A DNA stretch of 57,618 nt from a virus. The translations under genes and the position numbers were made by a program. Numbering within the stretch: the stretch's first letter is position 1; each line of letters starts with the position of its first letter. The stretch spans positions 1 through 57,618 of the IMG/VR virus record IMGVR_UViG_3300006916_000056. The stretch is one strand, 5' to 3'. Shown here in pieces: positions 1 to 57,618 of this stretch. The notes below the pieces were generated by a model that saw only the letters and a list, made by a program, of their open reading frames with translations, had not been told where the DNA came from and made no database searches.

Positions 1-398
1 AAAACATCATTGAAATGGTCAATTCCATTAATTAATTCAAGTGGACGGTCTGTAGCGATAGTATCAAGGCAATTTTTGATAACTTCATCATCTATTGGTC
101 CAAGTAAACGCATTAGCATCTGAAATTGTCGATTTGTGTTGCCTATGACTTGAATCATTGCTGAATACGCATACGGGTACTCCTTGAAGTCGCTCAAAAG
201 GTGTTTTTCGTATTGGTCGAGTGTTCCGAGAAGGACGTGGAGTGCGTCAATGTGTGCTTTAACATAATTATCGGCTTTTAGAGGGTCATCACGTTGCATT
301 GCCTTCAATCTAGTCTCAAAAGCGTTTCTAGCGATAAAATCCTGTTGGGCTTGCTCCCAATTTGAGTATAACATTTGCATTTCAACGGTTTCTTCCAT
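1..398 (-). CDS. Hypothetical helical protein, partial at window edge
   Basis: The frame is open from an ATG at 398 down to the left edge with no stop, so only the first 132 residues are visible. The protein is charged, rich in predicted helix, and has no Cys pairs or membrane segment (MEETVEMQMLYSNWEQAQ at the start). I do not recognise the family. The start is supported by a class-2 TATA element at 411-428, centred about 26 nt upstream, so the mRNA is probably leaderless. That promoter type otherwise precedes replication genes in this window, which hints at a role in DNA metabolism but does not show it. Confidence 0.75.
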   Translation of the reverse strand, partial: MEETVEMQMLYSNWEQAQQDFIARNAFETRLKAMQRDDPLKADNYVKAHIDALHVLLGTLDQYEKHLLSDFKEYPYAYSAMIQVIGNTNRQFQMLMRLLGPIDDEVIKNCLDTIATDRPLELINGIDHFNDV

Positions 399-410
399 GT
401 TTATTCGTCT

Positions 411-428
411 GTTCACACCTATATTAAC
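411..428 (-). promoter_or_regulatory. Class-2 TATA promoter of the partial left-edge gene
   Basis: The minus strand reads GTTAATATAGGTGTGAAC. It aligns with the 17-mer class-2 element found before PCNA, the helicases and the ssDNA-binding gene, though GTGTGAA replaces GTGGGGA. The TATA centre is about 26 nt from the ATG at 398. Confidence 0.6.
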
Positions 429-527
429 TACTATCGCTCATAAACCTCATTCTGTCCGATGTACTGTATTGTCTGCGGGTTTTGAAACTATGGAAATGCT
501 TACAAACGATTACGCAGCGTCGTAAAC

Positions 528-767
528 ATGGCTCAACGTCGCCAACGGATGATGGACCAAGTAAAATCATGTATGCCGACGGGTCGTTGGATGACTTCTC
601 ATGAAGTGTTATATTATTTTGGAAAAAAATATCCAAAGTATGCCCCAAACAGTCGAGAAATGAGTCAAGTTCTTCAAAGAATGCCGGAAGTTGATACACG
701 GAAGGTTGGATTAAACGGAAGTACGGAGTTCCGTCTTAAAAATCGTCATCATAACCGAACTTTGTGA
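528..767 (+). CDS. Small probable winged-helix protein
   Basis: This 79-residue basic protein is one of only three probable plus-strand genes. Its layout (TSHEVLYYF, then REMSQVLQRMP, then a Gly turn and STEFRLK) resembles a small winged-helix fold: helix, recognition helix, wing strand. It could be a DNA-binding regulator, but no family is certain. It is divergent from the left-edge gene, and its last 32 bases overlap the end of the convergent sulfotransferase gene. A weak TTACAAAC sequence lies about 26 nt upstream. The opposite-strand frame here gives a less protein-like sequence and was not called. Confidence 0.6.
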   Translation: MAQRRQRMMDQVKSCMPTGRWMTSHEVLYYFGKKYPKYAPNSREMSQVLQRMPEVDTRKVGLNGSTEFRLKNRHHNRTL

Positions 768-1278
768 AATCCTCAGCATAGTAGACTCTAACTTTCTCTT
801 TAGTTTCATTGTTGTAGTAACTTTTCCAATCTGTGATGCTCCGCAACAAATTAACTTCTTCATTATTGATGAAAGGAAGAGAATGAAAGTCGTCTTCAAA
901 GGTTTCAAAGTGAATAAAAATGTATGTTCCGTCATCAATGTAATGAGTAAGTGGTTCTAGTATATTTTCACGTTCAGTTACGAAGTCAACAAACTCTTCA
1001 AACGTATTTTTGTTGTATTGATGATTAGGTTGCCAATGATTTTTGATTAATTGATAGAACGACACAAGCCGGGAAAACGGGTTTCGCACTGATAGTATTC
1101 TAGGGAAGTCCTTAGCATGTTCTGGAACAGACCAAGAATGACTCATGCGCTTCGGTTCACCACCACCACCACCGAGAAAACCATGCGGCTGTAAAATAGT
1201 GAAAAGATAACGCCCACCAGTTCTAGGTGGGGTCATCAAAACGTACTCTTCGTTATATGATGCTGTTCCTTCATACAT
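736..1278 (-). CDS. Sulfotransferase-family protein
   Basis: This 180-aa protein looks like a compact PAPS-dependent sulfotransferase. Near the N-terminus TPPRTGGRYLF matches the 5'-phosphosulfate-binding loop, and SVRNPFSRLVSFYQLI matches the 3'-phosphate-binding motif (R-x-P-x-x-R-x-x-S). The C-terminal VRVYYAEDFTKFGYD also resembles family ends. Such enzymes transfer sulfate to sugars or tyrosines. It is shorter than most family members, so catalysis is unproven. It starts 6 nt after the stop of the collagen-like gene at 1285-1893, so it is probably co-transcribed with the fibre genes. A fibre glycan or a host surface sugar is a reasonable substrate guess. Confidence 0.72.
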   Translation of the reverse strand: MYEGTASYNEEYVLMTPPRTGGRYLFTILQPHGFLGGGGGEPKRMSHSWSVPEHAKDFPRILSVRNPFSRLVSFYQLIKNHWQPNHQYNKNTFEEFVDFVTERENILEPLTHYIDDGTYIFIHFETFEDDFHSLPFINNEEVNLLRSITDWKSYYNNETKEKVRVYYAEDFTKFGYDDDF

Positions 1279-1284
1279 AAAGTA

Positions 1285-1893
1285 TCAACCACTAATGTAA
1301 TCTGCTGGAACATTAACAAGACTTGTGCCATCTGCAAAAACAAACGATACTGTTCCGTTTCTTGAGTCAATTGACATTTCAGTAAGAGACGTATTTATTC
1401 TTCCACCATCACCCGTTACTAAAATCTCACCACCGCCGCCACCACTACCGGGTGGACCAGTAGGTCCTGTCGCTCCAGCAGCACCTTGAGGGCCAGTTGC
1501 ACCCGCAGGTCCGGTAGGTCCAGTAGCACCTTGAGGACCGGGTGGACCTGTTGCTCCGTTACTTCCGGCAGGGCCAGTAGGACCAGTCGGACCAGTAGGC
1601 CCTGTAGGACCTGCTGCTGCTCTTGACACACCTTGTTCCTCTTCCAACTCTCCATAGTCGAACCAAGATGGGATAGATGGGAATACACCATCATCATGAA
1701 AAGTCGATTTAGTAGCAATAGAAGATAAGTTCTTCATAGCAGTTCTAAAAGTGTCAAGTTCGGCTTTCTCTGATTCGGTTAAAGTATCATAATAGTTCTC
1801 ACCGTATGCGTTTTGTATTCTTCTCAACCATTCTCTTTGGGTTGCTTTCAATCTTTTCTCTGCTAATTCTTCACTTTCAAAACTTCTGCTCAT
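1285..1893 (-). CDS. Collagen-like fibre protein (short)
   Basis: This protein of about 202 aa has a helical N-terminal part of about 85 residues, then about 20 Gly-X-Y triplets ([11 protein letters not shown] type, about residues 95-150), a GSGGGGG linker, and a short beta-rich C-terminal domain ([14 protein letters not shown]). It should trimerise as a fibre or fibre tip. The ATG at 1893 is preferred over an in-frame GTG at 1902 because GGAGTGA, a good Shine-Dalgarno sequence, sits 5-11 nt before that ATG, inside the end of the upstream gene. It is the last of three tandem collagen-like genes. Confidence 0.85.
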
Positions 1894-1898
1894 TTTTA

Positions 1899-4700
1899 TC
1901 ACTCCTTCATTTCAAAATAAAACACTACTCTTACTCTTCCCACTTGATTTGTACTTACATATGATGACGGGCTAGTTAATCGTAGATTGAATGTATCACC
2001 TGCAACAAAGCCAAGATTCGGTGATGCGGTTCTTGTATAGGAAGTACCACCGCTTCCGGTTGAAGCCCAAGAATATGTTGTTGCTAAATCCGAACCGTTC
2101 TTTGTAATCTTGTGAATGAAAGAAGTAGACCCGGTTTCCGCACCGACATTACCTACGAACCAACGTATTTCCTTAAGTTCGCAATCAAACGGTATTACTG
2201 CACCCATTGGATTTGTTGAACCATCAGTGTTGTTTACGTTATTGATACCACTACCAAAAGAAAATCTCCAACCGTTTCTAAGACTTGATGAATAATATTG
2301 GTCATTCCATTCTGCTGTAATGAAAAACTTAGCGGGTGTTGCTAATGTTTGCCATCTACTCGAATCATTGGGTGGATTTTCGCCAAAACTGACACCAGCC
2401 ACCGCAATGTAAGTACCGCCTTCGTGAGTAACAACATCACCTATGGAGTAATTACCATCAGCCCAAACATTTTCCCATGAAATTGCACCAGTTGGTCCGG
2501 TAGGTCCAGTTGGTCCAGTCGCTCCGGCAGGTCCAGTTGGTCCGGTAGGTCCAGTAGCACCTGTAGAACCAGTTGGTCCGGTAGGTCCTGTTGGCCCTGT
2601 TCCACCGGGTGGCCCAGTAGGTCCGGCAGGTCCAGTAGGTCCTGTTGCACCGGGTGGACCAGTAGGTCCAGTAGCACCCGCCGGTATCGAGAATGCAAAC
2701 ACCTTAGCAGTATTTGGTCCAGAGGCAGTTACGCCTATTGGACCTGTGCTTGCGGTAGGTGTTCCAAATCCGGCGGCAGGGCCGGTTGGCCCAGTAGCAC
2801 CTGTAGGTCCAGTAGGCCCTGCCGGACCTGTAGGACCAGCCGGACCTGTAGGACCAGTAGCACCTGTTGGCCCTATTGGACCTGTTGCACCACTAGGTAT
2901 AGAGAAAGCAAATACTTTGGCTGTGTCAGGACCACTAGCCGTTACTCCAACAGGACCAGTTGAGGCTGTCGGAGTGCCGAAGCCAGCCGCAGCACCAGTA
3001 GGTCCTGTAGCCCCCGCAGGTCCGGTTGGTCCAATAGGACCAGTAGGCCCTGTTGGTCCTGTAGGACCTGCCGCACCTTGACGTATTGAAAAGGCAAAGA
3101 CTTTCGCTGTGTCCGGTCCACTAGCCGTTACTCCAATAGGGCCAGTAGAAGCGGTTGGAGTTCCAAAACCTGCTGCTGTTCCAGTAGCACCTGTTGGCCC
3201 AGTAGCACCCGCAGGTATGCTGAATGCAAATACTTTAGCCGTGTCCGGTCCACTAGCGGTTACTCCGATAGGTCCGGTAGAGGCTGTGGGTGTTCCAAAT
3301 CCGGCAGCCGGACCAGTCGCTCCAGTAGGACCAACAGCACCAGTAGGTCCGGTAGCACCTGTAGGACCAGTAGGTCCTGTAGGACCAGTAGGTCCTGTAG
3401 CACCAGTAGGTCCGGTAGGACCGGGTGGACCAGTAGCCCCAGTAGGCCCTGTTGCGCCAGTTGCTCCCTGTGGTATAGAAAATGCGAATACTTTAGCGGT
3501 ATTAGGACCGCTTGCTGTAACACCAATAGGACCTGTACTAGCAGTAGGAGTTCCGAAACCTGCTGCCGCACCAGCAGGGCCAGTAGGACCAGTAGAACCG
3601 GGTGGACCTGCTGCACCTGTTGGGCCTACATCCCCTGCGGGTATCGAGAAAGCGAATACTTTAGCGGTGTCTGGACCACTTGAAGACACACCAATAGGAC
3701 CAGTGCTTGCTGTGGGTGTTCCAAACCCTGCTGCCGTTCCTGTTGGTCCAGTGCTACCAGTCGGACCTGTTGCTCCAGTAGGCCCTGTCGCTCCGGTTGG
3801 GCCGGGTGGTCCGGCTACACCAGTGCCACCAGTAGGGCCGGGTGGTCCGGCTGGACCTGTAGCCCCTGTCGGACCTGTAGGACCTGTATCTCCCTGTGCT
3901 GCTAAGATGCTCCAATAAGATGTGTTAGTCGGAGTTATTGCACCCGATGTATGTGCTTGAATACAAATGTAAGATGATTCCTCAACGGAATAATAAACAG
4001 CATCGTCAACTGCATAAGCAGTCGAAGTAGCCCATGTACCTTTCCAAACTAGACCCTCTGGACCAACACTACCTGCTGGACCAACAGCACCAGTTGGGCC
4101 GGGTGGACCTGTCGCACCTGTTGGACCAGTCGCTCCAGTTGGACCTGTATTTCCAGTTGGACCTGTATTTCCAGTAGGTCCAGTAGCCCCTGTCGGACCA
4201 GTTGGGCCGGGTGGCCCTGTTGCACCTGTCGCTCCGGTGTCTCCTTGAGGAATACTAAAAGCAAAAACTTTGGCTGTGTTAGGACCGGACGCTGTTACAC
4301 CTATTGGTCCTGTACTTGCGGTAGGTGTACCGAACCCTGCGGCTGTTCCTGTCGGTCCAGTAGAACCTGTAGGCCCAGTAGAACCTGTTGGACCAGTTGG
4401 TCCATCTCCACCAGTCGGACCTGTAGGACCGGGTGGCCCTGCTGCTCCTGTAGGACCTGTTGCTCCTGTAGGACCTGTCGGCCCTGTCGGTCCTGTTGCA
4501 CCTGTCGGTCCTGTCGAACCTGCTGGACCTGTTGCACCTGCCGGTCCTGTCGCTCCAGTAGAACCCGTTGGACCTGTAGGCCCTGCCGGTCCTGTAGGCC
4601 CTGCTATTCCACTAGAAGCGGTTGTTTGTCTACTTCCATCTCCGAACTTTATACCATCTTCGACTTCTATATCTCCGTCAACTTTGAAATTATCTGCCAT
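1899..4700 (-). CDS. Collagen-like tail fibre protein with repeated spacer modules
   Basis: This 933-aa protein is dominated by Gly-X-Y repeats ([13 protein letters not shown] style). Seven copies of a 32-residue non-collagen module ([15 protein letters not shown] to [10 protein letters not shown]) interrupt the repeats. Two Trp/Tyr-rich modules, one near residue 220 ([17 protein letters not shown]) and one near residue 745 ([16 protein letters not shown]), resemble CBM5/12 chitin-binding domains. The last 130 or so residues form a probable beta-sandwich head. This is the typical layout of a trimeric viral fibre that binds host surface sugars. A GAGGTG Shine-Dalgarno sequence precedes the ATG. 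The gene follows its larger paralogue at 4711-8127 by about 10 nt, so it is probably in the same operon. Confidence 0.88.
2682..4344. repeat. Seven repeats of a 96-bp fibre spacer module
   Basis: Copies start near 2682, 2896, 3082, 3214, 3472, 3640 and 4249. Each encodes about 32 residues ([10 protein letters not shown] to AFSIP) and they are separated by collagen triplets. The proteins are nearly identical while many synonymous bases differ, so the copies are not fresh duplications. Confidence 0.9.
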
Positions 4701-4710
4701 TCATCACACC

Positions 4711-8111
<3,401 letters not shown>

Positions 8112-8127
<16 letters not shown>

Positions 8128-8420
8128 ACATCGAAGGATGCCCCTCTTTCGTGGTCATTGAACCGGATAAAGGGTTTATCCTCGTTTCTATTAGATAACT
8201 TTTTGCCACCAAGCATGGAAATTAGAAACTCACGTGCTGCTTCTTCTGTTCCTGTCCTGTCTGGCATAACGTATTCTGCTCCTTCGTGAAACACAACCCA
8301 CATGCCGTCGTCTCTCTTCGTAAGATGAATACCACTATGCTGTCCAGACACGGAAGAGTTCGTAAAAGCCAACATTTCAGTGCGATTATTAGCACCAGTC
8401 TGAGACCATGTTAAGACCAT
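8112..8420 (-). CDS. Hypothetical small protein, fibre operon
   Basis: This 102-aa protein has no recognised family. It contains [15 protein letters not shown], then a strand-turn-strand [11 protein letters not shown], and ends in FDVWQVK. The LTW...DG-W-VF pattern is shared with the neighbouring 116-aa protein, so the two are probably distant paralogues with a small beta-rich fold. It overlaps both neighbours by 10-16 nt, which implies translational coupling. Position suggests a fibre-attachment or fibre-chaperone role, but this is inference. Confidence 0.75.
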
Positions 8421-8761
8421 TCTTCACTCCATCCTTCGTCCCACTTAACCCAGTTTGGGTCAATGTCTGCTTTCTTCATTTTAGGTTTGAATGGAATATA
8501 ATTACTTTCTTCTTCGGGTTCAATAAAATGTGTTCTTAGGACTTCTACCATATGTAATGGATTGTAATCACAACCGTTGCCGACTTGAATAGTTCCTCGA
8601 CCTGCATAGCCTGTAAAAACGAATGTCCATGTCCCATCTGATTTGCATACAACGGTAGCAACGTGGTCTCCATTCTCATCAATACCGAGAAGTTCCATAC
8701 CGAACGCACCGCTTGTCGTCCAAGTTAATTTTTCAGAGTGTGGTATCATGTCTATGTTCAA
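8411..8761 (-). CDS. Hypothetical small protein, fibre operon
   Basis: This protein of up to 116 aa is unrecognised and resembles its downstream neighbour (KLTWTTSGAFGMELLG, then SDGTWTFVFTG). The C-terminus is Trp-rich and acidic ([12 protein letters not shown]). The start is uncertain. A TTG at 8761 would sit about 26 nt from a weak GCATAAAC box, while the in-frame ATG at 8749 (MIPHSEKL) gives 112 aa with no evident ribosome site. Gene overlap downstream suggests an operon with the fibres. Confidence 0.72.
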   Translation of the reverse strand: MNIDMIPHSEKLTWTTSGAFGMELLGIDENGDHVATVVCKSDGTWTFVFTGYAGRGTIQVGNGCDYNPLHMVEVLRTHFIEPEEESNYIPFKPKMKKADIDPNWVKWDEGWSEEWS

Positions 8762-8788
8762 GTCCCCCGACGTGGTTCATTACTGTGT

Positions 8789-8986
8789 TTATGCTTTCAT
8801 TACTGGGCTTCTAGTTTCCCAAACTTCTTCAATAACACGTACCACATTGACGGAAACGGGGTTCGTCTTTCTTTCAGCAGTTATTTCATATGCTTGTTTC
8901 AAGGCAACACCGACATTATTGGCGTTAACTTCTAACTGCTCTACTCCTTCTTTACCAAAGTCAACTGAGACTCGGAATTGAGGCAT
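8789..8986 (-). CDS. Hypothetical 65-aa protein
   Basis: This short protein (MPQFRVSVDFGKEGVEQLEV) has a beta-beta-alpha look and no Cys or membrane segment. I do not recognise it. The start is set at the ATG at 8986 rather than an in-frame ATG at 9007. A class-2 promoter at 9001-9017 overlaps the longer version and is centred about 26 nt before 8986, so the transcript is probably leaderless. This makes it the first gene of the transcript that continues toward the fibre genes, although its promoter class is the one used by replication genes. Confidence 0.72.
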   Translation of the reverse strand: MPQFRVSVDFGKEGVEQLEVNANNVGVALKQAYEITAERKTNPVSVNVVRVIEEVWETRSPVMKA

Positions 8987-9000
8987 GATAAATCTTTGAC

Positions 9001-9017
9001 TCCCCACCTATTTAATC
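9001..9017 (-). promoter_or_regulatory. Class-2 TATA promoter before the 65-aa gene
   Basis: The minus strand reads GATTAAATAGGTGGGGA. The GGTGGGGA tail directly after the TATA box is shared with the PCNA, ssDNA-binding and helicase promoters. It overlaps the end of the XPF-like gene. Confidence 0.75.
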
Positions 9018-9845
9018 ATGTAATATACGATGAATCTTCTCGGCTGTTTTCTTGCCTATTCCATCTATTGCCATTATCTCTTCAACAGTAGCATTTGCTA
9101 GACTGGCGAAGTTCGGAAATGTCTCAACTATTCTACGTCGCGTCTTAGTTCCAATCTTAGGTAATGATTCAATCATGGCGTTTCTATAATCACTCGGCTT
9201 CGCACCTTTTGGTCTCGGAACGTAAACTCTAGGGTCGTCATCTTCAATCTTATCGACCAGTCTCTTGATGAGTTCGGCAGCGTCATGCTTGTCGGGGATG
9301 AATAGAGGGGGGTAGCCGACTGCACATAGAGAAGCAATATATCCGAGAAGGATTCTCTCGTTCACATCTCGCATCATAACATCTGCTTTGATTTCTTCAT
9401 AAGACTTCGTTACTACAAGATAAGAAAACTCAGCCTCTTCTCTCATAGCACCAAGTTGTCTTAATCTCCTATCGTCGAAAAGTGAAGGTAGAAAGTCATC
9501 TTCTTTTCTTTCTACGGAAACACTTCGAGTTGAAATGTCTCCAGACCCGGTGTTCAGATGAACAATTTCAAAACCAAGATTGTTGAGATATTCAGCGATA
9601 ACCCAATGCTCTCTATGGTCTACCTTTTGTTGTCTATCTAACAATTCGTTTATGATAGCCCTACCGAGCCATTCACAGCGTTCTTCTATCGAGTCGGGTA
9701 TTTCCCCAACTTCAACGCTACCACCGCTTAGAAGGCGTAACAAGGCAAGTTTACGGCCTAATCCACCACTACTCGCCGCCTCTGCAAAAGCAACAGGGTC
9801 GTCTAATATTTCTTGAGGCTTGAATGTCTTGTTTGCGGGGGTCAT
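9012..9845 (-). CDS. XPF/Hef-type ERCC4 structure-specific nuclease
   Basis: This protein of about 277 aa has the ERCC4 nuclease signature: GDIS at about 102-105, VERKEDDFLPSLFDDRRLRQ at about 111-130 (the GD...ERK...D active-site pattern), then two C-terminal helix-hairpin-helix motifs (LPKIGTKTRRRIV and IDGIGKKTAEKI). The family cuts branched DNA such as forks and flaps in archaea and eukaryotes, often together with PCNA. There is no helicase domain, as in short archaeal XPF. The ATG at 9845 is chosen because it gives a 4-nt ATGA overlap with the primase stop. A TTG or ATG-like start at 9860 would give a longer overlap. Confidence 0.88.
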   Translation of the reverse strand: MTPANKTFKPQEILDDPVAFAEAASSGGLGRKLALLRLLSGGSVEVGEIPDSIEERCEWLGRAIINELLDRQQKVDHREHWVIAEYLNNLGFEIVHLNTGSGDISTRSVSVERKEDDFLPSLFDDRRLRQLGAMREEAEFSYLVVTKSYEEIKADVMMRDVNERILLGYIASLCAVGYPPLFIPDKHDAAELIKRLVDKIEDDDPRVYVPRPKGAKPSDYRNAMIESLPKIGTKTRRRIVETFPNFASLANATVEEIMAIDGIGKKTAEKIHRILHD

Positions 9846-11002
9846 ACTTTCTTGCTCCATTTGCGTTTAATCTTCTTTTTCTTAGGGAATGCTTTGATAT
9901 ATTTAGGACATGCGTCGCCAATACAACAACGGTCTCTTTTCAAAGTTGAACAATTGGCATTTGTGTGGTATCTATCGTTATGAAATATTGAACGAAGTTG
10001 ATGTCTTCGATAATCATGATTCTCAACATCAACGTAGCCCCTTTCATTCGCTAGTTCAATCCAGAGAGCGTCGAAGGTCTCCAAATCCATACCTAGAGAC
10101 TTGGCGAACATTGCCGTATGGACTCTCGCTTTGTGATATGGATTCATTGTTCTCAACTCATTAATAACGCCGGGGCATCTAACTTCTAGTGAAGCAAGAA
10201 ACTGTCCCAGTGATGTTTCAACATTGACATTGATTTGACTTGAGTTAACAGGACGAAGTTCCACATCTTCCTTATTGATTCTCACGTCTATGTATGTAAT
10301 GAGTTCCTTCAAGTTGAATGTCTTACTTCCCAGAATGTAGTTTCCAACATTTCTCGGACGGTAAGAATGTTTCACAATATCATCATGTCCACCATAAAGC
10401 ATCTCTCTAGTAACAGGCATTGCATGGCGGCCACTTATCTCTCCATGTCTATTCACATGTTTAGTAAATGGAAATCTACACAACCGCTTAGGGTCGCCAG
10501 TAGTTTGGACATCGAGTGTATTTAAGCCAAGTAAAACCTTCAAGTGAGTCTGAGTTGTATTAACGATTTTCCGTAGTGCATCTGCTGAACCATCAGTATG
10601 TTTGTACTTGAACAAAGTCGGTCTGTGCATGATGAATAAATGATAACCCTTTGAGCCAGAATATTGAACCCAATGAGCAATGTCGTGTTCTTCTAGGTAC
10701 TGAGATAACTTAACAGCATCAGCGTAAGCATTCTCCGGCTTGGTGTCATGGTCGAAGTCGAAGAAGGTGAGACGGTATTGTATCTGCGTAGGCAGTTGTT
10801 TACCGCCGCCATCATACCCCAAGCCGTCATAACCCTGTGTACTGATAAAGCACGAATTAGAGCCGTTCCATTCAACAAAAGAAGCATAAGCATCTTCGGG
10901 TGTAAAGATGAAATGTTGTCTTGGATTTCCAACTGCACGTGGGTAATGTGTGAAGCCTAATTGCTCACATAATTCCTCAAACTGTTGGAAGTCAAGTCTC
11001 AT
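9842..11002 (-). CDS. priS: Archaeo-eukaryotic primase catalytic subunit (PriS-like)
   Basis: This 386-aa protein shows the archaeo-eukaryotic primase motifs: TFFDFDHD near residues 79-86 (metal-binding DxD), SGSKGYHLF near 115-123 (nucleotide binding), and LDVQTTGDPKRLCRFPF further on (third catalytic Asp plus Lys/Arg). The C-terminus has a Cys cluster (CSTLKRDRCCIGDACPKY) followed by a Lys-rich tail, possibly a zinc or iron-sulfur site. It should make primers for viral DNA replication. No PriL partner is visible, so the Cys-rich tail may replace it. The ATG at 11002 overlaps the previous stop (TGATG). A TTG one codon earlier was rejected. Confidence 0.88.
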   Translation of the reverse strand: MRLDFQQFEELCEQLGFTHYPRAVGNPRQHFIFTPEDAYASFVEWNGSNSCFISTQGYDGLGYDGGGKQLPTQIQYRLTFFDFDHDTKPENAYADAVKLSQYLEEHDIAHWVQYSGSKGYHLFIMHRPTLFKYKHTDGSADALRKIVNTTQTHLKVLLGLNTLDVQTTGDPKRLCRFPFTKHVNRHGEISGRHAMPVTREMLYGGHDDIVKHSYRPRNVGNYILGSKTFNLKELITYIDVRINKEDVELRPVNSSQINVNVETSLGQFLASLEVRCPGVINELRTMNPYHKARVHTAMFAKSLGMDLETFDALWIELANERGYVDVENHDYRRHQLRSIFHNDRYHTNANCSTLKRDRCCIGDACPKYIKAFPKKKKIKRKWSKKV

Positions 11003-11211
11003 CAATTCCCGTCCAATATTTTTGTAAATGTGTCCGAAAGACTTCTCAATTCTTTCTTGATTCTTTGTTCATATGCTAGGTCTATTTGCTGCTCTGTTAT
11101 TCCCATAGCCGATTTCAGTAAGTCAACTGTAACTAACAGCCTCAAACTCTCTACATCGTCCTCAGTAAAACCAAGCATCTCTTCTATTTTTTTCATTACG
11201 TCTTCTTTCAT
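11002..11211 (-). CDS. Hypothetical small helical protein between PCNA and primase
   Basis: This 69-aa, highly charged, all-helical protein (MKEDVMKKIEEMLGF) is not recognised. It is coupled on both sides: ATGA overlap with PCNA upstream and TGATG overlap with the primase downstream. Its position suggests a replication accessory factor, for example a bridge or primase cofactor. No motif proves it. Confidence 0.75.
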   Translation of the reverse strand: MKEDVMKKIEEMLGFTEDDVESLRLLVTVDLLKSAMGITEQQIDLAYEQRIKKELRSLSDTFTKILDGN

Positions 11212-12032
11212 TCTTTCACCGCTTCTGTTGCTAAAACTGATGTAAACTCTCCATCAGTTGAATCTATAATAACGAATGCACCTTCTCTATGTTTCGAGAT
11301 ACGTACTTCAGTTGTATCAATTGAAAACTTACGAAGTATAGTATCGAGGTTTTCACTGAATCTAATAGTCCAAGATGTAGGCTCAATAACAGATTCATAT
11401 TCCACGTCAGACCATGAACGTGTCGTCTTAGAAGTCCAATGACCGGCCATACATCTACCCTCGCCTCGATTCTTTTCGTTCAAGAATAATTCAACATACG
11501 GGGCTTTCGCTACCTTCATATCTTTCAAACAGTTCTTGAGTTGACTCATAGACATTTCAATAATATAATCAGCCGGTTCATTTCTAAACATGGGGAATGT
11601 TCTCACACCATCCACGATAGGTAAAACCCAACGGTCGGGTATTGTCAAACATTCATCCTCGTCAGCACAATTGATTTCTGCTCCTGTCGTTTCTCCTTGT
11701 ATGCGAATCATACTATGAGTGTCCGTAGTGATACGAACATTTTCACTCTGAAACTTTAGTTTGAGAAGATTCGAAAGTTCCTTTGGGTTAACCAAAAGTA
11801 CACAAGGCTCTGCCAGTGAACTAAGGACACCCCATCGGTCAACAAATACTTGAAGTGTTCTCGTTTGATTCGTAGTCCAAATAGAAGCACCGTCGTTGTC
11901 GAATAAAATACGTACTGGGGTGGGTGGGTCATCCACTGTCCCTGCATCGAGAAATCGTGTAAGAAGGCTAGTTGCGGCTGTTATGTCCACCTGTCGAGAC
12001 ACAGCACTATTAGGAGTGTTCTCTCTAGCCAT
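11208..12032 (-). CDS. Probable PCNA-like sliding clamp
   Basis: This protein of about 274 aa has the size and beta-alpha-beta pattern of PCNA. A first half contains RILFDNDGASIWTTNQTRTLQVF and KELSNLLKLKFQSENVRIT. A second half begins near FPMFRNEPADYIIEMSMSQLKNCLKDM. It would tether polymerase and the XPF-like nuclease to DNA. The sequence is divergent, so the call rests on layout and on neighbours (primase, nuclease). The start is moved to the ATG at 12032 (MARENTPNS) because the class-2 TATA box at 12046-12063 covers a longer in-frame start at 12056. Confidence 0.66.
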   Translation of the reverse strand: MARENTPNSAVSRQVDITAATSLLTRFLDAGTVDDPPTPVRILFDNDGASIWTTNQTRTLQVFVDRWGVLSSLAEPCVLLVNPKELSNLLKLKFQSENVRITTDTHSMIRIQGETTGAEINCADEDECLTIPDRWVLPIVDGVRTFPMFRNEPADYIIEMSMSQLKNCLKDMKVAKAPYVELFLNEKNRGEGRCMAGHWTSKTTRSWSDVEYESVIEPTSWTIRFSENLDTILRKFSIDTTEVRISKHREGAFVIIDSTDGEFTSVLATEAVKE

Positions 12033-12045
12033 GCTTTGAACGTAG

Positions 12046-12063
12046 TTCCCCACCAATATAAAC
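12046..12063 (-). promoter_or_regulatory. Class-2 TATA promoter of the PCNA-primase-nuclease operon
   Basis: The minus strand reads GTTTATATTGGTGGGGAA. The TATA centre is 26.5 nt from the ATG at 12032, which predicts leaderless transcription of the PCNA, 69-aa, primase and XPF-like genes. Confidence 0.85.
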
Positions 12064-12072
12064 GAACTTGTG

Positions 12073-12276
12073 TTATTGCCCGCCTACACGTTGACCGTAG
12101 TTGTATTCTGGTAGCCAGTCTAGGTACATTATGTACTCATTAACTGCCTTACAATATTCACAGTCGTAGTCTAGTTCAGAGATAGAATGACCGCATGGTC
12201 CTTTCCAATGATTCTGGATTTCCCATGCGGCCAAACCGTCCTTCAAGAATTGAAGTCGAGGGTCGAATGCACTCAT
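12073..12276 (-). CDS. Hypothetical Cys-containing small protein
   Basis: This 67-aa protein has CGHS and CEYC (spacing C-x11-C-x2-C plus a His), a possible small zinc site, and an aromatic C-terminus (EYIMYLDWLPEYNYGQ). The family is unknown. It is translationally coupled by an ATGA overlap to the 90-aa gene upstream and so is expressed from that gene's class-1 promoter. Confidence 0.75.
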   Translation of the reverse strand: MSAFDPRLQFLKDGLAAWEIQNHWKGPCGHSISELDYDCEYCKAVNEYIMYLDWLPEYNYGQRVGGQ

Positions 12277-12545
12277 GCGTACACCCTCTCTATTTGAGGT
12301 TCAACATATACGTCCATTCCTCTCCAAACCCTGTTTGAGTAAGCCTCTAACACGGCTTCCATGTTGGTTACTTGGGTACAGTACCAAGCACCGACTTCAG
12401 CGTCCCACCTGTAAGTAGCACCGTTGAACTCAGATACAGTAGGCTCTAAGTCCATGTACTCCATAGAAGGGTGATAGTTTAATGCCATACCTTGAGGCAT
12501 AGCGTCCCACATTTGTTGTGTCATTTGTTGTTCTTGGCAGTTCAT
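12273..12545 (-). CDS. Hypothetical accessory protein under a class-1 promoter
   Basis: This 90-aa protein (MNCQEQQMTQQMWDAMPQG) is rich in Met, Gln and aromatics, and acidic overall. It has no recognised domain. The start is firm because the TTATATACC box at 12568-12575 is 26 nt upstream. It is the first of a two-gene unit. Like the other class-1 genes it is small and is not conserved machinery, so a host-interaction role is plausible. Confidence 0.8.
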   Translation of the reverse strand: MNCQEQQMTQQMWDAMPQGMALNYHPSMEYMDLEPTVSEFNGATYRWDAEVGAWYCTQVTNMEAVLEAYSNRVWRGMDVYVEPQIERVYA

Positions 12546-12575
12546 GTTCTAACGGAGAGGGTAGGGGTATATAAC
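12546..12575 (-). promoter_or_regulatory. Class-1 TATA promoter
   Basis: The minus strand carries GTTATATACCCC, then ACCCTCTCCGTTAGAAC directly before ATG. A dyad TATAAC-N6-GTTATA (12570-12587 on the plus strand) spans the TATA box and the region behind it. Confidence 0.85.
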
Positions 12576-12582
12576 CGTTTAG

Positions 12583-12921
12583 TTATAGGTCATACGCATC
12601 CGGTAAAGCCAACCATGTTTTTTGCGGATATTTGGACCTGCCATCTACGCTGGAAATCTTTTCAGAACCTACGCACACGAATAGATGAGGTTTCTTTGCG
12701 AGATGATTTGATAAACGATTCATTTCGAATGGTTGATTATCGAGAGCGGCAATTTGACCTGTTGTCAAAGCGTTGCCATCGGGATGGGTTGCACCCGCTT
12801 TCATCATAGCATTCCAAAGACGTTTCACATTACGACCGTCAGACTTGCCTAAGCGACCTTTTCGTCGCTGTCCATATTTACTACTAGGCACGTATTTGTC
12901 GTCTTGTGTTTTATCATTCAT
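12583..12921 (-). CDS. Hypothetical basic protein, possible winged helix
   Basis: This 112-aa protein has a basic start (KYGQRRKGRLGKSDGRNVKRLW), a middle reading TTGQIAALDNQPFEMNRLSNHLAKKP that looks like two helices of a winged helix, and a closing strand (KTWLALPDAYDL). It might bind DNA. It overlaps the end of the Cas4-like nuclease gene by 8 nt and is probably translated with it. Confidence 0.7.
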   Translation of the reverse strand: MNDKTQDDKYVPSSKYGQRRKGRLGKSDGRNVKRLWNAMMKAGATHPDGNALTTGQIAALDNQPFEMNRLSNHLAKKPHLFVCVGSEKISSVDGRSKYPQKTWLALPDAYDL

Positions 12922-14110
12922 CTGCTTTCGATTCCTTTTTCTTTATGTTCATCCTACGCTGTGGCTTAACTATCGCAGTCTTTTTGACTTCAAGCGCAAC
13001 ATCATCGGGTAAAACTGGTAGAACTTTTTCAACAGCGGTTTTGGATAGAGAAACCATTTGACCGAATACAGCAGGTGGAATAAGTTCTTGCACCAATGAG
13101 GGAATGTATTGTGTTCGTGTGGTCTCGCCCCAAACAACAGACCAATTCTGCGTCTCTATAACGCATTCATCAACAGGCATCTGCCTATCGAATACATTGT
13201 TCTTTAGATGAGCGTCAATAGCACGTTGTCTACGGTCTAACATTTGCTTAGAGGCTTTGATAGTGGCTAACTCTGTTAGCATATCATCCAAGTCCTCACC
13301 CGTAGTAGGGTCGAGTAAATCCCATGCACCTTTTTGCATCAACTCTTGAGCCTTCGGGCATATATCAGAGAAGGCACACCATTTACATCCATCTCCGATA
13401 GTTGGATTACCTTTGTCGATACTTGAAATCCATTCGTACTGAGCCTTCAACCAATCTTTGAACGTGTCGATTTTTTCATCGGACCATGTAGTTGACACTA
13501 CGCCGTAGCGTAGCAAGTCGAATGAAAACTTGATTTTCTTTTCCGGCCACCACTCTCTAGCAACTGCAAGATAGATTCCGGCCTGTATTGAATTATCAGC
13601 CTCGGCTTGAGTTATGTCAGCCCTTTGAGTCTTGTAATCAAGAAGTTCAATTGTTCCATCCCTGTGTTCCAAGATAGCGTCAATGAAACCGAATACTGGT
13701 GTTCCGTTTGATAATTTGTAAGGATTTCGATGTGTTCCAAATCCTCTTTCTGTGTCGATGATTCTTACTGGTTGACGACCCCTACGGTCGAACCAACGGG
13801 TCAGCATAGATTTACCATCTTGATAGAATTGAAAATCGACTTCTGAAATTGCGTTTTCTTTTTCGTACAATTCCATTAGACGGTCGAATGTTAGTTTGCC
13901 AGTTTTACCATCTTCATCTGGCTTACGCCAATGCTCTAGTGCATTGTGAACATTTGTTCCGACTCTAGCCGCTTGACTAGAATCCCTGTGGTTCGCTTTT
14001 GCCTTAAGCGTTATTTCATCATCAGACTTGGGGTCATAATGATACTCATATTGTTGTGTGCAGTTTTTCGCCATTTTTAGTCTACTGGCCGATAAGTAGG
14101 GTACTTTCAT
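12914..14110 (-). CDS. Cas4/RecB-type PD-(D/E)XK nuclease with iron-sulfur cluster
   Basis: This 398-aa protein has the RecB-nuclease signature: LSASRLKMAKNC near the N-terminus, GTNVHNALEHW, VFGFIDAILEHRDG with ELLDYKTQ (the D...ExK core), and a following Q/Y helix. One Cys at position 17 and a CKWC-x6-C group near residue 245 match the four cysteines that bind a 4Fe-4S cluster in AddB and Cas4. It is likely a DNA end-processing nuclease for recombination or packaging. The remaining 130 C-terminal residues are helical and basic. A TATA-like AATTTATAC lies about 28 nt upstream. Confidence 0.87.
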   Translation of the reverse strand: MKVPYLSASRLKMAKNCTQQYEYHYDPKSDDEITLKAKANHRDSSQAARVGTNVHNALEHWRKPDEDGKTGKLTFDRLMELYEKENAISEVDFQFYQDGKSMLTRWFDRRGRQPVRIIDTERGFGTHRNPYKLSNGTPVFGFIDAILEHRDGTIELLDYKTQRADITQAEADNSIQAGIYLAVAREWWPEKKIKFSFDLLRYGVVSTTWSDEKIDTFKDWLKAQYEWISSIDKGNPTIGDGCKWCAFSDICPKAQELMQKGAWDLLDPTTGEDLDDMLTELATIKASKQMLDRRQRAIDAHLKNNVFDRQMPVDECVIETQNWSVVWGETTRTQYIPSLVQELIPPAVFGQMVSLSKTAVEKVLPVLPDDVALEVKKTAIVKPQRRMNIKKKESKADE

Positions 14111-14133
14111 AATGAAAGCGTATCTTAAGTGTC

Positions 14134-14142
14134 GTATAAATT
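14134..14142 (-). promoter_or_regulatory. TATA box of the Cas4-like nuclease gene
   Basis: The minus strand reads AATTTATAC, centred about 28 nt before the ATG at 14110. It lacks the flanking sequence of class 1 and class 2. Confidence 0.5.
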
Positions 14143-14152
14143 AAACGCTTAA

Positions 14153-14725
14153 TTATTGCCATCTAGGTCCTTCTATCCATCCAACCAAAGACTTTCGGTG
14201 TCCACTGGTAATAGGGGTTACGTAGTGTTCATGGTACGAAGGGAATACTATGATTGACCCTTTCTTTGCTAGGTCTATTGGAGCAGGTGAAGCAGTATGA
14301 GAGAATCCTAATTCTCCACCTTCGTATTCATCGGGGTCAGTCAATTGTATAACCACGCTTAATTTCCTATGGCGACCATCTTGTCTCATGTAGTCAATAT
14401 CGTGGTGTGAATCATAATGATGTCCAACATCTGAATACTCTGTAAATTGTAGCGGTGGTAATGTGGAAACCGAGACACCGAAGTGTTGGTTTGCTGCCAT
14501 AGCATATTCCCAAACTGTGTTATGTAATTCCTTGTAAACGTCATCGTTTGGAATCCATCGAATATCGGTTTTCCTATGTCCATCATTCTCATCGTCGCCA
14601 TCGTCTCCAGTTCTGAAAGTAGACGCTTTTTGAACAGGAAGTTTTACACACTTCTCAACCCATCCATCAATAACATCTGATGGAATAGCCTCAGACCACA
14701 TTAACCATGCAGGGTGTTTCATCAT
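14153..14725 (-). CDS. 2-oxoglutarate/Fe(II) oxygenase, prolyl-4-hydroxylase-like
   Basis: This protein of about 190 aa shows the 2OG-Fe(II) facial triad. H107 and D109 lie in YDSHHDID, the distal His is near 167 in HEHYVTP, and R177 in GHRKSLVGW would bind 2-oxoglutarate. The order and the GGELGF and TP..SGHR segments match PiuC/P4Hc-type hydroxylases. The substrate is unknown: nucleic acid, protein, or the Pro-rich collagen-like fibres of this virus. It begins next to the stop of the Sak4-like ATPase gene, so it shares that promoter. Two ATGs (14725, 14722) are possible. Confidence 0.87.
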   Translation of the reverse strand: MMKHPAWLMWSEAIPSDVIDGWVEKCVKLPVQKASTFRTGDDGDDENDGHRKTDIRWIPNDDVYKELHNTVWEYAMAANQHFGVSVSTLPPLQFTEYSDVGHHYDSHHDIDYMRQDGRHRKLSVVIQLTDPDEYEGGELGFSHTASPAPIDLAKKGSIIVFPSYHEHYVTPITSGHRKSLVGWIEGPRWQ

Positions 14726-15622
14726 TCAGTTCATCCCCTGCTTTCTAGCGGCATCCCAGAATCTTTCTGGTGTTGGGTTGTCTATTCTGAATGGCTTACA
14801 AGCACGTGATTTCTTTACATGCGCTGTGTGTCTTACTTGTGTCTCTCCGCCTTTGGTTCGCTGTTGCTGAGATAGTTCAATAATCCAATCAAAGAGAGGG
14901 TCGGTTTGGTCTGGTCTGCCCGCTGCTGAAACCACTTGTTTCTCGTTTGCAGTTCCGTAGTCTTGGGTATATTGTCTAAGTAGTACCGTAGATAAGAAGT
15001 GATAGTTATACAACTCTCCACCAATTTTGAGTCTCTCGTATGGTTGGAAAAATAATTTGTTGATTACTTTGTAAGAGTGCATTTGACCTTCTGCGAATGC
15101 AGGTAGTGTCTTTTTCCCTTCTGCTACTGCTTGTTGTTGTCTAGCAAGTAATAGTTCACCTTCGGACTTACCGTGTACTTCTTGTGAATAATAATCACGG
15201 CATGATAGGTAATATGCTCCTTCATTTTCCATAACCATTACACGAACGCCGTCTGGATATTCAGCAGCGTGTTGTCTATGTAAATCAATGAATGCTAGAA
15301 CCATATCATTGACTTCTTGTGGGTTACGACATACCTTACGGTATAGGCGAGAACGGAGAGACGGTGGTAGAATATCTTCACGTGCTACCAAGTCGGCTTG
15401 GCCTTCAAGGTCGCAGTCAATAATCGTCATCAAGCATTCAGAAGGGTCTCGTCCTTCACTATGATAAGCAAAATGTTTCAGAGCGAAAGTGGATTTACCC
15501 GCACCGCTGAAACCTTGCAGTTTCATGTGGCGTGGTCTTATCTTCACCATTGAATCTCCTGTATCACAAGATGCAATCAAATTAGCGTAGGCTTCTGTTT
15601 TCTTCTTTGCTGATTTTACCAT
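14726..15622 (-). CDS. Sak4/RecA-like P-loop ATPase
   Basis: This 298-aa protein has a Walker A loop GFSGAGKST at about 37-45, a Walker B-like strand MTIIDCDLEG, and a second acidic strand VRVMVMENEG. This fits the RecA-fold ATPases of the Sak4 single-strand annealing group, which act with an ssDNA-binding protein. The neighbouring gene encodes such a protein. The ATG at 15622 (MVKSAKKK) is chosen. An in-frame ATG at 15643 would fall inside the class-2 promoter. Confidence 0.8.
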   Translation of the reverse strand: MVKSAKKKTEAYANLIASCDTGDSMVKIRPRHMKLQGFSGAGKSTFALKHFAYHSEGRDPSECLMTIIDCDLEGQADLVAREDILPPSLRSRLYRKVCRNPQEVNDMVLAFIDLHRQHAAEYPDGVRVMVMENEGAYYLSCRDYYSQEVHGKSEGELLLARQQQAVAEGKKTLPAFAEGQMHSYKVINKLFFQPYERLKIGGELYNYHFLSTVLLRQYTQDYGTANEKQVVSAAGRPDQTDPLFDWIIELSQQQRTKGGETQVRHTAHVKKSRACKPFRIDNPTPERFWDAARKQGMN

Positions 15623-15636
15623 ATGAATCTCTCCGT

Positions 15637-15653
15637 TCTCCACCTAATTAAAC
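15637..15653 (-). promoter_or_regulatory. Class-2 TATA promoter of the Sak4-like ATPase gene
   Basis: The minus strand reads GTTTAATTAGGTGGAGA. The TATA centre is about 27 nt before the ATG at 15622. Confidence 0.8.
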
Positions 15654-15656
15654 TGC

Positions 15657-16811
15657 TTACTCCCAGTCATCCCAGTCGTCATCAGTTGACGGGGCTTCGT
15701 GAGATTCGGCATCACCCTCTACAGTTTCCGTGTCAGATTCCGCCTCAATAGAGCCGTCTGTTGCGGTCTCTTCAACGGTTTCTTCAACTGTGGAGTCTTG
15801 TGTTTCTTCGTCATCGTCGTCAGCAAAATAATCTGCTGCGTCGTCTGCACCGTCATCCCCTGCTACTGCTTCGGGTACTTCCGGCTTTGGTGGTTCAACA
15901 ACCACTAGACCGACTGCGATTTCTAGGTTTGCGGATAGTCCGTATTCACCATTTACTTTGGTTGTAATGAGTGCTAGGATTCTTGAATATCGACCATAGC
16001 GAGATGCAATGTCGGGTGTAGTAATACAGTTGAGCATAAGGTTTTCACCGCTCTCGATAGCATCCATAGTCATAGTTGATTCGTCCTTTAGTAAGACTTT
16101 ACCGAATTGATTTCCAGTCCTTGAAGTCTGAACCCCTGCATATGATACAGTCGCTTCAACTAGACGGTAGTCTCTTGGTGTTCTTGAGATGTCGTCCTCT
16201 AAGTCTGCTATGTCTGTAACGTCATACAAGTTACGTAGAACGTCCTCAGCAGGTGAGTGGTCGTATTCTTCTTCATTGAACGCTGTTAAGCCTGTCAATG
16301 GTCTTAGGTCTAGCATTTCAGCATCTAGGTTTCTACATGATACAGCAGCCTTCCATGAGCCTCTTACAAGGTCATCTGCGATTGCTGCGTCGTCATCCCA
16401 TAGAGACATACTGAACATAGCAGCGTCCATTACTGCGTCGCCATCTTCAATAACGGCTTGACCGTAGATGAAACATACTGGGCGTGGATTTCCTTTTGCG
16501 ATTCCGACTGTTCGGTGAGCAACTTCCCATACATCCATATGAGCAGTGTACGATTTTTGACGTAGGATGTTAGACAAATCAGTAAGGACACAATCAGTTA
16601 CGAATCCTTGAGCGGCAGGTGATTTCATTCCACCTAATGCTTGAATTGTTTCACGTAGATTCGGGTCGTTTGCTTTTCTTGAGAAAAGGTCGACGACTGG
16701 GGAATCATCCACGAAAATACCGTTCTGAACACCCCTATCAATGTAGGGCTGTAAACGGCTCTGTACGTTCTTTGGCAATTTCTTTGTTTTACTAGCGGTC
16801 TTTGACGGCAT
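15657..16811 (-). CDS. Probable ssDNA-binding protein with acidic tail
   Basis: This 384-aa protein has a basic N-terminus (SKTASKTKKLPKNVQSR), a mixed middle with a possible OB-fold near residues 215-300 (TGNQFGKVLLKDES), and a low-complexity acidic tail of about 80 residues that ends DDDWDDWE. An acidic, aromatic-ended tail is the hallmark of phage and bacterial ssDNA-binding proteins that recruit partners. I infer ssDNA binding from this and from the neighbouring annealing ATPase and helicase. The fold is not proved by motif. The ATG at 16811 is supported by a promoter. A TTG at 16817 was rejected. Confidence 0.65.
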   Translation of the reverse strand: MPSKTASKTKKLPKNVQSRLQPYIDRGVQNGIFVDDSPVVDLFSRKANDPNLRETIQALGGMKSPAAQGFVTDCVLTDLSNILRQKSYTAHMDVWEVAHRTVGIAKGNPRPVCFIYGQAVIEDGDAVMDAAMFSMSLWDDDAAIADDLVRGSWKAAVSCRNLDAEMLDLRPLTGLTAFNEEEYDHSPAEDVLRNLYDVTDIADLEDDISRTPRDYRLVEATVSYAGVQTSRTGNQFGKVLLKDESTMTMDAIESGENLMLNCITTPDIASRYGRYSRILALITTKVNGEYGLSANLEIAVGLVVVEPPKPEVPEAVAGDDGADDAADYFADDDDEETQDSTVEETVEETATDGSIEAESDTETVEGDAESHEAPSTDDDWDDWE

Positions 16812-16826
16812 ATTCAAAGTCAGAAA

Positions 16827-16843
16827 TCCCCACCCATATAAAG
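16827..16843 (-). promoter_or_regulatory. Class-2 TATA promoter of the ssDNA-binding gene
   Basis: The minus strand reads CTTTATATGGGTGGGGA, centred about 27 nt before the ATG at 16811. Confidence 0.85.
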
Positions 16844-16850
16844 AGCGTCA

Positions 16851-18806
16851 TCATTCCTCTAAGTCCTCTAAGTGGGATTCCATCAAACTATCCCAAAGGG
16901 AGTCATTATCTATGTCGGCTGTTTTCATTGTGGTAACTCTCATTTCTTCTCTCAACTCTCTCTTAGCCTCAAGTTTCTCGGTAGCCTTTGATTCCCAAGT
17001 ATTATCGAACCATGCTCGACCGGAGTATAACACATCTCGATTATCAGACGTTCCTATTATTTTCCATAGTAAGTTGCCTTTGTTTGTTGTTCTGAAATAA
17101 TTCGGCAAGAATAGACTTCGCCAAATCTCAGATTCCTCTTTGGTTTTACATCCGATGCTACGGAGTATCTTACCTTCGTTTTTTGTTAATGCTCGGATTG
17201 ATTTCGCTCGTTCTGATGTTCCAAGTACATCTGAAAAGTCTGCGATTACATCTTTCAGATTATCTCGAACCGCCTCTATGAATAATGGTGTTAGCGCATA
17301 TGTATCTAGTAGTCCTTCTCTCGACTTAACTATCTTGTATGTCTTGCGGCTACCACCTCGGCCACCACCTCGATTGGCAACTTCGATGAGACCCGCATCT
17401 TCTAATGTAGGCAAATGCTTCTCCTTGATTTGAGATTTTGAAACCGAGAATGCGTGAAGGTTTAACCACTGTTGAATAGCATCAATTGTGAGTCGGCGTT
17501 TTGAATCTGCCATTGTTTGCATCTGCAAGAATGTATTCCACGCATCGTCCGGTACACCCGACAATGAAGCACGAAGTACAATGTCGCATAATAACAAGCC
17601 AACAATATTATCCTCGATAGAAGATAGAATGTATGTTCCTGTTTTGTCAGTCTGTGTTGGACGTTGATGACTATGTAATAACGTAACTGCGTCGATTACT
17701 GATAGGACTTTTTTCACGTCCCTCTGATGTTGAGCATTTCTCGATGGGAAAAACTCAGCCAACAAAGGTGCGAATATATTTCGTACTCTGTTCTTTCTAA
17801 GGGATAGCATAGATGCTTGTAAAGTATGAACCAATGGATTCACGGTGAAAGTTTCGGGTCGAGCCTTCGCCATCAATTGATTACGAACAACATTTCCAAC
17901 TTTACTTACAGATGTTTGAGGTGTCATCAAAAGTTGTCTTGTGATTTGTTCCTGTTCTTTTGGGTTTCTAGTTGTTAATGTAATGAAAGCAGGTTGTCCT
18001 CTGATAATGAAATCTCTAGTCTCAATCTCTCCTGTCATTTCATTCTTCATCGGAGTTTTCCAAACCAACTCCTTATCGTCGCCGGACATGAGCGGCTTCA
18101 TCCTCTGAATGAATGCAAACGATTCGTCTTTCTCTAAGATGATAATACATTTCCCATCCACGTTGACAATGAAGTTGCCGTCCTCATCAATTTCATCATA
18201 GTCATACTTCATTGCTTCTCTCGATGCACCCGCTAATACCATGCACATAGATTTGGGGAAACCGTTTCTAGCAGTCAGTGTCATGTATGTTTTTCCAGAT
18301 GCCGATTGACCTATCAATTCGAGATTCAATGGTGCATCTGTTTTACATGATAACATAACTAAGAATGTGAGAATGAGATTAGCATCATCACCGACAAACG
18401 GCATGTCTCTTGATTCGTGGAGTATTTTATTCACCTTATCTAGTAAGGCAGCGTCTCCAAGAAAATCGTTTACATCTTTATCTTCTATATCACCATACAA
18501 TGATTCGGCTTCTTTCTTTTCAGCAGATACAAACTCTGCCGCTTCGTATTCTCCATCCTTTAGAATAAGACCCGCCTTGAGTAAGTTGGTTTGGAAATCT
18601 TCATCTTTTATTTTACAGTCTTTTGCTAGACGCTTGATACTGTATTGAGATAGGACATTCACTTTACCTTTAGGCTCATCATTCAGAGATACAGAGAAGT
18701 CCATGCGGCCTTTTGTCGCAGACAAGAAAGTCAAGACTATATCATAACCAATCTCTTCAACGTGATACACTGTTGCGTTTTCACTTGACTGTCTTACGTG
18801 AACCAT
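16851..18806 (-). CDS. AAA+ ATPase, probable replicative helicase (MCM-like?)
   Basis: This 651-aa protein has a Walker A loop GQSASGKT at about 166-173, a Walker B strand CIIILEKDES near 217-226, a sensor-like TLTTRNPKE, and C-terminal helical bundles with a winged-helix look (IKEKHLPTLEDAGLIEVANRG, then KTYKIV). The layout (N-terminal extension, AAA+ core, C-terminal winged helix) fits a hexameric replication helicase such as MCM, but the MCM hallmark sequences are not clear. It sits among primase, clamp and ssDNA-binding genes. A helicase-loader or another AAA+ family remains possible. Confidence 0.68.
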   Translation of the reverse strand: MVHVRQSSENATVYHVEEIGYDIVLTFLSATKGRMDFSVSLNDEPKGKVNVLSQYSIKRLAKDCKIKDEDFQTNLLKAGLILKDGEYEAAEFVSAEKKEAESLYGDIEDKDVNDFLGDAALLDKVNKILHESRDMPFVGDDANLILTFLVMLSCKTDAPLNLELIGQSASGKTYMTLTARNGFPKSMCMVLAGASREAMKYDYDEIDEDGNFIVNVDGKCIIILEKDESFAFIQRMKPLMSGDDKELVWKTPMKNEMTGEIETRDFIIRGQPAFITLTTRNPKEQEQITRQLLMTPQTSVSKVGNVVRNQLMAKARPETFTVNPLVHTLQASMLSLRKNRVRNIFAPLLAEFFPSRNAQHQRDVKKVLSVIDAVTLLHSHQRPTQTDKTGTYILSSIEDNIVGLLLCDIVLRASLSGVPDDAWNTFLQMQTMADSKRRLTIDAIQQWLNLHAFSVSKSQIKEKHLPTLEDAGLIEVANRGGGRGGSRKTYKIVKSREGLLDTYALTPLFIEAVRDNLKDVIADFSDVLGTSERAKSIRALTKNEGKILRSIGCKTKEESEIWRSLFLPNYFRTTNKGNLLWKIIGTSDNRDVLYSGRAWFDNTWESKATEKLEAKRELREEMRVTTMKTADIDNDSLWDSLMESHLEDLEE

Positions 18807-18822
18807 ATTCCCCCTCTCCTTA

Positions 18823-18839
18823 TCCTCACCCTCTTAAGG
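18823..18839 (-). promoter_or_regulatory. Class-2-like promoter of the AAA+ helicase gene
   Basis: The minus strand reads CCTTAAGAGGGTGAGGA. It aligns base for base with the class-2 17-mer, although its TATA part is weak (TTAAGA). Its spacing to the ATG at 18806 matches the others. Confidence 0.6.
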
Positions 18840-19112
18840 TGTTACATCAGACCGCCATTTTGTGTCCGGTGGAAATTGTGATACTAGCGACCAATACAAA
18901 CCGCAGTCATTGTCTCCACATATAACTACGCTATTCGGCCACAAATTGCCCGGTCCTAGAGCCATGCAATCAACTGGTCCTTTTCTTTTACAATTAGGAC
19001 ATTCGGGTAGGGTGAACAACCCCACCACTTCACACTCACGTGCGGGTTGAGATTCAGTTGAAGGAGCAAGGACTTTGTTCGGTATTGTCCTATTCATTAG
19101 GTATCTTGTCAT
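18834..19112 (-). CDS. Small zinc-ribbon protein
   Basis: This 92-aa protein has CPNC in ECPNCKRKGPVDC and CGDNDC in VICGDNDCGLYW, together a plausible zinc ribbon. The role is unknown. It is coupled by an ATGA overlap to the 110-aa gene upstream, and so belongs to the XPD-like helicase operon. Confidence 0.78.
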   Translation of the reverse strand: MTRYLMNRTIPNKVLAPSTESQPARECEVVGLFTLPECPNCKRKGPVDCMALGPGNLWPNSVVICGDNDCGLYWSLVSQFPPDTKWRSDVTP

Positions 19113-19441
19113 TCCTCTTCATCCCCCATTATGATAGATGCTCTTTTGCTTATAGTAGCATATCTTTGAATGTCCTCACGTGTACTTATCCAATCGTTAT
19201 GAGAATCAACAAGCCTCTCCCAGAATAACTCTCGAAAACCTATCCACTCTATCCATGCTTTATTCTTGACATAACCATGTTTTTGATATTGTCGATTGAC
19301 TTTACTCCAAAGAGCCTCGGCAGATTTGTATAACGGTTCTCCGTTTTCATGCATAACAAAACACATTATCTCTCTCTTTCTTTTCAACTCATTGATGAAA
19401 TCTGGATTTCGTTTTTTGAATACCAACTGTTTCTTATTCAT
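19109..19441 (-). CDS. Hypothetical basic protein, helicase operon
   Basis: This protein of about 110 aa starts MNKKQLVFKKRNPDF and is rich in Lys, Arg and Trp (EALWSKVNRQYQKHGYVKNKAWIEWIGF). The family is unknown, although the composition fits nucleic-acid binding. The ATG at 19441 gives an ATGA overlap with the stop of the helicase gene. The longer frame to 19495 would run deep into the helicase gene and is rejected. Confidence 0.72.
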   Translation of the reverse strand: MNKKQLVFKKRNPDFINELKRKREIMCFVMHENGEPLYKSAEALWSKVNRQYQKHGYVKNKAWIEWIGFRELFWERLVDSHNDWISTREDIQRYATISKRASIIMGDEEE

Positions 19442-21177
19442 CCTACGTGTCTCCTTAACCATGCGGGCATAGGTCCGATATTGTTTCTGAACCAAGCAGG
19501 TAGCATACCTGCATTCATCCTTTGGAATCTAGCCCACGAAGAATCCAAGATGAATATTTGACCCTTATCTTTTGGTGAACGTACTATTCTACCTGCACCT
19601 TGAACGATAGTCAACGCAGTTTGAAGGTTGTACCATTTCTTACAAGGAGCGGGACAACTGAACGAACCACACATCCCATTACTATACTTACTAGGTGGCT
19701 CGTATGGACAATCCTCAGTGCCTTCATACTTTCTCCGCCATGCATGTTCGTCTTCTGTCAATCGAGTCGATATAACAGGGTCTATAACAGGTAAATAGGG
19801 TACTTTACACAATACCAACCACTCGGCTAGTTTACCTTTGAAGTCAAACCCCTCATTGACATAAGTCGAGATTAAAACTAAGTTGTTTTCTTTACTTGTC
19901 ATGAAATAATCAATGGCTGAATCTCGACCCCCTGCATCTGAATCGTGAGTTACAACTCGGTCTCCGTAACCTGCTGCTCTCAAACCTTCAACTATGCCCT
20001 TCCTTATGTAATGTGTATGAGGTAAAACGACACCACGCTTGTTCGGATATTTTTCCATTATTCCGATTATTGCTTTGACTTGTTTTGGAATAGTTGCATC
20101 TCTCTTCGAGTATGACATAGAGCCAACGGGAGCATAATGAATGTTGAAGCAATCTTTGGGGAATGGACTTTCGGTAATGTTGATGTAGAGAGTTTTCTGG
20201 TCCTCAAGTCCCATAGAATGAAGGTACGTATCTACGTCAAGTATAGTAGCAGACAAGAAGATTCTTTTTCTCGCAACTGAATCAAGCATGTCAACTGCAT
20301 AATCACGAACCCGAACTGGCTTGAACTCAACAAACCTACCGAATCTTGTCTTATCCATTTTGACAACCACGTTATCCGGTTGTTGCAGAAGTGTGAGAAT
20401 CGTAGTTCCTTTCTCTAAGATACTACGGAACGCCTTTATCTTTACATCATCTTCTTCATCCTCGGCAGCCTTGAGGTGCATATCGCAAGACTTCACGAAG
20501 TCCTTTACATCATCAAGCCAGTCGGCAGGGTGATAGTGCATTGGAAAGTTCCATTTTGGACCATGTACTTTTTGCCAGTCTTTCTCTGATATTCTAGTGC
20601 CGAGAAGGTCAAGAAGAAATCCTTCCATCCTGTGTGCCTCATCTATAATAGCGAAGTCTCTTTGTTCAAATCTTTGGTCGCCCTGTATTACCCTAAACAA
20701 ATAAGCCGGATTGGATAGGGTGATTCGTGCGTCAGAGGCAGCGAACTTTTGTTCGTAGTAGGGGCAGGGGTCGGTCTCTTTCGAATGTGGACAAGAACCA
20801 CCTCTCTTCGTCCAACAAGGAGCACCGTCAGCAGTACCACTCTTCACCCAACAAGGAAAATTGGAGCGACCCCTCACTTCTTTCACAACATGACCGTAGT
20901 CGGCAAGATACTGGGTTGCGAGGCCGAGGCTCGGAGTCAATAGATAAGCAGACTGAAACTGTGCTTGAACGGTCATGGCTATGGCTGATTTCCCTATTCC
21001 AGTAGGGGCTTGAATAACTATGTTGTCAAACTCATCTTTCTTCAATGCGTGATAGATAACTGATAATGCTTCATTCTGAAACTTTCTAGGTGAAGGCATT
21101 GGAAAATCCGGTTGTATCTCATCCCAAAGATTTGGAAGTTTTGATTTGCTTGGAATGTTGATTCTCACGACGGCCAT
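19438..21177 (-). CDS. XPD/DinG-like iron-sulfur superfamily 2 helicase
   Basis: This 579-aa protein has Walker A APTGIGKS at about 57-64, DEAH at 179-182 in FAIIDEAHRME, motif III LSATILD, and motif VI QGAGRIVRSPKDKG. Between motifs I and II, Cys at about 109, 121, 129 and 138 (CW, CWTKRGGSC, DPCPYY) form the 4Fe-4S domain of XPD/Rad3 helicases. A second Cys group (CPYEPP...CGSFSCPAPC) lies near residue 500. It should unwind DNA 5' to 3' in repair or replication restart. It leads a three-gene unit from a class-2 promoter. Confidence 0.9.
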   Translation of the reverse strand: MAVVRINIPSKSKLPNLWDEIQPDFPMPSPRKFQNEALSVIYHALKKDEFDNIVIQAPTGIGKSAIAMTVQAQFQSAYLLTPSLGLATQYLADYGHVVKEVRGRSNFPCWVKSGTADGAPCWTKRGGSCPHSKETDPCPYYEQKFAASDARITLSNPAYLFRVIQGDQRFEQRDFAIIDEAHRMEGFLLDLLGTRISEKDWQKVHGPKWNFPMHYHPADWLDDVKDFVKSCDMHLKAAEDEEDDVKIKAFRSILEKGTTILTLLQQPDNVVVKMDKTRFGRFVEFKPVRVRDYAVDMLDSVARKRIFLSATILDVDTYLHSMGLEDQKTLYINITESPFPKDCFNIHYAPVGSMSYSKRDATIPKQVKAIIGIMEKYPNKRGVVLPHTHYIRKGIVEGLRAAGYGDRVVTHDSDAGGRDSAIDYFMTSKENNLVLISTYVNEGFDFKGKLAEWLVLCKVPYLPVIDPVISTRLTEDEHAWRRKYEGTEDCPYEPPSKYSNGMCGSFSCPAPCKKWYNLQTALTIVQGAGRIVRSPKDKGQIFILDSSWARFQRMNAGMLPAWFRNNIGPMPAWLRRHVG

Positions 21178-21190
21178 GATGGTTCAGATA

Positions 21191-21208
21191 TACCCCACCA
21201 ATATAATG
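21191..21208 (-). promoter_or_regulatory. Class-2 TATA promoter of the XPD-like helicase operon
   Basis: The minus strand reads CATTATATTGGTGGGGTA. The TATA centre is 27 nt before the ATG at 21177. Confidence 0.85.
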
Positions 21209-21282
21209 AGGGTTGTATTAGAGATGCGAAGAGATGCGTGCTAATGTATTGGGAAATAACCTAAACCCACCCCGATGGACAC

Positions 21283-21333
21283 GCACCCCCTCGGCTTTTT
21301 TGAGGTATTACCTTCGGGGCAAATAGGGGGTGC
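21283..21333. other. Nested inverted repeat in noncoding DNA
   Basis: Arms GCACCCCCT (21283-21291) and AGGGGGTGC (21325-21333) are perfectly complementary across 33 nt. The loop holds a small AGGT/ACCT hairpin and a run of six T. It lies after the 127-aa gene's stop and before the helicase promoter, so it could end the minus-strand transcript of the 127-aa gene. It could also be a structured RNA. No gene is seen in 21209-21351. Confidence 0.55.
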
Positions 21334-21351
21334 AACCCCACCATTATTAAT

Positions 21352-21735
21352 TCACCTGTCTAACCAGTGGGTTCTGCCGCCCCAGTAGACATTGAAGCCC
21401 TCATTCGCCAACTCAGCATACAACTCATTTGTTAATTCATTACAACCACATACACAGTCTCGACCGTCTGCTGATGTGTTATGAGGTACTTCAACTTCTA
21501 AGTCGTAAATAGTGTCGGGGAAACGGCTTCTGCCTTGGTTGACCCTGTGATATGAAACTCTCGATGTGATTAAGTTTCGTGGGATTCCAACTGATGTCAA
21601 TGGTCGAACTCTGTAAGACCATACACGGACCGAAGTTGTTCCGTACCTTTGCATGTAGCAGTCTCCGGGTTCTAAAGTTGGCCTGTCCGGTAGTTCTCTG
21701 ATTTGTGTTATTAGTTCTGTTATTCGGTTGCTCAT
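21352..21735 (-). CDS. Hypothetical accessory protein under a class-1 promoter
   Basis: This 127-aa protein starts MSNRITELITQ. It is Arg-rich in the middle and has a CVCGC cluster at about residues 94-98 that may bind metal with C26. The family is unknown. It is a single-gene unit between two hairpin regions with its own strong leaderless promoter. Its first residues (MSN) resemble those of other class-1 genes, where homology of the promoter runs into the start codon region. Confidence 0.78.
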   Translation of the reverse strand: MSNRITELITQIRELPDRPTLEPGDCYMQRYGTTSVRVWSYRVRPLTSVGIPRNLITSRVSYHRVNQGRSRFPDTIYDLEVEVPHNTSADGRDCVCGCNELTNELYAELANEGFNVYWGGRTHWLDR

Positions 21736-21765
21736 GTTATACGGGAAGGGGTGTGGGTATATAAC
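21736..21765 (-). promoter_or_regulatory. Class-1 TATA promoter
   Basis: The minus strand carries GTTATATACCCACACCCC, then TTCCCGTATAAC before ATG at 21735. The TATA box is 21758-21765. Confidence 0.85.
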
Positions 21766-22036
21766 ATTATGCCTATAGGGATTTAATGATGAGTGTTCCC
21801 CTAGTGATGTTACACATACACTACCCTTGTATGTGTGTGCCTGTAAGGGGTATTGGAATTATATTAATTCTTGTAGAAGGGTTTCCCCCTACGGGGAAAC
21901 ACTTCTAATGATGACCCCTTTTGTTCCACATAGGATGATTACACTATATACATGCAAACCTTTATAGGTAAATATACTACCCGCAATACAGAGAACGACT
22001 GGTGCGGCGACCTCTATGAATACACCAGACCAAGAC
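21766..22036. other. Hairpin-rich noncoding region
   Basis: There are two clear stem-loops. ACACATAC (21812-21819) pairs with GTATGTGT (21829-21836). AGAAG-GTTTCCCC (21875-21888) pairs with GGGGAAAC-CTTCT (21893-21906) around a CTAC loop with one mismatch. They separate the tail-hub stop at 22037 from the next promoter, so a terminator or a small RNA is possible. A plus-strand reading frame from 21952 (MQTFIGKYTTRNTENDW) runs into the hub gene and has no promoter at the right distance, so it is not called. Confidence 0.5.
21875..21906. terminator. Strong stem-loop after the tail hub gene
   Basis: A 13-bp stem with one mismatch and a CTAC loop lies about 130 nt past the hub gene stop on its transcript. 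No U-tract follows on the minus strand, so factor-independent termination is not certain. Confidence 0.45.
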
Positions 22037-23848
22037 CTACTGAACACTTAATCCGGCGGCCATCCTCATGGTTGCCGCTATGTCTGATGGTTGTTTTCCG
22101 ACTGTTAATGTCATACTAGAGTCGTCAGTTGAAAACTCCCAAGCGATTGAAAATAATTCTTGTCTACCCGCTAGACTACCGTCAATTGATGCGAAGTCCA
22201 TTATATCTCCCGCTCTCAAATCAAATCGTTCTGGAAGACCTTCTACTATCCATTGACTGTACGCAATTCCTTGTCTCATCAGTATTTGCCTACCAAGAGT
22301 TTCAGCGTGTGCAACTGTGGTAACGCTAGTATCTTTGATGTACCGATGAACAGGTCTTTCACTTGTCAATGAGACAGTCGCACTAATGTCTAATTCTTCA
22401 TTTTCAACAGTAACTTTGTTGAAGAAGTCATCATCGTTTGTAACTCTCTCAATCATAGTTGGATAAAAGTCGAGAGGAACAGTAGTCTTTGGAACACGAC
22501 CCGCTGTGTAAGGGGTGAAGTTAGAATCGTGAAGTTCTTTTTTCTGGGCTACGTGAATGTAACCATAAGCGTCTGCGTAGATTTGATATTGTATCGGTCC
22601 AGAGTTCACAAAACTCAGCAGAGTTTGAATCGCTGCTAATCTCGTCTTACCCTTGAACTTCAAACCAGTTGGTAAAGTAAATTGAAAGTCAGAGATGATG
22701 CGGGCGATAGGTGGGTTGTAACTGGAATTGGCGATTATACTTTTAATTATAGTAGCAATGTTTCCATTTGCATGTGCAGGTTGTTCGGTGATATATTCAT
22801 TCGTCAAGAAACCCAGTGCATCAAGACAAGTCAATCGAATACTATCAGATGTTTCTTCAATCCCTGCTACATAGCCTGTGAATATCAATGGTGGATTAGA
22901 CCACATTCGTGGTGCTAAGTAAACTTGAATCGTTTCTCCAACTTCTGCTATGCCGCTCCTTCGACCCGCAACGGATGATATGTTGATTGTAATTTGTCGT
23001 GGTGTGTTCAAGTCATCTTTTGAAGAAATTGACTTGACACCATGTAAGGGTCTAATTCCATTAACTAATACAACAGGTGTCTTTGGCGTTGCCTCATCTT
23101 CTGCTATCTGCCCGTATATTGTTCGTCCCAAAACTTGCCTTGACCTAACGAAGTAAACCTTGTGAGGCCAGTTGTTTCTTAGATTACCTAATTGAAATTG
23201 TCTCGGTCTATTCATCCATTGTAGACCTTCTGGATTCCAACCGCCGTTACTGTAACCCAATTTTCCTAGATTGAATGTTGGGTTTGGTAAAACTGATGTT
23301 GGATAGTTGCCTTCGGTCGGTCCTGTTGTAAATGCAAAACCGCCACGTGGTCCACCGCCACGTCTGCTTGTCAAATCGTATTGGTCTGGGAATAACGACG
23401 CAGATGCGTAGAGATAACCGAAGCCGTCAGTTGCCCCGGTGTAGCCGTTGTGAAGATGAGGGTCGAATGGTTTTGGTGATGCAAGATTAGTATAACAGTA
23501 AGTTGTTGGTCCACCCGTCGTCCATTGATTTGAAAGAGCAGTCATCGTATTTGGATGTGGGATTAAACCGAGACCGAAGTCTGCTGGATAATGAGCGGGT
23601 CTGTTAATATCTTCTTTATCATTGACGGTCATAGCGTGTTCCGCTACCGTATCTCTTGCTCTGTAATTCAACCACTGAACTTCAGCCCATGTTCGAGAAA
23701 CGAATCGAGCAATCGCCGTCCTCGGTCTTCGTGGGTCTTGCCCTAATTCCTCAACGAAATCTTTGAGATTATCCGGCGGAGTAATGACAAACTCATCGTC
23801 AATAGGGTCTCTAACGATGCGAACATACCGCTCGGCCTCATCATCCAT
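22037..23848 (-). CDS. Tail hub / baseplate protein
   Basis: This protein of about 603 aa has an unrecognised N-terminal half that is Gly/Pro/aromatic-rich (LTSRRGGGPRGGFAF). From about residue 290 it has a barrel-like part resembling the gp27/gpD hub family (GIAEVGETIQVYLAPRMWS, FTGYVAGIEETSDSIRLTCLDALGF). The C-terminus (FDLRAGDIMDFASIDGSLAG) also fits hub proteins. It would join the tail tube to the fibres. The start is set at the ATG at 23848 (MDDEAERYV), 26-27 nt from a TAAATAA box. The longer frame would overlap the groES promoter and gene. Confidence 0.68.
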   Translation of the reverse strand: MDDEAERYVRIVRDPIDDEFVITPPDNLKDFVEELGQDPRRPRTAIARFVSRTWAEVQWLNYRARDTVAEHAMTVNDKEDINRPAHYPADFGLGLIPHPNTMTALSNQWTTGGPTTYCYTNLASPKPFDPHLHNGYTGATDGFGYLYASASLFPDQYDLTSRRGGGPRGGFAFTTGPTEGNYPTSVLPNPTFNLGKLGYSNGGWNPEGLQWMNRPRQFQLGNLRNNWPHKVYFVRSRQVLGRTIYGQIAEDEATPKTPVVLVNGIRPLHGVKSISSKDDLNTPRQITINISSVAGRRSGIAEVGETIQVYLAPRMWSNPPLIFTGYVAGIEETSDSIRLTCLDALGFLTNEYITEQPAHANGNIATIIKSIIANSSYNPPIARIISDFQFTLPTGLKFKGKTRLAAIQTLLSFVNSGPIQYQIYADAYGYIHVAQKKELHDSNFTPYTAGRVPKTTVPLDFYPTMIERVTNDDDFFNKVTVENEELDISATVSLTSERPVHRYIKDTSVTTVAHAETLGRQILMRQGIAYSQWIVEGLPERFDLRAGDIMDFASIDGSLAGRQELFSIAWEFSTDDSSMTLTVGKQPSDIAATMRMAAGLSVQ

Positions 23849-23870
23849 GTTTATACAGGGCAAACTAAAG

Positions 23871-23880
23871 TTATTTACCG
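23871..23880 (-). promoter_or_regulatory. TATA box of the tail hub gene, minus side of divergent promoter
   Basis: The minus strand reads CGGTAAATAA, about 26.5 nt before the ATG at 23848. It lies back to back with the plus-strand groES box eight bases away. Confidence 0.65.
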
Positions 23881-23885
23881 TATGC

Positions 23886-23893
23886 TTAATATT
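23886..23893 (+). promoter_or_regulatory. TATA box of groES-groEL, plus side of divergent promoter
   Basis: TTAATATT is centred 26.5 nt before the GTG start of groES at 23916, so the mRNA is predicted to start at the GTG itself. Confidence 0.65.
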
Positions 23894-23915
23894 ACACTTA
23901 GGACTCGAACCGTCT

Positions 23916-24182
23916 GTGAGAGTTTTAACACCGACAAAAGGATATGCTCTAGTTAAGCGTTGGATGCCCGAACAAACAACAACAAGTGGAATAGTTATAC
24001 AAGACGAAGCAGCGTCGTATGGCTTTGGAGTAATAGAAGAAATTACTCCTTTTAGTAAAGAAAGTGAATACAAAAAAGGAGATGTTGTTTTGATAGAAAA
24101 AGACTGTGGGACTTCACTACAGTGGAATGGAAATATTTGCTTGATGGTTAAAATAATGAATATAATAGGGGTGATTGAATGA
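23916..24182 (+). CDS. groES: GroES-like co-chaperonin
   Basis: This 88-aa protein matches GroES. VLTPTKGYALVKRW is the first strand pair. TTTSGIVIQD is the mobile loop whose hydrophobic tripeptide (IVI) would dock on GroEL. GFGVIEEI and YKKGDVVLIEKDCGTSLQWNG form the rest of the barrel. It caps the GroEL cage. The start is a GTG placed exactly at the leaderless distance from a TATA box. A longer frame from 23763 runs antisense into the hub gene and is rejected. It overlaps groEL by 4 nt (ATGA) and is on the strand opposite to almost every other gene. Confidence 0.88.
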   Translation: MRVLTPTKGYALVKRWMPEQTTTSGIVIQDEAASYGFGVIEEITPFSKESEYKKGDVVLIEKDCGTSLQWNGNICLMVKIMNIIGVIE

Positions 24183-25753
24183 AGAAGTCAATATATGGTG
24201 AAGAAGCAAGAGAAGCATTAATGAGAGGAATAAATGAAGTTGCCAATTCAGTTAAGCCAACATTAGGACCTGCTGCTAGAACTGTAATACTAGAAAGACA
24301 ATATGGCTCACCTGTTGTAATTAATGATGGTGTTACTATTGCTAAAGACATTGATATGAAAGAAGACCCATATGCGAATCTAGGTGTACGTCTTATTCAA
24401 GAAGCAGCGAGTAAGGCTCAAGATAATGCAGGGGATGGAACAACTACCGCCTCTATCCTAACTCAATCATTATGCAATAAAGGATTAGTTGAAATGAAAA
24501 CAGGTCGCAATCCAATACACATTAAGAAAGGATTCGATAAGGCAGTTGAGATAGCAGTTAAGTCAATCGAAGATGCGGCTTCCGATGTTGACGACACGTC
24601 TTTGATTCATGTAGCAACAATAGCAGCCAATAATGATGAAGCAATTGGTTCTCTGATTTCACAAGCATTCCAAACAGTAGGAAGAGATGGGATTGTCTCG
24701 ATTGAAGAATCGAATGGTCTCGATACGACGCTAGAAATTGTTGACGGACTTGAGTTTACTAAGGGGCTACTTAGTTCACATTTTATTACCGACTCGGAAA
24801 AACAACAAACGACGATGAAGAAGCCTTTGATTTTAGTAACTGATGAAACTATTCGAACCGCTCAAGAAATTGTTGATGTTCTAAATTATGCAGTAGAGAT
24901 GAAAAGACCACTTTTGATTATCGCTACCAAGATGGAAGGTGAGGCTTTGGCTACGCTCGCCCTTAATGCTTCACGTGGTATCTTAGAAGTCGCAGCAGTA
25001 GAAGCACCTTCATTTGGTAATTCACGTGAAGAAATACTCACCGATATTGCTACGGTTGTAGGAGCAGTTCCGATTTTCTCCAGTAAGGGAATGTCAACTC
25101 AAAGGAACGGAATAGAATCTTTAGGTGGTGCGTCTTCAATCTCATGTTCGATGAAGAAAACAACAATAGTTGGTGGTCGTGGTACAGAGAGTGATATTCG
25201 GAAAAGACAAGAAGCACTTATCGCTCAATCGAAAGACGCTGAAACTGATTGGGAAGCAGAGGCATTGAGAGCAAGAGCAGGTAAGATTTCCGGCGGTGTT
25301 GCAGTATTACACATCGGTGGTAAGACCGAGGCAGAGATGAAAGAAAGAATCGCACGTGTAGATGATTCATTGAACGCTACTAGAGCCGCTTTACAAGAGG
25401 GGATAGTAGTAGGTGGCTCTATCATGTATCTACGTGCTAGAGATGAGATACTAGATGCCTCAGACGACCATGAAGGCGACGAATGGCTAGGTATGATGAT
25501 GGTACATGATGCACTAGCAGAGCCGTTTCATCAGTTGTGTTTTAACGCAGGGGTTGATGGTTCAGAGGCACTAGAGCAGGTCATAGAAATGAATGACTCT
25601 AACTACGGTCTAAACGCCAAGACTTTGGAGTTTGGAGACCTTATTGAACAGGGTGTTATTGACCCTGCCAAGGTTGTCAAAAACTCACTGGAGACAGCCG
25701 CTTCGATTGCAGGGTTAGTCCTAACAACCGAAGTGCTTGTCGCAGAAGTCTAA
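24179..25753 (+). CDS. groEL: Group I (bacterial-type) chaperonin GroEL
   Basis: This 524-aa protein is clearly group I, not the archaeal thermosome. It has LGPAARTVILERQYGSP, INDGVTIA (Asp 50, the ATPase Asp-52 site), AGDGTTTAS (D87 region), EGEALATLALNASRG, VAAVEAPSFG and DDSLNATRAALQEG (the Asp-398 site). It lacks the Gly-Met tail of bacterial GroEL. It forms a folding cage with the adjoining GroES. Likely clients are the virion proteins around it, such as the capsid or the giant tail proteins. Its stop overlaps the convergent 153-aa gene (shared CTAA). Probably acquired by transfer from bacteria or bacteriophage. Confidence 0.96.
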   Translation: MKKSIYGEEAREALMRGINEVANSVKPTLGPAARTVILERQYGSPVVINDGVTIAKDIDMKEDPYANLGVRLIQEAASKAQDNAGDGTTTASILTQSLCNKGLVEMKTGRNPIHIKKGFDKAVEIAVKSIEDAASDVDDTSLIHVATIAANNDEAIGSLISQAFQTVGRDGIVSIEESNGLDTTLEIVDGLEFTKGLLSSHFITDSEKQQTTMKKPLILVTDETIRTAQEIVDVLNYAVEMKRPLLIIATKMEGEALATLALNASRGILEVAAVEAPSFGNSREEILTDIATVVGAVPIFSSKGMSTQRNGIESLGGASSISCSMKKTTIVGGRGTESDIRKRQEALIAQSKDAETDWEAEALRARAGKISGGVAVLHIGGKTEAEMKERIARVDDSLNATRAALQEGIVVGGSIMYLRARDEILDASDDHEGDEWLGMMMVHDALAEPFHQLCFNAGVDGSEALEQVIEMNDSNYGLNAKTLEFGDLIEQGVIDPAKVVKNSLETAASIAGLVLTTEVLVAEV

Positions 25754-26211
25754 GCCATAAGTGAAGCCAATTCTTGCACGCTTATTGTGTGGCCTTCATA
25801 CGGTGGGTTAGCGATAGGGTCGAACACCCAAGCGTCCTCGTCTCGATAGTCAGCAGTCCAACCACAGCCTTCGATGTGGCAGAGTGTTGATACTACGAAC
25901 TGATGCCATACGTTGAAACTACCAGACCATTTTTCACCTTCGTGGTCGCGGTGATTCCAGATAACAGTTTCATTAGGGTTAGTGTGGTCGGAACATACCC
26001 AAGATGCAGGGCGGTCGTCGCACCAGTCAGCCCAGTGTTCTAAGACAGTCATACCGCAGAAGTAAACATGGTCGTCTCTAACTTCGGCTCTTTCAGAGCG
26101 GCCAAAATGCTCTAATGAGATATTTAACTCTCTAACGATGTACTCAGCGTACGTCTCGCCTTCTTCTTTCTTTCCTTCTCTTCGTGTCTGCCAGTATTCT
26201 CTTGCTTCCAT
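25750..26211 (-). CDS. Hypothetical accessory protein under a class-1 promoter
   Basis: This 153-aa, acidic, Trp-rich protein has several Cys and His (FCGMTVLEHWADWC, VCSDHTN, LCHIEGCGWTADY) that might form a zinc site. The family is unknown. It is a single-gene unit that sits convergent to groEL and downstream of the giant tail gene, with its own leaderless class-1 promoter. Confidence 0.78.
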   Translation of the reverse strand: MEAREYWQTRREGKKEEGETYAEYIVRELNISLEHFGRSERAEVRDDHVYFCGMTVLEHWADWCDDRPASWVCSDHTNPNETVIWNHRDHEGEKWSGSFNVWHQFVVSTLCHIEGCGWTADYRDEDAWVFDPIANPPYEGHTISVQELASLMA

Positions 26212-26241
26212 GTTCTATCGGAGTGTGCATTGGTATATAAG
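26212..26241 (-). promoter_or_regulatory. Class-1 TATA promoter
   Basis: The minus strand has CTTATATACC (TATA box 26234-26241), and CTCCGATAGAAC directly before the ATG at 26211, the same end as other class-1 copies. Confidence 0.83.
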
Positions 26242-26267
26242 GATAACTGTTCTACACTTTCACAAGC

Positions 26268-29200
26268 CTAAAACCCATGACGGTTAGTAGTACCACTCAC
26301 AGCATCTTGGTCGCCTATGCGGGTTATCAAAGCCCCACTCCAAGGCCAGTACAAAGACGACCCTGCATGTGGAGTTCTGTACCAAGCCAATGGGTTAGTC
26401 GTCCAAGCCAAGTCTAGGTCTGCCGCATTATGTCCCCAGAATCTTTGGTAACGTAACTGTGGTGCATCGTGAGTGAAATCCTCACTACCTGCAAGAGTTT
26501 CAGCCGCACCTAGTATAGTCCATTCAGTCCCGTCAGTCTTTACTGATGGAACAGATAGCCAACGAACATTCATAGAACGGATAACATTCTCATCAGCAGT
26601 AGCAGCATCAAACTCGAAAGAAGGAAGCCATATCTCCATGAAGTGTGAGCGTTGTGTCCATACACCGGATGTACCTGCAATAGTCATAGGTGATGAGTCA
26701 ACTACTGCGGGCCAACTAAGCGGTGCAGCACCGTCAACTTCTGGAGTAGGCACTGTTGTATATTGTAGGTTACTACGCCATCTAACGACGATGTGAATAT
26801 TCCCATTTCCATTAGTTGTCATTGTCATGTCGGATATATCGAATGGGTCGCCGGAGATTGGATGAAAAATATGTTTTACAGTCTTTGTTGTTGATGACAA
26901 TACGTCTCTAGCATTCATGGCAGTTATCATTACATCGTTAGCAGCAATGTCATCGACTTTACTTAACCTACAGACTACATATATCCTATCTTCTTCGTTT
27001 ATGATTGCATCATACCAGTCGCATACATCAGCATCATTTTCATGTAAGTAAAGTGGACTTCCGAAAGTATGCACTGTGCCAGAGCCTAAGTCGCCTTGAC
27101 AAGCATACACTTTAGCATTCGCAGTGTTGTTATCTTTTCTAAAGAAGATGAAAGGAATGTCGTCGCCCCTAAGAGCCAACTTAGGTGAGTCTATTCTACC
27201 TGATGTCGTGTTGTCAACTGAAACCCATCTTCCATCATCCCAAGTTGTTGGACTACCGCTCGGAAGTGCAACCCAACTTGCATTCGGTTCTTTGATTGAA
27301 TAGACGACTGAATATTCTGAGGCACTCTCCCGGTAATGAACCGCAGACAAGTGAAGCCTGTCCTTAGAGTCGCATACTAAAGTCGGTTGCATCATGTTAT
27401 CTCCAGTGGTGTATGGATTGTTAGTTGCTGAGATGTTGATTGGTGTAACAGTCGTCCAGTCCCACTTATACACGTGGTCCGGTGAAGATGCGACTATGTT
27501 TCTAGTTGCATATGTATAGAAGAGTCTGCGTATCGGTGCGCCTGTTATACTAGCAGAATCATCCCTTGCTACTTCGATAACAGCGTGTATTGTTCCTAGA
27601 CTATCTGAGGCGAATGCTGCTCCGTATATCTTATCATTAGTGTCAAGCGCAGAACTACCTATCTCTGAAATAAGTAGGACTTCATCAAGACCAGTTGTTG
27701 TTGCACCAAGTTGTTCGGCGTGTCGATTCCAGAATAAATCTGAACCCGGTGGTTTGGTGTAATGTACGTACGTAGGTTGATTCCCTCGGCTTGCCTTAGT
27801 CGATGGAGCAATTGTAAATTGATGCAATGTCCCATCGGGTGTTCTCAATATTCTTTGACCCTTGCCAAGATAGCCGTCAGTTGCTCCGGTAGCACTCGCA
27901 CTGTCATTCATTTCTTTTCTATTCGCAGTAACATTACCCTGTGAGGATATTATTCCTGTTGCATTGACTATACTACCACTATCCCAATATGGTCTTACGT
28001 GATTAGATACGTGTACCTCGACTGATGATTTCAATTGTTCAGATACAGCAACCCAGTCCTTCTTACTAAGTTCCTGTGCTCTAGCCAATGTTACATGTGG
28101 ATAACCGGCAGTGTAGACTTTATCCCAGTCGTAATCACTGCCTGTCATAACAGGGATAGCCCCTGCGTGGAAGTGGTCTGTTGGGTGATTAAGCCAGAAT
28201 GCAGATAAAGAATTACCACTTACGAATGGGCCACCCATTAACTCATTTGGTAATAGAATATCATTGTAAAGAACATTACCACTGTTAGTTGTTCTCCTTG
28301 CTGTATCAGCCCATAGATTAGTGCGTAAGTAAGATTGACCGATAGTCCCACCATCACCTGCTGCATCAAAACCAGATAACAAACCTGCCGCACCTTCTAA
28401 GTGAAGGGTGTCCGTTCTTGAGAATGGAGTTTCAAGTTCTAAATCAAGAGTTCCTTTTCCACCTGCTCTAGCCCGGACGTGAACTTGACCGGGTGCAAGT
28501 AGATGTAAAGGAATGTCGTAGCCTAGACCAGCGTGAACCTGTTTCCAAGTTCTATCAGTTCTGTACGGGTGTGCTTTAGATGAAAGACCATAATGAAGAG
28601 GGCCGAAATGTGAGAACCCACCGAGAGGGCCGACTAATTTTCTAGCAGCATTTGTTGATAGTAAGTCTGAGAATGGTGCGTCAGTGTCGCCCTCTGAATA
28701 CGACGTAGTGTCATAGGAACGTGTGTTATACAGAGCCGCAGGGAAAGCCCACCCATTGAACCCAAACTCGCAGAATGGACTCGCAGATGAGCCGAAATCA
28801 GCAAAACCAATGGTTGTAGGAATGAACCTAGTCTTTCTCAAATGTTGGTATCTATCAACAGCCCAAGCATCTATTCCACTTTTCTCTGTGGTTATGTCGT
28901 CATACCCAAGATAAGAAACACGGTCAGTCATTTGTCTGTAAGGATAACCATGTAAAATAGAACCATCACTTAGTATGTGAGGGAGACACTTAGGTAAGAC
29001 CGCATGAGAACAACGTCCTTCTGGATATGAGCCGTAAGTAATCGGTATCGCCCTTTGTGCTGATTCGGGAAACCAATAAGCAATTCGAGAACCACTCCAC
29101 CACGTATCATCTTCTATCCAGTTTTGTGTTCCTTTACTAGCCCCGTCAACTGTTGAATATTTGATGTCGAACATTGCCTTACCTTCACGCACCCTGCCAT

Positions 29201-31709
29201 TCTTTGCAGGGGTGTCCGACCATAATAGAATCAGACTTCTTGCACTTGAGTTAGCAACCATCTGCCCCCAAGGTGGAACAGCACCGAAGTTTGTTCCAGT
29301 GTAGTTGTTCGTACTGCCGAAGTTCAACACTGGCTCTGGATGCTGTAAAACAGCATCACCAGTGCCGCTAAGTGGGTCGCTCTGTTCATCTTGTATCGGG
29401 TTGCATGTTTTAGCAGCATCATCGTAATAGAAACCCGGCGGGCATGGATTGGAAAAACCATCGGGATTCCAAGGCCAAGGGTTAATGTCGGGACTCGGAT
29501 ATTCCCCAGTATTACTTATCATATCTCGGTGAATCGCAGCCATCATCATCTTTCCATCTTCCATGATTCGCAATGACGAACAATGTATTGTCGGATGAAG
29601 CAACGATTCTGCGTAGGATGTGTGGTCCGGGTGTTTGGCCCGGTCTTTTCTCTCTTGACCTAAGTATCTCATTAGTTCGACTTGAGGAAACACCCAATCA
29701 TGGATAGTCCATTGATACATATATTCAGAGATAGAAATGCCAGTTCTAGCATCGAGAGATTCAGACTTACCCACTAATAGATTATACAATGGATTGTCTG
29801 TTGCTGTGGTAGCATCTTCGGTGTATAGAGCGTCATTGTTGGCTGTCCACTTGAATAGTAGTAGTTCGCTGCCTCTAGGATTACCTGCTGCTCCACTGCC
29901 CCCGTCAGCCCATACTTGGCCGTTACCCCAAACTGCCGAGTTGAAGTCCGATGCGTCGATAGCATCTGCCCCTACAAGCAACTCTCCACCGTAAGCATCT
30001 GCGTCCCATAGATGTGAAATGCCACCTTGTTGATAGAATCCACCCGGCTCTATTGTTCCACATAACTTTGGTATTCTCGCCCATGATGGATTTGCTAAGG
30101 GTCTGAATGGTGTCATCTGATGTAACCCCCATGCAGATTGTGTTACTTGTTTTGATTGGGCCGTAGTTCCTAATTTAACGCCTGTAAGTGTTGGGTCGAG
30201 TCTGAATATAGCATGATATATTGTTACACTATCTTCAGAATAGTTTGCTGGAATGTGAGACTGGGCTAATGTTGGTGCGCCTCTTGTATAGTCAACTGTC
30301 CCACTTGCTCTAACCGTTTTCGGGGTATTGACAACTGATACTAGAATATGATAGTCAACAATTGGTTTTCGAAATGCAACCCCCTCGATTGTTACATCTT
30401 CATAACGAAGAATCGAAGGAACAACTTTAACACGGGTCGGAACTTTATCAGCAAGGAAGGTTGAGGAAATTGCAGTTGTCTTAGACCAAGCACCTGTTCC
30501 TGTTATGTCTCCATATATTCTACCACTAGCCTTAGATTGAACAGATGTTCGACTGCTGATTGTTTGAGTTCCAAAAGCCGTACTAGGAGCGGTTCTAATG
30601 TTTCTTCCTGTCATAAATGTAGTTTGATTGTCATTGGTATCTCCAGACTTCCCAGAGCGTCTAGCAGCAGTTCCTAGTGCTTCTTGTAGTGGAAATATAG
30701 GCGTACCGTCTGTGTAATTATATCGTGAACCAGTGGCTAAGGTAGAATCGTTATACCACTTACCATTTCTTAGTAGAGTTTGACCCGAATGAACTTGAAC
30801 ATTCAACCCAGAATATGTTTCATCGTTTTCATCCTCTGGCACACTATGAAACGCAGTAACAACTAACGCACCTTCGTAGCCAACAAGACCGCATGAATCG
30901 ACGACAACATGATTGCCTCTTTCAACTGCACCAATAGAATATGGTAAAGCATCACTGTCTTCAATAACTCTCGGTACTTGAATAGTCGAATAGTTAGTCA
31001 GAATGTTAGAAGTTTCAGTAGCAGATTCAGTGCTTGTTGGGGATGTTAACGATGTACCACTAGCCAATACGGTTTGTCTTGCACCCAAGTTAATCCCCCA
31101 GTATGAAGAAGTTGGTCCACTCTCTTCGGCTCTATCAAACATAGCCATATCACTTACCGATTTATCTGAGCGGTCTGCTACGAAACCAATGACTGAATAC
31201 GCAGTGTTGTGAAACGAGCCGAATGAAATCCCAAGTCCGTTCGATGGAACAACTGTTGCTGCGTAATGAGCGATATTCAAAGGAGCACCGTTAGTTGTAG
31301 TTCTACCCAGAGTCAACTGATTATCTGTGGCAGGGATTGAAGTTGTATCTCTCTTGATAGAAAAAGTATGGTTAGCAGGTTGATTACCTGTTTCAGTTCT
31401 TCTACTGTGCGCCCCGAACCTACCTGCTTCGGTGAAAGTCATGACTGTTCCCGAAACTGAAACACTTGTTGCTGAGGCATCATGATGAGAACCTGTTACT
31501 GTTACACCTTCTATTTGAGACATCTCCAACCAACCCATTTCACTGTTCAAAGATGGGGGAGAAATGTTTAGCAGTAAGTCGTTTGTTGTAGGTGGTTGTG
31601 AAGGAGAGAATGTGTTTCGAAATGTACCTGTTGCATCAACAATAGATGTCAACGGTAAGCCCGGTTCTGCACCAACTGGCGGTCTCATATCGACTGGGGA
31701 ATAAGCCAT
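26268..31709 (-). CDS. Giant tail protein with BNR/propeller-like repeats
   Basis: This 1813-aa protein starts MAYSPVDMRPP and is rich in Gly, Ser, Thr and aromatics, with little helix. Repeats such as DSLGTIHAVIEV, DSKDRLHLSAVHY, EEDRIYVVCRLS and NGNGNIHIVVRW in the last third resemble the Asp-box/BNR strands of sialidase-type propellers. One PPGFYYDDAAKTCNP segment may be a small disulfide or metal site. It is probably a distal tail or host-binding protein. It follows the 1875-aa gene by 3 nt, in one long tail operon. No enzyme active site could be identified. Confidence 0.75.
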   Translation of the reverse strand: MAYSPVDMRPPVGAEPGLPLTSIVDATGTFRNTFSPSQPPTTNDLLLNISPPSLNSEMGWLEMSQIEGVTVTGSHHDASATSVSVSGTVMTFTEAGRFGAHSRRTETGNQPANHTFSIKRDTTSIPATDNQLTLGRTTTNGAPLNIAHYAATVVPSNGLGISFGSFHNTAYSVIGFVADRSDKSVSDMAMFDRAEESGPTSSYWGINLGARQTVLASGTSLTSPTSTESATETSNILTNYSTIQVPRVIEDSDALPYSIGAVERGNHVVVDSCGLVGYEGALVVTAFHSVPEDENDETYSGLNVQVHSGQTLLRNGKWYNDSTLATGSRYNYTDGTPIFPLQEALGTAARRSGKSGDTNDNQTTFMTGRNIRTAPSTAFGTQTISSRTSVQSKASGRIYGDITGTGAWSKTTAISSTFLADKVPTRVKVVPSILRYEDVTIEGVAFRKPIVDYHILVSVVNTPKTVRASGTVDYTRGAPTLAQSHIPANYSEDSVTIYHAIFRLDPTLTGVKLGTTAQSKQVTQSAWGLHQMTPFRPLANPSWARIPKLCGTIEPGGFYQQGGISHLWDADAYGGELLVGADAIDASDFNSAVWGNGQVWADGGSGAAGNPRGSELLLFKWTANNDALYTEDATTATDNPLYNLLVGKSESLDARTGISISEYMYQWTIHDWVFPQVELMRYLGQERKDRAKHPDHTSYAESLLHPTIHCSSLRIMEDGKMMMAAIHRDMISNTGEYPSPDINPWPWNPDGFSNPCPPGFYYDDAAKTCNPIQDEQSDPLSGTGDAVLQHPEPVLNFGSTNNYTGTNFGAVPPWGQMVANSSARSLILLWSDTPAKNGRVREGKAMFDIKYSTVDGASKGTQNWIEDDTWWSGSRIAYWFPESAQRAIPITYGSYPEGRCSHAVLPKCLPHILSDGSILHGYPYRQMTDRVSYLGYDDITTEKSGIDAWAVDRYQHLRKTRFIPTTIGFADFGSSASPFCEFGFNGWAFPAALYNTRSYDTTSYSEGDTDAPFSDLLSTNAARKLVGPLGGFSHFGPLHYGLSSKAHPYRTDRTWKQVHAGLGYDIPLHLLAPGQVHVRARAGGKGTLDLELETPFSRTDTLHLEGAAGLLSGFDAAGDGGTIGQSYLRTNLWADTARRTTNSGNVLYNDILLPNELMGGPFVSGNSLSAFWLNHPTDHFHAGAIPVMTGSDYDWDKVYTAGYPHVTLARAQELSKKDWVAVSEQLKSSVEVHVSNHVRPYWDSGSIVNATGIISSQGNVTANRKEMNDSASATGATDGYLGKGQRILRTPDGTLHQFTIAPSTKASRGNQPTYVHYTKPPGSDLFWNRHAEQLGATTTGLDEVLLISEIGSSALDTNDKIYGAAFASDSLGTIHAVIEVARDDSASITGAPIRRLFYTYATRNIVASSPDHVYKWDWTTVTPINISATNNPYTTGDNMMQPTLVCDSKDRLHLSAVHYRESASEYSVVYSIKEPNASWVALPSGSPTTWDDGRWVSVDNTTSGRIDSPKLALRGDDIPFIFFRKDNNTANAKVYACQGDLGSGTVHTFGSPLYLHENDADVCDWYDAIINEEDRIYVVCRLSKVDDIAANDVMITAMNARDVLSSTTKTVKHIFHPISGDPFDISDMTMTTNGNGNIHIVVRWRSNLQYTTVPTPEVDGAAPLSWPAVVDSSPMTIAGTSGVWTQRSHFMEIWLPSFEFDAATADENVIRSMNVRWLSVPSVKTDGTEWTILGAAETLAGSEDFTHDAPQLRYQRFWGHNAADLDLAWTTNPLAWYRTPHAGSSLYWPWSGALITRIGDQDAVSGTTNRHGF

Positions 31710-31712
31710 TCA

Positions 31713-34700
31713 TCATGCCCCCAGACCTGCTTCTCTAACGAATACCGCAGTGTAAGGTGTCTGCCCTACATTGCCGCCTTGACGTTGATAGTTGAATGAA
31801 ACCATTCTTCCTACAAAGGTCTTGTTAGTTGCCTGTCCAGAGAAATTAACTGCTTCATATTCAAACTCAACCAATGCACCGCTTTGTAACAACTCTTCCA
31901 TAAACTCAATATCAGTATTCTCAGTTTCTTTAAGGAATATTCCTTGCATTTCAAACTCATCAACTCTCTGCCCTCGGTCAGTTACTTCGGGATAAACAGC
32001 ATCTAAGACTGGAGTTTGTGTAAAGGTAGCAACCCTTCGTCTGCTGAAAGATGAAGGCTTTGTATTCAATGTTAATGGGATGATTAGTGTTGCAGGTAAT
32101 ACTTTCACAACTACCTTAGCAACAGCCGAAGATGTGCCGTTAGAATCCACGACAACAAGTGTAGCAAGGAACTCACCCGCTTCTGCATAAGTATGGTCGT
32201 TATATGACGTACCACTAGAAACAGCAGATGAACCGTCTCCGAAGTTAAAAGTGTAAGTTGAAAGTGAAGCCGATGAATTAATCGAATACGAAGAAGATGC
32301 GTCGAGGCGAATTGCTTGTCCCGCTCTTACCATTGTTGGTATTGCTCTAAGGATAGCAATAGGTTCGGCATTTACAATAGTGTAAGTTATCGTAGGGTCT
32401 GAAGCAACTGATTCATTACCCACATCATCTTTGACATACGCTTTTACGTTTCTTGTTCCAGTTGTTGTTGTATAAACATACGATATATCTTGAGTTATAC
32501 TTGTCGCAGGGGTTTCTACTTTTACCCATCCACTATCTGTCCCGTCGCCATACTCAACCTTAAACTCAGAGATGGTGCGGTTTTCATCTGTTGTAGCACC
32601 ACTCACTCTGAATGTTATCACATGTCCTACCTTTGTTGCGAATGTAGTGTCTGAATCCTCAACAACACTTGTCGCAGTGCTGCCGTCATATGAGTTTGAA
32701 ATAACTGCTATATCGACTGTCGGCTTCTCATCATATTCAACGTCCCATGAAGTAACATAAGGAATAGCAGACCAGTCGATAGGATGTAGTAAGGTATCAG
32801 AAACGGAAGGTATATAAAAGTTAAACCTCACGACGAAACCATTAGCGACCACGCTGCTTGGCAAACCAGTCAAGTCCAGTGTTCCTATTCCACCAGTATA
32901 ATCTAATTCTCGGTCTATGAATCCATCTATTGTTGTAGAAGCCTCTTGGTCTATTGTAGCAACCACTGGGGGTTCTAGTAAAGTAACTCTAACGTCCATC
33001 CCTTTCGCCTTGTCTATATTCCTAGCATAGATATTCAGTTTAGTATATCTTGCTACCGTTGTCGAAGGTTGTTGTTTAATTGAATCAACTGTAAATGGTA
33101 GCATACTGTCTGTTGGTAATTGACGTAATGTCATAGAGTCGATTTGTAAATCTTGATTCGACTTCTGCAAAGTTGGATTCGTCAACCGGGTTATCTCACC
33201 ATTCGAGTCAAGGAAGTCCGTAGGGTCGGCAGGTACGTGTAAAAGAGTTCTAGCGGGATATTCTGGCTCGAAATAACTTGTTTGTGTGAAACCATTCAAT
33301 GATGTAATCGGAATTGAATCGGGTGTGATTGGCTCTCCTTGTAATGACACAAAAACATGATACGTTGCATTATTAACCCAAGTAGGTGGACTACCCCCTA
33401 TCGTGAATATGTATGTAGCACTACCCACGTTGATAGATAAAGTTCCACTGGACTCAGTGATGACTTGTTTGCCAATTGTGAATGGTGTCCCTGCAAAATT
33501 GTCAGAGGTAAATACAACAAACTGTGCTTCGGTTGCCGTTAAGTCAGTTAGACGGGCAATCATAGCGGCATTCAATGTAGAGTCAGTATCGAAAGCATAA
33601 GGTGTACTAACGCTCCTAGAGAGTGAAGTCCCCGATGTAGCATATGTCATTTCACCAAGGTAAAGAGTGTATCTTGCACCTTGATGTTCCGTAAAAGCAA
33701 CTCTATCGTCTCTGTTGTAATCTCTTGTTCCAGTGTGCATTACCGCAGGGTCGCCTTCGGCCCAGTGGTTCGCCCAGTGGTCGGTTGAATTAGATGGATG
33801 AGCGATTGGAGTTCTCACTGGGAATGTTGCTATGTCGCAAGATTTGATTGACATGGCCCATACTGGAGTTCTACATGATACATCAGTTCCAACAACTTCC
33901 CCATTCCAAAGGAAAGTCATTCCCTTTGTATTAAAGACTGTCCGTAATGTGTTAGTGCCTTCAGAGAATGTGAAGTAATTTGAAGTTCCAAAACCATTTC
34001 CTAACCTACCAAACCCACCAGTGCCGGGTAGGTTGTATGTATCATCTCCATCAAGGTCAACGAATCCAGTCCATGTTCCACTTGTTGTCAAGTGTGGTAG
34101 CCCACCAGTCATCCATACTGCGGGTCTATTGTATATTGAAGAAGGTGGATAGGCATTATCAGCCTTAACACGTGCATACCTGTTCTTTACGTCAAACACC
34201 CCCACATCTGCTGATTTATTACCAGTAGCATTAGGTGTATGATTCCAAAATAATCTCTTCATATTATGTAGGCCGGGTACAGTTTTCACTGTTCCGGCAG
34301 TCACCGCTACATCGTCTGAATCAAAATAACCACTACGGAAAGGACCGGCATTCTCACCATTATGTTGGGCGGTTGTTAACCTAGTGTAGAATCTCTTATC
34401 ACTGTTAGTTGGGATAGTCAATGCAGTTCCACTCACTGATGTTGGGTCAGTCAATTGAGATATACCGTCAATATTCCCGTCCCAAATAGGCTCTAACCCC
34501 ATACCATAATTATGAGCAGGGGTGTCCATAACCATAGAATGTCTGCCGAATACTGGGTGTTCTTCATTACCATCAAACTCAACCATAATCATTCTATTTG
34601 GTCTAGCGGGGAAGAACGCAGTAATCTCAGCGTCAAGATAAACCGGAGATGCGGCCATCTCTGAAAGTCCATACTTAGTAGTTGAACTTCTAGCCGAGAC

Positions 34701-37340
34701 GACATCTCCCGACACACTCTCTGTCCAAGTTGCAGAATGGTCAGTGCTACGTAGCAACGTAGGACTCATAGATAATCGAGTACCAAGTCTTTCGTGTCCG
34801 GGCCAAGGACGATTTCTACCATACGTCCAAGTTCCACTTGTAGTAAGAGCAGTTCCCACTGGCTTAATGTAATCCCATGCTCGACGGCCAGTGTTAGTAT
34901 CAGTATAAGACCAGAATGGTGTACTTACACCTCGGAACAACCACTTGTCATGACCATACTCACCATTCAGTCTAGGAAAACCACTATCGGCTCTCAATCT
35001 ATCATTATAGTTGCCGCTTACAGTAATGTATCTATCCGATAAATCATACCCCAATGGAGACGGAATACGTAAAGCACCATCACCTTCATTGTATGTATTC
35101 GGAGCAGATAATATCTTACCATCGACATCTTTAGTGACTATACCAATTGAACGTAACACAACTTTTCCATCTCTATGTTTTCCATCAACTGAGGGTAAAC
35201 TTCTCTCACCGATTGTTGGTCTACCGGGGTAAGTTGCATCTACGGAACTCCTTGCCGGAACATTGCTGTCCATTTGTGAAACACCAATTTGAAATCCTGT
35301 TCCAAGTTCTGAATGCGAAGGACTTCCTTCGGCGTTAGCATCTCTCTTCTCAATTCCAAAGATATTCCCTGCTGTTGCATTGTCATCTGCATCGGGAGTG
35401 TGAAAGTATTTCTGTTCTGAACCACCCACCATGCCCCTTCTTAGGTAAGCATCACCTCTATTGAATAAGATAACTTCATTCAAATCCGTTCCTGTTTCAA
35501 ACAATGCAGTCTTGAATGTAAACGCAACAAAAGAACGAGTTGTCCCGCCATAACCATTTGCTATTGTTTGACCCGACTTATCATACATACCTGCCGGAGC
35601 ATCGGCGGCTTGCCAATCCGCGTCTGAATTGCCCGTAGTTATTGTAGCATCAGCGTTAGTTATCCACCAACCGTTGTAGGAGCGTCCTACATCAGTGGAG
35701 TCGTCTGAATCCTCATAAGTATCTGAACCATCTTGATTACCTCTCAAGCCCCATCTATCGGGCCATAGTTTTCTTTCTGCGGTTGGGAATGTTGCTTTGT
35801 TAGTAGTTCCAAAATTATTTGCGTTATTATTTTCTAAATAAATAGGTGTCCCCGCAGGTAGAGCAGTATCTTCAGTGGTGTCCATGTGGTCGCAAAACAC
35901 GGTGATTAACGACCCCGTTTTCTTCATTCCTAAGATTGCCATTCTATGAGGCGGTGGAGCAATAATTGTGTTCAACACACCATTTGCATTTGTAGTGGTT
36001 GTATGCCTAGCAGTCATCTGTTCGTTGGTCCAGTTGTTGCCTTGAGCAGAGGGGGCAAGTGGTCCTTGAGTGAAGTCAAAGAATGGGAATATCTGAGCCG
36101 AGCAATCATTTGTCTCAAGGTAATCATTTGAATAGTAAGTAGCATCATCCTCACTGCCGTAGCCGTGTAATCCATCCCATATAGAATAGAGTGTGCTTGT
36201 TGTCGTTCCACCAATATGTCTTGTTTGGTCGTAGACATAAGGAACAATTACACCATCATTCAATGAGTAAGTGCCGTCTTTGAGAAAGCAAGCCAGTGCC
36301 ATTTTCATTCTATATTTTGGTGAAGGCACTGCTGTTGAATCAAATGATTGAAAATAATTACTGTTCGGTAAATTAGCATGAAGGTTAGCATGAAGGAGAC
36401 CCGTCAAGTGGTCTCCAGACTTACCGAATACTTTGTATTTTATTGTTGAAGAATCAAGACCACTTGGGTCAGAGTCATATCTAGTAATTCCATTAGGAAA
36501 ATACTGTGCTGATGTTGACCCATTTCTTATACCACTTGATACTTTTATTGTAGCACCGGATATGTCTTTATGAAACTGATTAACGTCAAGCAACATTGGA
36601 TGGAAAACAGTTGCTCTGTAAGGAGAAGTTGCAGGTATGTCAGCATGGCCGAATGCAGACTCACTGTTGGTATCTACCATCCATTCAATACGAGGGTCAG
36701 CCCCATGTACAGGGTTAGCACTTGTCGCACTTACATGACTGTCTCTACCTTCGACCCCATGTGGTAAGAATGAAGGCTTACTTGCATTGAGTTGACCGAT
36801 ATGACGGTAGTCATCAATAAACTCGGTGAGTTCTTGAATTGTCATAAAGACTGGATATGGACCGTTACTTCTTGTATGCTCAGTGCCTACACCAACCTCA
36901 CCCTGCATTGGGCTTGTTCTCTTCTCAGCAGTATAGTCATTATCATACAAACCAAATGAATCAGTGGGTGCAGATGTTGGAGCAATGAGAAAGACTGATG
37001 TCTTAGTAGAATCAGCATGAGTAAGCGTACAGATTGGCTTGAAGCCACCAGAGCCAGAGATAGTAAGAGTTGGCTCTATCCCTGCGGGGTCGGTTTCCGT
37101 CCCTGCATCTGTTCCATTATCATTGATTGCTTCAACTCGAATACCGGGTGTATTGGCAACGTCATCTACGAGGCCGCTTAGAGACGGTGTTGTAGGTCCG
37201 AAGTTTGAGCGGAATATCTGAGGGTCAACGGTTAACCCACCGTCGCCTTTTACGTATGCGGGCCACATAGGTTGAAGTTCGGCAAGCCCGTTCTTGATAC
37301 GAGAGAAAGGCTTGTCAATATTCTGTGTTGAACGTGCCAT
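31713..37340 (-). CDS. Giant tail protein with PKD-like domains
   Basis: This 1875-aa protein has a long beta-rich N-terminal part of unknown fold. Toward the C-terminus it has at least two PKD/Ig-like domains, one with EFKVEYGDGTDSGW and DVGNESVAS, the next with YTFNFGDGSSAVSS and HTYAEAGEFLATLVVVD. The last 120 residues (VTDRGQRVDEFEMQG, FVGRMVSFNYQRQGG) look like a distal-tail attachment domain. It probably forms part of the tail tip. It starts where the tape-measure gene ends (1-nt overlap). Its size matches the next protein (1813 aa), but I see no clear sequence identity between them. Confidence 0.78.
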   Translation of the reverse strand: MARSTQNIDKPFSRIKNGLAELQPMWPAYVKGDGGLTVDPQIFRSNFGPTTPSLSGLVDDVANTPGIRVEAINDNGTDAGTETDPAGIEPTLTISGSGGFKPICTLTHADSTKTSVFLIAPTSAPTDSFGLYDNDYTAEKRTSPMQGEVGVGTEHTRSNGPYPVFMTIQELTEFIDDYRHIGQLNASKPSFLPHGVEGRDSHVSATSANPVHGADPRIEWMVDTNSESAFGHADIPATSPYRATVFHPMLLDVNQFHKDISGATIKVSSGIRNGSTSAQYFPNGITRYDSDPSGLDSSTIKYKVFGKSGDHLTGLLHANLHANLPNSNYFQSFDSTAVPSPKYRMKMALACFLKDGTYSLNDGVIVPYVYDQTRHIGGTTTSTLYSIWDGLHGYGSEDDATYYSNDYLETNDCSAQIFPFFDFTQGPLAPSAQGNNWTNEQMTARHTTTTNANGVLNTIIAPPPHRMAILGMKKTGSLITVFCDHMDTTEDTALPAGTPIYLENNNANNFGTTNKATFPTAERKLWPDRWGLRGNQDGSDTYEDSDDSTDVGRSYNGWWITNADATITTGNSDADWQAADAPAGMYDKSGQTIANGYGGTTRSFVAFTFKTALFETGTDLNEVILFNRGDAYLRRGMVGGSEQKYFHTPDADDNATAGNIFGIEKRDANAEGSPSHSELGTGFQIGVSQMDSNVPARSSVDATYPGRPTIGERSLPSVDGKHRDGKVVLRSIGIVTKDVDGKILSAPNTYNEGDGALRIPSPLGYDLSDRYITVSGNYNDRLRADSGFPRLNGEYGHDKWLFRGVSTPFWSYTDTNTGRRAWDYIKPVGTALTTSGTWTYGRNRPWPGHERLGTRLSMSPTLLRSTDHSATWTESVSGDVVSARSSTTKYGLSEMAASPVYLDAEITAFFPARPNRMIMVEFDGNEEHPVFGRHSMVMDTPAHNYGMGLEPIWDGNIDGISQLTDPTSVSGTALTIPTNSDKRFYTRLTTAQHNGENAGPFRSGYFDSDDVAVTAGTVKTVPGLHNMKRLFWNHTPNATGNKSADVGVFDVKNRYARVKADNAYPPSSIYNRPAVWMTGGLPHLTTSGTWTGFVDLDGDDTYNLPGTGGFGRLGNGFGTSNYFTFSEGTNTLRTVFNTKGMTFLWNGEVVGTDVSCRTPVWAMSIKSCDIATFPVRTPIAHPSNSTDHWANHWAEGDPAVMHTGTRDYNRDDRVAFTEHQGARYTLYLGEMTYATSGTSLSRSVSTPYAFDTDSTLNAAMIARLTDLTATEAQFVVFTSDNFAGTPFTIGKQVITESSGTLSINVGSATYIFTIGGSPPTWVNNATYHVFVSLQGEPITPDSIPITSLNGFTQTSYFEPEYPARTLLHVPADPTDFLDSNGEITRLTNPTLQKSNQDLQIDSMTLRQLPTDSMLPFTVDSIKQQPSTTVARYTKLNIYARNIDKAKGMDVRVTLLEPPVVATIDQEASTTIDGFIDRELDYTGGIGTLDLTGLPSSVVANGFVVRFNFYIPSVSDTLLHPIDWSAIPYVTSWDVEYDEKPTVDIAVISNSYDGSTATSVVEDSDTTFATKVGHVITFRVSGATTDENRTISEFKVEYGDGTDSGWVKVETPATSITQDISYVYTTTTGTRNVKAYVKDDVGNESVASDPTITYTIVNAEPIAILRAIPTMVRAGQAIRLDASSSYSINSSASLSTYTFNFGDGSSAVSSGTSYNDHTYAEAGEFLATLVVVDSNGTSSAVAKVVVKVLPATLIIPLTLNTKPSSFSRRRVATFTQTPVLDAVYPEVTDRGQRVDEFEMQGIFLKETENTDIEFMEELLQSGALVEFEYEAVNFSGQATNKTFVGRMVSFNYQRQGGNVGQTPYTAVFVREAGLGA

Positions 37341-39982
37341 CAGATAACCCCCTGTGCTCCCCGTCTCATTGAACGGTTGATGATTTTTGGTAGTTCACGT
37401 TCAATCATAGCCTGTATCTCATGCTTGTTCAACCCATCACCGTTAATCACAATATCGCCAATAGAGATGTTAGTACCCATGCCACCACTTGCATCAGCGA
37501 TACCTACTCCAATTTGTTTTAGTTTACTATTTGTCAAAGGAATAACTGCTTCACTATCTCCACCTTCACCTATCATACCTATTGTTGGTTTTGACACAAT
37601 ACCACCTGCGGCGAAGAGAGGCATATCCTTTACTGGAATACCTCTAGCCCGTAGCCCTGCGTTCACTTGGTCGGGTGTCAATCCTTTTGTTCCACCCATG
37701 CCTTGATTCCCCATAGCATGTGCTAAGTTTCTTCGATTGGTTTTTTCAACACTATTTGCTATTTGAGCAGAAGAACGACTGTCAGTTAATGCACTTCTCA
37801 CCTTGCCGAAGAACTTTGTAAAACGATTATTCTTCAAGACTCCGCCAAGTTGTTGGAGTAAGTTTTTCAATTTAGCAACCAACTTCGATATAGTGTTGAT
37901 TGGGCCTTTTAAGATTTTAAGACTCTTCAAGAAAGAACCTGCTCCACTACTTGCACCTTTGAACAAACGTCCTAGACCGGGCAACCTTTTACCCAACATC
38001 ATGAATAGTTTTGCTCCACCCTTTGCCAACCCTGCAAAGTCGGCTAGAGTGTGGAAAAACTTAGACGCTTTTTCATTAGTTCCTTCAAAGAAAACGCCGA
38101 GAGACCTCAAGACCCATCCAACCCCAGAGAATATAACTATTGCTTCCAATACGAAAGTAATAAGTGTACTAAATATTTTCACTAACCCCTTTAGTGAACC
38201 GTCGAATGTAAGAACCGCATCAACCACATCCATGAACATACCAAACAGTCTTACTAATGGAGTCACAATAGCCGTTAATATTCGACCCAACATTGCTAGT
38301 GCAGGTAGTATTCTTGTTATTGCCGACAAGACTTCTACGAACAAAGGTACAGTAGCGACTAAAACGTCGATTGCAGCAGGTAGATTTGTTTTCAGAGTAT
38401 TTGCTAATGCAATTATCTGCGGTGTCAATTGTTCAACTACACCACCCGGTTCGTTCAACGTCTTACCGAAGTCGCTAAGGACACCCGTAGTTTTCTGTCC
38501 TTGATATTCGACATCGAATAAAGCCCGGACGAAATGAACACCGAGAGTAATTGACGCTTCTTCAATCTGTGATTTGAAAACACGCAATGCTTCAAAAGAT
38601 GATTGTTGTAGTGTGGTAGAGAATTGTTCTGTTGTACCTGCCGCAGTTCTGTTTGCTGCTACAAGTTCATCGAAAGCATCTACTTGAGACATCAATGAAA
38701 GAACAGCCGTACCACCACGAACACCGAATATCTCCAGTGCTTGAGCCGCAGTAATATTACCATCACGCATCTGATGAAGTAAGTCCGTCAATGAAGTCAG
38801 ACCCATAGTTTGCATCTCAACTGTTTTGATTAGTTCATCAGACCGTTTCTTCAATGATGATTGTCTTTCTTCGGCTTTCTTCATAGCATCGGATGTTTCC
38901 ATCAACTCTATTGTTCTCTTTTGAGATGTTATACTAAGTTCTTCATTAGCCATTTCTAACCTTCGGATTTGGTCTATTTCAGATTGATTCAACTCTCTTT
39001 GTTGTTGCGCCGCTCTAAATCTAATCTCTGAGATGGAGAGTTGATTCTTTCTCTCAGCCATAGCCAAATCATCTAACTCGCCTTGTAAGTTATTGACTTC
39101 CATAGTTAGACGGGATGTAATACGTGCTGTTACATCCATTTGGTTCATAGTGGCTTTCAATGATGCATTTGCAGTCTTACCTGCATCAGATAAAACGAAT
39201 ACTTCTAAGTTCAAGTCATTGATAACTTTTCTAGCATCGAAAGTTGGTTTCAATAATTTATTGATAGACATACGCAGACCTGTACCTGCCACTGTACCAC
39301 GTAGACCTGCATTACCTAACGCACCGATAGCCGCTGCTGTTTCTTCAATTCCAATACCTGCCGCTGCTGCAACAGGAGCAACGAACTTCATTGCTTCTCC
39401 AAGACCGACTACATCCACGTTTGCACTTGTAAATGTCTTAACAAGAACGTCAGTTGCTTCGTTCAATTGTCCCATCTCCATACGGAACGCCTTAACCGAC
39501 GCTACACCAATTGTAGTAGCAGTCTGAATATCAGTACCACCTGCGATAGCGAACTTCACTAACTTGTCAATAACTTCATCATCAACCATCTCATTAAATG
39601 AAACACCTGCAATAGCCAGAACCTCGGCTGCCTGTGCTGCTTGAGACGCAGTAAATCTTGTTGACTTACCTATGTCTCTGATTGTATTCTCAAGCGTCAT
39701 GGCTTCTTCGCCTGTCGATTGCATAACCGCTTGTGTACGGACTAGCGTATCGTTAAACTCAATGAATAGTTCAGAAGATTGTTTGAGAAACCCTGCTGTC
39801 AGAGATGCACCGACGGCACTGGCTGAAAGAGCGATTGCTTTGAAATTAGCATTCATCACCGTACCCAAACGAGATACTTTTCCACCTGCTGCTAGTAGAG
39901 ACCTACCTACAGCAGACATGTTCTTACGAAAGGATGTGGTATCAGCCGTAACCCTTGTCATAATGGTTGTTACTTCTGCCAT
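37340..39982 (-). CDS. Tail tape measure protein
   Basis: This 880-aa protein has a typical tape-measure start (TRVTADTTSFRKNMSAVGRSLLAAG), the conserved SSELFIEFNDTLVRTQAVMQSTGEEAMTLENTIRDIGKSTRFTASQAAQAAEV block split over residues 65-115, a long coiled coil at about 265-385, and hydrophobic helices near 540-640. The C-terminus has GLTPDQVNAGLRARGIP and MIGEGGDSEAVIPLT, also usual for the family. It sets tail length and may cross the host membrane. It follows the tail chaperone genes, as in other long-tailed viruses, and its ATG shares a base with the GT stop. Confidence 0.93.
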   Translation of the reverse strand: MAEVTTIMTRVTADTTSFRKNMSAVGRSLLAAGGKVSRLGTVMNANFKAIALSASAVGASLTAGFLKQSSELFIEFNDTLVRTQAVMQSTGEEAMTLENTIRDIGKSTRFTASQAAQAAEVLAIAGVSFNEMVDDEVIDKLVKFAIAGGTDIQTATTIGVASVKAFRMEMGQLNEATDVLVKTFTSANVDVVGLGEAMKFVAPVAAAAGIGIEETAAAIGALGNAGLRGTVAGTGLRMSINKLLKPTFDARKVINDLNLEVFVLSDAGKTANASLKATMNQMDVTARITSRLTMEVNNLQGELDDLAMAERKNQLSISEIRFRAAQQQRELNQSEIDQIRRLEMANEELSITSQKRTIELMETSDAMKKAEERQSSLKKRSDELIKTVEMQTMGLTSLTDLLHQMRDGNITAAQALEIFGVRGGTAVLSLMSQVDAFDELVAANRTAAGTTEQFSTTLQQSSFEALRVFKSQIEEASITLGVHFVRALFDVEYQGQKTTGVLSDFGKTLNEPGGVVEQLTPQIIALANTLKTNLPAAIDVLVATVPLFVEVLSAITRILPALAMLGRILTAIVTPLVRLFGMFMDVVDAVLTFDGSLKGLVKIFSTLITFVLEAIVIFSGVGWVLRSLGVFFEGTNEKASKFFHTLADFAGLAKGGAKLFMMLGKRLPGLGRLFKGASSGAGSFLKSLKILKGPINTISKLVAKLKNLLQQLGGVLKNNRFTKFFGKVRSALTDSRSSAQIANSVEKTNRRNLAHAMGNQGMGGTKGLTPDQVNAGLRARGIPVKDMPLFAAGGIVSKPTIGMIGEGGDSEAVIPLTNSKLKQIGVGIADASGGMGTNISIGDIVINGDGLNKHEIQAMIERELPKIINRSMRRGAQGVI

Positions 39983-40505
39983 TATCTTCCCACCATTCTA
40001 TTCGCTCTAGCCCTTTGACTAGCCTTACGGTTATGTTCAGACTCCTTACGGTTCTTTACAGAGAAGGCGGTTATAAGGAAATGAGCCTCTCTAGGGTCTA
40101 ATTCTTTCCACTCTATTATACTCATGCCGAGATGTGCTAAGAGGGCGAAGAGGAATTGACCTTCATCAGACTCGGCATACTCTTCGATTATTCTAAAGGG
40201 ACGTTAACTGCTCCCATTATTGCAGTTGTTAGTTGTCCTATGGTTGTTAAGGGCATCCTTTGAAAACTATCCCATGTGAGTTCTTTGTCGCACTTTAGCA
40301 TCATTTCAAAAACCATGAGCATTCCAAGTCTTTCTGCTCGGTCTTCTTCATTCAGTCCTATTAGTTCTGGGTTCTGTTTCAAGCCGTTGTATTCTTTTAC
40401 AGATAGGGGGAGACACTTTATCTCATCCACTCCTATGTTCAAATGTTTTACAACCACTATTATCGGTTCTGAAGCCTGTTCAATTATATTATCTATCCAT
40501 GTCAT
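39982..40505 (-). CDS. Tail assembly chaperone GT, product of a -1 frameshift
   Basis: Reading 40505 to 40194, then slipping back one base at CCCTTTA, gives a 174-aa fusion. The added part is RIIEEYAESDEGQFLFALL followed by WKELDPREAHFLITAFSVK and a basic tail. The added part has no good start of its own near its beginning. Its stop (TAATG) overlaps the tape-measure ATG. The arrangement matches the lambda gpG/gpGT system, in which a minor fusion recruits tail tube and coats the tape measure. An internal ATG (MSIIEWKEL) is a weaker alternative. Confidence 0.82.
40188..40505 (-). CDS. Tail assembly chaperone G
   Basis: This 105-aa, acidic, mostly helical protein (MTWIDNIIEQASEPIIVVV) ends two codons after a slippery CCCTTTA heptamer. 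GGTGAT upstream of the ATG is a fair Shine-Dalgarno sequence. Its place between tail tube and tape measure is the classic one for gpG-like chaperones, and the overlapping -1 frame supports this. Confidence 0.83.
   Translation of the reverse strand: MTWIDNIIEQASEPIIVVVKHLNIGVDEIKCLPLSVKEYNGLKQNPELIGLNEEDRAERLGMLMVFEMMLKCDKELTWDSFQRMPLTTIGQLTTAIMGAVNVPLE
40194..40200 (-). other. Programmed -1 ribosomal frameshift site CCCTTTA
   Basis: In the zero frame the codons are GTC CCT TTA GAA TAA, so the heptamer has the exact X-XXY-YYZ phase for -1 slippage. The stop lies one codon beyond. No strong downstream pseudoknot was found by eye. Confidence 0.82.
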
Positions 40506-40519
40506 GTTTAATCACCGTC

Positions 40520-40957
40520 TCAACTGTCAGCCGCAGTGTACGACCAAGTTAACGCTTCAAATGAAGCATTGAGTAATAATGGACCTTCGCCACCTGCTTC
40601 AAGACCTTCTGTTGCTAGGTCAGTAAATACGCAGTTGCTTAATGTGAAAACTTTAGTTCCAGATGTTGTTCCCACTGCCTGTGTTCCGGCTGCTGCAAAT
40701 CTAATCTCAAACTCTTCGTCATTGGTTAACATGTCATGTAATTCTGAAGATTTTATTCCCCATGCGGCGGATAATGACCCGCTTGCTGATTTCAGTCCTC
40801 TTGTGTTCGCAGTTGCATAAGATGACCCTAGTTCAACATATTTTCCAGTAGCGGCGGCCAATGTGAAGTCTCCCTGCACATACCCCACTAATGCCCCGGT
40901 TGTAGTACCGGAAGTTCTGATTGAACCAGTTACACCTGTGAATGAATGTAATGCCAT
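40520..40957 (-). CDS. Major tail tube protein
   Basis: This 145-aa beta-rich protein contains FTGVTGSIRTSGTTTGALVGYVQGDFTLAA and, near the end, SNCVFTDLATEGLEAGGEGPLLLNASFEALTWSY, the pattern of small tail-tube proteins. Position immediately before the G/GT chaperones agrees. A class-3 box (ACTTAATACC) is about 28 nt upstream. A stronger TATA (AGTATATAAAG, 41018-41028) would instead give a leader of about 40 nt. Confidence 0.83.
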   Translation of the reverse strand: MALHSFTGVTGSIRTSGTTTGALVGYVQGDFTLAAATGKYVELGSSYATANTRGLKSASGSLSAAWGIKSSELHDMLTNDEEFEIRFAAAGTQAVGTTSGTKVFTLSNCVFTDLATEGLEAGGEGPLLLNASFEALTWSYTAADS

Positions 40958-40980
40958 TGAGTGAGATGCTGTCGAACATG

Positions 40981-41028
40981 GGTATTAAGTAAAGCGGTTG
41001 CGTAGGTGTTTTGCACACTTTATATACT
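40981..41028 (-). promoter_or_regulatory. Promoter region of the tail tube operon, two possible TATA boxes
   Basis: ACTTAATACC (40981-40990, minus strand) is at near-leaderless distance from the ATG at 40957 and resembles class 3. AGTATATAAAG (41018-41028) is a better TATA box but further away. Either or both may drive the long tail operon. Confidence 0.55.
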
Positions 41029-41043
41029 GTCAGATTTGATTCC

Positions 41044-41460
41044 TCAGTCTTGCATGATAGATTGGTACATACTCTCGGAAACGAAGGCAATTCCAAGGTA
41101 GAACTCACCGTTGCCTGTATTCTCACCGGACTCGTACAAAACCGCTCTAAGATTTCTGCTTCTAGCAATTTCAGAAGGTGGTGTAAGGTCGCCCTCGATA
41201 GTTTCCATAATGTCGTAGCGTAGTACGTATGGGGATAGAAGGTGAAATGTTGAGAGGCCAGATGGATTCTCACCGTCGCAGTAAGCGTTTTCTGAATGGG
41301 TGTTACGTGAGATGACTCTCTCTAAGCAAGGAGATGGCCCTTCAAAGTATTGAGCCATAGGTTGATTCAATTCGATGTAACCAATTGAACCCTGTTGGAT
41401 AATGTCATTCCAGTTGTCGGTGTTTCTCATGTCGTTTTCGGCAGTTATTGGGTTGCTCAT
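41044..41460 (-). CDS. Hypothetical accessory protein under a class-1 promoter
   Basis: This 138-aa protein begins MSNPITAENDMRNTDNW. It is acidic, with two scattered Cys. The family is unknown. The start region (MSN, leaderless) and promoter are shared with other class-1 genes. It is a single unit between the tail tube promoter and the glycosyltransferase operon. Confidence 0.78.
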   Translation of the reverse strand: MSNPITAENDMRNTDNWNDIIQQGSIGYIELNQPMAQYFEGPSPCLERVISRNTHSENAYCDGENPSGLSTFHLLSPYVLRYDIMETIEGDLTPPSEIARSRNLRAVLYESGENTGNGEFYLGIAFVSESMYQSIMQD

Positions 41461-41490
41461 GTGTTAGGGGAGCGGGTGGGGGTATATAAC
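41461..41490 (-). promoter_or_regulatory. Class-1 TATA promoter
   Basis: The minus strand carries GTTATATACCCCCACCC, then GCTCCCCTAACAC before the ATG at 41460. The TATA box is 41483-41490. An imperfect dyad TATAA-N7-TTATA spans 41485-41501. Confidence 0.85.
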
Positions 41491-41505
41491 ATTTACTTAT
41501 ATGGA

Positions 41506-41790
41506 TTAGTAATATCTTTTGTTATCCCAACGCCGAGATACTTGATTAGACAATACCTTGCGTGGTTTTATCTTACCATCGAACGGGTCAATGCAGTACC
41601 AACCTGCGGGTCTTTCTTCATCCCGCTCTTTGATACATAGAGGACACATATGTTTGGAATACTTGTTGTGTTTCTCTGCTTCTGGAACTAACTTCTTGAG
41701 TCTATCCATAACGTCTTGTCTTGCATCTTGAAAGCGTATCTGAATATCACAACCAAGGCCGTGAGTCTTACAAGTATGTTTACACTTCAT
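41506..41790 (-). CDS. Small Cys/His-rich protein
   Basis: This 94-aa basic protein starts MKCKHTCKTHGLGC and has MCPLC later, so up to five Cys and two or three His may bind zinc. The family is unknown. It starts 4 nt after the glycosyltransferase stop and is probably co-transcribed with it. Confidence 0.76.
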   Translation of the reverse strand: MKCKHTCKTHGLGCDIQIRFQDARQDVMDRLKKLVPEAEKHNKYSKHMCPLCIKERDEERPAGWYCIDPFDGKIKPRKVLSNQVSRRWDNKRYY

Positions 41791-41794
41791 GTTA

Positions 41795-43126
41795 TCAACC
41801 TATCAATGAGTTATTCCCTAATGGGTGTGGAGTTTCAGATGCTTCTCTTAGTATCTCTTCCACTTGAGTTGTTATTTGATTCCAGTCAAACTTCTTTTCA
41901 GCAAACTCTCTGGCGTTCTTACCCATAGTATTACGGAGTTCCTTATCTAATGATAAGTCCAACATTGCTTGTGCTTGTTTGACAACATCTACTAATCCCA
42001 TGTTCACGCCCCACTTTGGACCTGTTATGAATGTCGAACATGGTACTAAGATTCCCCGTTCATTGTCGCCAATTAATTCTGGACCTGTTGAATTGTCTGG
42101 TAAGATACATGGTAAACCACAAGCCATTGCTTCGGCTGATGGAATACCAAATCCTTCACCGCCTGTTGCCAACATATGAACGTCGCACATTTGGTACAAT
42201 GCGGCCATCTGGTCGCTCGATAATCCCTGTAATGGGTTCTCAGACTGGTCAGAAAAAATAACGTGTTGTCGAAGTCCCATTTGCTCGACAAGCAAAGGTA
42301 AATCCCAACCACCCATGCCATAAGCATCAGTCGGACTACCACAGTGAATAATCATACCAACTGAAGATGGATTCGGATGTTTGTCAAGCATGAGTTTGAA
42401 CGACTCTAACATTCTGGGTTGCTGCTTCCGGTTTGTGTTCTTACCTACGGAGAGAAATACAAACTCCCAAGGCACATTCATTTGTTGTCTCATCAAAAGT
42501 TTGTCAGACATACTCACTGGCTTGAACTTCTTCAAGTCAACACCATGATACAATACGTCTCCGTAGTTGTCAATATAACGGTCTAACATCGGGTCTCTCA
42601 AAGATTCGGGAGCAGAACCTTCTGTACTCAACCAATTAATGTAAGACTCGAATTGTTCTCGACCATACTCGGCCATCCAAAGAGGGGTATGTAGCAATTT
42701 GAGAATGTCTTTCCATTTGTATGAAAGTGGGTAGCCATCAACGGGCATGTAAGCAACATATGGCACGCCTCTATTATTTGTGGATAATACATTTTTACCA
42801 ATGAACCAAGGGTCAATCAGAGAAAGCACCACGTCTGGCTGTAATCGGTCTATTGTAGCCCCTAGAACGGTGTCTCCCGCTTGGTTGACTACTTCACCCC
42901 CATACTCACCTATACCTGCGTGGACGAGCGTCCATCCTTCTGTATGTTTGAAATCTTCACCGTTGTAATCCCACCCCATAACATATACTTCATGTCCTCT
43001 CTTGACTAGCCGCTTGATTATTTCTCTAGTAACTACACCATATCCAGTTGGACGAGTGGGCTGTTCAGAACACCATAGTATTCTCATTCTTTTAGACTTG
43101 GGTTTCTTGCCTTTTTTCTTCCCCAT
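41795..43126 (-). CDS. GT4-type glycosyltransferase
   Basis: This protein of about 443 aa has the GT-B fold pattern of family 4. The N-terminal domain contains WCSEQPTRPTGYGVVTREIIKRL and RGHEVYVMGWD. The C-terminal donor domain contains FLSVGKNTNRKQQPRML and the EGFGIPSAEAMACGLP motif (E-x7-E) that binds the nucleotide sugar. It transfers a sugar to an unknown acceptor: virion protein, fibre Thr residues, host glycan, or DNA. The ATG at 43126 (MGKKKGKKPK) is used. An in-frame TTG at 43159 is a weaker alternative. Located in the accessory block between tail and neck genes. Confidence 0.9.
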   Translation of the reverse strand: MGKKKGKKPKSKRMRILWCSEQPTRPTGYGVVTREIIKRLVKRGHEVYVMGWDYNGEDFKHTEGWTLVHAGIGEYGGEVVNQAGDTVLGATIDRLQPDVVLSLIDPWFIGKNVLSTNNRGVPYVAYMPVDGYPLSYKWKDILKLLHTPLWMAEYGREQFESYINWLSTEGSAPESLRDPMLDRYIDNYGDVLYHGVDLKKFKPVSMSDKLLMRQQMNVPWEFVFLSVGKNTNRKQQPRMLESFKLMLDKHPNPSSVGMIIHCGSPTDAYGMGGWDLPLLVEQMGLRQHVIFSDQSENPLQGLSSDQMAALYQMCDVHMLATGGEGFGIPSAEAMACGLPCILPDNSTGPELIGDNERGILVPCSTFITGPKWGVNMGLVDVVKQAQAMLDLSLDKELRNTMGKNAREFAEKKFDWNQITTQVEEILREASETPHPLGNNSLIG

Positions 43127-43186
43127 ATATCTCGGATAGGGCTTAGGGTTTTGAACCAAGCGGTCATTTTGATTTGATGAACGGGC

Positions 43187-43570
43187 TTAGATAACAAAAC
43201 GGGTTCTAAGCGTGGCCGTAGGACGACTGTCTAGGGTGTGTTGGAGAGTTCCCGACCCACCGACTGCTCGATAAGTTTCAACATCCAATAATAACCTGTT
43301 TCCACTTGTAGTTAGTTTAGGTGTCAATGAGTCAGATGACGACCAACCAACACGAATCACACCGCTTAATCCCGGCCTCAGAGATAAGACGTTAGTCCCA
43401 CTGATAGCATACTTCGGGTTCGGGCTTCCTACCCCTGTCCCATCCATAAAGTCTGATAGAGAATCAGTGAGTGTTTCTGCCGTTGATGTTTCACTAGACC
43501 AAGTGGCTAGGCCATACCATACTGGATTCCTAAACATGAGACGTACTGTCTCATACCTGTCCATGTCCAT
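43187..43570 (-). CDS. Hypothetical beta-rich protein, possibly structural
   Basis: This 127-aa protein (MDMDRYETVRLMFRNPVWYGLATWSS) is rich in Ser, Thr and Gly, with alternating strand pattern in its second half (NVLSLRPGLSGVIRVGW). I do not recognise it. A virion decoration or minor tail role is possible. Its class-3-like promoter (CGTCAATAGCC at 43591-43601, 31 nt upstream) is the type found before virion genes, which fits that guess. Confidence 0.68.
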   Translation of the reverse strand: MDMDRYETVRLMFRNPVWYGLATWSSETSTAETLTDSLSDFMDGTGVGSPNPKYAISGTNVLSLRPGLSGVIRVGWSSSDSLTPKLTTSGNRLLLDVETYRAVGGSGTLQHTLDSRPTATLRTRFVI

Positions 43571-43590
43571 ACCCTTGACGGGTCAGACAA

Positions 43591-43601
43591 GGCTATTGAC
43601 G
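43591..43601 (-). promoter_or_regulatory. Class-3-like promoter
   Basis: The minus strand reads CGTCAATAGCC with its first base 31 nt upstream of the ATG at 43570, the same phase as in the terminase, portal and neck promoters. Confidence 0.5.
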
Positions 43602-43602
43602 C

Positions 43603-43806
43603 TTAGTGCTGTCCGTAGCGATAGAAGGCTGATTCTTCGGGGTCTACTGGTGCTATTCTGTTCCAATGGCAGTCAAGACAAATGTAAACAATGTCTCCTG
43701 TTTCTCGGTCATAGTGTCGGCGTAGGTCGTTTGCGTTCATTTGGTTTATTCCGCCACAGTCTTGGCATAGGCAGTCGTTCTCTGTTGGTTCTATTGGGTC
43801 GCTCAT
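43603..43806 (-). CDS. Small zinc-finger protein
   Basis: This 67-aa protein starts MSDPIEPTENDCLCQDCGG and has ICLDCHW later. CQDC and CLDC form a clear zinc knuckle pair about 28 residues apart. It is acidic, so protein binding seems as likely as nucleic-acid binding. It is a paralogue of the 33-aa protein just upstream, with an almost identical promoter. Confidence 0.82.
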   Translation of the reverse strand: MSDPIEPTENDCLCQDCGGINQMNANDLRRHYDRETGDIVYICLDCHWNRIAPVDPEESAFYRYGQH

Positions 43807-43858
43807 GTTCTATCGTAGAGGGTGGGGGTATATAACATTTGTGTTATATTACTTTCAC
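43801..43858. repeat. 58-bp direct repeat with 43951-44008
   Basis: The two copies are identical over the first 37 bases and differ at only a few positions after that. The repeat covers the first two codons, the whole class-1 promoter and the region behind it. It marks a tandem duplication of a zinc-finger gene unit. Confidence 0.92.
43807..43836 (-). promoter_or_regulatory. Class-1 TATA promoter (duplicated copy A)
   Basis: The minus strand carries GTTATATACCCCCACCC, then TCTACGATAGAAC before the ATG at 43806. A perfect dyad TATAACA-N4-TGTTATA covers 43831-43848. Confidence 0.9.
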
Positions 43859-43956
43859 TCAGCCGATAGGCAGTCAAGGCAAACCCTACGGTCGCTTATT
43901 TCGCTCAGGTATGTGTCAAATGTTTCGCAGTGGCAGTCTTGGCAGATTTCGCTCAT
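43855..43956 (-). CDS. 33-residue zinc-knuckle micro-protein
   Basis: This short frame encodes a protein with CQDCHC near the start (MSEICQDCHCET) and CLDC near the end (VCLDCLSAE). The CQDC...CLDC pair is the same as in the 67-aa neighbour but with a shorter linker. It has a perfect class-1 promoter at the correct distance, which makes it a real gene despite its size. Probably a recent shortened paralogue. Confidence 0.8.
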   Translation of the reverse strand: MSEICQDCHCETFDTYLSEISDRRVCLDCLSAE

Positions 43957-44008
43957 GTTCTATCGTAGAGGGTGGGGGTATATAACACTTTTGTTATATT
44001 ACTTTCTC
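43951..44008. repeat. 58-bp direct repeat, second copy
   Basis: Partner of the copy at 43801-43858, spaced exactly 150 bp apart. Confidence 0.92.
43957..43986 (-). promoter_or_regulatory. Class-1 TATA promoter (duplicated copy B)
   Basis: Identical to copy A through the TATA box (43979-43986). The dyad TATAACA-N4-TGTTATA is kept although its loop sequence has changed. Confidence 0.9.
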
Positions 44009-44289
44009 TTTTTGTTCCACAAGTCAATGAGATACAATGGTTTTCTAGCGTCTCCTATTGGTTTGGGTTTTACTTTTTTGGGCTTTGGTATGTTGGCAAA
44101 GCAAACTTCGCAACGAGTCAATAATGATTCGTCGGCTAGATATTTTTCTGGCATAGCCGAGTCCGGTTGTTTACTGCCGTCGCACAGATGAAACTTGTCA
44201 TAGTAAACAGTAACAAACTCGCCTTTACCTACTACTCTTTTCACTTCTTTATGTAAGTGAAGAACACTCCAGTCATACTTTTGACTCAT
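43999..44289 (-). CDS. Hypothetical small protein with a CxxC
   Basis: This 96-aa basic protein (MSQKYDWSVLHLHKEVK) has one CEVC pair, an upstream Cys (FHLCDGSKQ) and a Lys/Pro-rich stretch (PKPKKVKPKPIG). It could bind zinc with His residues. The family is unknown. It overlaps the 73-aa gene upstream by 17 nt and is probably co-translated with it. Confidence 0.72.
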   Translation of the reverse strand: MSQKYDWSVLHLHKEVKRVVGKGEFVTVYYDKFHLCDGSKQPDSAMPEKYLADESLLTRCEVCFANIPKPKKVKPKPIGDARKPLYLIDLWNKKRK

Positions 44290-44494
44290 AGTCGGGATGC
44301 TCCTTTGGTAGTTTATGTAACCTGCGTTGTAGTAGATTTCCTATAAGGTCAGACACATTGTCTGCGGCTTGTATTACACGCTTCTTACTATGTTCGTCTT
44401 TACCCATATTTCTCATTATTGGGGCTATGTCAATATTACTCATGATATGCAGAAGGATTTCGTATTCCGCATGTGGTATGGTTTTGGCTCTCAT
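44273..44494 (-). CDS. Hypothetical small helical protein
   Basis: This 73-aa all-helical protein (MRAKTIPHAEYEILLHIMSN) is not recognised. It leads a two-gene unit from a TTTATAAA box 25-26 nt upstream. Confidence 0.72.
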   Translation of the reverse strand: MRAKTIPHAEYEILLHIMSNIDIAPIMRNMGKDEHSKKRVIQAADNVSDLIGNLLQRRLHKLPKEHPDYESKV

Positions 44495-44515
44495 AATGAG
44501 GCGAAATCATATATG

Positions 44516-44523
44516 TTTATAAA
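44516..44523 (-). promoter_or_regulatory. TATA box before the 73-aa gene
   Basis: The minus strand reads GTTTTATAAAC, centred about 25.5 nt from the ATG at 44494. Confidence 0.65.
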
Positions 44524-44526
44524 ACT

Positions 44527-44889
44527 TTATATTAATTCTCTTCTACCTTGTTGCTTTGCTGTTTTCATTCGATGATGATTAGCACAGAGGGGTTCGCACT
44601 TTGCTACTTCTTGCATTATAGTGTCCCAACCATATCCATCAGAGACTAGGTAAGATATGTTCGCAACCTTTTGAGTTGGGTCAAGATGATGAAAGTCAAT
44701 TGCTTCGGGGTCTTCATTGAAGCCACAAACGGCACAGGCAATATTAGCCTTATATTCATCCCACTTGCGTTTTATTTCTTGCTTTCTAGCCTTAACCCTA
44801 GAACGCATTAACTCCTTGTTCTTGTGGTAATACTTTCTTTGATATTCCCTGTTATATTCCCTACGCTTCTTCGGGTCTTTGTAGGGCAT
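44527..44889 (-). CDS. HNH endonuclease
   Basis: This 120-aa protein has a basic, Tyr/Lys/Arg-rich N-terminus (KKRREYNREYQRKYYHKNKEL) and a zinc-braced HNH domain: CAVC, IDFHHLDP (catalytic His), then CEPLCANHHR. It nicks or cuts DNA. It may be a free-standing homing endonuclease that helps spread the surrounding accessory genes, or it may aid packaging. It lies far from the terminase, so the homing role is more likely. Confidence 0.9.
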   Translation of the reverse strand: MPYKDPKKRREYNREYQRKYYHKNKELMRSRVKARKQEIKRKWDEYKANIACAVCGFNEDPEAIDFHHLDPTQKVANISYLVSDGYGWDTIMQEVAKCEPLCANHHRMKTAKQQGRRELI

Positions 44890-44911
44890 TGAACCGTACA
44901 GTAAAAGACGT

Positions 44912-44922
44912 GGCTCTTAACT
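44912..44922 (-). promoter_or_regulatory. Weak class-3-like box before the HNH gene
   Basis: The minus strand reads AGTTAAGAGCC, similar to the terminase box but about 2 nt further from the ATG at 44889. Confidence 0.35.
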
Positions 44923-45288
44923 GTACTTTTTCTTATATTCGTCAGAAGCAAATAAACTGTCCAACATTTGTTGACGAGTCAATGACCCTAGTGGCCCTAG
45001 AGAACGGACGTAGTGTTTCTTACCACCTAAGTCTACTTCTCTTCCTAGAACGGCCATGTAAGCCTTCTCTACGAAGTCCTCAACGGACATATCAAGAGGG
45101 TCAACACTTGGTAGTGATATATTACCTTTCGATACTTTAACTTCTTCAACAACTTCTTCCTCTTCTGGATAAAGATGATTTGTTAATCTCTCGATAAGGA
45201 GAGCCTTAGTTCCGTCTGTTGTTAGTCCGTGTTCCTCACACAATGCTACAAGTTCTGCTTTCAATAATGACGTTAATTCGTCTGTCAT
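44917..45288 (-). CDS. SAP domain plus DUF4214 protein
   Basis: This 123-aa protein joins two short domains. Residues 8-40 (LKAELVALCEEHGL then KALLIERL) are a SAP motif, a helix-turn-helix that binds AT-rich DNA. An acidic linker (PEEEEVVEEVK) follows. Residues 65-120 (VEDFVEKAYMAVLGREVDLGG then LFASDEYKKKY) match DUF4214, which is found in surface and extracellular proteins. The pairing is unusual. A CATAAAC box is about 26 nt upstream. Confidence 0.82.
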   Translation of the reverse strand: MTDELTSLLKAELVALCEEHGLTTDGTKALLIERLTNHLYPEEEEVVEEVKVSKGNISLPSVDPLDMSVEDFVEKAYMAVLGREVDLGGKKHYVRSLGPLGSLTRQQMLDSLFASDEYKKKYS

Positions 45289-45310
45289 ATTGGTAGTCTC
45301 AGAGATTATG

Positions 45311-45320
45311 GTTTATGACT
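45311..45320 (-). promoter_or_regulatory. Possible TATA box of the SAP-DUF4214 gene
   Basis: The minus strand reads AGTCATAAAC, centred about 27 nt from the ATG at 45288. Confidence 0.4.
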
Positions 45321-45321
45321 A

Positions 45322-45711
45322 TCACGGTTCAAGACCATATTCAAGTATCTGAATTGTGCCATTTGTAAATGCTTCACGTAGAGTAATAGTGTTACAAACT
45401 GTATTTTCATAATATGAATTAACTGGTAAAGTGAGGTAGAGTAAACGAGAACCTAGAACTTCTGCTCTGTAAGGAGTTCCGTTGTCTATTGTTCCATTGA
45501 TTGTAAAAACGTAGTATGTTCCTTTTTCATCAAACTTGATTTCTTTCTTTTCAATCACACCACCCACCCAATGACATTCATCTTCTACCCAAGGGAAATA
45601 AGTGGTTGGGTATCTAGCAGGTGATGTTACAATTACTGCTAGTGACATAGACCACATAATCATCATGACGACCAGTAATATGGCTTTCACAGTCGTAGCC
45701 TTTTCTCTCAC
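45322..45711 (-). CDS. Membrane-anchored or secreted hypothetical protein
   Basis: This 129-aa protein starts at a GTG. A short basic start (MREKATTVK) precedes a hydrophobic segment (AILLVVMMIMWSMSLAVIV, residues 10-28) that could be a signal anchor. The rest is a beta-rich outer domain with two Cys and N-x-T sequons (NGT three times), which archaea can glycosylate. The family is unknown. It may alter the host surface, for example in superinfection exclusion. Confidence 0.75.
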   Translation of the reverse strand: MREKATTVKAILLVVMMIMWSMSLAVIVTSPARYPTTYFPWVEDECHWVGGVIEKKEIKFDEKGTYYVFTINGTIDNGTPYRAEVLGSRLLYLTLPVNSYYENTVCNTITLREAFTNGTIQILEYGLEP

Positions 45712-45766
45712 AATATAGCATACACTGTAAGGTCAATAAGTGAGGGGTATTGAACCGCATTATTGC

Positions 45767-45934
45767 TTAAGAAGATAATACGATTTCCTCGTCGCCACTG
45801 TAAGCGACGAATGAGGATTCTTCCCACCATTGATATTCACGGTCGTACACTATTCTGAAAGTACATGCACTTGGTCTCATTAGTTGTTCTCTGTTTATTG
45901 GTTGTCCGCCGAAGCCTATTATTTGGTTGCTCAT
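45767..45934 (-). CDS. 55-residue hypothetical protein under a class-1 promoter
   Basis: This small frame encodes MSNQIIGFGGQPINREQ followed by an aromatic, acidic half (YDREYQWWEESSF). It has no recognised domain. The strong class-1 promoter at the correct distance, and the MSN start shared with sister genes, support a real gene. Confidence 0.75.
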   Translation of the reverse strand: MSNQIIGFGGQPINREQLMRPSACTFRIVYDREYQWWEESSFVAYSGDEEIVLSS

Positions 45935-45964
45935 GTTTAATCGGAGCGTGTACCCCTATATAAG
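45935..45964 (-). promoter_or_regulatory. Class-1 TATA promoter
   Basis: The minus strand has CTTATATAGGGGTACACG, then CTCCGATTAAAC before the ATG at 45934. The TATA box is 45957-45964. A loose dyad TATAA-N8-TTATA spans 45959-45976. Confidence 0.8.
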
Positions 45965-45980
45965 ACATTCGTTATATGGA

Positions 45981-46490
45981 TTACTCTTGCCATCGAATCG
46001 CAAGAGTGTGCTGAGATTGATAACCAATGCAATCTCCTTCTTTATCTCCACCCATTCCTTTCTTCGGAGATTCAATTTCAACTGCCTTGGTTTCTTCCGA
46101 CCTCATGATTTTGATAAAGTGATAATCAGTTCCATTCACCCCGGTTGACCCGGTTAAGTCTGGCGTAGTCAAACTACGGGTGTGCATCAAGTCGATGAAC
46201 TTCCGATACAATTGCCAGTGTTTCGCTCTAGTATCAGCATACAAAGTAACCAACATGAATTGAGTTGCGTCTGTATTCAACGTAGCACCTTCCGTTAAAT
46301 GAACAGGGAATGACATTCCGTAGGAAGGCATGATTGAGATTTGAAATGTCTTTTGACGCTTGAACTCTAGCCAACCAGTATTGACTAAAGGTGTCCATGT
46401 TCCATCGGGAGAAACCATATTGGACTCGATTAGGTTTTTGATTAATGTATGTGGGTCGGTAGATGGAACTCCCGTATCAGTTATCGCCAT
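45981..46490 (-). CDS. Probable neck or tail-completion protein
   Basis: This protein of about 169 aa (MAITDTGVPSTDPHTLIKNLI) has the alpha-beta layout of small tail-terminator or head-completion proteins, with a helical start followed by strands (ATQFMLVTLYADTR). The family was not recognised with certainty. It lies next to the connector gene, as tail-terminator genes usually do. The ATG at 46490 is preferred to the TTG one codon earlier. Confidence 0.6.
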   Translation of the reverse strand: MAITDTGVPSTDPHTLIKNLIESNMVSPDGTWTPLVNTGWLEFKRQKTFQISIMPSYGMSFPVHLTEGATLNTDATQFMLVTLYADTRAKHWQLYRKFIDLMHTRSLTTPDLTGSTGVNGTDYHFIKIMRSEETKAVEIESPKKGMGGDKEGDCIGYQSQHTLAIRWQE

Positions 46491-46543
46491 CAAATATCGA
46501 CTCCATGCAATCTAAAAACATACGACATGTACTGTACGGTCTT

Positions 46544-47188
46544 TCAGTAGAAGTTGTTGTAGTTGGTTCTGTATTGTCCATAAGTTGCCACCCCCATTAA
46601 TCCCATTCTTTGAACACGCTTTAACATTTCCATATATTCTTTTTCTGAACTAGCAAGTAAGGGTCTCCAGAACTCTTTCATTCTTTCAGTGCAGTTCTCA
46701 TCATTCAATGCTGCCCTAGCACATTGACGTACTACAAGAAGTATGGTAGCCATCTTTGCTTCTATCGGAGCAGCAGCATTACCATAAACATAGACAACTT
46801 TCAGATATTGTCGTAGTGATTCAGCCCAAGGCTGATGAAATCTAATGATGCCCGCTTCGCCATCGTCTAACCAATAATCATGAGTTGAACGAATACGCCC
46901 TGCATCCAAGACGGTTTCATTACCAGCAGCGTCAATGGTTGAAATGGAAGTGATAGAAACAACTGGCCTTTTTGAAAGGCTGAGATGACGAAGCGAGTAA
47001 TGAATATCAAAATACTCTGTTTCGGTTTCCGTACCCGCTAATTGTCTACCTGCATAAGCATCAACCATTCGTGAAGCGTTGGTTATCATAGATTCTATTT
47101 GTGAGTCAGATGGACCTATGCCTTCGGAAAAGTCTACACCTGCATACATCTCAACGTCTGCTAAAGTACAATAGTCTATGGCCGCCAT
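46544..47188 (-). CDS. Head-tail connector protein (HK97 gp6-like)
   Basis: This 214-aa protein starts MAAIDYCTLADVEMYAGVDF, and IESMITNASRMVDAYAGRQLAG gives the helix pair typical of gp6/gp15 connectors, followed by an inserted beta domain (LRHLSLSKRPVVSITSIS) and a helical C-terminus. It would form the ring below the portal. It is the next gene after the major capsid protein, the standard position. It has a class-3 promoter. Confidence 0.8.
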   Translation of the reverse strand: MAAIDYCTLADVEMYAGVDFSEGIGPSDSQIESMITNASRMVDAYAGRQLAGTETETEYFDIHYSLRHLSLSKRPVVSITSISTIDAAGNETVLDAGRIRSTHDYWLDDGEAGIIRFHQPWAESLRQYLKVVYVYGNAAAPIEAKMATILLVVRQCARAALNDENCTERMKEFWRPLLASSEKEYMEMLKRVQRMGLMGVATYGQYRTNYNNFY

Positions 47189-47210
47189 GTTGATACCTTA
47201 CACTAAGTGG

Positions 47211-47219
47211 GTATTAACG
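47211..47219 (-). promoter_or_regulatory. Class-3 promoter of the connector gene
   Basis: The minus strand reads CGTTAATACCC (47209-47219), with its first base 31 nt upstream of the ATG at 47188. Confidence 0.65.
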
Positions 47220-47226
47220 AATACGA

Positions 47227-47252
47227 AAGGATAGGGCCGAAGCCCCGTCCTT
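47227..47252 (-). terminator. Stem-loop after the major capsid protein gene
   Basis: AAGGA and GGGC pair with GCCC and TCCTT around a CGAA loop, with one wobble and one mismatch. It lies 20-45 nt past the capsid gene stop and just before the next promoter. It may end or stabilise the capsid mRNA. Confidence 0.6.
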
Positions 47253-47271
47253 CCGATTACGGTTAGCCTAT

Positions 47272-48336
47272 TCAGACTGTGTTGATTCCAACAACTTCGC
47301 ATATTGCTTCGCCATATCTTACTGCGAATGCAACATCTTGTTTTGGTATCAATATGAATCTGTCTTTGGTTGGTTCGTCGTGGAAACCTATGCTGAATCT
47401 TCTCTCAGCAACGGTTGAATTACCTACGATTGGGCTTCTGATGTGAGTCAAGATAGCACTTGTGAAGGTAGATGATGAACCTGCGTCGGATGTACCGTCA
47501 ACTGCTTGGTTGACTGGGATAACACCAGTAGCGAAAACACGGATTCCGTAGATTCGTCCTACTTCTCCGTTAAGGATAGTAGCAGCCGGTCCATATTTAT
47601 CCACTGTCTGAAGTTCCGTTAATCCGAGAAGTTGAACTTCGAGGTTTCTGGGAACTATGAATGCTAAGTCTTCTCTGTTGTCTGCGTAGACACCAAGGTT
47701 GGAGATAGCACTTCTCATGTGAGATAGAGCGAATGTTCCGCTTACTGTTACATCAGATGCAGCAGCACTCTTTCTGATTCCGTCGAACACTAATAGGTAG
47801 TCGTTCTTTTCAGAGCCAGATGTAGTGCTAATTCCACCAGTGTTGGTTGAAGCGTTGTATGCACCCATAATGTTGTTTGCTAATGTGGATTCAGTGTCAG
47901 CGTTTAGGAACAAGTTTGCTTCGTTAAATGCTAAACGAGATGCTATGTCTTCACGTAGAACTGATAGTAGTCCTTCTACACCGTATGCTACTAGGTAGTT
48001 TCCGATTGGGATGTTTGCCATCATAGTCTTAAGTTCCAAACTGATTTCGTTTGTTGCTTGACGTGATTCAGTAGGTGTATCACCAGACTCGGTGTTTGTA
48101 AGAGTCTGTTGGTGAAAGTCAATACTGCCAGTTAGTTTTGGCACTTTCACAATTCTTCGGCTCATTGGCATGGCAGGGAGTAAACTTCTCATGAAGTTTC
48201 TCTCATAAACCAATTCAATGATTTCTTCGGCGGTCTCTGTCGGTAGGAATGTCGCACCAGTAGAGGAAGCCGCACCTGCTAGAGCAGCCTTCACTCTCTC
48301 TACGACATCCGTAAACTCAATTTCTTCTGTTGTCAT
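47272..48336 (-). CDS. Major capsid protein, HK97 fold
   Basis: This 354-aa protein has a short helical N-arm, then FLPTETAEEIIELVYERNFMRSLLPAMPM, typical of the HK97 capsid N-terminal region. An E-loop-like strand pair (GSIDFHQQTLTNTESGDTP) follows, then a P-domain spine helix (YGVEGLLSVLREDIASRLAFNEANLFL) and a C-terminal A-domain (KDRFILIPKQDVAFAVRYGEAICEVVG). It builds the icosahedral shell. There is no large delta domain, and the upstream gene supplies the scaffold. A GGAAGTGA Shine-Dalgarno-like sequence lies before the ATG. Confidence 0.92.
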   Translation of the reverse strand: MTTEEIEFTDVVERVKAALAGAASSTGATFLPTETAEEIIELVYERNFMRSLLPAMPMSRRIVKVPKLTGSIDFHQQTLTNTESGDTPTESRQATNEISLELKTMMANIPIGNYLVAYGVEGLLSVLREDIASRLAFNEANLFLNADTESTLANNIMGAYNASTNTGGISTTSGSEKNDYLLVFDGIRKSAAASDVTVSGTFALSHMRSAISNLGVYADNREDLAFIVPRNLEVQLLGLTELQTVDKYGPAATILNGEVGRIYGIRVFATGVIPVNQAVDGTSDAGSSSTFTSAILTHIRSPIVGNSTVAERRFSIGFHDEPTKDRFILIPKQDVAFAVRYGEAICEVVGINTV

Positions 48337-48365
48337 ATCTTTTCACTTCCTATTTTATTTGGGTT

Positions 48366-50018
48366 TCAGACCCCACTCCTGTCATCTAAACGTGCTGATA
48401 ACCAGCCCGCTAAACCGACCATGCCCGGAGACACGTTTGGTTGGGGGTCGAACTTTGTTACACCAGTCTTTTTCTTTGGTGTTGTTTCATCAGCAACAAG
48501 CGACTTACGTGCCGCCTTTGCTTTTGGTACTGCGATAGGCAAGTCGCCTACCACATCTGCTAGTCTCTTGGAAACTTCTGCTTCAATTTCTGCTTCTTTC
48601 TCAGCAGCCGCTTTCTCTTCCATAAGAGATGAAATGGTTTGGTCTTTCTCCGCAAGTAATGTTTTCAGAGATTCTTGCTCATCTAACATTGCCGACATGT
48701 TGTTGACTGTTTGGTCCATGTCTGCTAATGCTTTTACAACTTGCATTAAAACTTCAACTGTTGAAGGTAAGTCAGATTTTTCTTCTAACTCTTCTTCTAA
48801 CTCTTCTTCAAGGTCGTCTTCTGCTGCTTCTTCTTCAACCAATTCTTCGGTTGCTTCTTCTGCTGCTTCTTCTTCGACTTCCTCATCTTCTGCTTCATCC
48901 TCGGACTTTACTACTGTTTCTTCCACAGGCATAACTGTCTCGATAGGATTCTCTTCTGCGTCCTCAAGGATAGTTTTTTCCTCAAGTTCGTCGTCTGTTA
49001 TCTCGATGTCCTCGGCGGTCATTGAACTATCGGATGACACAACGGGGGTATTAAGCAAATCGCTTGTGATACCTTTCTCTTCGAAAGCCTCTAGGGTTGC
49101 TTCAAGTATAGATAATCGGTCAACCAATGCCGATAGAATAGATTTCATGTCTTCATCATCTTCGTCATGATAACTTGCATCTTCCATATCTTCTGCCTTG
49201 CCGAATGTAAGATAGTAGTTGCTGTCATCTTCCTCGATAGCAACTATGTGTTTTTCTTCAACTTCGGTTTGTTTATTGTCGCAAGTGCAACTTGAACCGC
49301 CATCACATGACTTCTCTTCACTACGTAACACCGTAGCATGAACCTTTGGTTTAACCTCAAACTGAGAATATTTGTTTGAATCGTAAACTTCGTCGATGCT
49401 AAAATCGACATTTGCTATATCTGAACTAAGGAGCGACTTCTCTACGGAAAATAATGCACCGGGGGAAGCAGGTACATCAACAACCGAAGTTTCTAACCAT
49501 TCAATATCTGTGAACTTCATGTAACATGAATCTTCATCCTTACATTCTTTTACAGCCGCTTTAGCAATAAAGCCAATTGAGAATGCTCTCAACATACCTT
49601 TGCGAATCTTTCTAGTAATATCTTTCTCACCGTTATCAATACGTGCTACACCTATTGGTACAGAGACGGTTGTTCCATCTGGTTTCTTGAATGAACCCAT
49701 TTGCACATCTTCCATAACACCAATGACACCGTATGTCTTAGAATGGTTGTATAATATAACTGGGTTCTTTCGATAGCCTTCCCATGCTTCTATGATTGCA
49801 TCATTGTCTACCAATTCATTATGTCTATCTAGCATATCGTCGTCTCCGACATATACTGGTCCTTTGATTCGTACGTCAGAATCTTTGTCGTCGTGTGCTC
49901 CTTTCATAGTTACGAAAGGTGTCTCTACACGATAGAGAATTACCGCTTCGGATTCATCTCCTTCTAGTGAGTCAAAGAGCCTGTGGTCTCGAATCAGCGT
50001 TGCCGATAACGTGTCCAT
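48366..50018 (-). CDS. Prohead protease fused to scaffold domain
   Basis: This 550-aa protein begins with an S78-type prohead protease of about 210 residues: DRHNELVDN carries the catalytic His (about 66), AFSIGF the Ser (about 147), and ETSVVDVPASPGA is the usual end. After a Cys-rich insert (CDGGSSCTCDN) comes a long acidic low-complexity region (EEEAAEEATEELVEE) and a coiled coil (AEKDQTISSLMEEKAAAEKE), then a basic tail. The second half is probably the internal scaffold, removed by the first. It is followed by the capsid gene. Confidence 0.88.
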   Translation of the reverse strand: MDTLSATLIRDHRLFDSLEGDESEAVILYRVETPFVTMKGAHDDKDSDVRIKGPVYVGDDDMLDRHNELVDNDAIIEAWEGYRKNPVILYNHSKTYGVIGVMEDVQMGSFKKPDGTTVSVPIGVARIDNGEKDITRKIRKGMLRAFSIGFIAKAAVKECKDEDSCYMKFTDIEWLETSVVDVPASPGALFSVEKSLLSSDIANVDFSIDEVYDSNKYSQFEVKPKVHATVLRSEEKSCDGGSSCTCDNKQTEVEEKHIVAIEEDDSNYYLTFGKAEDMEDASYHDEDDEDMKSILSALVDRLSILEATLEAFEEKGITSDLLNTPVVSSDSSMTAEDIEITDDELEEKTILEDAEENPIETVMPVEETVVKSEDEAEDEEVEEEAAEEATEELVEEEAAEDDLEEELEEELEEKSDLPSTVEVLMQVVKALADMDQTVNNMSAMLDEQESLKTLLAEKDQTISSLMEEKAAAEKEAEIEAEVSKRLADVVGDLPIAVPKAKAARKSLVADETTPKKKTGVTKFDPQPNVSPGMVGLAGWLSARLDDRSGV

Positions 50019-50040
50019 GTTTCAGTCGTAGGACACGTCA

Positions 50041-50052
50041 TGGTTAATGAGT
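50041..50052 (-). promoter_or_regulatory. Possible class-3 promoter of the protease-scaffold gene
   Basis: The minus strand reads ACTCATTAACCA, a weak box about 26 nt from the ATG at 50018. It overlaps the end region of the 55-aa zinc gene. Confidence 0.4.
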
Positions 50053-50058
50053 ATTAAC

Positions 50059-50226
50059 TTAAGCGTCGACCAACGGAACACCTGTTATTGGTGATGAACA
50101 AGTGGAGTAACACTCTCTACATATGAAAGTGTAATACATGGTGTTTGGTACTACCATAGATGGATTTCTTACTATGTTAAATTGGTTGCTGTTGCAGTTT
50201 GGTTCGTCGCATGTCATTACTGTCAT
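50059..50226 (-). CDS. 55-residue zinc-ribbon-like micro-protein
   Basis: This small frame encodes MTVMTCDEPNCNSNQF and, later, FICRECYSTC. C-x4-C and C-x2-C spaced about 30 residues apart suggest a zinc ribbon. It is inserted between the protease-scaffold gene and the next structural gene, with its own class-1 promoter, which fits the moron pattern. Confidence 0.76.
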   Translation of the reverse strand: MTVMTCDEPNCNSNQFNIVRNPSMVVPNTMYYTFICRECYSTCSSPITGVPLVDA

Positions 50227-50255
50227 GTATCGCGGTAGGGGTGTAGGTATATAAC
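50227..50255 (-). promoter_or_regulatory. Class-1 TATA promoter
   Basis: The minus strand has GTTATATACCTACACCCC, then TACCGCGATAC before the ATG at 50226. It is one base shorter than the other copies. The TATA box is 50248-50255. Confidence 0.82.
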
Positions 50256-50267
50256 ATTTACCCTATA

Positions 50268-51224
50268 TCACTTACGAAGTCTTGCTTTCTCATCAGAGAT
50301 TACTTTTCTCATATGTGAGAGACCTCTGCTACCAACCATTAACCATTTGACTTGAGCAATTACACCTGCAAGTCTGAAATCCTTGTAGTGCCTAGCCGAC
50401 CATGCTTCTCTGAGACGGACGGCTTTCTCATCTGTTGGAGTCTTGGCTTCTCCCATTTGACTATGGACTTTTGATAATCGAGTAAATTGTGTATTACCTA
50501 GAATGTTCCCACCCCTTTTCCATATCTGAGGCCATTCCTCTTTCAACTTCTGAGCCTCGGCAAGAGGGAATTGGTCGTACTCAGAATTACGTAGGCTCAC
50601 CTTCTTATCATCTCCCCTCTTTGGAAAATTAGTCTTAGGTGCTTTCTCTACTACCTGCTTACTCTTAGAAGATTGAGGATGCCCTGCGGGTAGTAAGTCG
50701 GTGTCATGCTTACCGCCTCTAAATCTACCATTGCGTAAAACATAGAGAAAAGAATTGACTCTAGCATAAGCCCATTGTTCAGCCGAAGTTACGGTTGGAC
50801 GAACGCTGCCGGGATTTGTTTGATATGCACCAACACCTCGGTCAAACACGGCACTCAACGTACGGACGTTGGTTCTCTTACTTGCCACGTTTCCAACATC
50901 TGCGTTATGTTTCTCTGCTTTTTCTTTGAGAGTTTTCTTTACAGCAGCACTGGCTTTTTGCTCACCTTTTGTTTCTGGTTTCTTTATCTTACGGAGCATC
51001 TTAGTTCTAACTGCAACTCTTCTATCGGACCGAGTATAAGTTCCATCTTCGTTATTGATGTAAACTCTTACAATACCAACAGTCTCACTGGTAGATGCTT
51101 CGATTGTTTCAGTTCCACCACTTGAAGTAACAACTTGGTGTTTACCTGCATTATTTACAGACTCCAATGAACCAACATATCTTCCTTTTCTTGTAGCCCA
51201 ACTTACAAAATCCCCTTTATTCAT
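50268..51224 (-). CDS. Structural-operon protein with conserved phage C-terminal domain
   Basis: This 318-aa basic protein has an N-terminal small beta domain (GDFVSWATRKGRYVGSLESV) resembling the hypervirulence-associated TUDOR type, a Lys-rich linker, and a region with FDRGVGAYQTNPGSV, WAYARVNSFLYVLRNG and DTDLLP. That last pattern recurs in proteins of many tailed phages near portal or capsid genes, with no firm function known to me. The C-terminus is helical and basic. It overlaps the gp10-like gene by 4 nt, so it is made with head proteins. Confidence 0.68.
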   Translation of the reverse strand: MNKGDFVSWATRKGRYVGSLESVNNAGKHQVVTSSGGTETIEASTSETVGIVRVYINNEDGTYTRSDRRVAVRTKMLRKIKKPETKGEQKASAAVKKTLKEKAEKHNADVGNVASKRTNVRTLSAVFDRGVGAYQTNPGSVRPTVTSAEQWAYARVNSFLYVLRNGRFRGGKHDTDLLPAGHPQSSKSKQVVEKAPKTNFPKRGDDKKVSLRNSEYDQFPLAEAQKLKEEWPQIWKRGGNILGNTQFTRLSKVHSQMGEAKTPTDEKAVRLREAWSARHYKDFRLAGVIAQVKWLMVGSRGLSHMRKVISDEKARLRK

Positions 51225-51652
51225 GGTAAATACACCTTCTTTATTGCTTTCTTAACTGCTTTATCTATTCCTTTACTACCAATGCCACTGCGTTTATTCT
51301 TCATAGCAACTGCGTCAACTGCGGGACGTAGATACGGCCTAGGTGCGAATGGAGCATACTCGAATCGTCCAAACTCAACTACACTTGCGTATCTTACCTT
51401 TGTGTTACCGAATCTAACTTCCATTGCTCTCCTGTATTTTGATATTGCTCTCTTACTTCTTACCACTCTGCCAGAGTTTTTGAGAGCCGATGTCTGGACC
51501 GGGACTAACTGTTGAGCAATTCTAAGAATCTCCTTAGCAACCTTCTCCGTGTAAGGTTCGCTGAAACTTTCATTGATGGTTGCACCGAGATAATTGAAAT
51601 CGTATGCTGCTTTGAAAAATGCATTGCCATCAACAGTTGCATACTTTGGCAT
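51221..51652 (-). CDS. HK97 gp10-like neck protein
   Basis: This 143-aa protein matches HK97 gp10-like neck or tail-completion proteins: LVPVQTSALKNSGRV, then VRFGNTKVRYASVVEFGRFE and APRPYLRPAVDA. These proteins sit at the head-tail junction. It is coupled to the portal gene upstream by a 1-nt overlap and to the next gene by ATGA. Confidence 0.87.
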   Translation of the reverse strand: MPKYATVDGNAFFKAAYDFNYLGATINESFSEPYTEKVAKEILRIAQQLVPVQTSALKNSGRVVRSKRAISKYRRAMEVRFGNTKVRYASVVEFGRFEYAPFAPRPYLRPAVDAVAMKNKRSGIGSKGIDKAVKKAIKKVYLP

Positions 51653-53109
51653 TATTCCTCATTCTCCAATCCAAGTAAACGATATTCAAGAAGTTCGTCC
51701 ATACCAAAGACTATGCCTTCTTCAACTAGAGTTTCTGCTGCTTCTTCAACTGATTCGGGTTCTTCCCCTTCTCCATCCTCAACCTTACCTTTGTTAATTG
51801 CTAGTTTAGGTGATAAGAAGAATGGGTCATTTGCTTCATCTTTATCAAGCAATGGCGCAAGTCCCAATACTTCTCTTGCTTCGTTGATACTGATTGCTGA
51901 TTCTTGTCTTAGGTTAGCAATTGCTTGTGAGCGTAGACGGAATGTATCTGCTCTCTCTGCCTCACGGGATGGTCTAATAGTATTGAATTGTATTTTCCAG
52001 TCTGTTATCTCTAACAGGGGTAATAGTTTGTTATTGATAGCCGAAGATATTCTATGATGATACGACTCAACTACATCATACCATGCGTCTAGTTGTTGTT
52101 CTGGATTAGACATTTTACCCGTTTGAACCCATCCAAGTTTCATTGGTGGAATACCGAATACTGCACATATCTCTTCACGGTAGTAGTATAGTAAATCCAA
52201 CTGTTGTCCTTCTTTAGTTGAATCAATAAGCCTGTGCATATTGAAACCCGAACCACCGTTGATTGCTACAAGTCCGAATGGTGATTTACCCGCTGTCAAT
52301 TGTTGTTCTAGTAATCCTAGCATCGCTTTCATTTCTGAGTTGCTTATGTCTCCGACGTTAAGTATCGTCTTAGGTAAAGTTCCAGTAAACATCTCGTTTA
52401 GGTAATTGCTGAGATTCATTTGACCTGCAATTGTATTCAATAATGGTATCAATGGTGAAGTTCCGTAGCCTCGGCCTTGTTTGAACTTCGATATGTGAAG
52501 TATTTTGTTTGAAGCGAATCTACGCTTCTCCTTTCTTATCTCTTGAATGTAAGCCATTTTTGGCGGCTCTGGTCTTTGATTGCCGGGCAATAATCTCATT
52601 GTTTCAGCAGGTACAGGCCATACACTTACTAAGTTGCCACCGTAAATCCAGTCCTCTCCATTGGGGGTACTTTCATCATCATCACCATCTAACTCAAGGT
52701 ATGAGTCTCCGAATAGTGCTAAATCATACACTAAAGATTCTAACCATTCATCACCCATATCATCGGGGTTAGGTGTTCGGAAAAAGTCATGCAACCTTTG
52801 TAATTGTTCTTCATTGCCTTCTTCTATCCCAGACATAAGTTTGAACTCGTAACCATTGGCTAACACGTCATCTACGGTTCTTCGTAGAATGGCATTAACA
52901 ACTTCAGATTTCAGAGAAATATCTCGCAGTAAATGATATGAAACAGTTGTGTTCGCTCCACTAGCCGCCGCTTTCTTTGCTGAGACTGTTGCTATTTTAG
53001 ATAAAGATGCTAGACTTTTAGCGTCCCAAGGAACATCATTTCTTACGGATTTGACTTCTTTATTTTCTCTACGGCGAAAGAAATTAAAGCGTCTGCGTTC
53101 CTCTGCCAT
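51652..53109 (-). CDS. Portal protein
   Basis: This 485-aa protein is a typical HK97/SPP1-type portal. It has a basic start (RRRFNFFRRRENK), a wing region with VYDLALFGDSYLELDGD, then HISKFKQGRGYGTSPLIPLLN and MNLSNYLNEMFTG, a long stem helix region, and FGIPPMKLGWVQTGKMSNPEQQLDAWYD. The C-terminus is acidic. It forms the dodecameric vertex through which DNA is packaged. A class-3 promoter lies 31 nt upstream. Confidence 0.92.
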   Translation of the reverse strand: MAEERRRFNFFRRRENKEVKSVRNDVPWDAKSLASLSKIATVSAKKAAASGANTTVSYHLLRDISLKSEVVNAILRRTVDDVLANGYEFKLMSGIEEGNEEQLQRLHDFFRTPNPDDMGDEWLESLVYDLALFGDSYLELDGDDDESTPNGEDWIYGGNLVSVWPVPAETMRLLPGNQRPEPPKMAYIQEIRKEKRRFASNKILHISKFKQGRGYGTSPLIPLLNTIAGQMNLSNYLNEMFTGTLPKTILNVGDISNSEMKAMLGLLEQQLTAGKSPFGLVAINGGSGFNMHRLIDSTKEGQQLDLLYYYREEICAVFGIPPMKLGWVQTGKMSNPEQQLDAWYDVVESYHHRISSAINNKLLPLLEITDWKIQFNTIRPSREAERADTFRLRSQAIANLRQESAISINEAREVLGLAPLLDKDEANDPFFLSPKLAINKGKVEDGEGEEPESVEEAAETLVEEGIVFGMDELLEYRLLGLENEE

Positions 53110-53129
53110 GTCGTACCCTCATAGGTGGT

Positions 53130-53140
53130 GGGTTTTTACG
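53130..53140 (-). promoter_or_regulatory. Class-3 promoter of the portal gene
   Basis: The minus strand reads CGTAAAAACCC, with its first base 31 nt upstream of the ATG at 53109. It overlaps the stop of the 43-aa micro-gene. Confidence 0.55.
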
Positions 53141-53267
53141 TTGTCGTATCGAGTTGTAATTCTTTTACTTTACAACAAACGCAATGTTCGTCATGCGGCA
53201 AACTCAACTGAGCGCAAGTATTCACTGGACCATTCAAGCAATATTTGAACTCAGTCTTTGTTGGCAT
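53136..53267 (-). CDS. 43-residue Cys-rich micro-protein
   Basis: This small frame encodes MPTKTEFKYCLNGPVNTC, then HDEHCVCCKVKELQL. C-x7-C, His, and CVCC suggest a zinc site, and the sequence is protein-like over its whole length. The ATG lies inside the end of the 80-aa membrane-protein gene (17-nt overlap), so it could be coupled to it. It fills the gap before the portal promoter. The role is unknown. Confidence 0.62.
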   Translation of the reverse strand: MPTKTEFKYCLNGPVNTCAQLSLPHDEHCVCCKVKELQLDTTT

Positions 53268-53493
53268 CTTCTTTCTTCTCTTTTGCCTCTTCGATGATTT
53301 CTTCTACATCTTCTTTGGCTTGTTCCACTTTCTCAACGCCTTCTTCTACTGCATCTAGGACTTCTCCTAAATCCAATTTGCCGTCAGCCATTAGAGTCTG
53401 ATACTTACGTAGACCCCAGATAGCAAGTGGTATTAGAACTGCTACAACTGCTAAACCCATTAGTAAATCGTCAGTAGTCAGTCCTTCTAGCAT
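53251..53493 (-). CDS. Small membrane protein with charged helical tail
   Basis: This 80-aa protein has one transmembrane helix (LLMGLAVVAVLIPLAIWGL, residues 10-28) and a long charged tail (EEGVEKVEQAKEDVEEIIEEAKEKKED) likely to form a coiled coil. The ATG at 53493 is exactly 31 nt from a CGTTATTAACG class-3 box. An upstream TTG at 53499 was rejected. It belongs to a cluster of four small membrane proteins beside the terminase. Holin-like or virion-membrane roles are open. Confidence 0.72.
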   Translation of the reverse strand: MLEGLTTDDLLMGLAVVAVLIPLAIWGLRKYQTLMADGKLDLGEVLDAVEEGVEKVEQAKEDVEEIIEEAKEKKEDANKD

Positions 53494-53513
53494 GAACAAA
53501 GGGGGGATGACAT

Positions 53514-53524
53514 CGTTAATAACG
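53514..53524 (-). promoter_or_regulatory. Class-3 promoter of the 80-aa membrane protein gene
   Basis: CGTTATTAACG (also its own near-palindrome), with the first base 31 nt upstream of the ATG at 53493. Confidence 0.6.
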
Positions 53525-53525
53525 A

Positions 53526-54143
53526 TTACTCGGTCTTCTTAGTGGTCTTTTTTGCCACTGGTTTTGCGTCTGCTGCTTTTGCCCCAGTCGCTATCGAGTT
53601 AGTTCCAGTTACACCGAATGCTTCCATGTTTAGTTCGTGTGCTTTAGCCATTCTCTCCATTTCTAAATCGTGTTCTAGTTTTACTTGCTCTAGTAAACGC
53701 ACGTGTGCTTTCTCTGCTTCTGCTGAATCAACTTCACTTTGTAGTTGGTCTGGTAGAATGTTTATCTTTGCTCCTTCTTTACCTTTGAATAAGTCAAGAA
53801 CAGATGTAATAATAAGAAGTGCTGGACCACCTAATAGACCAATGACTGTTAGTTGTGAATCTGAAATCTCACGTTGTTCTACTATACTAAAGTAAGACGC
53901 TGTTGCGGCTATAACTACCCATGCCAAGACAACACCCATACCGAATGTTAGCATAAGTTTCTCATTAGGATTCGACATTCGCATTGCCATCGGTCTATAT
54001 GAGCGAAAGAGGCGGTATTTGAGGGTAGTTGTGAAAAAGTATATAAGCCGCCATCCCATATAGGTAGTGGTTGTGAATAGGGCGGCGAGCATAATCAACA
54101 AAGATAGTGTTCCTAATGCTATCATTTCCAGAGCCTCGACCAT
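53526..54143 (-). CDS. Multi-pass membrane protein with charged C-terminal tail
   Basis: This 205-aa protein has transmembrane helices at about 8-30 (IALGTLSLLIMLAALFTTT), 66-86 (LTFGMGVVLAWVVIAATAS) and 101-118 (LTVIGLLGGPALLIITSV). A charged helical tail follows (VRLLEQVKLEHDLEMERMAKA) and then a Lys/Ala-rich end (KPVAKKTTKKTE). The topology recalls phage holins, but no family is certain. It sits in the membrane-protein cluster between terminase and portal and overlaps the 43-aa gene by 22 nt. Confidence 0.75.
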   Translation of the reverse strand: MVEALEMIALGTLSLLIMLAALFTTTTYMGWRLIYFFTTTLKYRLFRSYRPMAMRMSNPNEKLMLTFGMGVVLAWVVIAATASYFSIVEQREISDSQLTVIGLLGGPALLIITSVLDLFKGKEGAKINILPDQLQSEVDSAEAEKAHVRLLEQVKLEHDLEMERMAKAHELNMEAFGVTGTNSIATGAKAADAKPVAKKTTKKTE

Positions 54144-54253
54144 AGAAAATTAAGAGCATGGTTAAGCATTTGCGTAGCCGACATTATACCGAAGCAAAGC
54201 ATGACAACAAAGACACCCATTCCACATGCTGAAATTAAATCGTTTATTGTCAT
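54122..54253 (-). CDS. 43-residue single-span membrane micro-protein
   Basis: This small frame encodes MTINDLISACGMGVFVVMLCFG and continues hydrophobic to about residue 26, then a short basic end (LWSRLWK). It bridges the genes on either side with overlaps, and fits a small holin-like or antiholin-like peptide. The role is not proved. Confidence 0.65.
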   Translation of the reverse strand: MTINDLISACGMGVFVVMLCFGIMSATQMLNHALNFLWSRLWK

Positions 54254-54254
54254 A

Positions 54255-54494
54255 TCACATCAACATAGGTATGCCAGAAGAAGCAACTATCGCAGCAAGT
54301 AGATACATGCCATATCTCTTAAGCAAGTCCTTTATTTCTTTAACGAATCCTTCTACACTTGTTAACCGTTGGTCGATTGATTGTACTTCTAATTTCATAG
54401 AAGCCATGTCTTTCTCAACATGATGAAGATGATTGTCTCTGATTGTTCTAACATCTTCTACTAAGACCTTAATCAATTCAGATTGGTCATCCAT
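54255..54494 (-). CDS. XhlA-like coiled-coil membrane protein
   Basis: This 79-aa protein has a coiled coil (VEDVRTIRDNHLHHVEKDMA through VEGFVKEIKDLLKRYG) and one C-terminal transmembrane helix (MYLLAAIVASSGIPMLM). This layout is that of the XhlA/hemolysin-XhlA-type lysis-helper proteins of phages. It heads the membrane cluster. A weak CGTCATTAAC box lies 32 nt upstream. Confidence 0.72.
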   Translation of the reverse strand: MDDQSELIKVLVEDVRTIRDNHLHHVEKDMASMKLEVQSIDQRLTSVEGFVKEIKDLLKRYGMYLLAAIVASSGIPMLM

Positions 54495-54516
54495 GTCGAT
54501 AGCCCTATACTATCTA

Positions 54517-54526
54517 GTTAATGACG
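54517..54526 (-). promoter_or_regulatory. Possible class-3 promoter of the membrane-protein cluster
   Basis: The minus strand reads CGTCATTAAC, 32 nt upstream of the ATG at 54494. Confidence 0.45.
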
Positions 54527-54527
54527 A

Positions 54528-56042
54528 TTAACCCCCGAATACTCTTATCTCTGGCATCCCTATGTCCTCTACTAACTCTGCTGCAAGCCTAGCATATAGT
54601 AAAGCGTGGAATGCGTGGTCGTCTCCATCTCGTCCATATTTTGTAAGTTTTTGACCTCGCACTGGGCGAGTATCTTTCTCATCTTTTTCTGCTGATGAAT
54701 TGAGAGAACACCATTCATGTAGAACCCATTCAAATGAAGTATCTGCGTAGGGTAAGTGGACCTCATTATTTTTGATTGCCTCAATCGTTTCTTCGACGTA
54801 AGTTGTTCTATCAACAACTAACATATAGATTAGATTTCGATTATTGTCTCGCCTCTTGTATTCAAAGGGAGTCATTGGCCGAGATGAGTAATAACAAGAC
54901 CGTACACGCTCACCAAACTCTGCCTGTAGTTCTTTGACCTGCCTCGCTCCATATCCTATATCTGCGACCACTTGCGTACAGTTGTAGCGTAGCATTAGGT
55001 CTTTGATGACCGCTACCTCATCGAACTCATTGTCAGCCTTAGAATCGAGTTTTAGACAATTCAGAATCGTGCCGTCTTTCTTCATGATAACGACTGTTGT
55101 TTCATTACCCCAGTCCACACCCATAACAGATTCTTCTGGCGGTGTTAATCCTTTCAGATTCTTTTCGAGTTCTGGCCGGGCCGCTTGTAAAACGACATCG
55201 AATGTAAGGGGCTTCGTAGAACCTGCGAAGAACTCACCCAGAACCTCGTTCGCAAATCTTCGGGGAGTGTAGGTGTCTCGTTTGTATTCTATTTCTTCGG
55301 GGTCAATATCGGGATGCATCTTTTGACTGATATGATAGCCAATAATATCTGATTCTCCATGAACCCACTTCTCACCATCCCACTCACCTTTAGTTGATTT
55401 CTCCCATAGTTTCCAAAACTCTGAACCCTGCTCACGGGCAGTTCCACTTACTACAACCCACTTATATTCAGATTGAGCAAGCATCTCAATTAGCATTGGC
55501 AAAACGTCAGCGTCAGAGTCTTGGTATTCGTCCACGCAACATAGGTCAGCCTCAACACCAAGCAACGCATGTGCGTCGCCCCAGTTAGAGTAAGCATAGA
55601 AATGATTCAGAGAACGTGCTCCAACATCAAATGTTTGATGACTTACAGATTGTTTTACTCTCGACTTCATTAGACAACCATTATTGATTGACGACATTAA
55701 CGCCCCATTGAACCTCTCATCTACGAATCTCGTTACTTGTGGTTGTCTAGGTGCGGTATAGACTGCGTTGAAGTATGGTATGTTCATCAGTCCATACATT
55801 AAGAGATTACAAATCGTTTCAGTTTTCTCAACCTTACGACTACACTTTAGAACTATCATTTTTGTTTTTCTTGATTTCTGAGTTGCACCAAAGTGTCGGT
55901 ATATCTCAATTAGATATGGTCGCTCATGTAACATGAATGCCTTACCATCTATGGTTCGGAAATACTGAGACCAACGGTCTGGATAGAGAGCAATATCCCT
56001 AGCCTGTTCGGGGGTCAATTGGCCGCCCGTATGTTCGTCCAT
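54528..56042 (-). CDS. terL: Terminase large subunit
   Basis: This 504-aa protein has an ATPase with a deviant Walker A (MIVLKCSRKVEKTET: R-K-V-E-K-T where many have R-x-x-G-K-T), Walker B (LCCVDEYQDSD), and coupling motif VVVSGTARE. The C-terminal RNase H-fold nuclease has MGVDWGNETTVVIMKKDG, VVADIGYGARQVKEL and DGDDHAFHALLYAR. It pumps DNA into the prohead through the portal. No small terminase was recognised nearby. It has a class-3 promoter, and a palindrome in the short interval before the ATG. Confidence 0.94.
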   Translation of the reverse strand: MDEHTGGQLTPEQARDIALYPDRWSQYFRTIDGKAFMLHERPYLIEIYRHFGATQKSRKTKMIVLKCSRKVEKTETICNLLMYGLMNIPYFNAVYTAPRQPQVTRFVDERFNGALMSSINNGCLMKSRVKQSVSHQTFDVGARSLNHFYAYSNWGDAHALLGVEADLCCVDEYQDSDADVLPMLIEMLAQSEYKWVVVSGTAREQGSEFWKLWEKSTKGEWDGEKWVHGESDIIGYHISQKMHPDIDPEEIEYKRDTYTPRRFANEVLGEFFAGSTKPLTFDVVLQAARPELEKNLKGLTPPEESVMGVDWGNETTVVIMKKDGTILNCLKLDSKADNEFDEVAVIKDLMLRYNCTQVVADIGYGARQVKELQAEFGERVRSCYYSSRPMTPFEYKRRDNNRNLIYMLVVDRTTYVEETIEAIKNNEVHLPYADTSFEWVLHEWCSLNSSAEKDEKDTRPVRGQKLTKYGRDGDDHAFHALLYARLAAELVEDIGMPEIRVFGG

Positions 56043-56043
56043 G

Positions 56044-56058
56044 TGGGGTCAGACCCCA
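56044..56058. promoter_or_regulatory. Palindrome before the terminase start codon
   Basis: TGGGGTC-A-GACCCCA is a perfect 7-bp inverted repeat placed between the class-3 box and the ATG of terL. It could be an operator or an mRNA 5' hairpin. Confidence 0.55.
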
Positions 56059-56062
56059 ACAT

Positions 56063-56073
56063 GGCACTTAACG
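56063..56073 (-). promoter_or_regulatory. Class-3 promoter of the terminase gene
   Basis: The minus strand reads CGTTAAGTGCC, with its first base 31 nt upstream of the ATG at 56042. Confidence 0.6.
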
Positions 56074-56076
56074 GTT

Positions 56077-56859
56077 CTAAGCCCTCTGTATGGTGCTGTG
56101 TTGGTCTACCCAGTCCTCGGCAGTCCTTCGGTCAGAGAAGGTCATAATGACTCCACCAGTGTCGTTGTCAACTACGTTCCATTCGCCGCCAATTGTTTCA
56201 AGAATGTCAGCATTTACTTTTTCGTACTGTGCTTCTTGAACTACCCTTGCTGTTTTGGTAGACCAAGGCAAACCCCAGTTCTTCGCACATGTTGGTCCGT
56301 AGCCGTGAGCGGTACTCTCTTCGGTTTTCAAAGCCTTGTGGCAGAAGCAGCAGTTTCCAGTTTTTGCACCGTAGTCTCTAGCCGCATTTACTGGGTCGTT
56401 GTTTAACAATGTAAGGAACTTGGTAAACAAAGCCTCGTCATTTTCGCTAGTTGAGCGAGCAAAAGTTAGTCCACCCTGCGGTGAAACTTTTCCAATGTAG
56501 TCCTCGTCCATAGTACGGATTGCTTTCAGATAAATGCTGCCGGGATTTCTGCCACTAGCAGGGGCTAAGGAAATACATAGGTCAGTGTAAGCAGATACAG
56601 AGAAAGTTACTTTTGGATATTTGAGTTTCTCACCTGCTCGACTTAGTAAAGCGACCATAGGAGCGTAAGGACCTTCGACTATTGGCTGTGGACTAGAATA
56701 GTCGTGGATTCTTTGAAGAATGTTGAGTTGCTTTGGAGACATTCTTCGTCCCTTGTCTAGTTGCTCTTGACAAGATGAGACAAAGGATTTCTCCCAGTCA
56801 TTCTTGGCGTTCTCGGTTGCTTTCTTGATTAGAACTGTGGTTTCCATTGTTGCGTTCAT
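56077..56859 (-). CDS. DUF6011-type zinc protein
   Basis: This 260-aa protein carries NCCFCHKALKTEESTAHGYG followed by GPTCAKNWGLPW, the DUF6011 zinc motif seen in many tailed phages (C-x-F-C, then G-x-GP-x-C). The N-terminal half is helical with LDKGRRMSPKQLNILQRI, which also recurs with this domain. Its exact function is not known to me. Nucleic-acid binding is plausible. It is driven by a strong class-1 promoter and ends just before the terminase promoter. Confidence 0.8.
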   Translation of the reverse strand: MNATMETTVLIKKATENAKNDWEKSFVSSCQEQLDKGRRMSPKQLNILQRIHDYSSPQPIVEGPYAPMVALLSRAGEKLKYPKVTFSVSAYTDLCISLAPASGRNPGSIYLKAIRTMDEDYIGKVSPQGGLTFARSTSENDEALFTKFLTLLNNDPVNAARDYGAKTGNCCFCHKALKTEESTAHGYGPTCAKNWGLPWSTKTARVVQEAQYEKVNADILETIGGEWNVVDNDTGGVIMTFSDRRTAEDWVDQHSTIQRA

Positions 56860-56889
56860 GTTATACCGTAGGGGCTAGGGGTATATAAC
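56860..56889 (-). promoter_or_regulatory. Class-1 TATA promoter
   Basis: The minus strand has GTTATATACCCCTAGCCC, then CTACGGTATAAC before the ATG at 56859. The TATA box is 56882-56889. Confidence 0.85.
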
Positions 56890-56907
56890 AATTTAGTGCT
56901 AGGGGTT

Positions 56908-57354
56908 TTAGTTTTGTGATTCTTTAATTAACCTTCGAAACACTGCGCCCGGAGATTCGCCAAATTGTTTTTTCATTCGGTCGAGATAAGCAATTTCAGT
57001 TTCTCCAACGATTACAGAGATGGTCTTACGGACTTGCTTAGGTTCGATAACGTCGGGGTCTTCAACTGCTTGATTCAAGTTAATTGAATAACCCAATTTG
57101 ACACGCGGATTCCCATGATGGTTGATACCGTTCTTACTCAAGATTACGCTCTCGATACCATTACCTTCTTCACGTGCCAATTTCTTCAAGTCAAAGGTAA
57201 GTTGTCTAGCACTTCTTTGCATGTGATGTGGCAGATTTGGGTCGGCGTTATAGCGTTCTGCTATTTCGCTACTTGTAAGTACGTCATGTCCTTGTTTCTT
57301 AGCGTTCATTAATGCTTTTTTTATTAGTTGCTTTTGTTTATTTTTTAACTTCAT
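56908..57354 (-). CDS. Putative DNA-binding regulator
   Basis: This 148-aa basic protein has an N-terminal region like a winged helix (LTSSEIAERYN, then MQRSARQLTFDLKKLARE and a wing with RVKLGYSINL). A C-terminal helix pair (ETEIAYLDRMKKQFGESPGAVFRRLIKE) resembles a ribbon-helix-helix. It is a candidate transcription factor of the virus. GAGGTGA before the ATG is a strong Shine-Dalgarno sequence, so it is an internal operon gene read together with the upstream zinc protein. Confidence 0.72.
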   Translation of the reverse strand: MKLKNKQKQLIKKALMNAKKQGHDVLTSSEIAERYNADPNLPHHMQRSARQLTFDLKKLAREEGNGIESVILSKNGINHHGNPRVKLGYSINLNQAVEDPDVIEPKQVRKTISVIVGETEIAYLDRMKKQFGESPGAVFRRLIKESQN

Positions 57355-57618
57355 TCATTCACCTCTATTTTTCCATTTCTGCAATGAGGACATTGTACTG
57401 TCTCTACTTTACAGTGAGCGGGAGTTGTTAGTATAACACGACCATTACATACCTTGCACCTGCGTTCCTTGTGATAGAAACCGATTGGTGGTGCTCCACT
57501 TACATTGATAGTAATGGGGCTTCTCATGTCCTTCCATGATGGTATAAACTCTGATGCATGAGTTGGTTTTGGTATTTCACTAGATGTACTATATTCGTTC
57601 ACAATTTCGCCCCAAGTC
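57351..57618 (-). CDS. Zinc-ribbon protein, start at or beyond window edge
   Basis: At least 83 aa. CKVCNGRV and CPHCRNGK form a rubredoxin-like or DnaJ-type zinc knuckle pair about 23 residues apart. A GTG at 57602 is a possible start, but the frame stays open to the right edge, so the protein may be longer. It is coupled to the regulator gene downstream by a 4-nt overlap. Confidence 0.72.
   Translation of the reverse strand, partial: TWGEIVNEYSTSSEIPKPTHASEFIPSWKDMRSPITINVSGAPPIGFYHKERRCKVCNGRVILTTPAHCKVETVQCPHCRNGKIEVNE

Follow-up and report, generated by a model that had tools for sequence, protein, structure and literature searches.

A group I GroES-GroEL pair with a shortened roof and tail in a tailed virus, probably of marine archaea

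The chaperonin locus and its products

The stretch of DNA analysed here (hereafter the window) is a viral record of 57,618 bases with 43.6% G+C. Its groES and groEL genes are the only clear plus-strand genes within a long run of minus-strand genes. The features that matter for the argument are the following:

22037-23848, minus strand: 603-aa conserved tail-region protein flanking the cassette, start at 23848, without named family
23849-23915, between the divergent groES (plus) and 603-aa gene (minus): intergenic region of 67 bp, aligned in six relatives
23916-24182, plus strand: groES, GTG start, 88 aa, mobile-loop motif TTTSGIVIQD (Pfam Cpn10, PHROG 3188, AlphaFold/Foldseek)
24179-25753, plus strand: groEL, 524 aa, ATP-site residues all kept, without the GGM C-terminal tail (TIGR02348, comparison with E. 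coli)
25750-26211, minus strand: 153-aa protein, convergent with groEL, without Pfam or PHROG match
26268-31709, minus strand: large protein of 1813 aa (197 kDa), tail region by position, flanking the cargo slot, without named family
31713-37340, minus strand: large protein of 1875 aa (204 kDa), placed in the tail region by position; a PKD domain (PF18911, 6.7e-15) lies close to its C-terminus
37340-39982, minus strand: tape measure protein (phrog_1533, 7.6e-53; PF10145, 5.3e-31)
47272-48336, minus strand: major capsid protein, 38 kDa (PF05065, 1e-10)

The groES stop overlaps the groEL start in an ATGA, and the GTG start of groES is kept in six relatives. A longer antisense ORF (22037-24073) overlaps groES, its most likely true start being the ATG at 23848, which gives the 603-aa protein. 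The initial annotation had recognized at 23916-25753 a complete bacterial-type pair, with its own GroES and opposite in strand to its neighbours, in the middle of the tail operon of a virus with archaeal-type replication genes. Every element of this description holds except the position: the cassette does lie beside the tail genes (the tape measure gene, then those of the large proteins), but at their boundary with replication and repair genes (helicase, 19438-21177). The archaeal-type genes comprise ERCC4/XPF, PrimPol-like and XPD-type helicase genes in the window, and PolB and an RFC-type clamp loader in a longer relative. The GC3 of groES and groEL is below that of most neighbours. PDB profile searches of the conserved flanking and replication-region proteins returned nothing useful beyond the PKD domains.

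The viral GroEL matches PF00118 (E 3e-62) and the NCBIfam GroEL model TIGR02348 (E 2e-173) with 577.6 bits, which is 4.5 bits short of the strict cut-off of that model (582.1) yet well above the cut-offs of four GroEL subfamilies. Solved group I chaperonins are matched with up to 465 bits. The thermosome, the usual group II chaperonin of archaea, has a built-in lid and uses no GroES; it is a distant homologue of the viral GroEL, which scores at best 95.5 bits against thermosome models, compared with 578 against GroEL. The ATP/Mg residues (D52, D87, T89-T91, D398, D495) and the hinge glycines (G192, G374, G375) are identical to those of E. coli GroEL, and the GroES-binding groove is still mostly hydrophobic, with the changes Y199L, Y203H, L234V and V263A. 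Since the ATP-site and hinge residues are all kept, an active ATP-driven machine is to be expected.

By sequence, the evidence for GroES is weaker than that for GroEL. Nevertheless, the Pfam Cpn10 match lies above the gathering score (27.8 bits, cut-off 21.1, E 2.7e-6) and the PHROG match is to co-chaperonin GroES (E 2.5e-8). The AlphaFold model has a mean pLDDT of 68 and is disordered at residues 19-33, the site of the mobile loop; with this model, Foldseek retrieved GroES structures at a probability of 1.00, and viral co-chaperonins as well. Both the beta-barrel and the mobile loop of a Cpn10 protein are thus found, and the viral groES-groEL is an intact group I chaperonin pair.

Distribution among related viruses, and the host

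The same GroEL (88-100% identical) occurs in ten IMG/VR loci of close relatives, with groES upstream in all of them. The longest of these relatives, G006 (82.8 kb) and G007 (80.7 kb), show the same gene order as the window; in addition, G006 carries PolB, an RFC-type clamp loader (RFC-S) and other genes absent from it. Searching outward from this group by terminase (72-78% identity) and PolB (49-61%) yielded about 50 further virus records, and none of these sisters holds a chaperonin of group I or group II, while the control genomes were all positive; nor was a thermosome found in them as a substitute. Because many of the records are fragments, only the five long ones (78.3, 80.6, 81.4, 81.5 and 81.7 kb) weigh strongly. 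In the sisters, the slot is bounded by a gene for a large protein on one side and by the counterpart of the 603-aa gene on the other; it holds other genes, a methyltransferase in two cases, and nothing in it corresponds to the 153-aa protein next to groEL. The chaperonin pair thus looks like an accessory cassette of one subclade, for which the simplest reading would be a single gain in the ancestor of that subclade. A clade with the pair next to sisters without it, both with homologous capsid and tail genes, offers a natural comparison of the role of a private chaperonin.

Other rearrangements were seen among the sisters: in G043 the terminase gene (6811-8328, minus strand) runs against its neighbours, and in G058 a glycosyltransferase block (26901-29188, minus strand) is inverted, so that strand-flipped modules occur in several of them. 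One PolB relative, IMGVR_UViG_2786546787_000011, bears a contig name that suggests an origin in a genome project and not in a metagenome, and its source might reveal a host of this virus group.

The virus is probably a tailed virus of marine archaea. The best full-length phage-database matches of the G006 PolB are haloarchaeal tailed viruses (HVTV-1, E 3e-48), and a match over most of the length fits an archaeal virus. Judging from gene content, the host is most likely marine group II (MGII, Poseidoniales). No CRISPR, tRNA or integration link to a host was found, and the window and its near-full relatives contain no tRNA genes that could serve as a clue. Three genes reported in magroviruses (PMC10160649) recur here: those for a CobS-like and a CobT-like protein in G006, and that for a 2OG-Fe(II) oxygenase in the window. 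In G006, the CobT-like VWA protein gene lies near that of the CobS-like AAA ATPase (L034, 1298-5772, minus strand); the oxygenase gene of the window (14153-14725, minus strand) lies amid replication and repair genes.

Aoguangviridae, i.e. the magroviruses, have genomes of 90-100 kb, with an exemplar of 31.5% G+C, and GroEL/GroES is listed for them by the ICTV (2023, PMC10768690). As far as the published description allows a comparison, our viruses resemble them in being tailed dsDNA viruses that combine a bacterial-type GroEL (and GroES) with archaeal replication genes of the PolB type. They differ in size and composition, the longest relatives measuring 80.7 and 82.8 kb (contigs that are possibly incomplete) and the window having 43.6% G+C, and in that the pair is confined here to one subclade, with sisters that lack it. 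The replisome of Aoguangviridae/Magrovirales consists of virus-encoded PolB, clamp loader, primase, MCM and ligase; we found PolB and RFC-S in G006 and the PrimPol-like gene in the window, and identified neither MCM nor ligase. Because the contigs may be incomplete, the order Magrovirales is a possible assignment despite the smaller size; we make no claim of membership in Aoguangviridae.

The presence of a group I chaperonin in such a virus, which the initial annotation had singled out, is already on record: Nishimura et al. (2017, PMC5332604) described group I GroEL in 20 MGII-virus genomes and a chaperonin of that group in MGII hosts as well, and the ICTV lists it too (PMC10768690). The contrast that had been drawn with hosts restricted to the thermosome also falls, since MGII genomes are reported to carry both chaperonin groups, with the viral copies grouping with the host ones (PMC5332604). 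Bacterial-type GroEL is found in other archaea as well, with a GroEL-like match at E <= 1e-60 in 76 of the 381 nanoarchaeal genomes sampled. What the present analysis adds is the accessory distribution, the long stem of the viral GroEL and the trimming of roof and tail described below, in a group of chaperonins, those of marine archaeal viruses, that is known but uncharacterised.

Trimming of roof and tail, and a proposed mode of action

The roof beta-hairpin of GroES usually has about 14 residues, although this is not universal. The roof segment counts 14 residues in E. coli and in most viral GroES, among which it varies; it is reduced to 7 in the window GroES and to 6-7 in its clade, and T4 gp31 also has 7. 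The Gly-Met C-terminal tail of GroEL is likewise common without being universal. The viral GroEL lacks it and ends in TTEVLVAEV, 9 residues counted from the TTE motif, which is shorter than in all 110 others compared; Gly-rich tails are present in 40 of these 110 and are variable in viral GroEL.

The two losses tend to occur together. Among 52 GroES-GroEL pairs (viral records and E. coli), a short GroEL tail accompanies 8 of the 9 short roofs but only 1 of the 43 long ones (Fisher p 1e-7; p 1.9e-5 without the window clade), although these counts are of sequences and not of independent events. Each trait changes four to five times on the tree, which leaves at most five independent pairs; two lie on supported branches and none is contrary, too few for significance. 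Most of the isolate phages fetched to widen the comparison have no annotated GroES beside GroEL. In nanoarchaeal cells, GroES roofs are shortened too (15 of the 16 aligned have 10 residues or fewer), yet the GroEL tails are long, so a short roof alone could reflect ancestry. We regard cage enlargement through combined trimming of roof and tail in viral pairs as likely but not proven.

In phage T4, the folding cage is made larger by gp31 to accommodate the capsid protein. This co-chaperonin resembles the viral GroES in having the GroES fold with the roof hairpin gone at the same alignment position (1g31), but their identity is 16%, and gp31 works with the GroEL of its host, whereas the virus studied here supplies both partners. 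Complete group I pairs are known from phages of bacteria (Bacteroides phage SJC03, Flavobacterium elemo and immuto phages), although their GroEL is at most about 45% identical to ours; in the elemo phage, the pair also runs opposite to the flanking genes and has a short roof and a short tail. It is tempting to speculate, and no more than tentatively, that viral pairs have been remodelled repeatedly in the same way, losing roof and tails together so as to enlarge the cage for virion proteins, and that this archaeal virus would represent a case outside bacteria, a gp31-like solution within a complete private chaperonin. The paired loss does lead to a concrete structural prediction: the cage should be larger, which would connect an archaeal virus with the classic example of T4 gp31.

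Because the operon is oriented opposite to the structural genes and is convergent with its downstream neighbour, it would need a promoter of its own. In the alignment of six relatives, the intergenic region contains a conserved core, ACCGTATGCTT; in most of them this is followed by AATATT, a TATA-like stretch some 27 nt upstream of the GTG. Core and TATA-like stretch may together form a promoter suiting a leaderless archaeal transcript, and a scan for sigma-70-type promoters gave no excess over shuffled sequences.

The chamber of GroEL/GroES encloses about 60 kDa. Likely clients had been proposed to be the capsid protein and the two tail-region proteins of more than 1800 residues; only the former survives this comparison, since the latter (197 and 204 kDa) are too large to be caged. 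The 38-kDa capsid protein would thus be the most plausible caged client, and the 55-kDa portal also falls within this limit. The related proposal that virion assembly needs the chaperonin does not agree with the sisters, which have homologous capsid and tail proteins (the capsid proteins being 64-72% identical) and manage without any viral chaperonin. We therefore reject a strict dependence of the capsid protein on the cassette; the pair would be helpful rather than obligatory.

We thus propose, with moderate confidence, that this subclade carries a functional, virus-encoded group I operon as an accessory cassette. GroEL would form the ATP-driven barrel and the virus's own GroES its lid; with the lid roof halved and the barrel tail missing, the cage would lose material above as well as below, giving a larger chamber in parallel to the action of gp31 with host GroEL on the T4 capsid protein. 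The clients would be virion proteins that fit, namely the capsid protein and perhaps the 55-kDa portal. The cassette would be transcribed alone from the 67-bp divergent region, opposite to the structural genes, and could thus be synthesized at a different time than its clients, in an MGII host. The genes, their integrity and conservation, the accessory distribution and the two trimmings are observations on which this proposal builds; cage size, clients, timing and host are what it would add to them.

Origin of the pair and alternative readings

In the GroEL tree (IQ-TREE, 59 sequences, none from Poseidoniales), the window clade forms one group outside the nanoarchaeal clade (98/99 support) and outside any phage clade. 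Its stem, at about 2.05 changes per site, is so long that the attachment point is untrustworthy. The nearest relatives outside the clade have 42-47% identity. Among the matches listed, the viral contigs reached contain no GroEL between 47% and 88% identity, and when intermediates were searched for by family pattern and motif, the matches listed belonged either to this clade or to unrelated GroEL of 35-45% identity. A genome scan for a host GroEL gave only a distant nanoarchaeal match of 23% identity. Nanoarchaeal GroEL/GroES resemble the viral pair as bacterial-type chaperonins in archaea with mostly shortened GroES roofs, but they reach at most 47% identity, retain the GroEL tails and form a separate, well-supported clade.

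The very long stem and the lack of intermediates among the viral contigs reached (among the matches listed) would be accounted for if the pair were an old viral gene set that had long circulated among marine archaeal viruses and was either lost in most sisters or received from another virus lineage, the host copies being derived from the viral lineage or standing beside it. The scattering of both GroEL and thermosome over MGII viruses (PMC5332604) goes in the same direction. While this is plausible, we consider it somewhat unlikely: since no close sister sampled has the pair, a single gain is favoured over repeated loss, and magroviruses known from publications to carry GroEL did not appear among the matches listed, so that intermediates may simply have been missed.

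A plain capture from the host is an unlikely explanation in our view. The virus would recently have acquired a cellular groES-groEL of MGII that still serves general protein folding, as in the host, when the cell is infected or stressed, and that is not specially tied to virion proteins. The report of group I chaperonin in MGII genomes, with viral copies grouping with them (PMC5332604), is in favour of such a capture, and the accessory distribution, the other cargo at the same slot and the lower GC3 of the two genes fit it well. At about 2 changes per site, however, the stem is longer than a recent capture predicts, unless the host gene is equally odd, and the loss of the GroEL tail is unlike the archaeal cell pairs sampled, where tails are long.

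It is quite doubtful that the viral chaperonin acts as a single heptameric ring, as has been proposed for the chaperonins of some giant phages. Its inter-ring contacts are altered (K105V/A, A109T, E434G, R452H, V464E), and the change at position 105 is the rarest of these, 100 of 110 other GroEL having K or R there. The positions of the E. coli single-ring mutant are nevertheless poorly conserved, 40 of the 110 other GroEL sharing at most one of them with E. coli, and the signal is weak because these positions vary so widely; the single-ring signature is present, but too common in other GroEL (n=110) to count as evidence.

Finally, an assembly chimera or cellular contamination, which the strand of the cassette (opposite to all neighbours) and its lower GC3 might have suggested, can be dismissed for practical purposes, since the pair has the same orientation, neighbours and junctions in separately assembled contigs from several metagenomes, and GroEL has diverged to 88% along with the flanking genes.

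Near the start of the window, three collagen-repeat proteins (1285-8127, minus strand), two of them with a carbohydrate-binding module family 5/12 domain, are tail-fibre-like, may bind chitin-like glycans and belong to the proteins that vary most between close relatives. A sulfotransferase-family gene next to them (736-1278, minus strand) is kept in G006.
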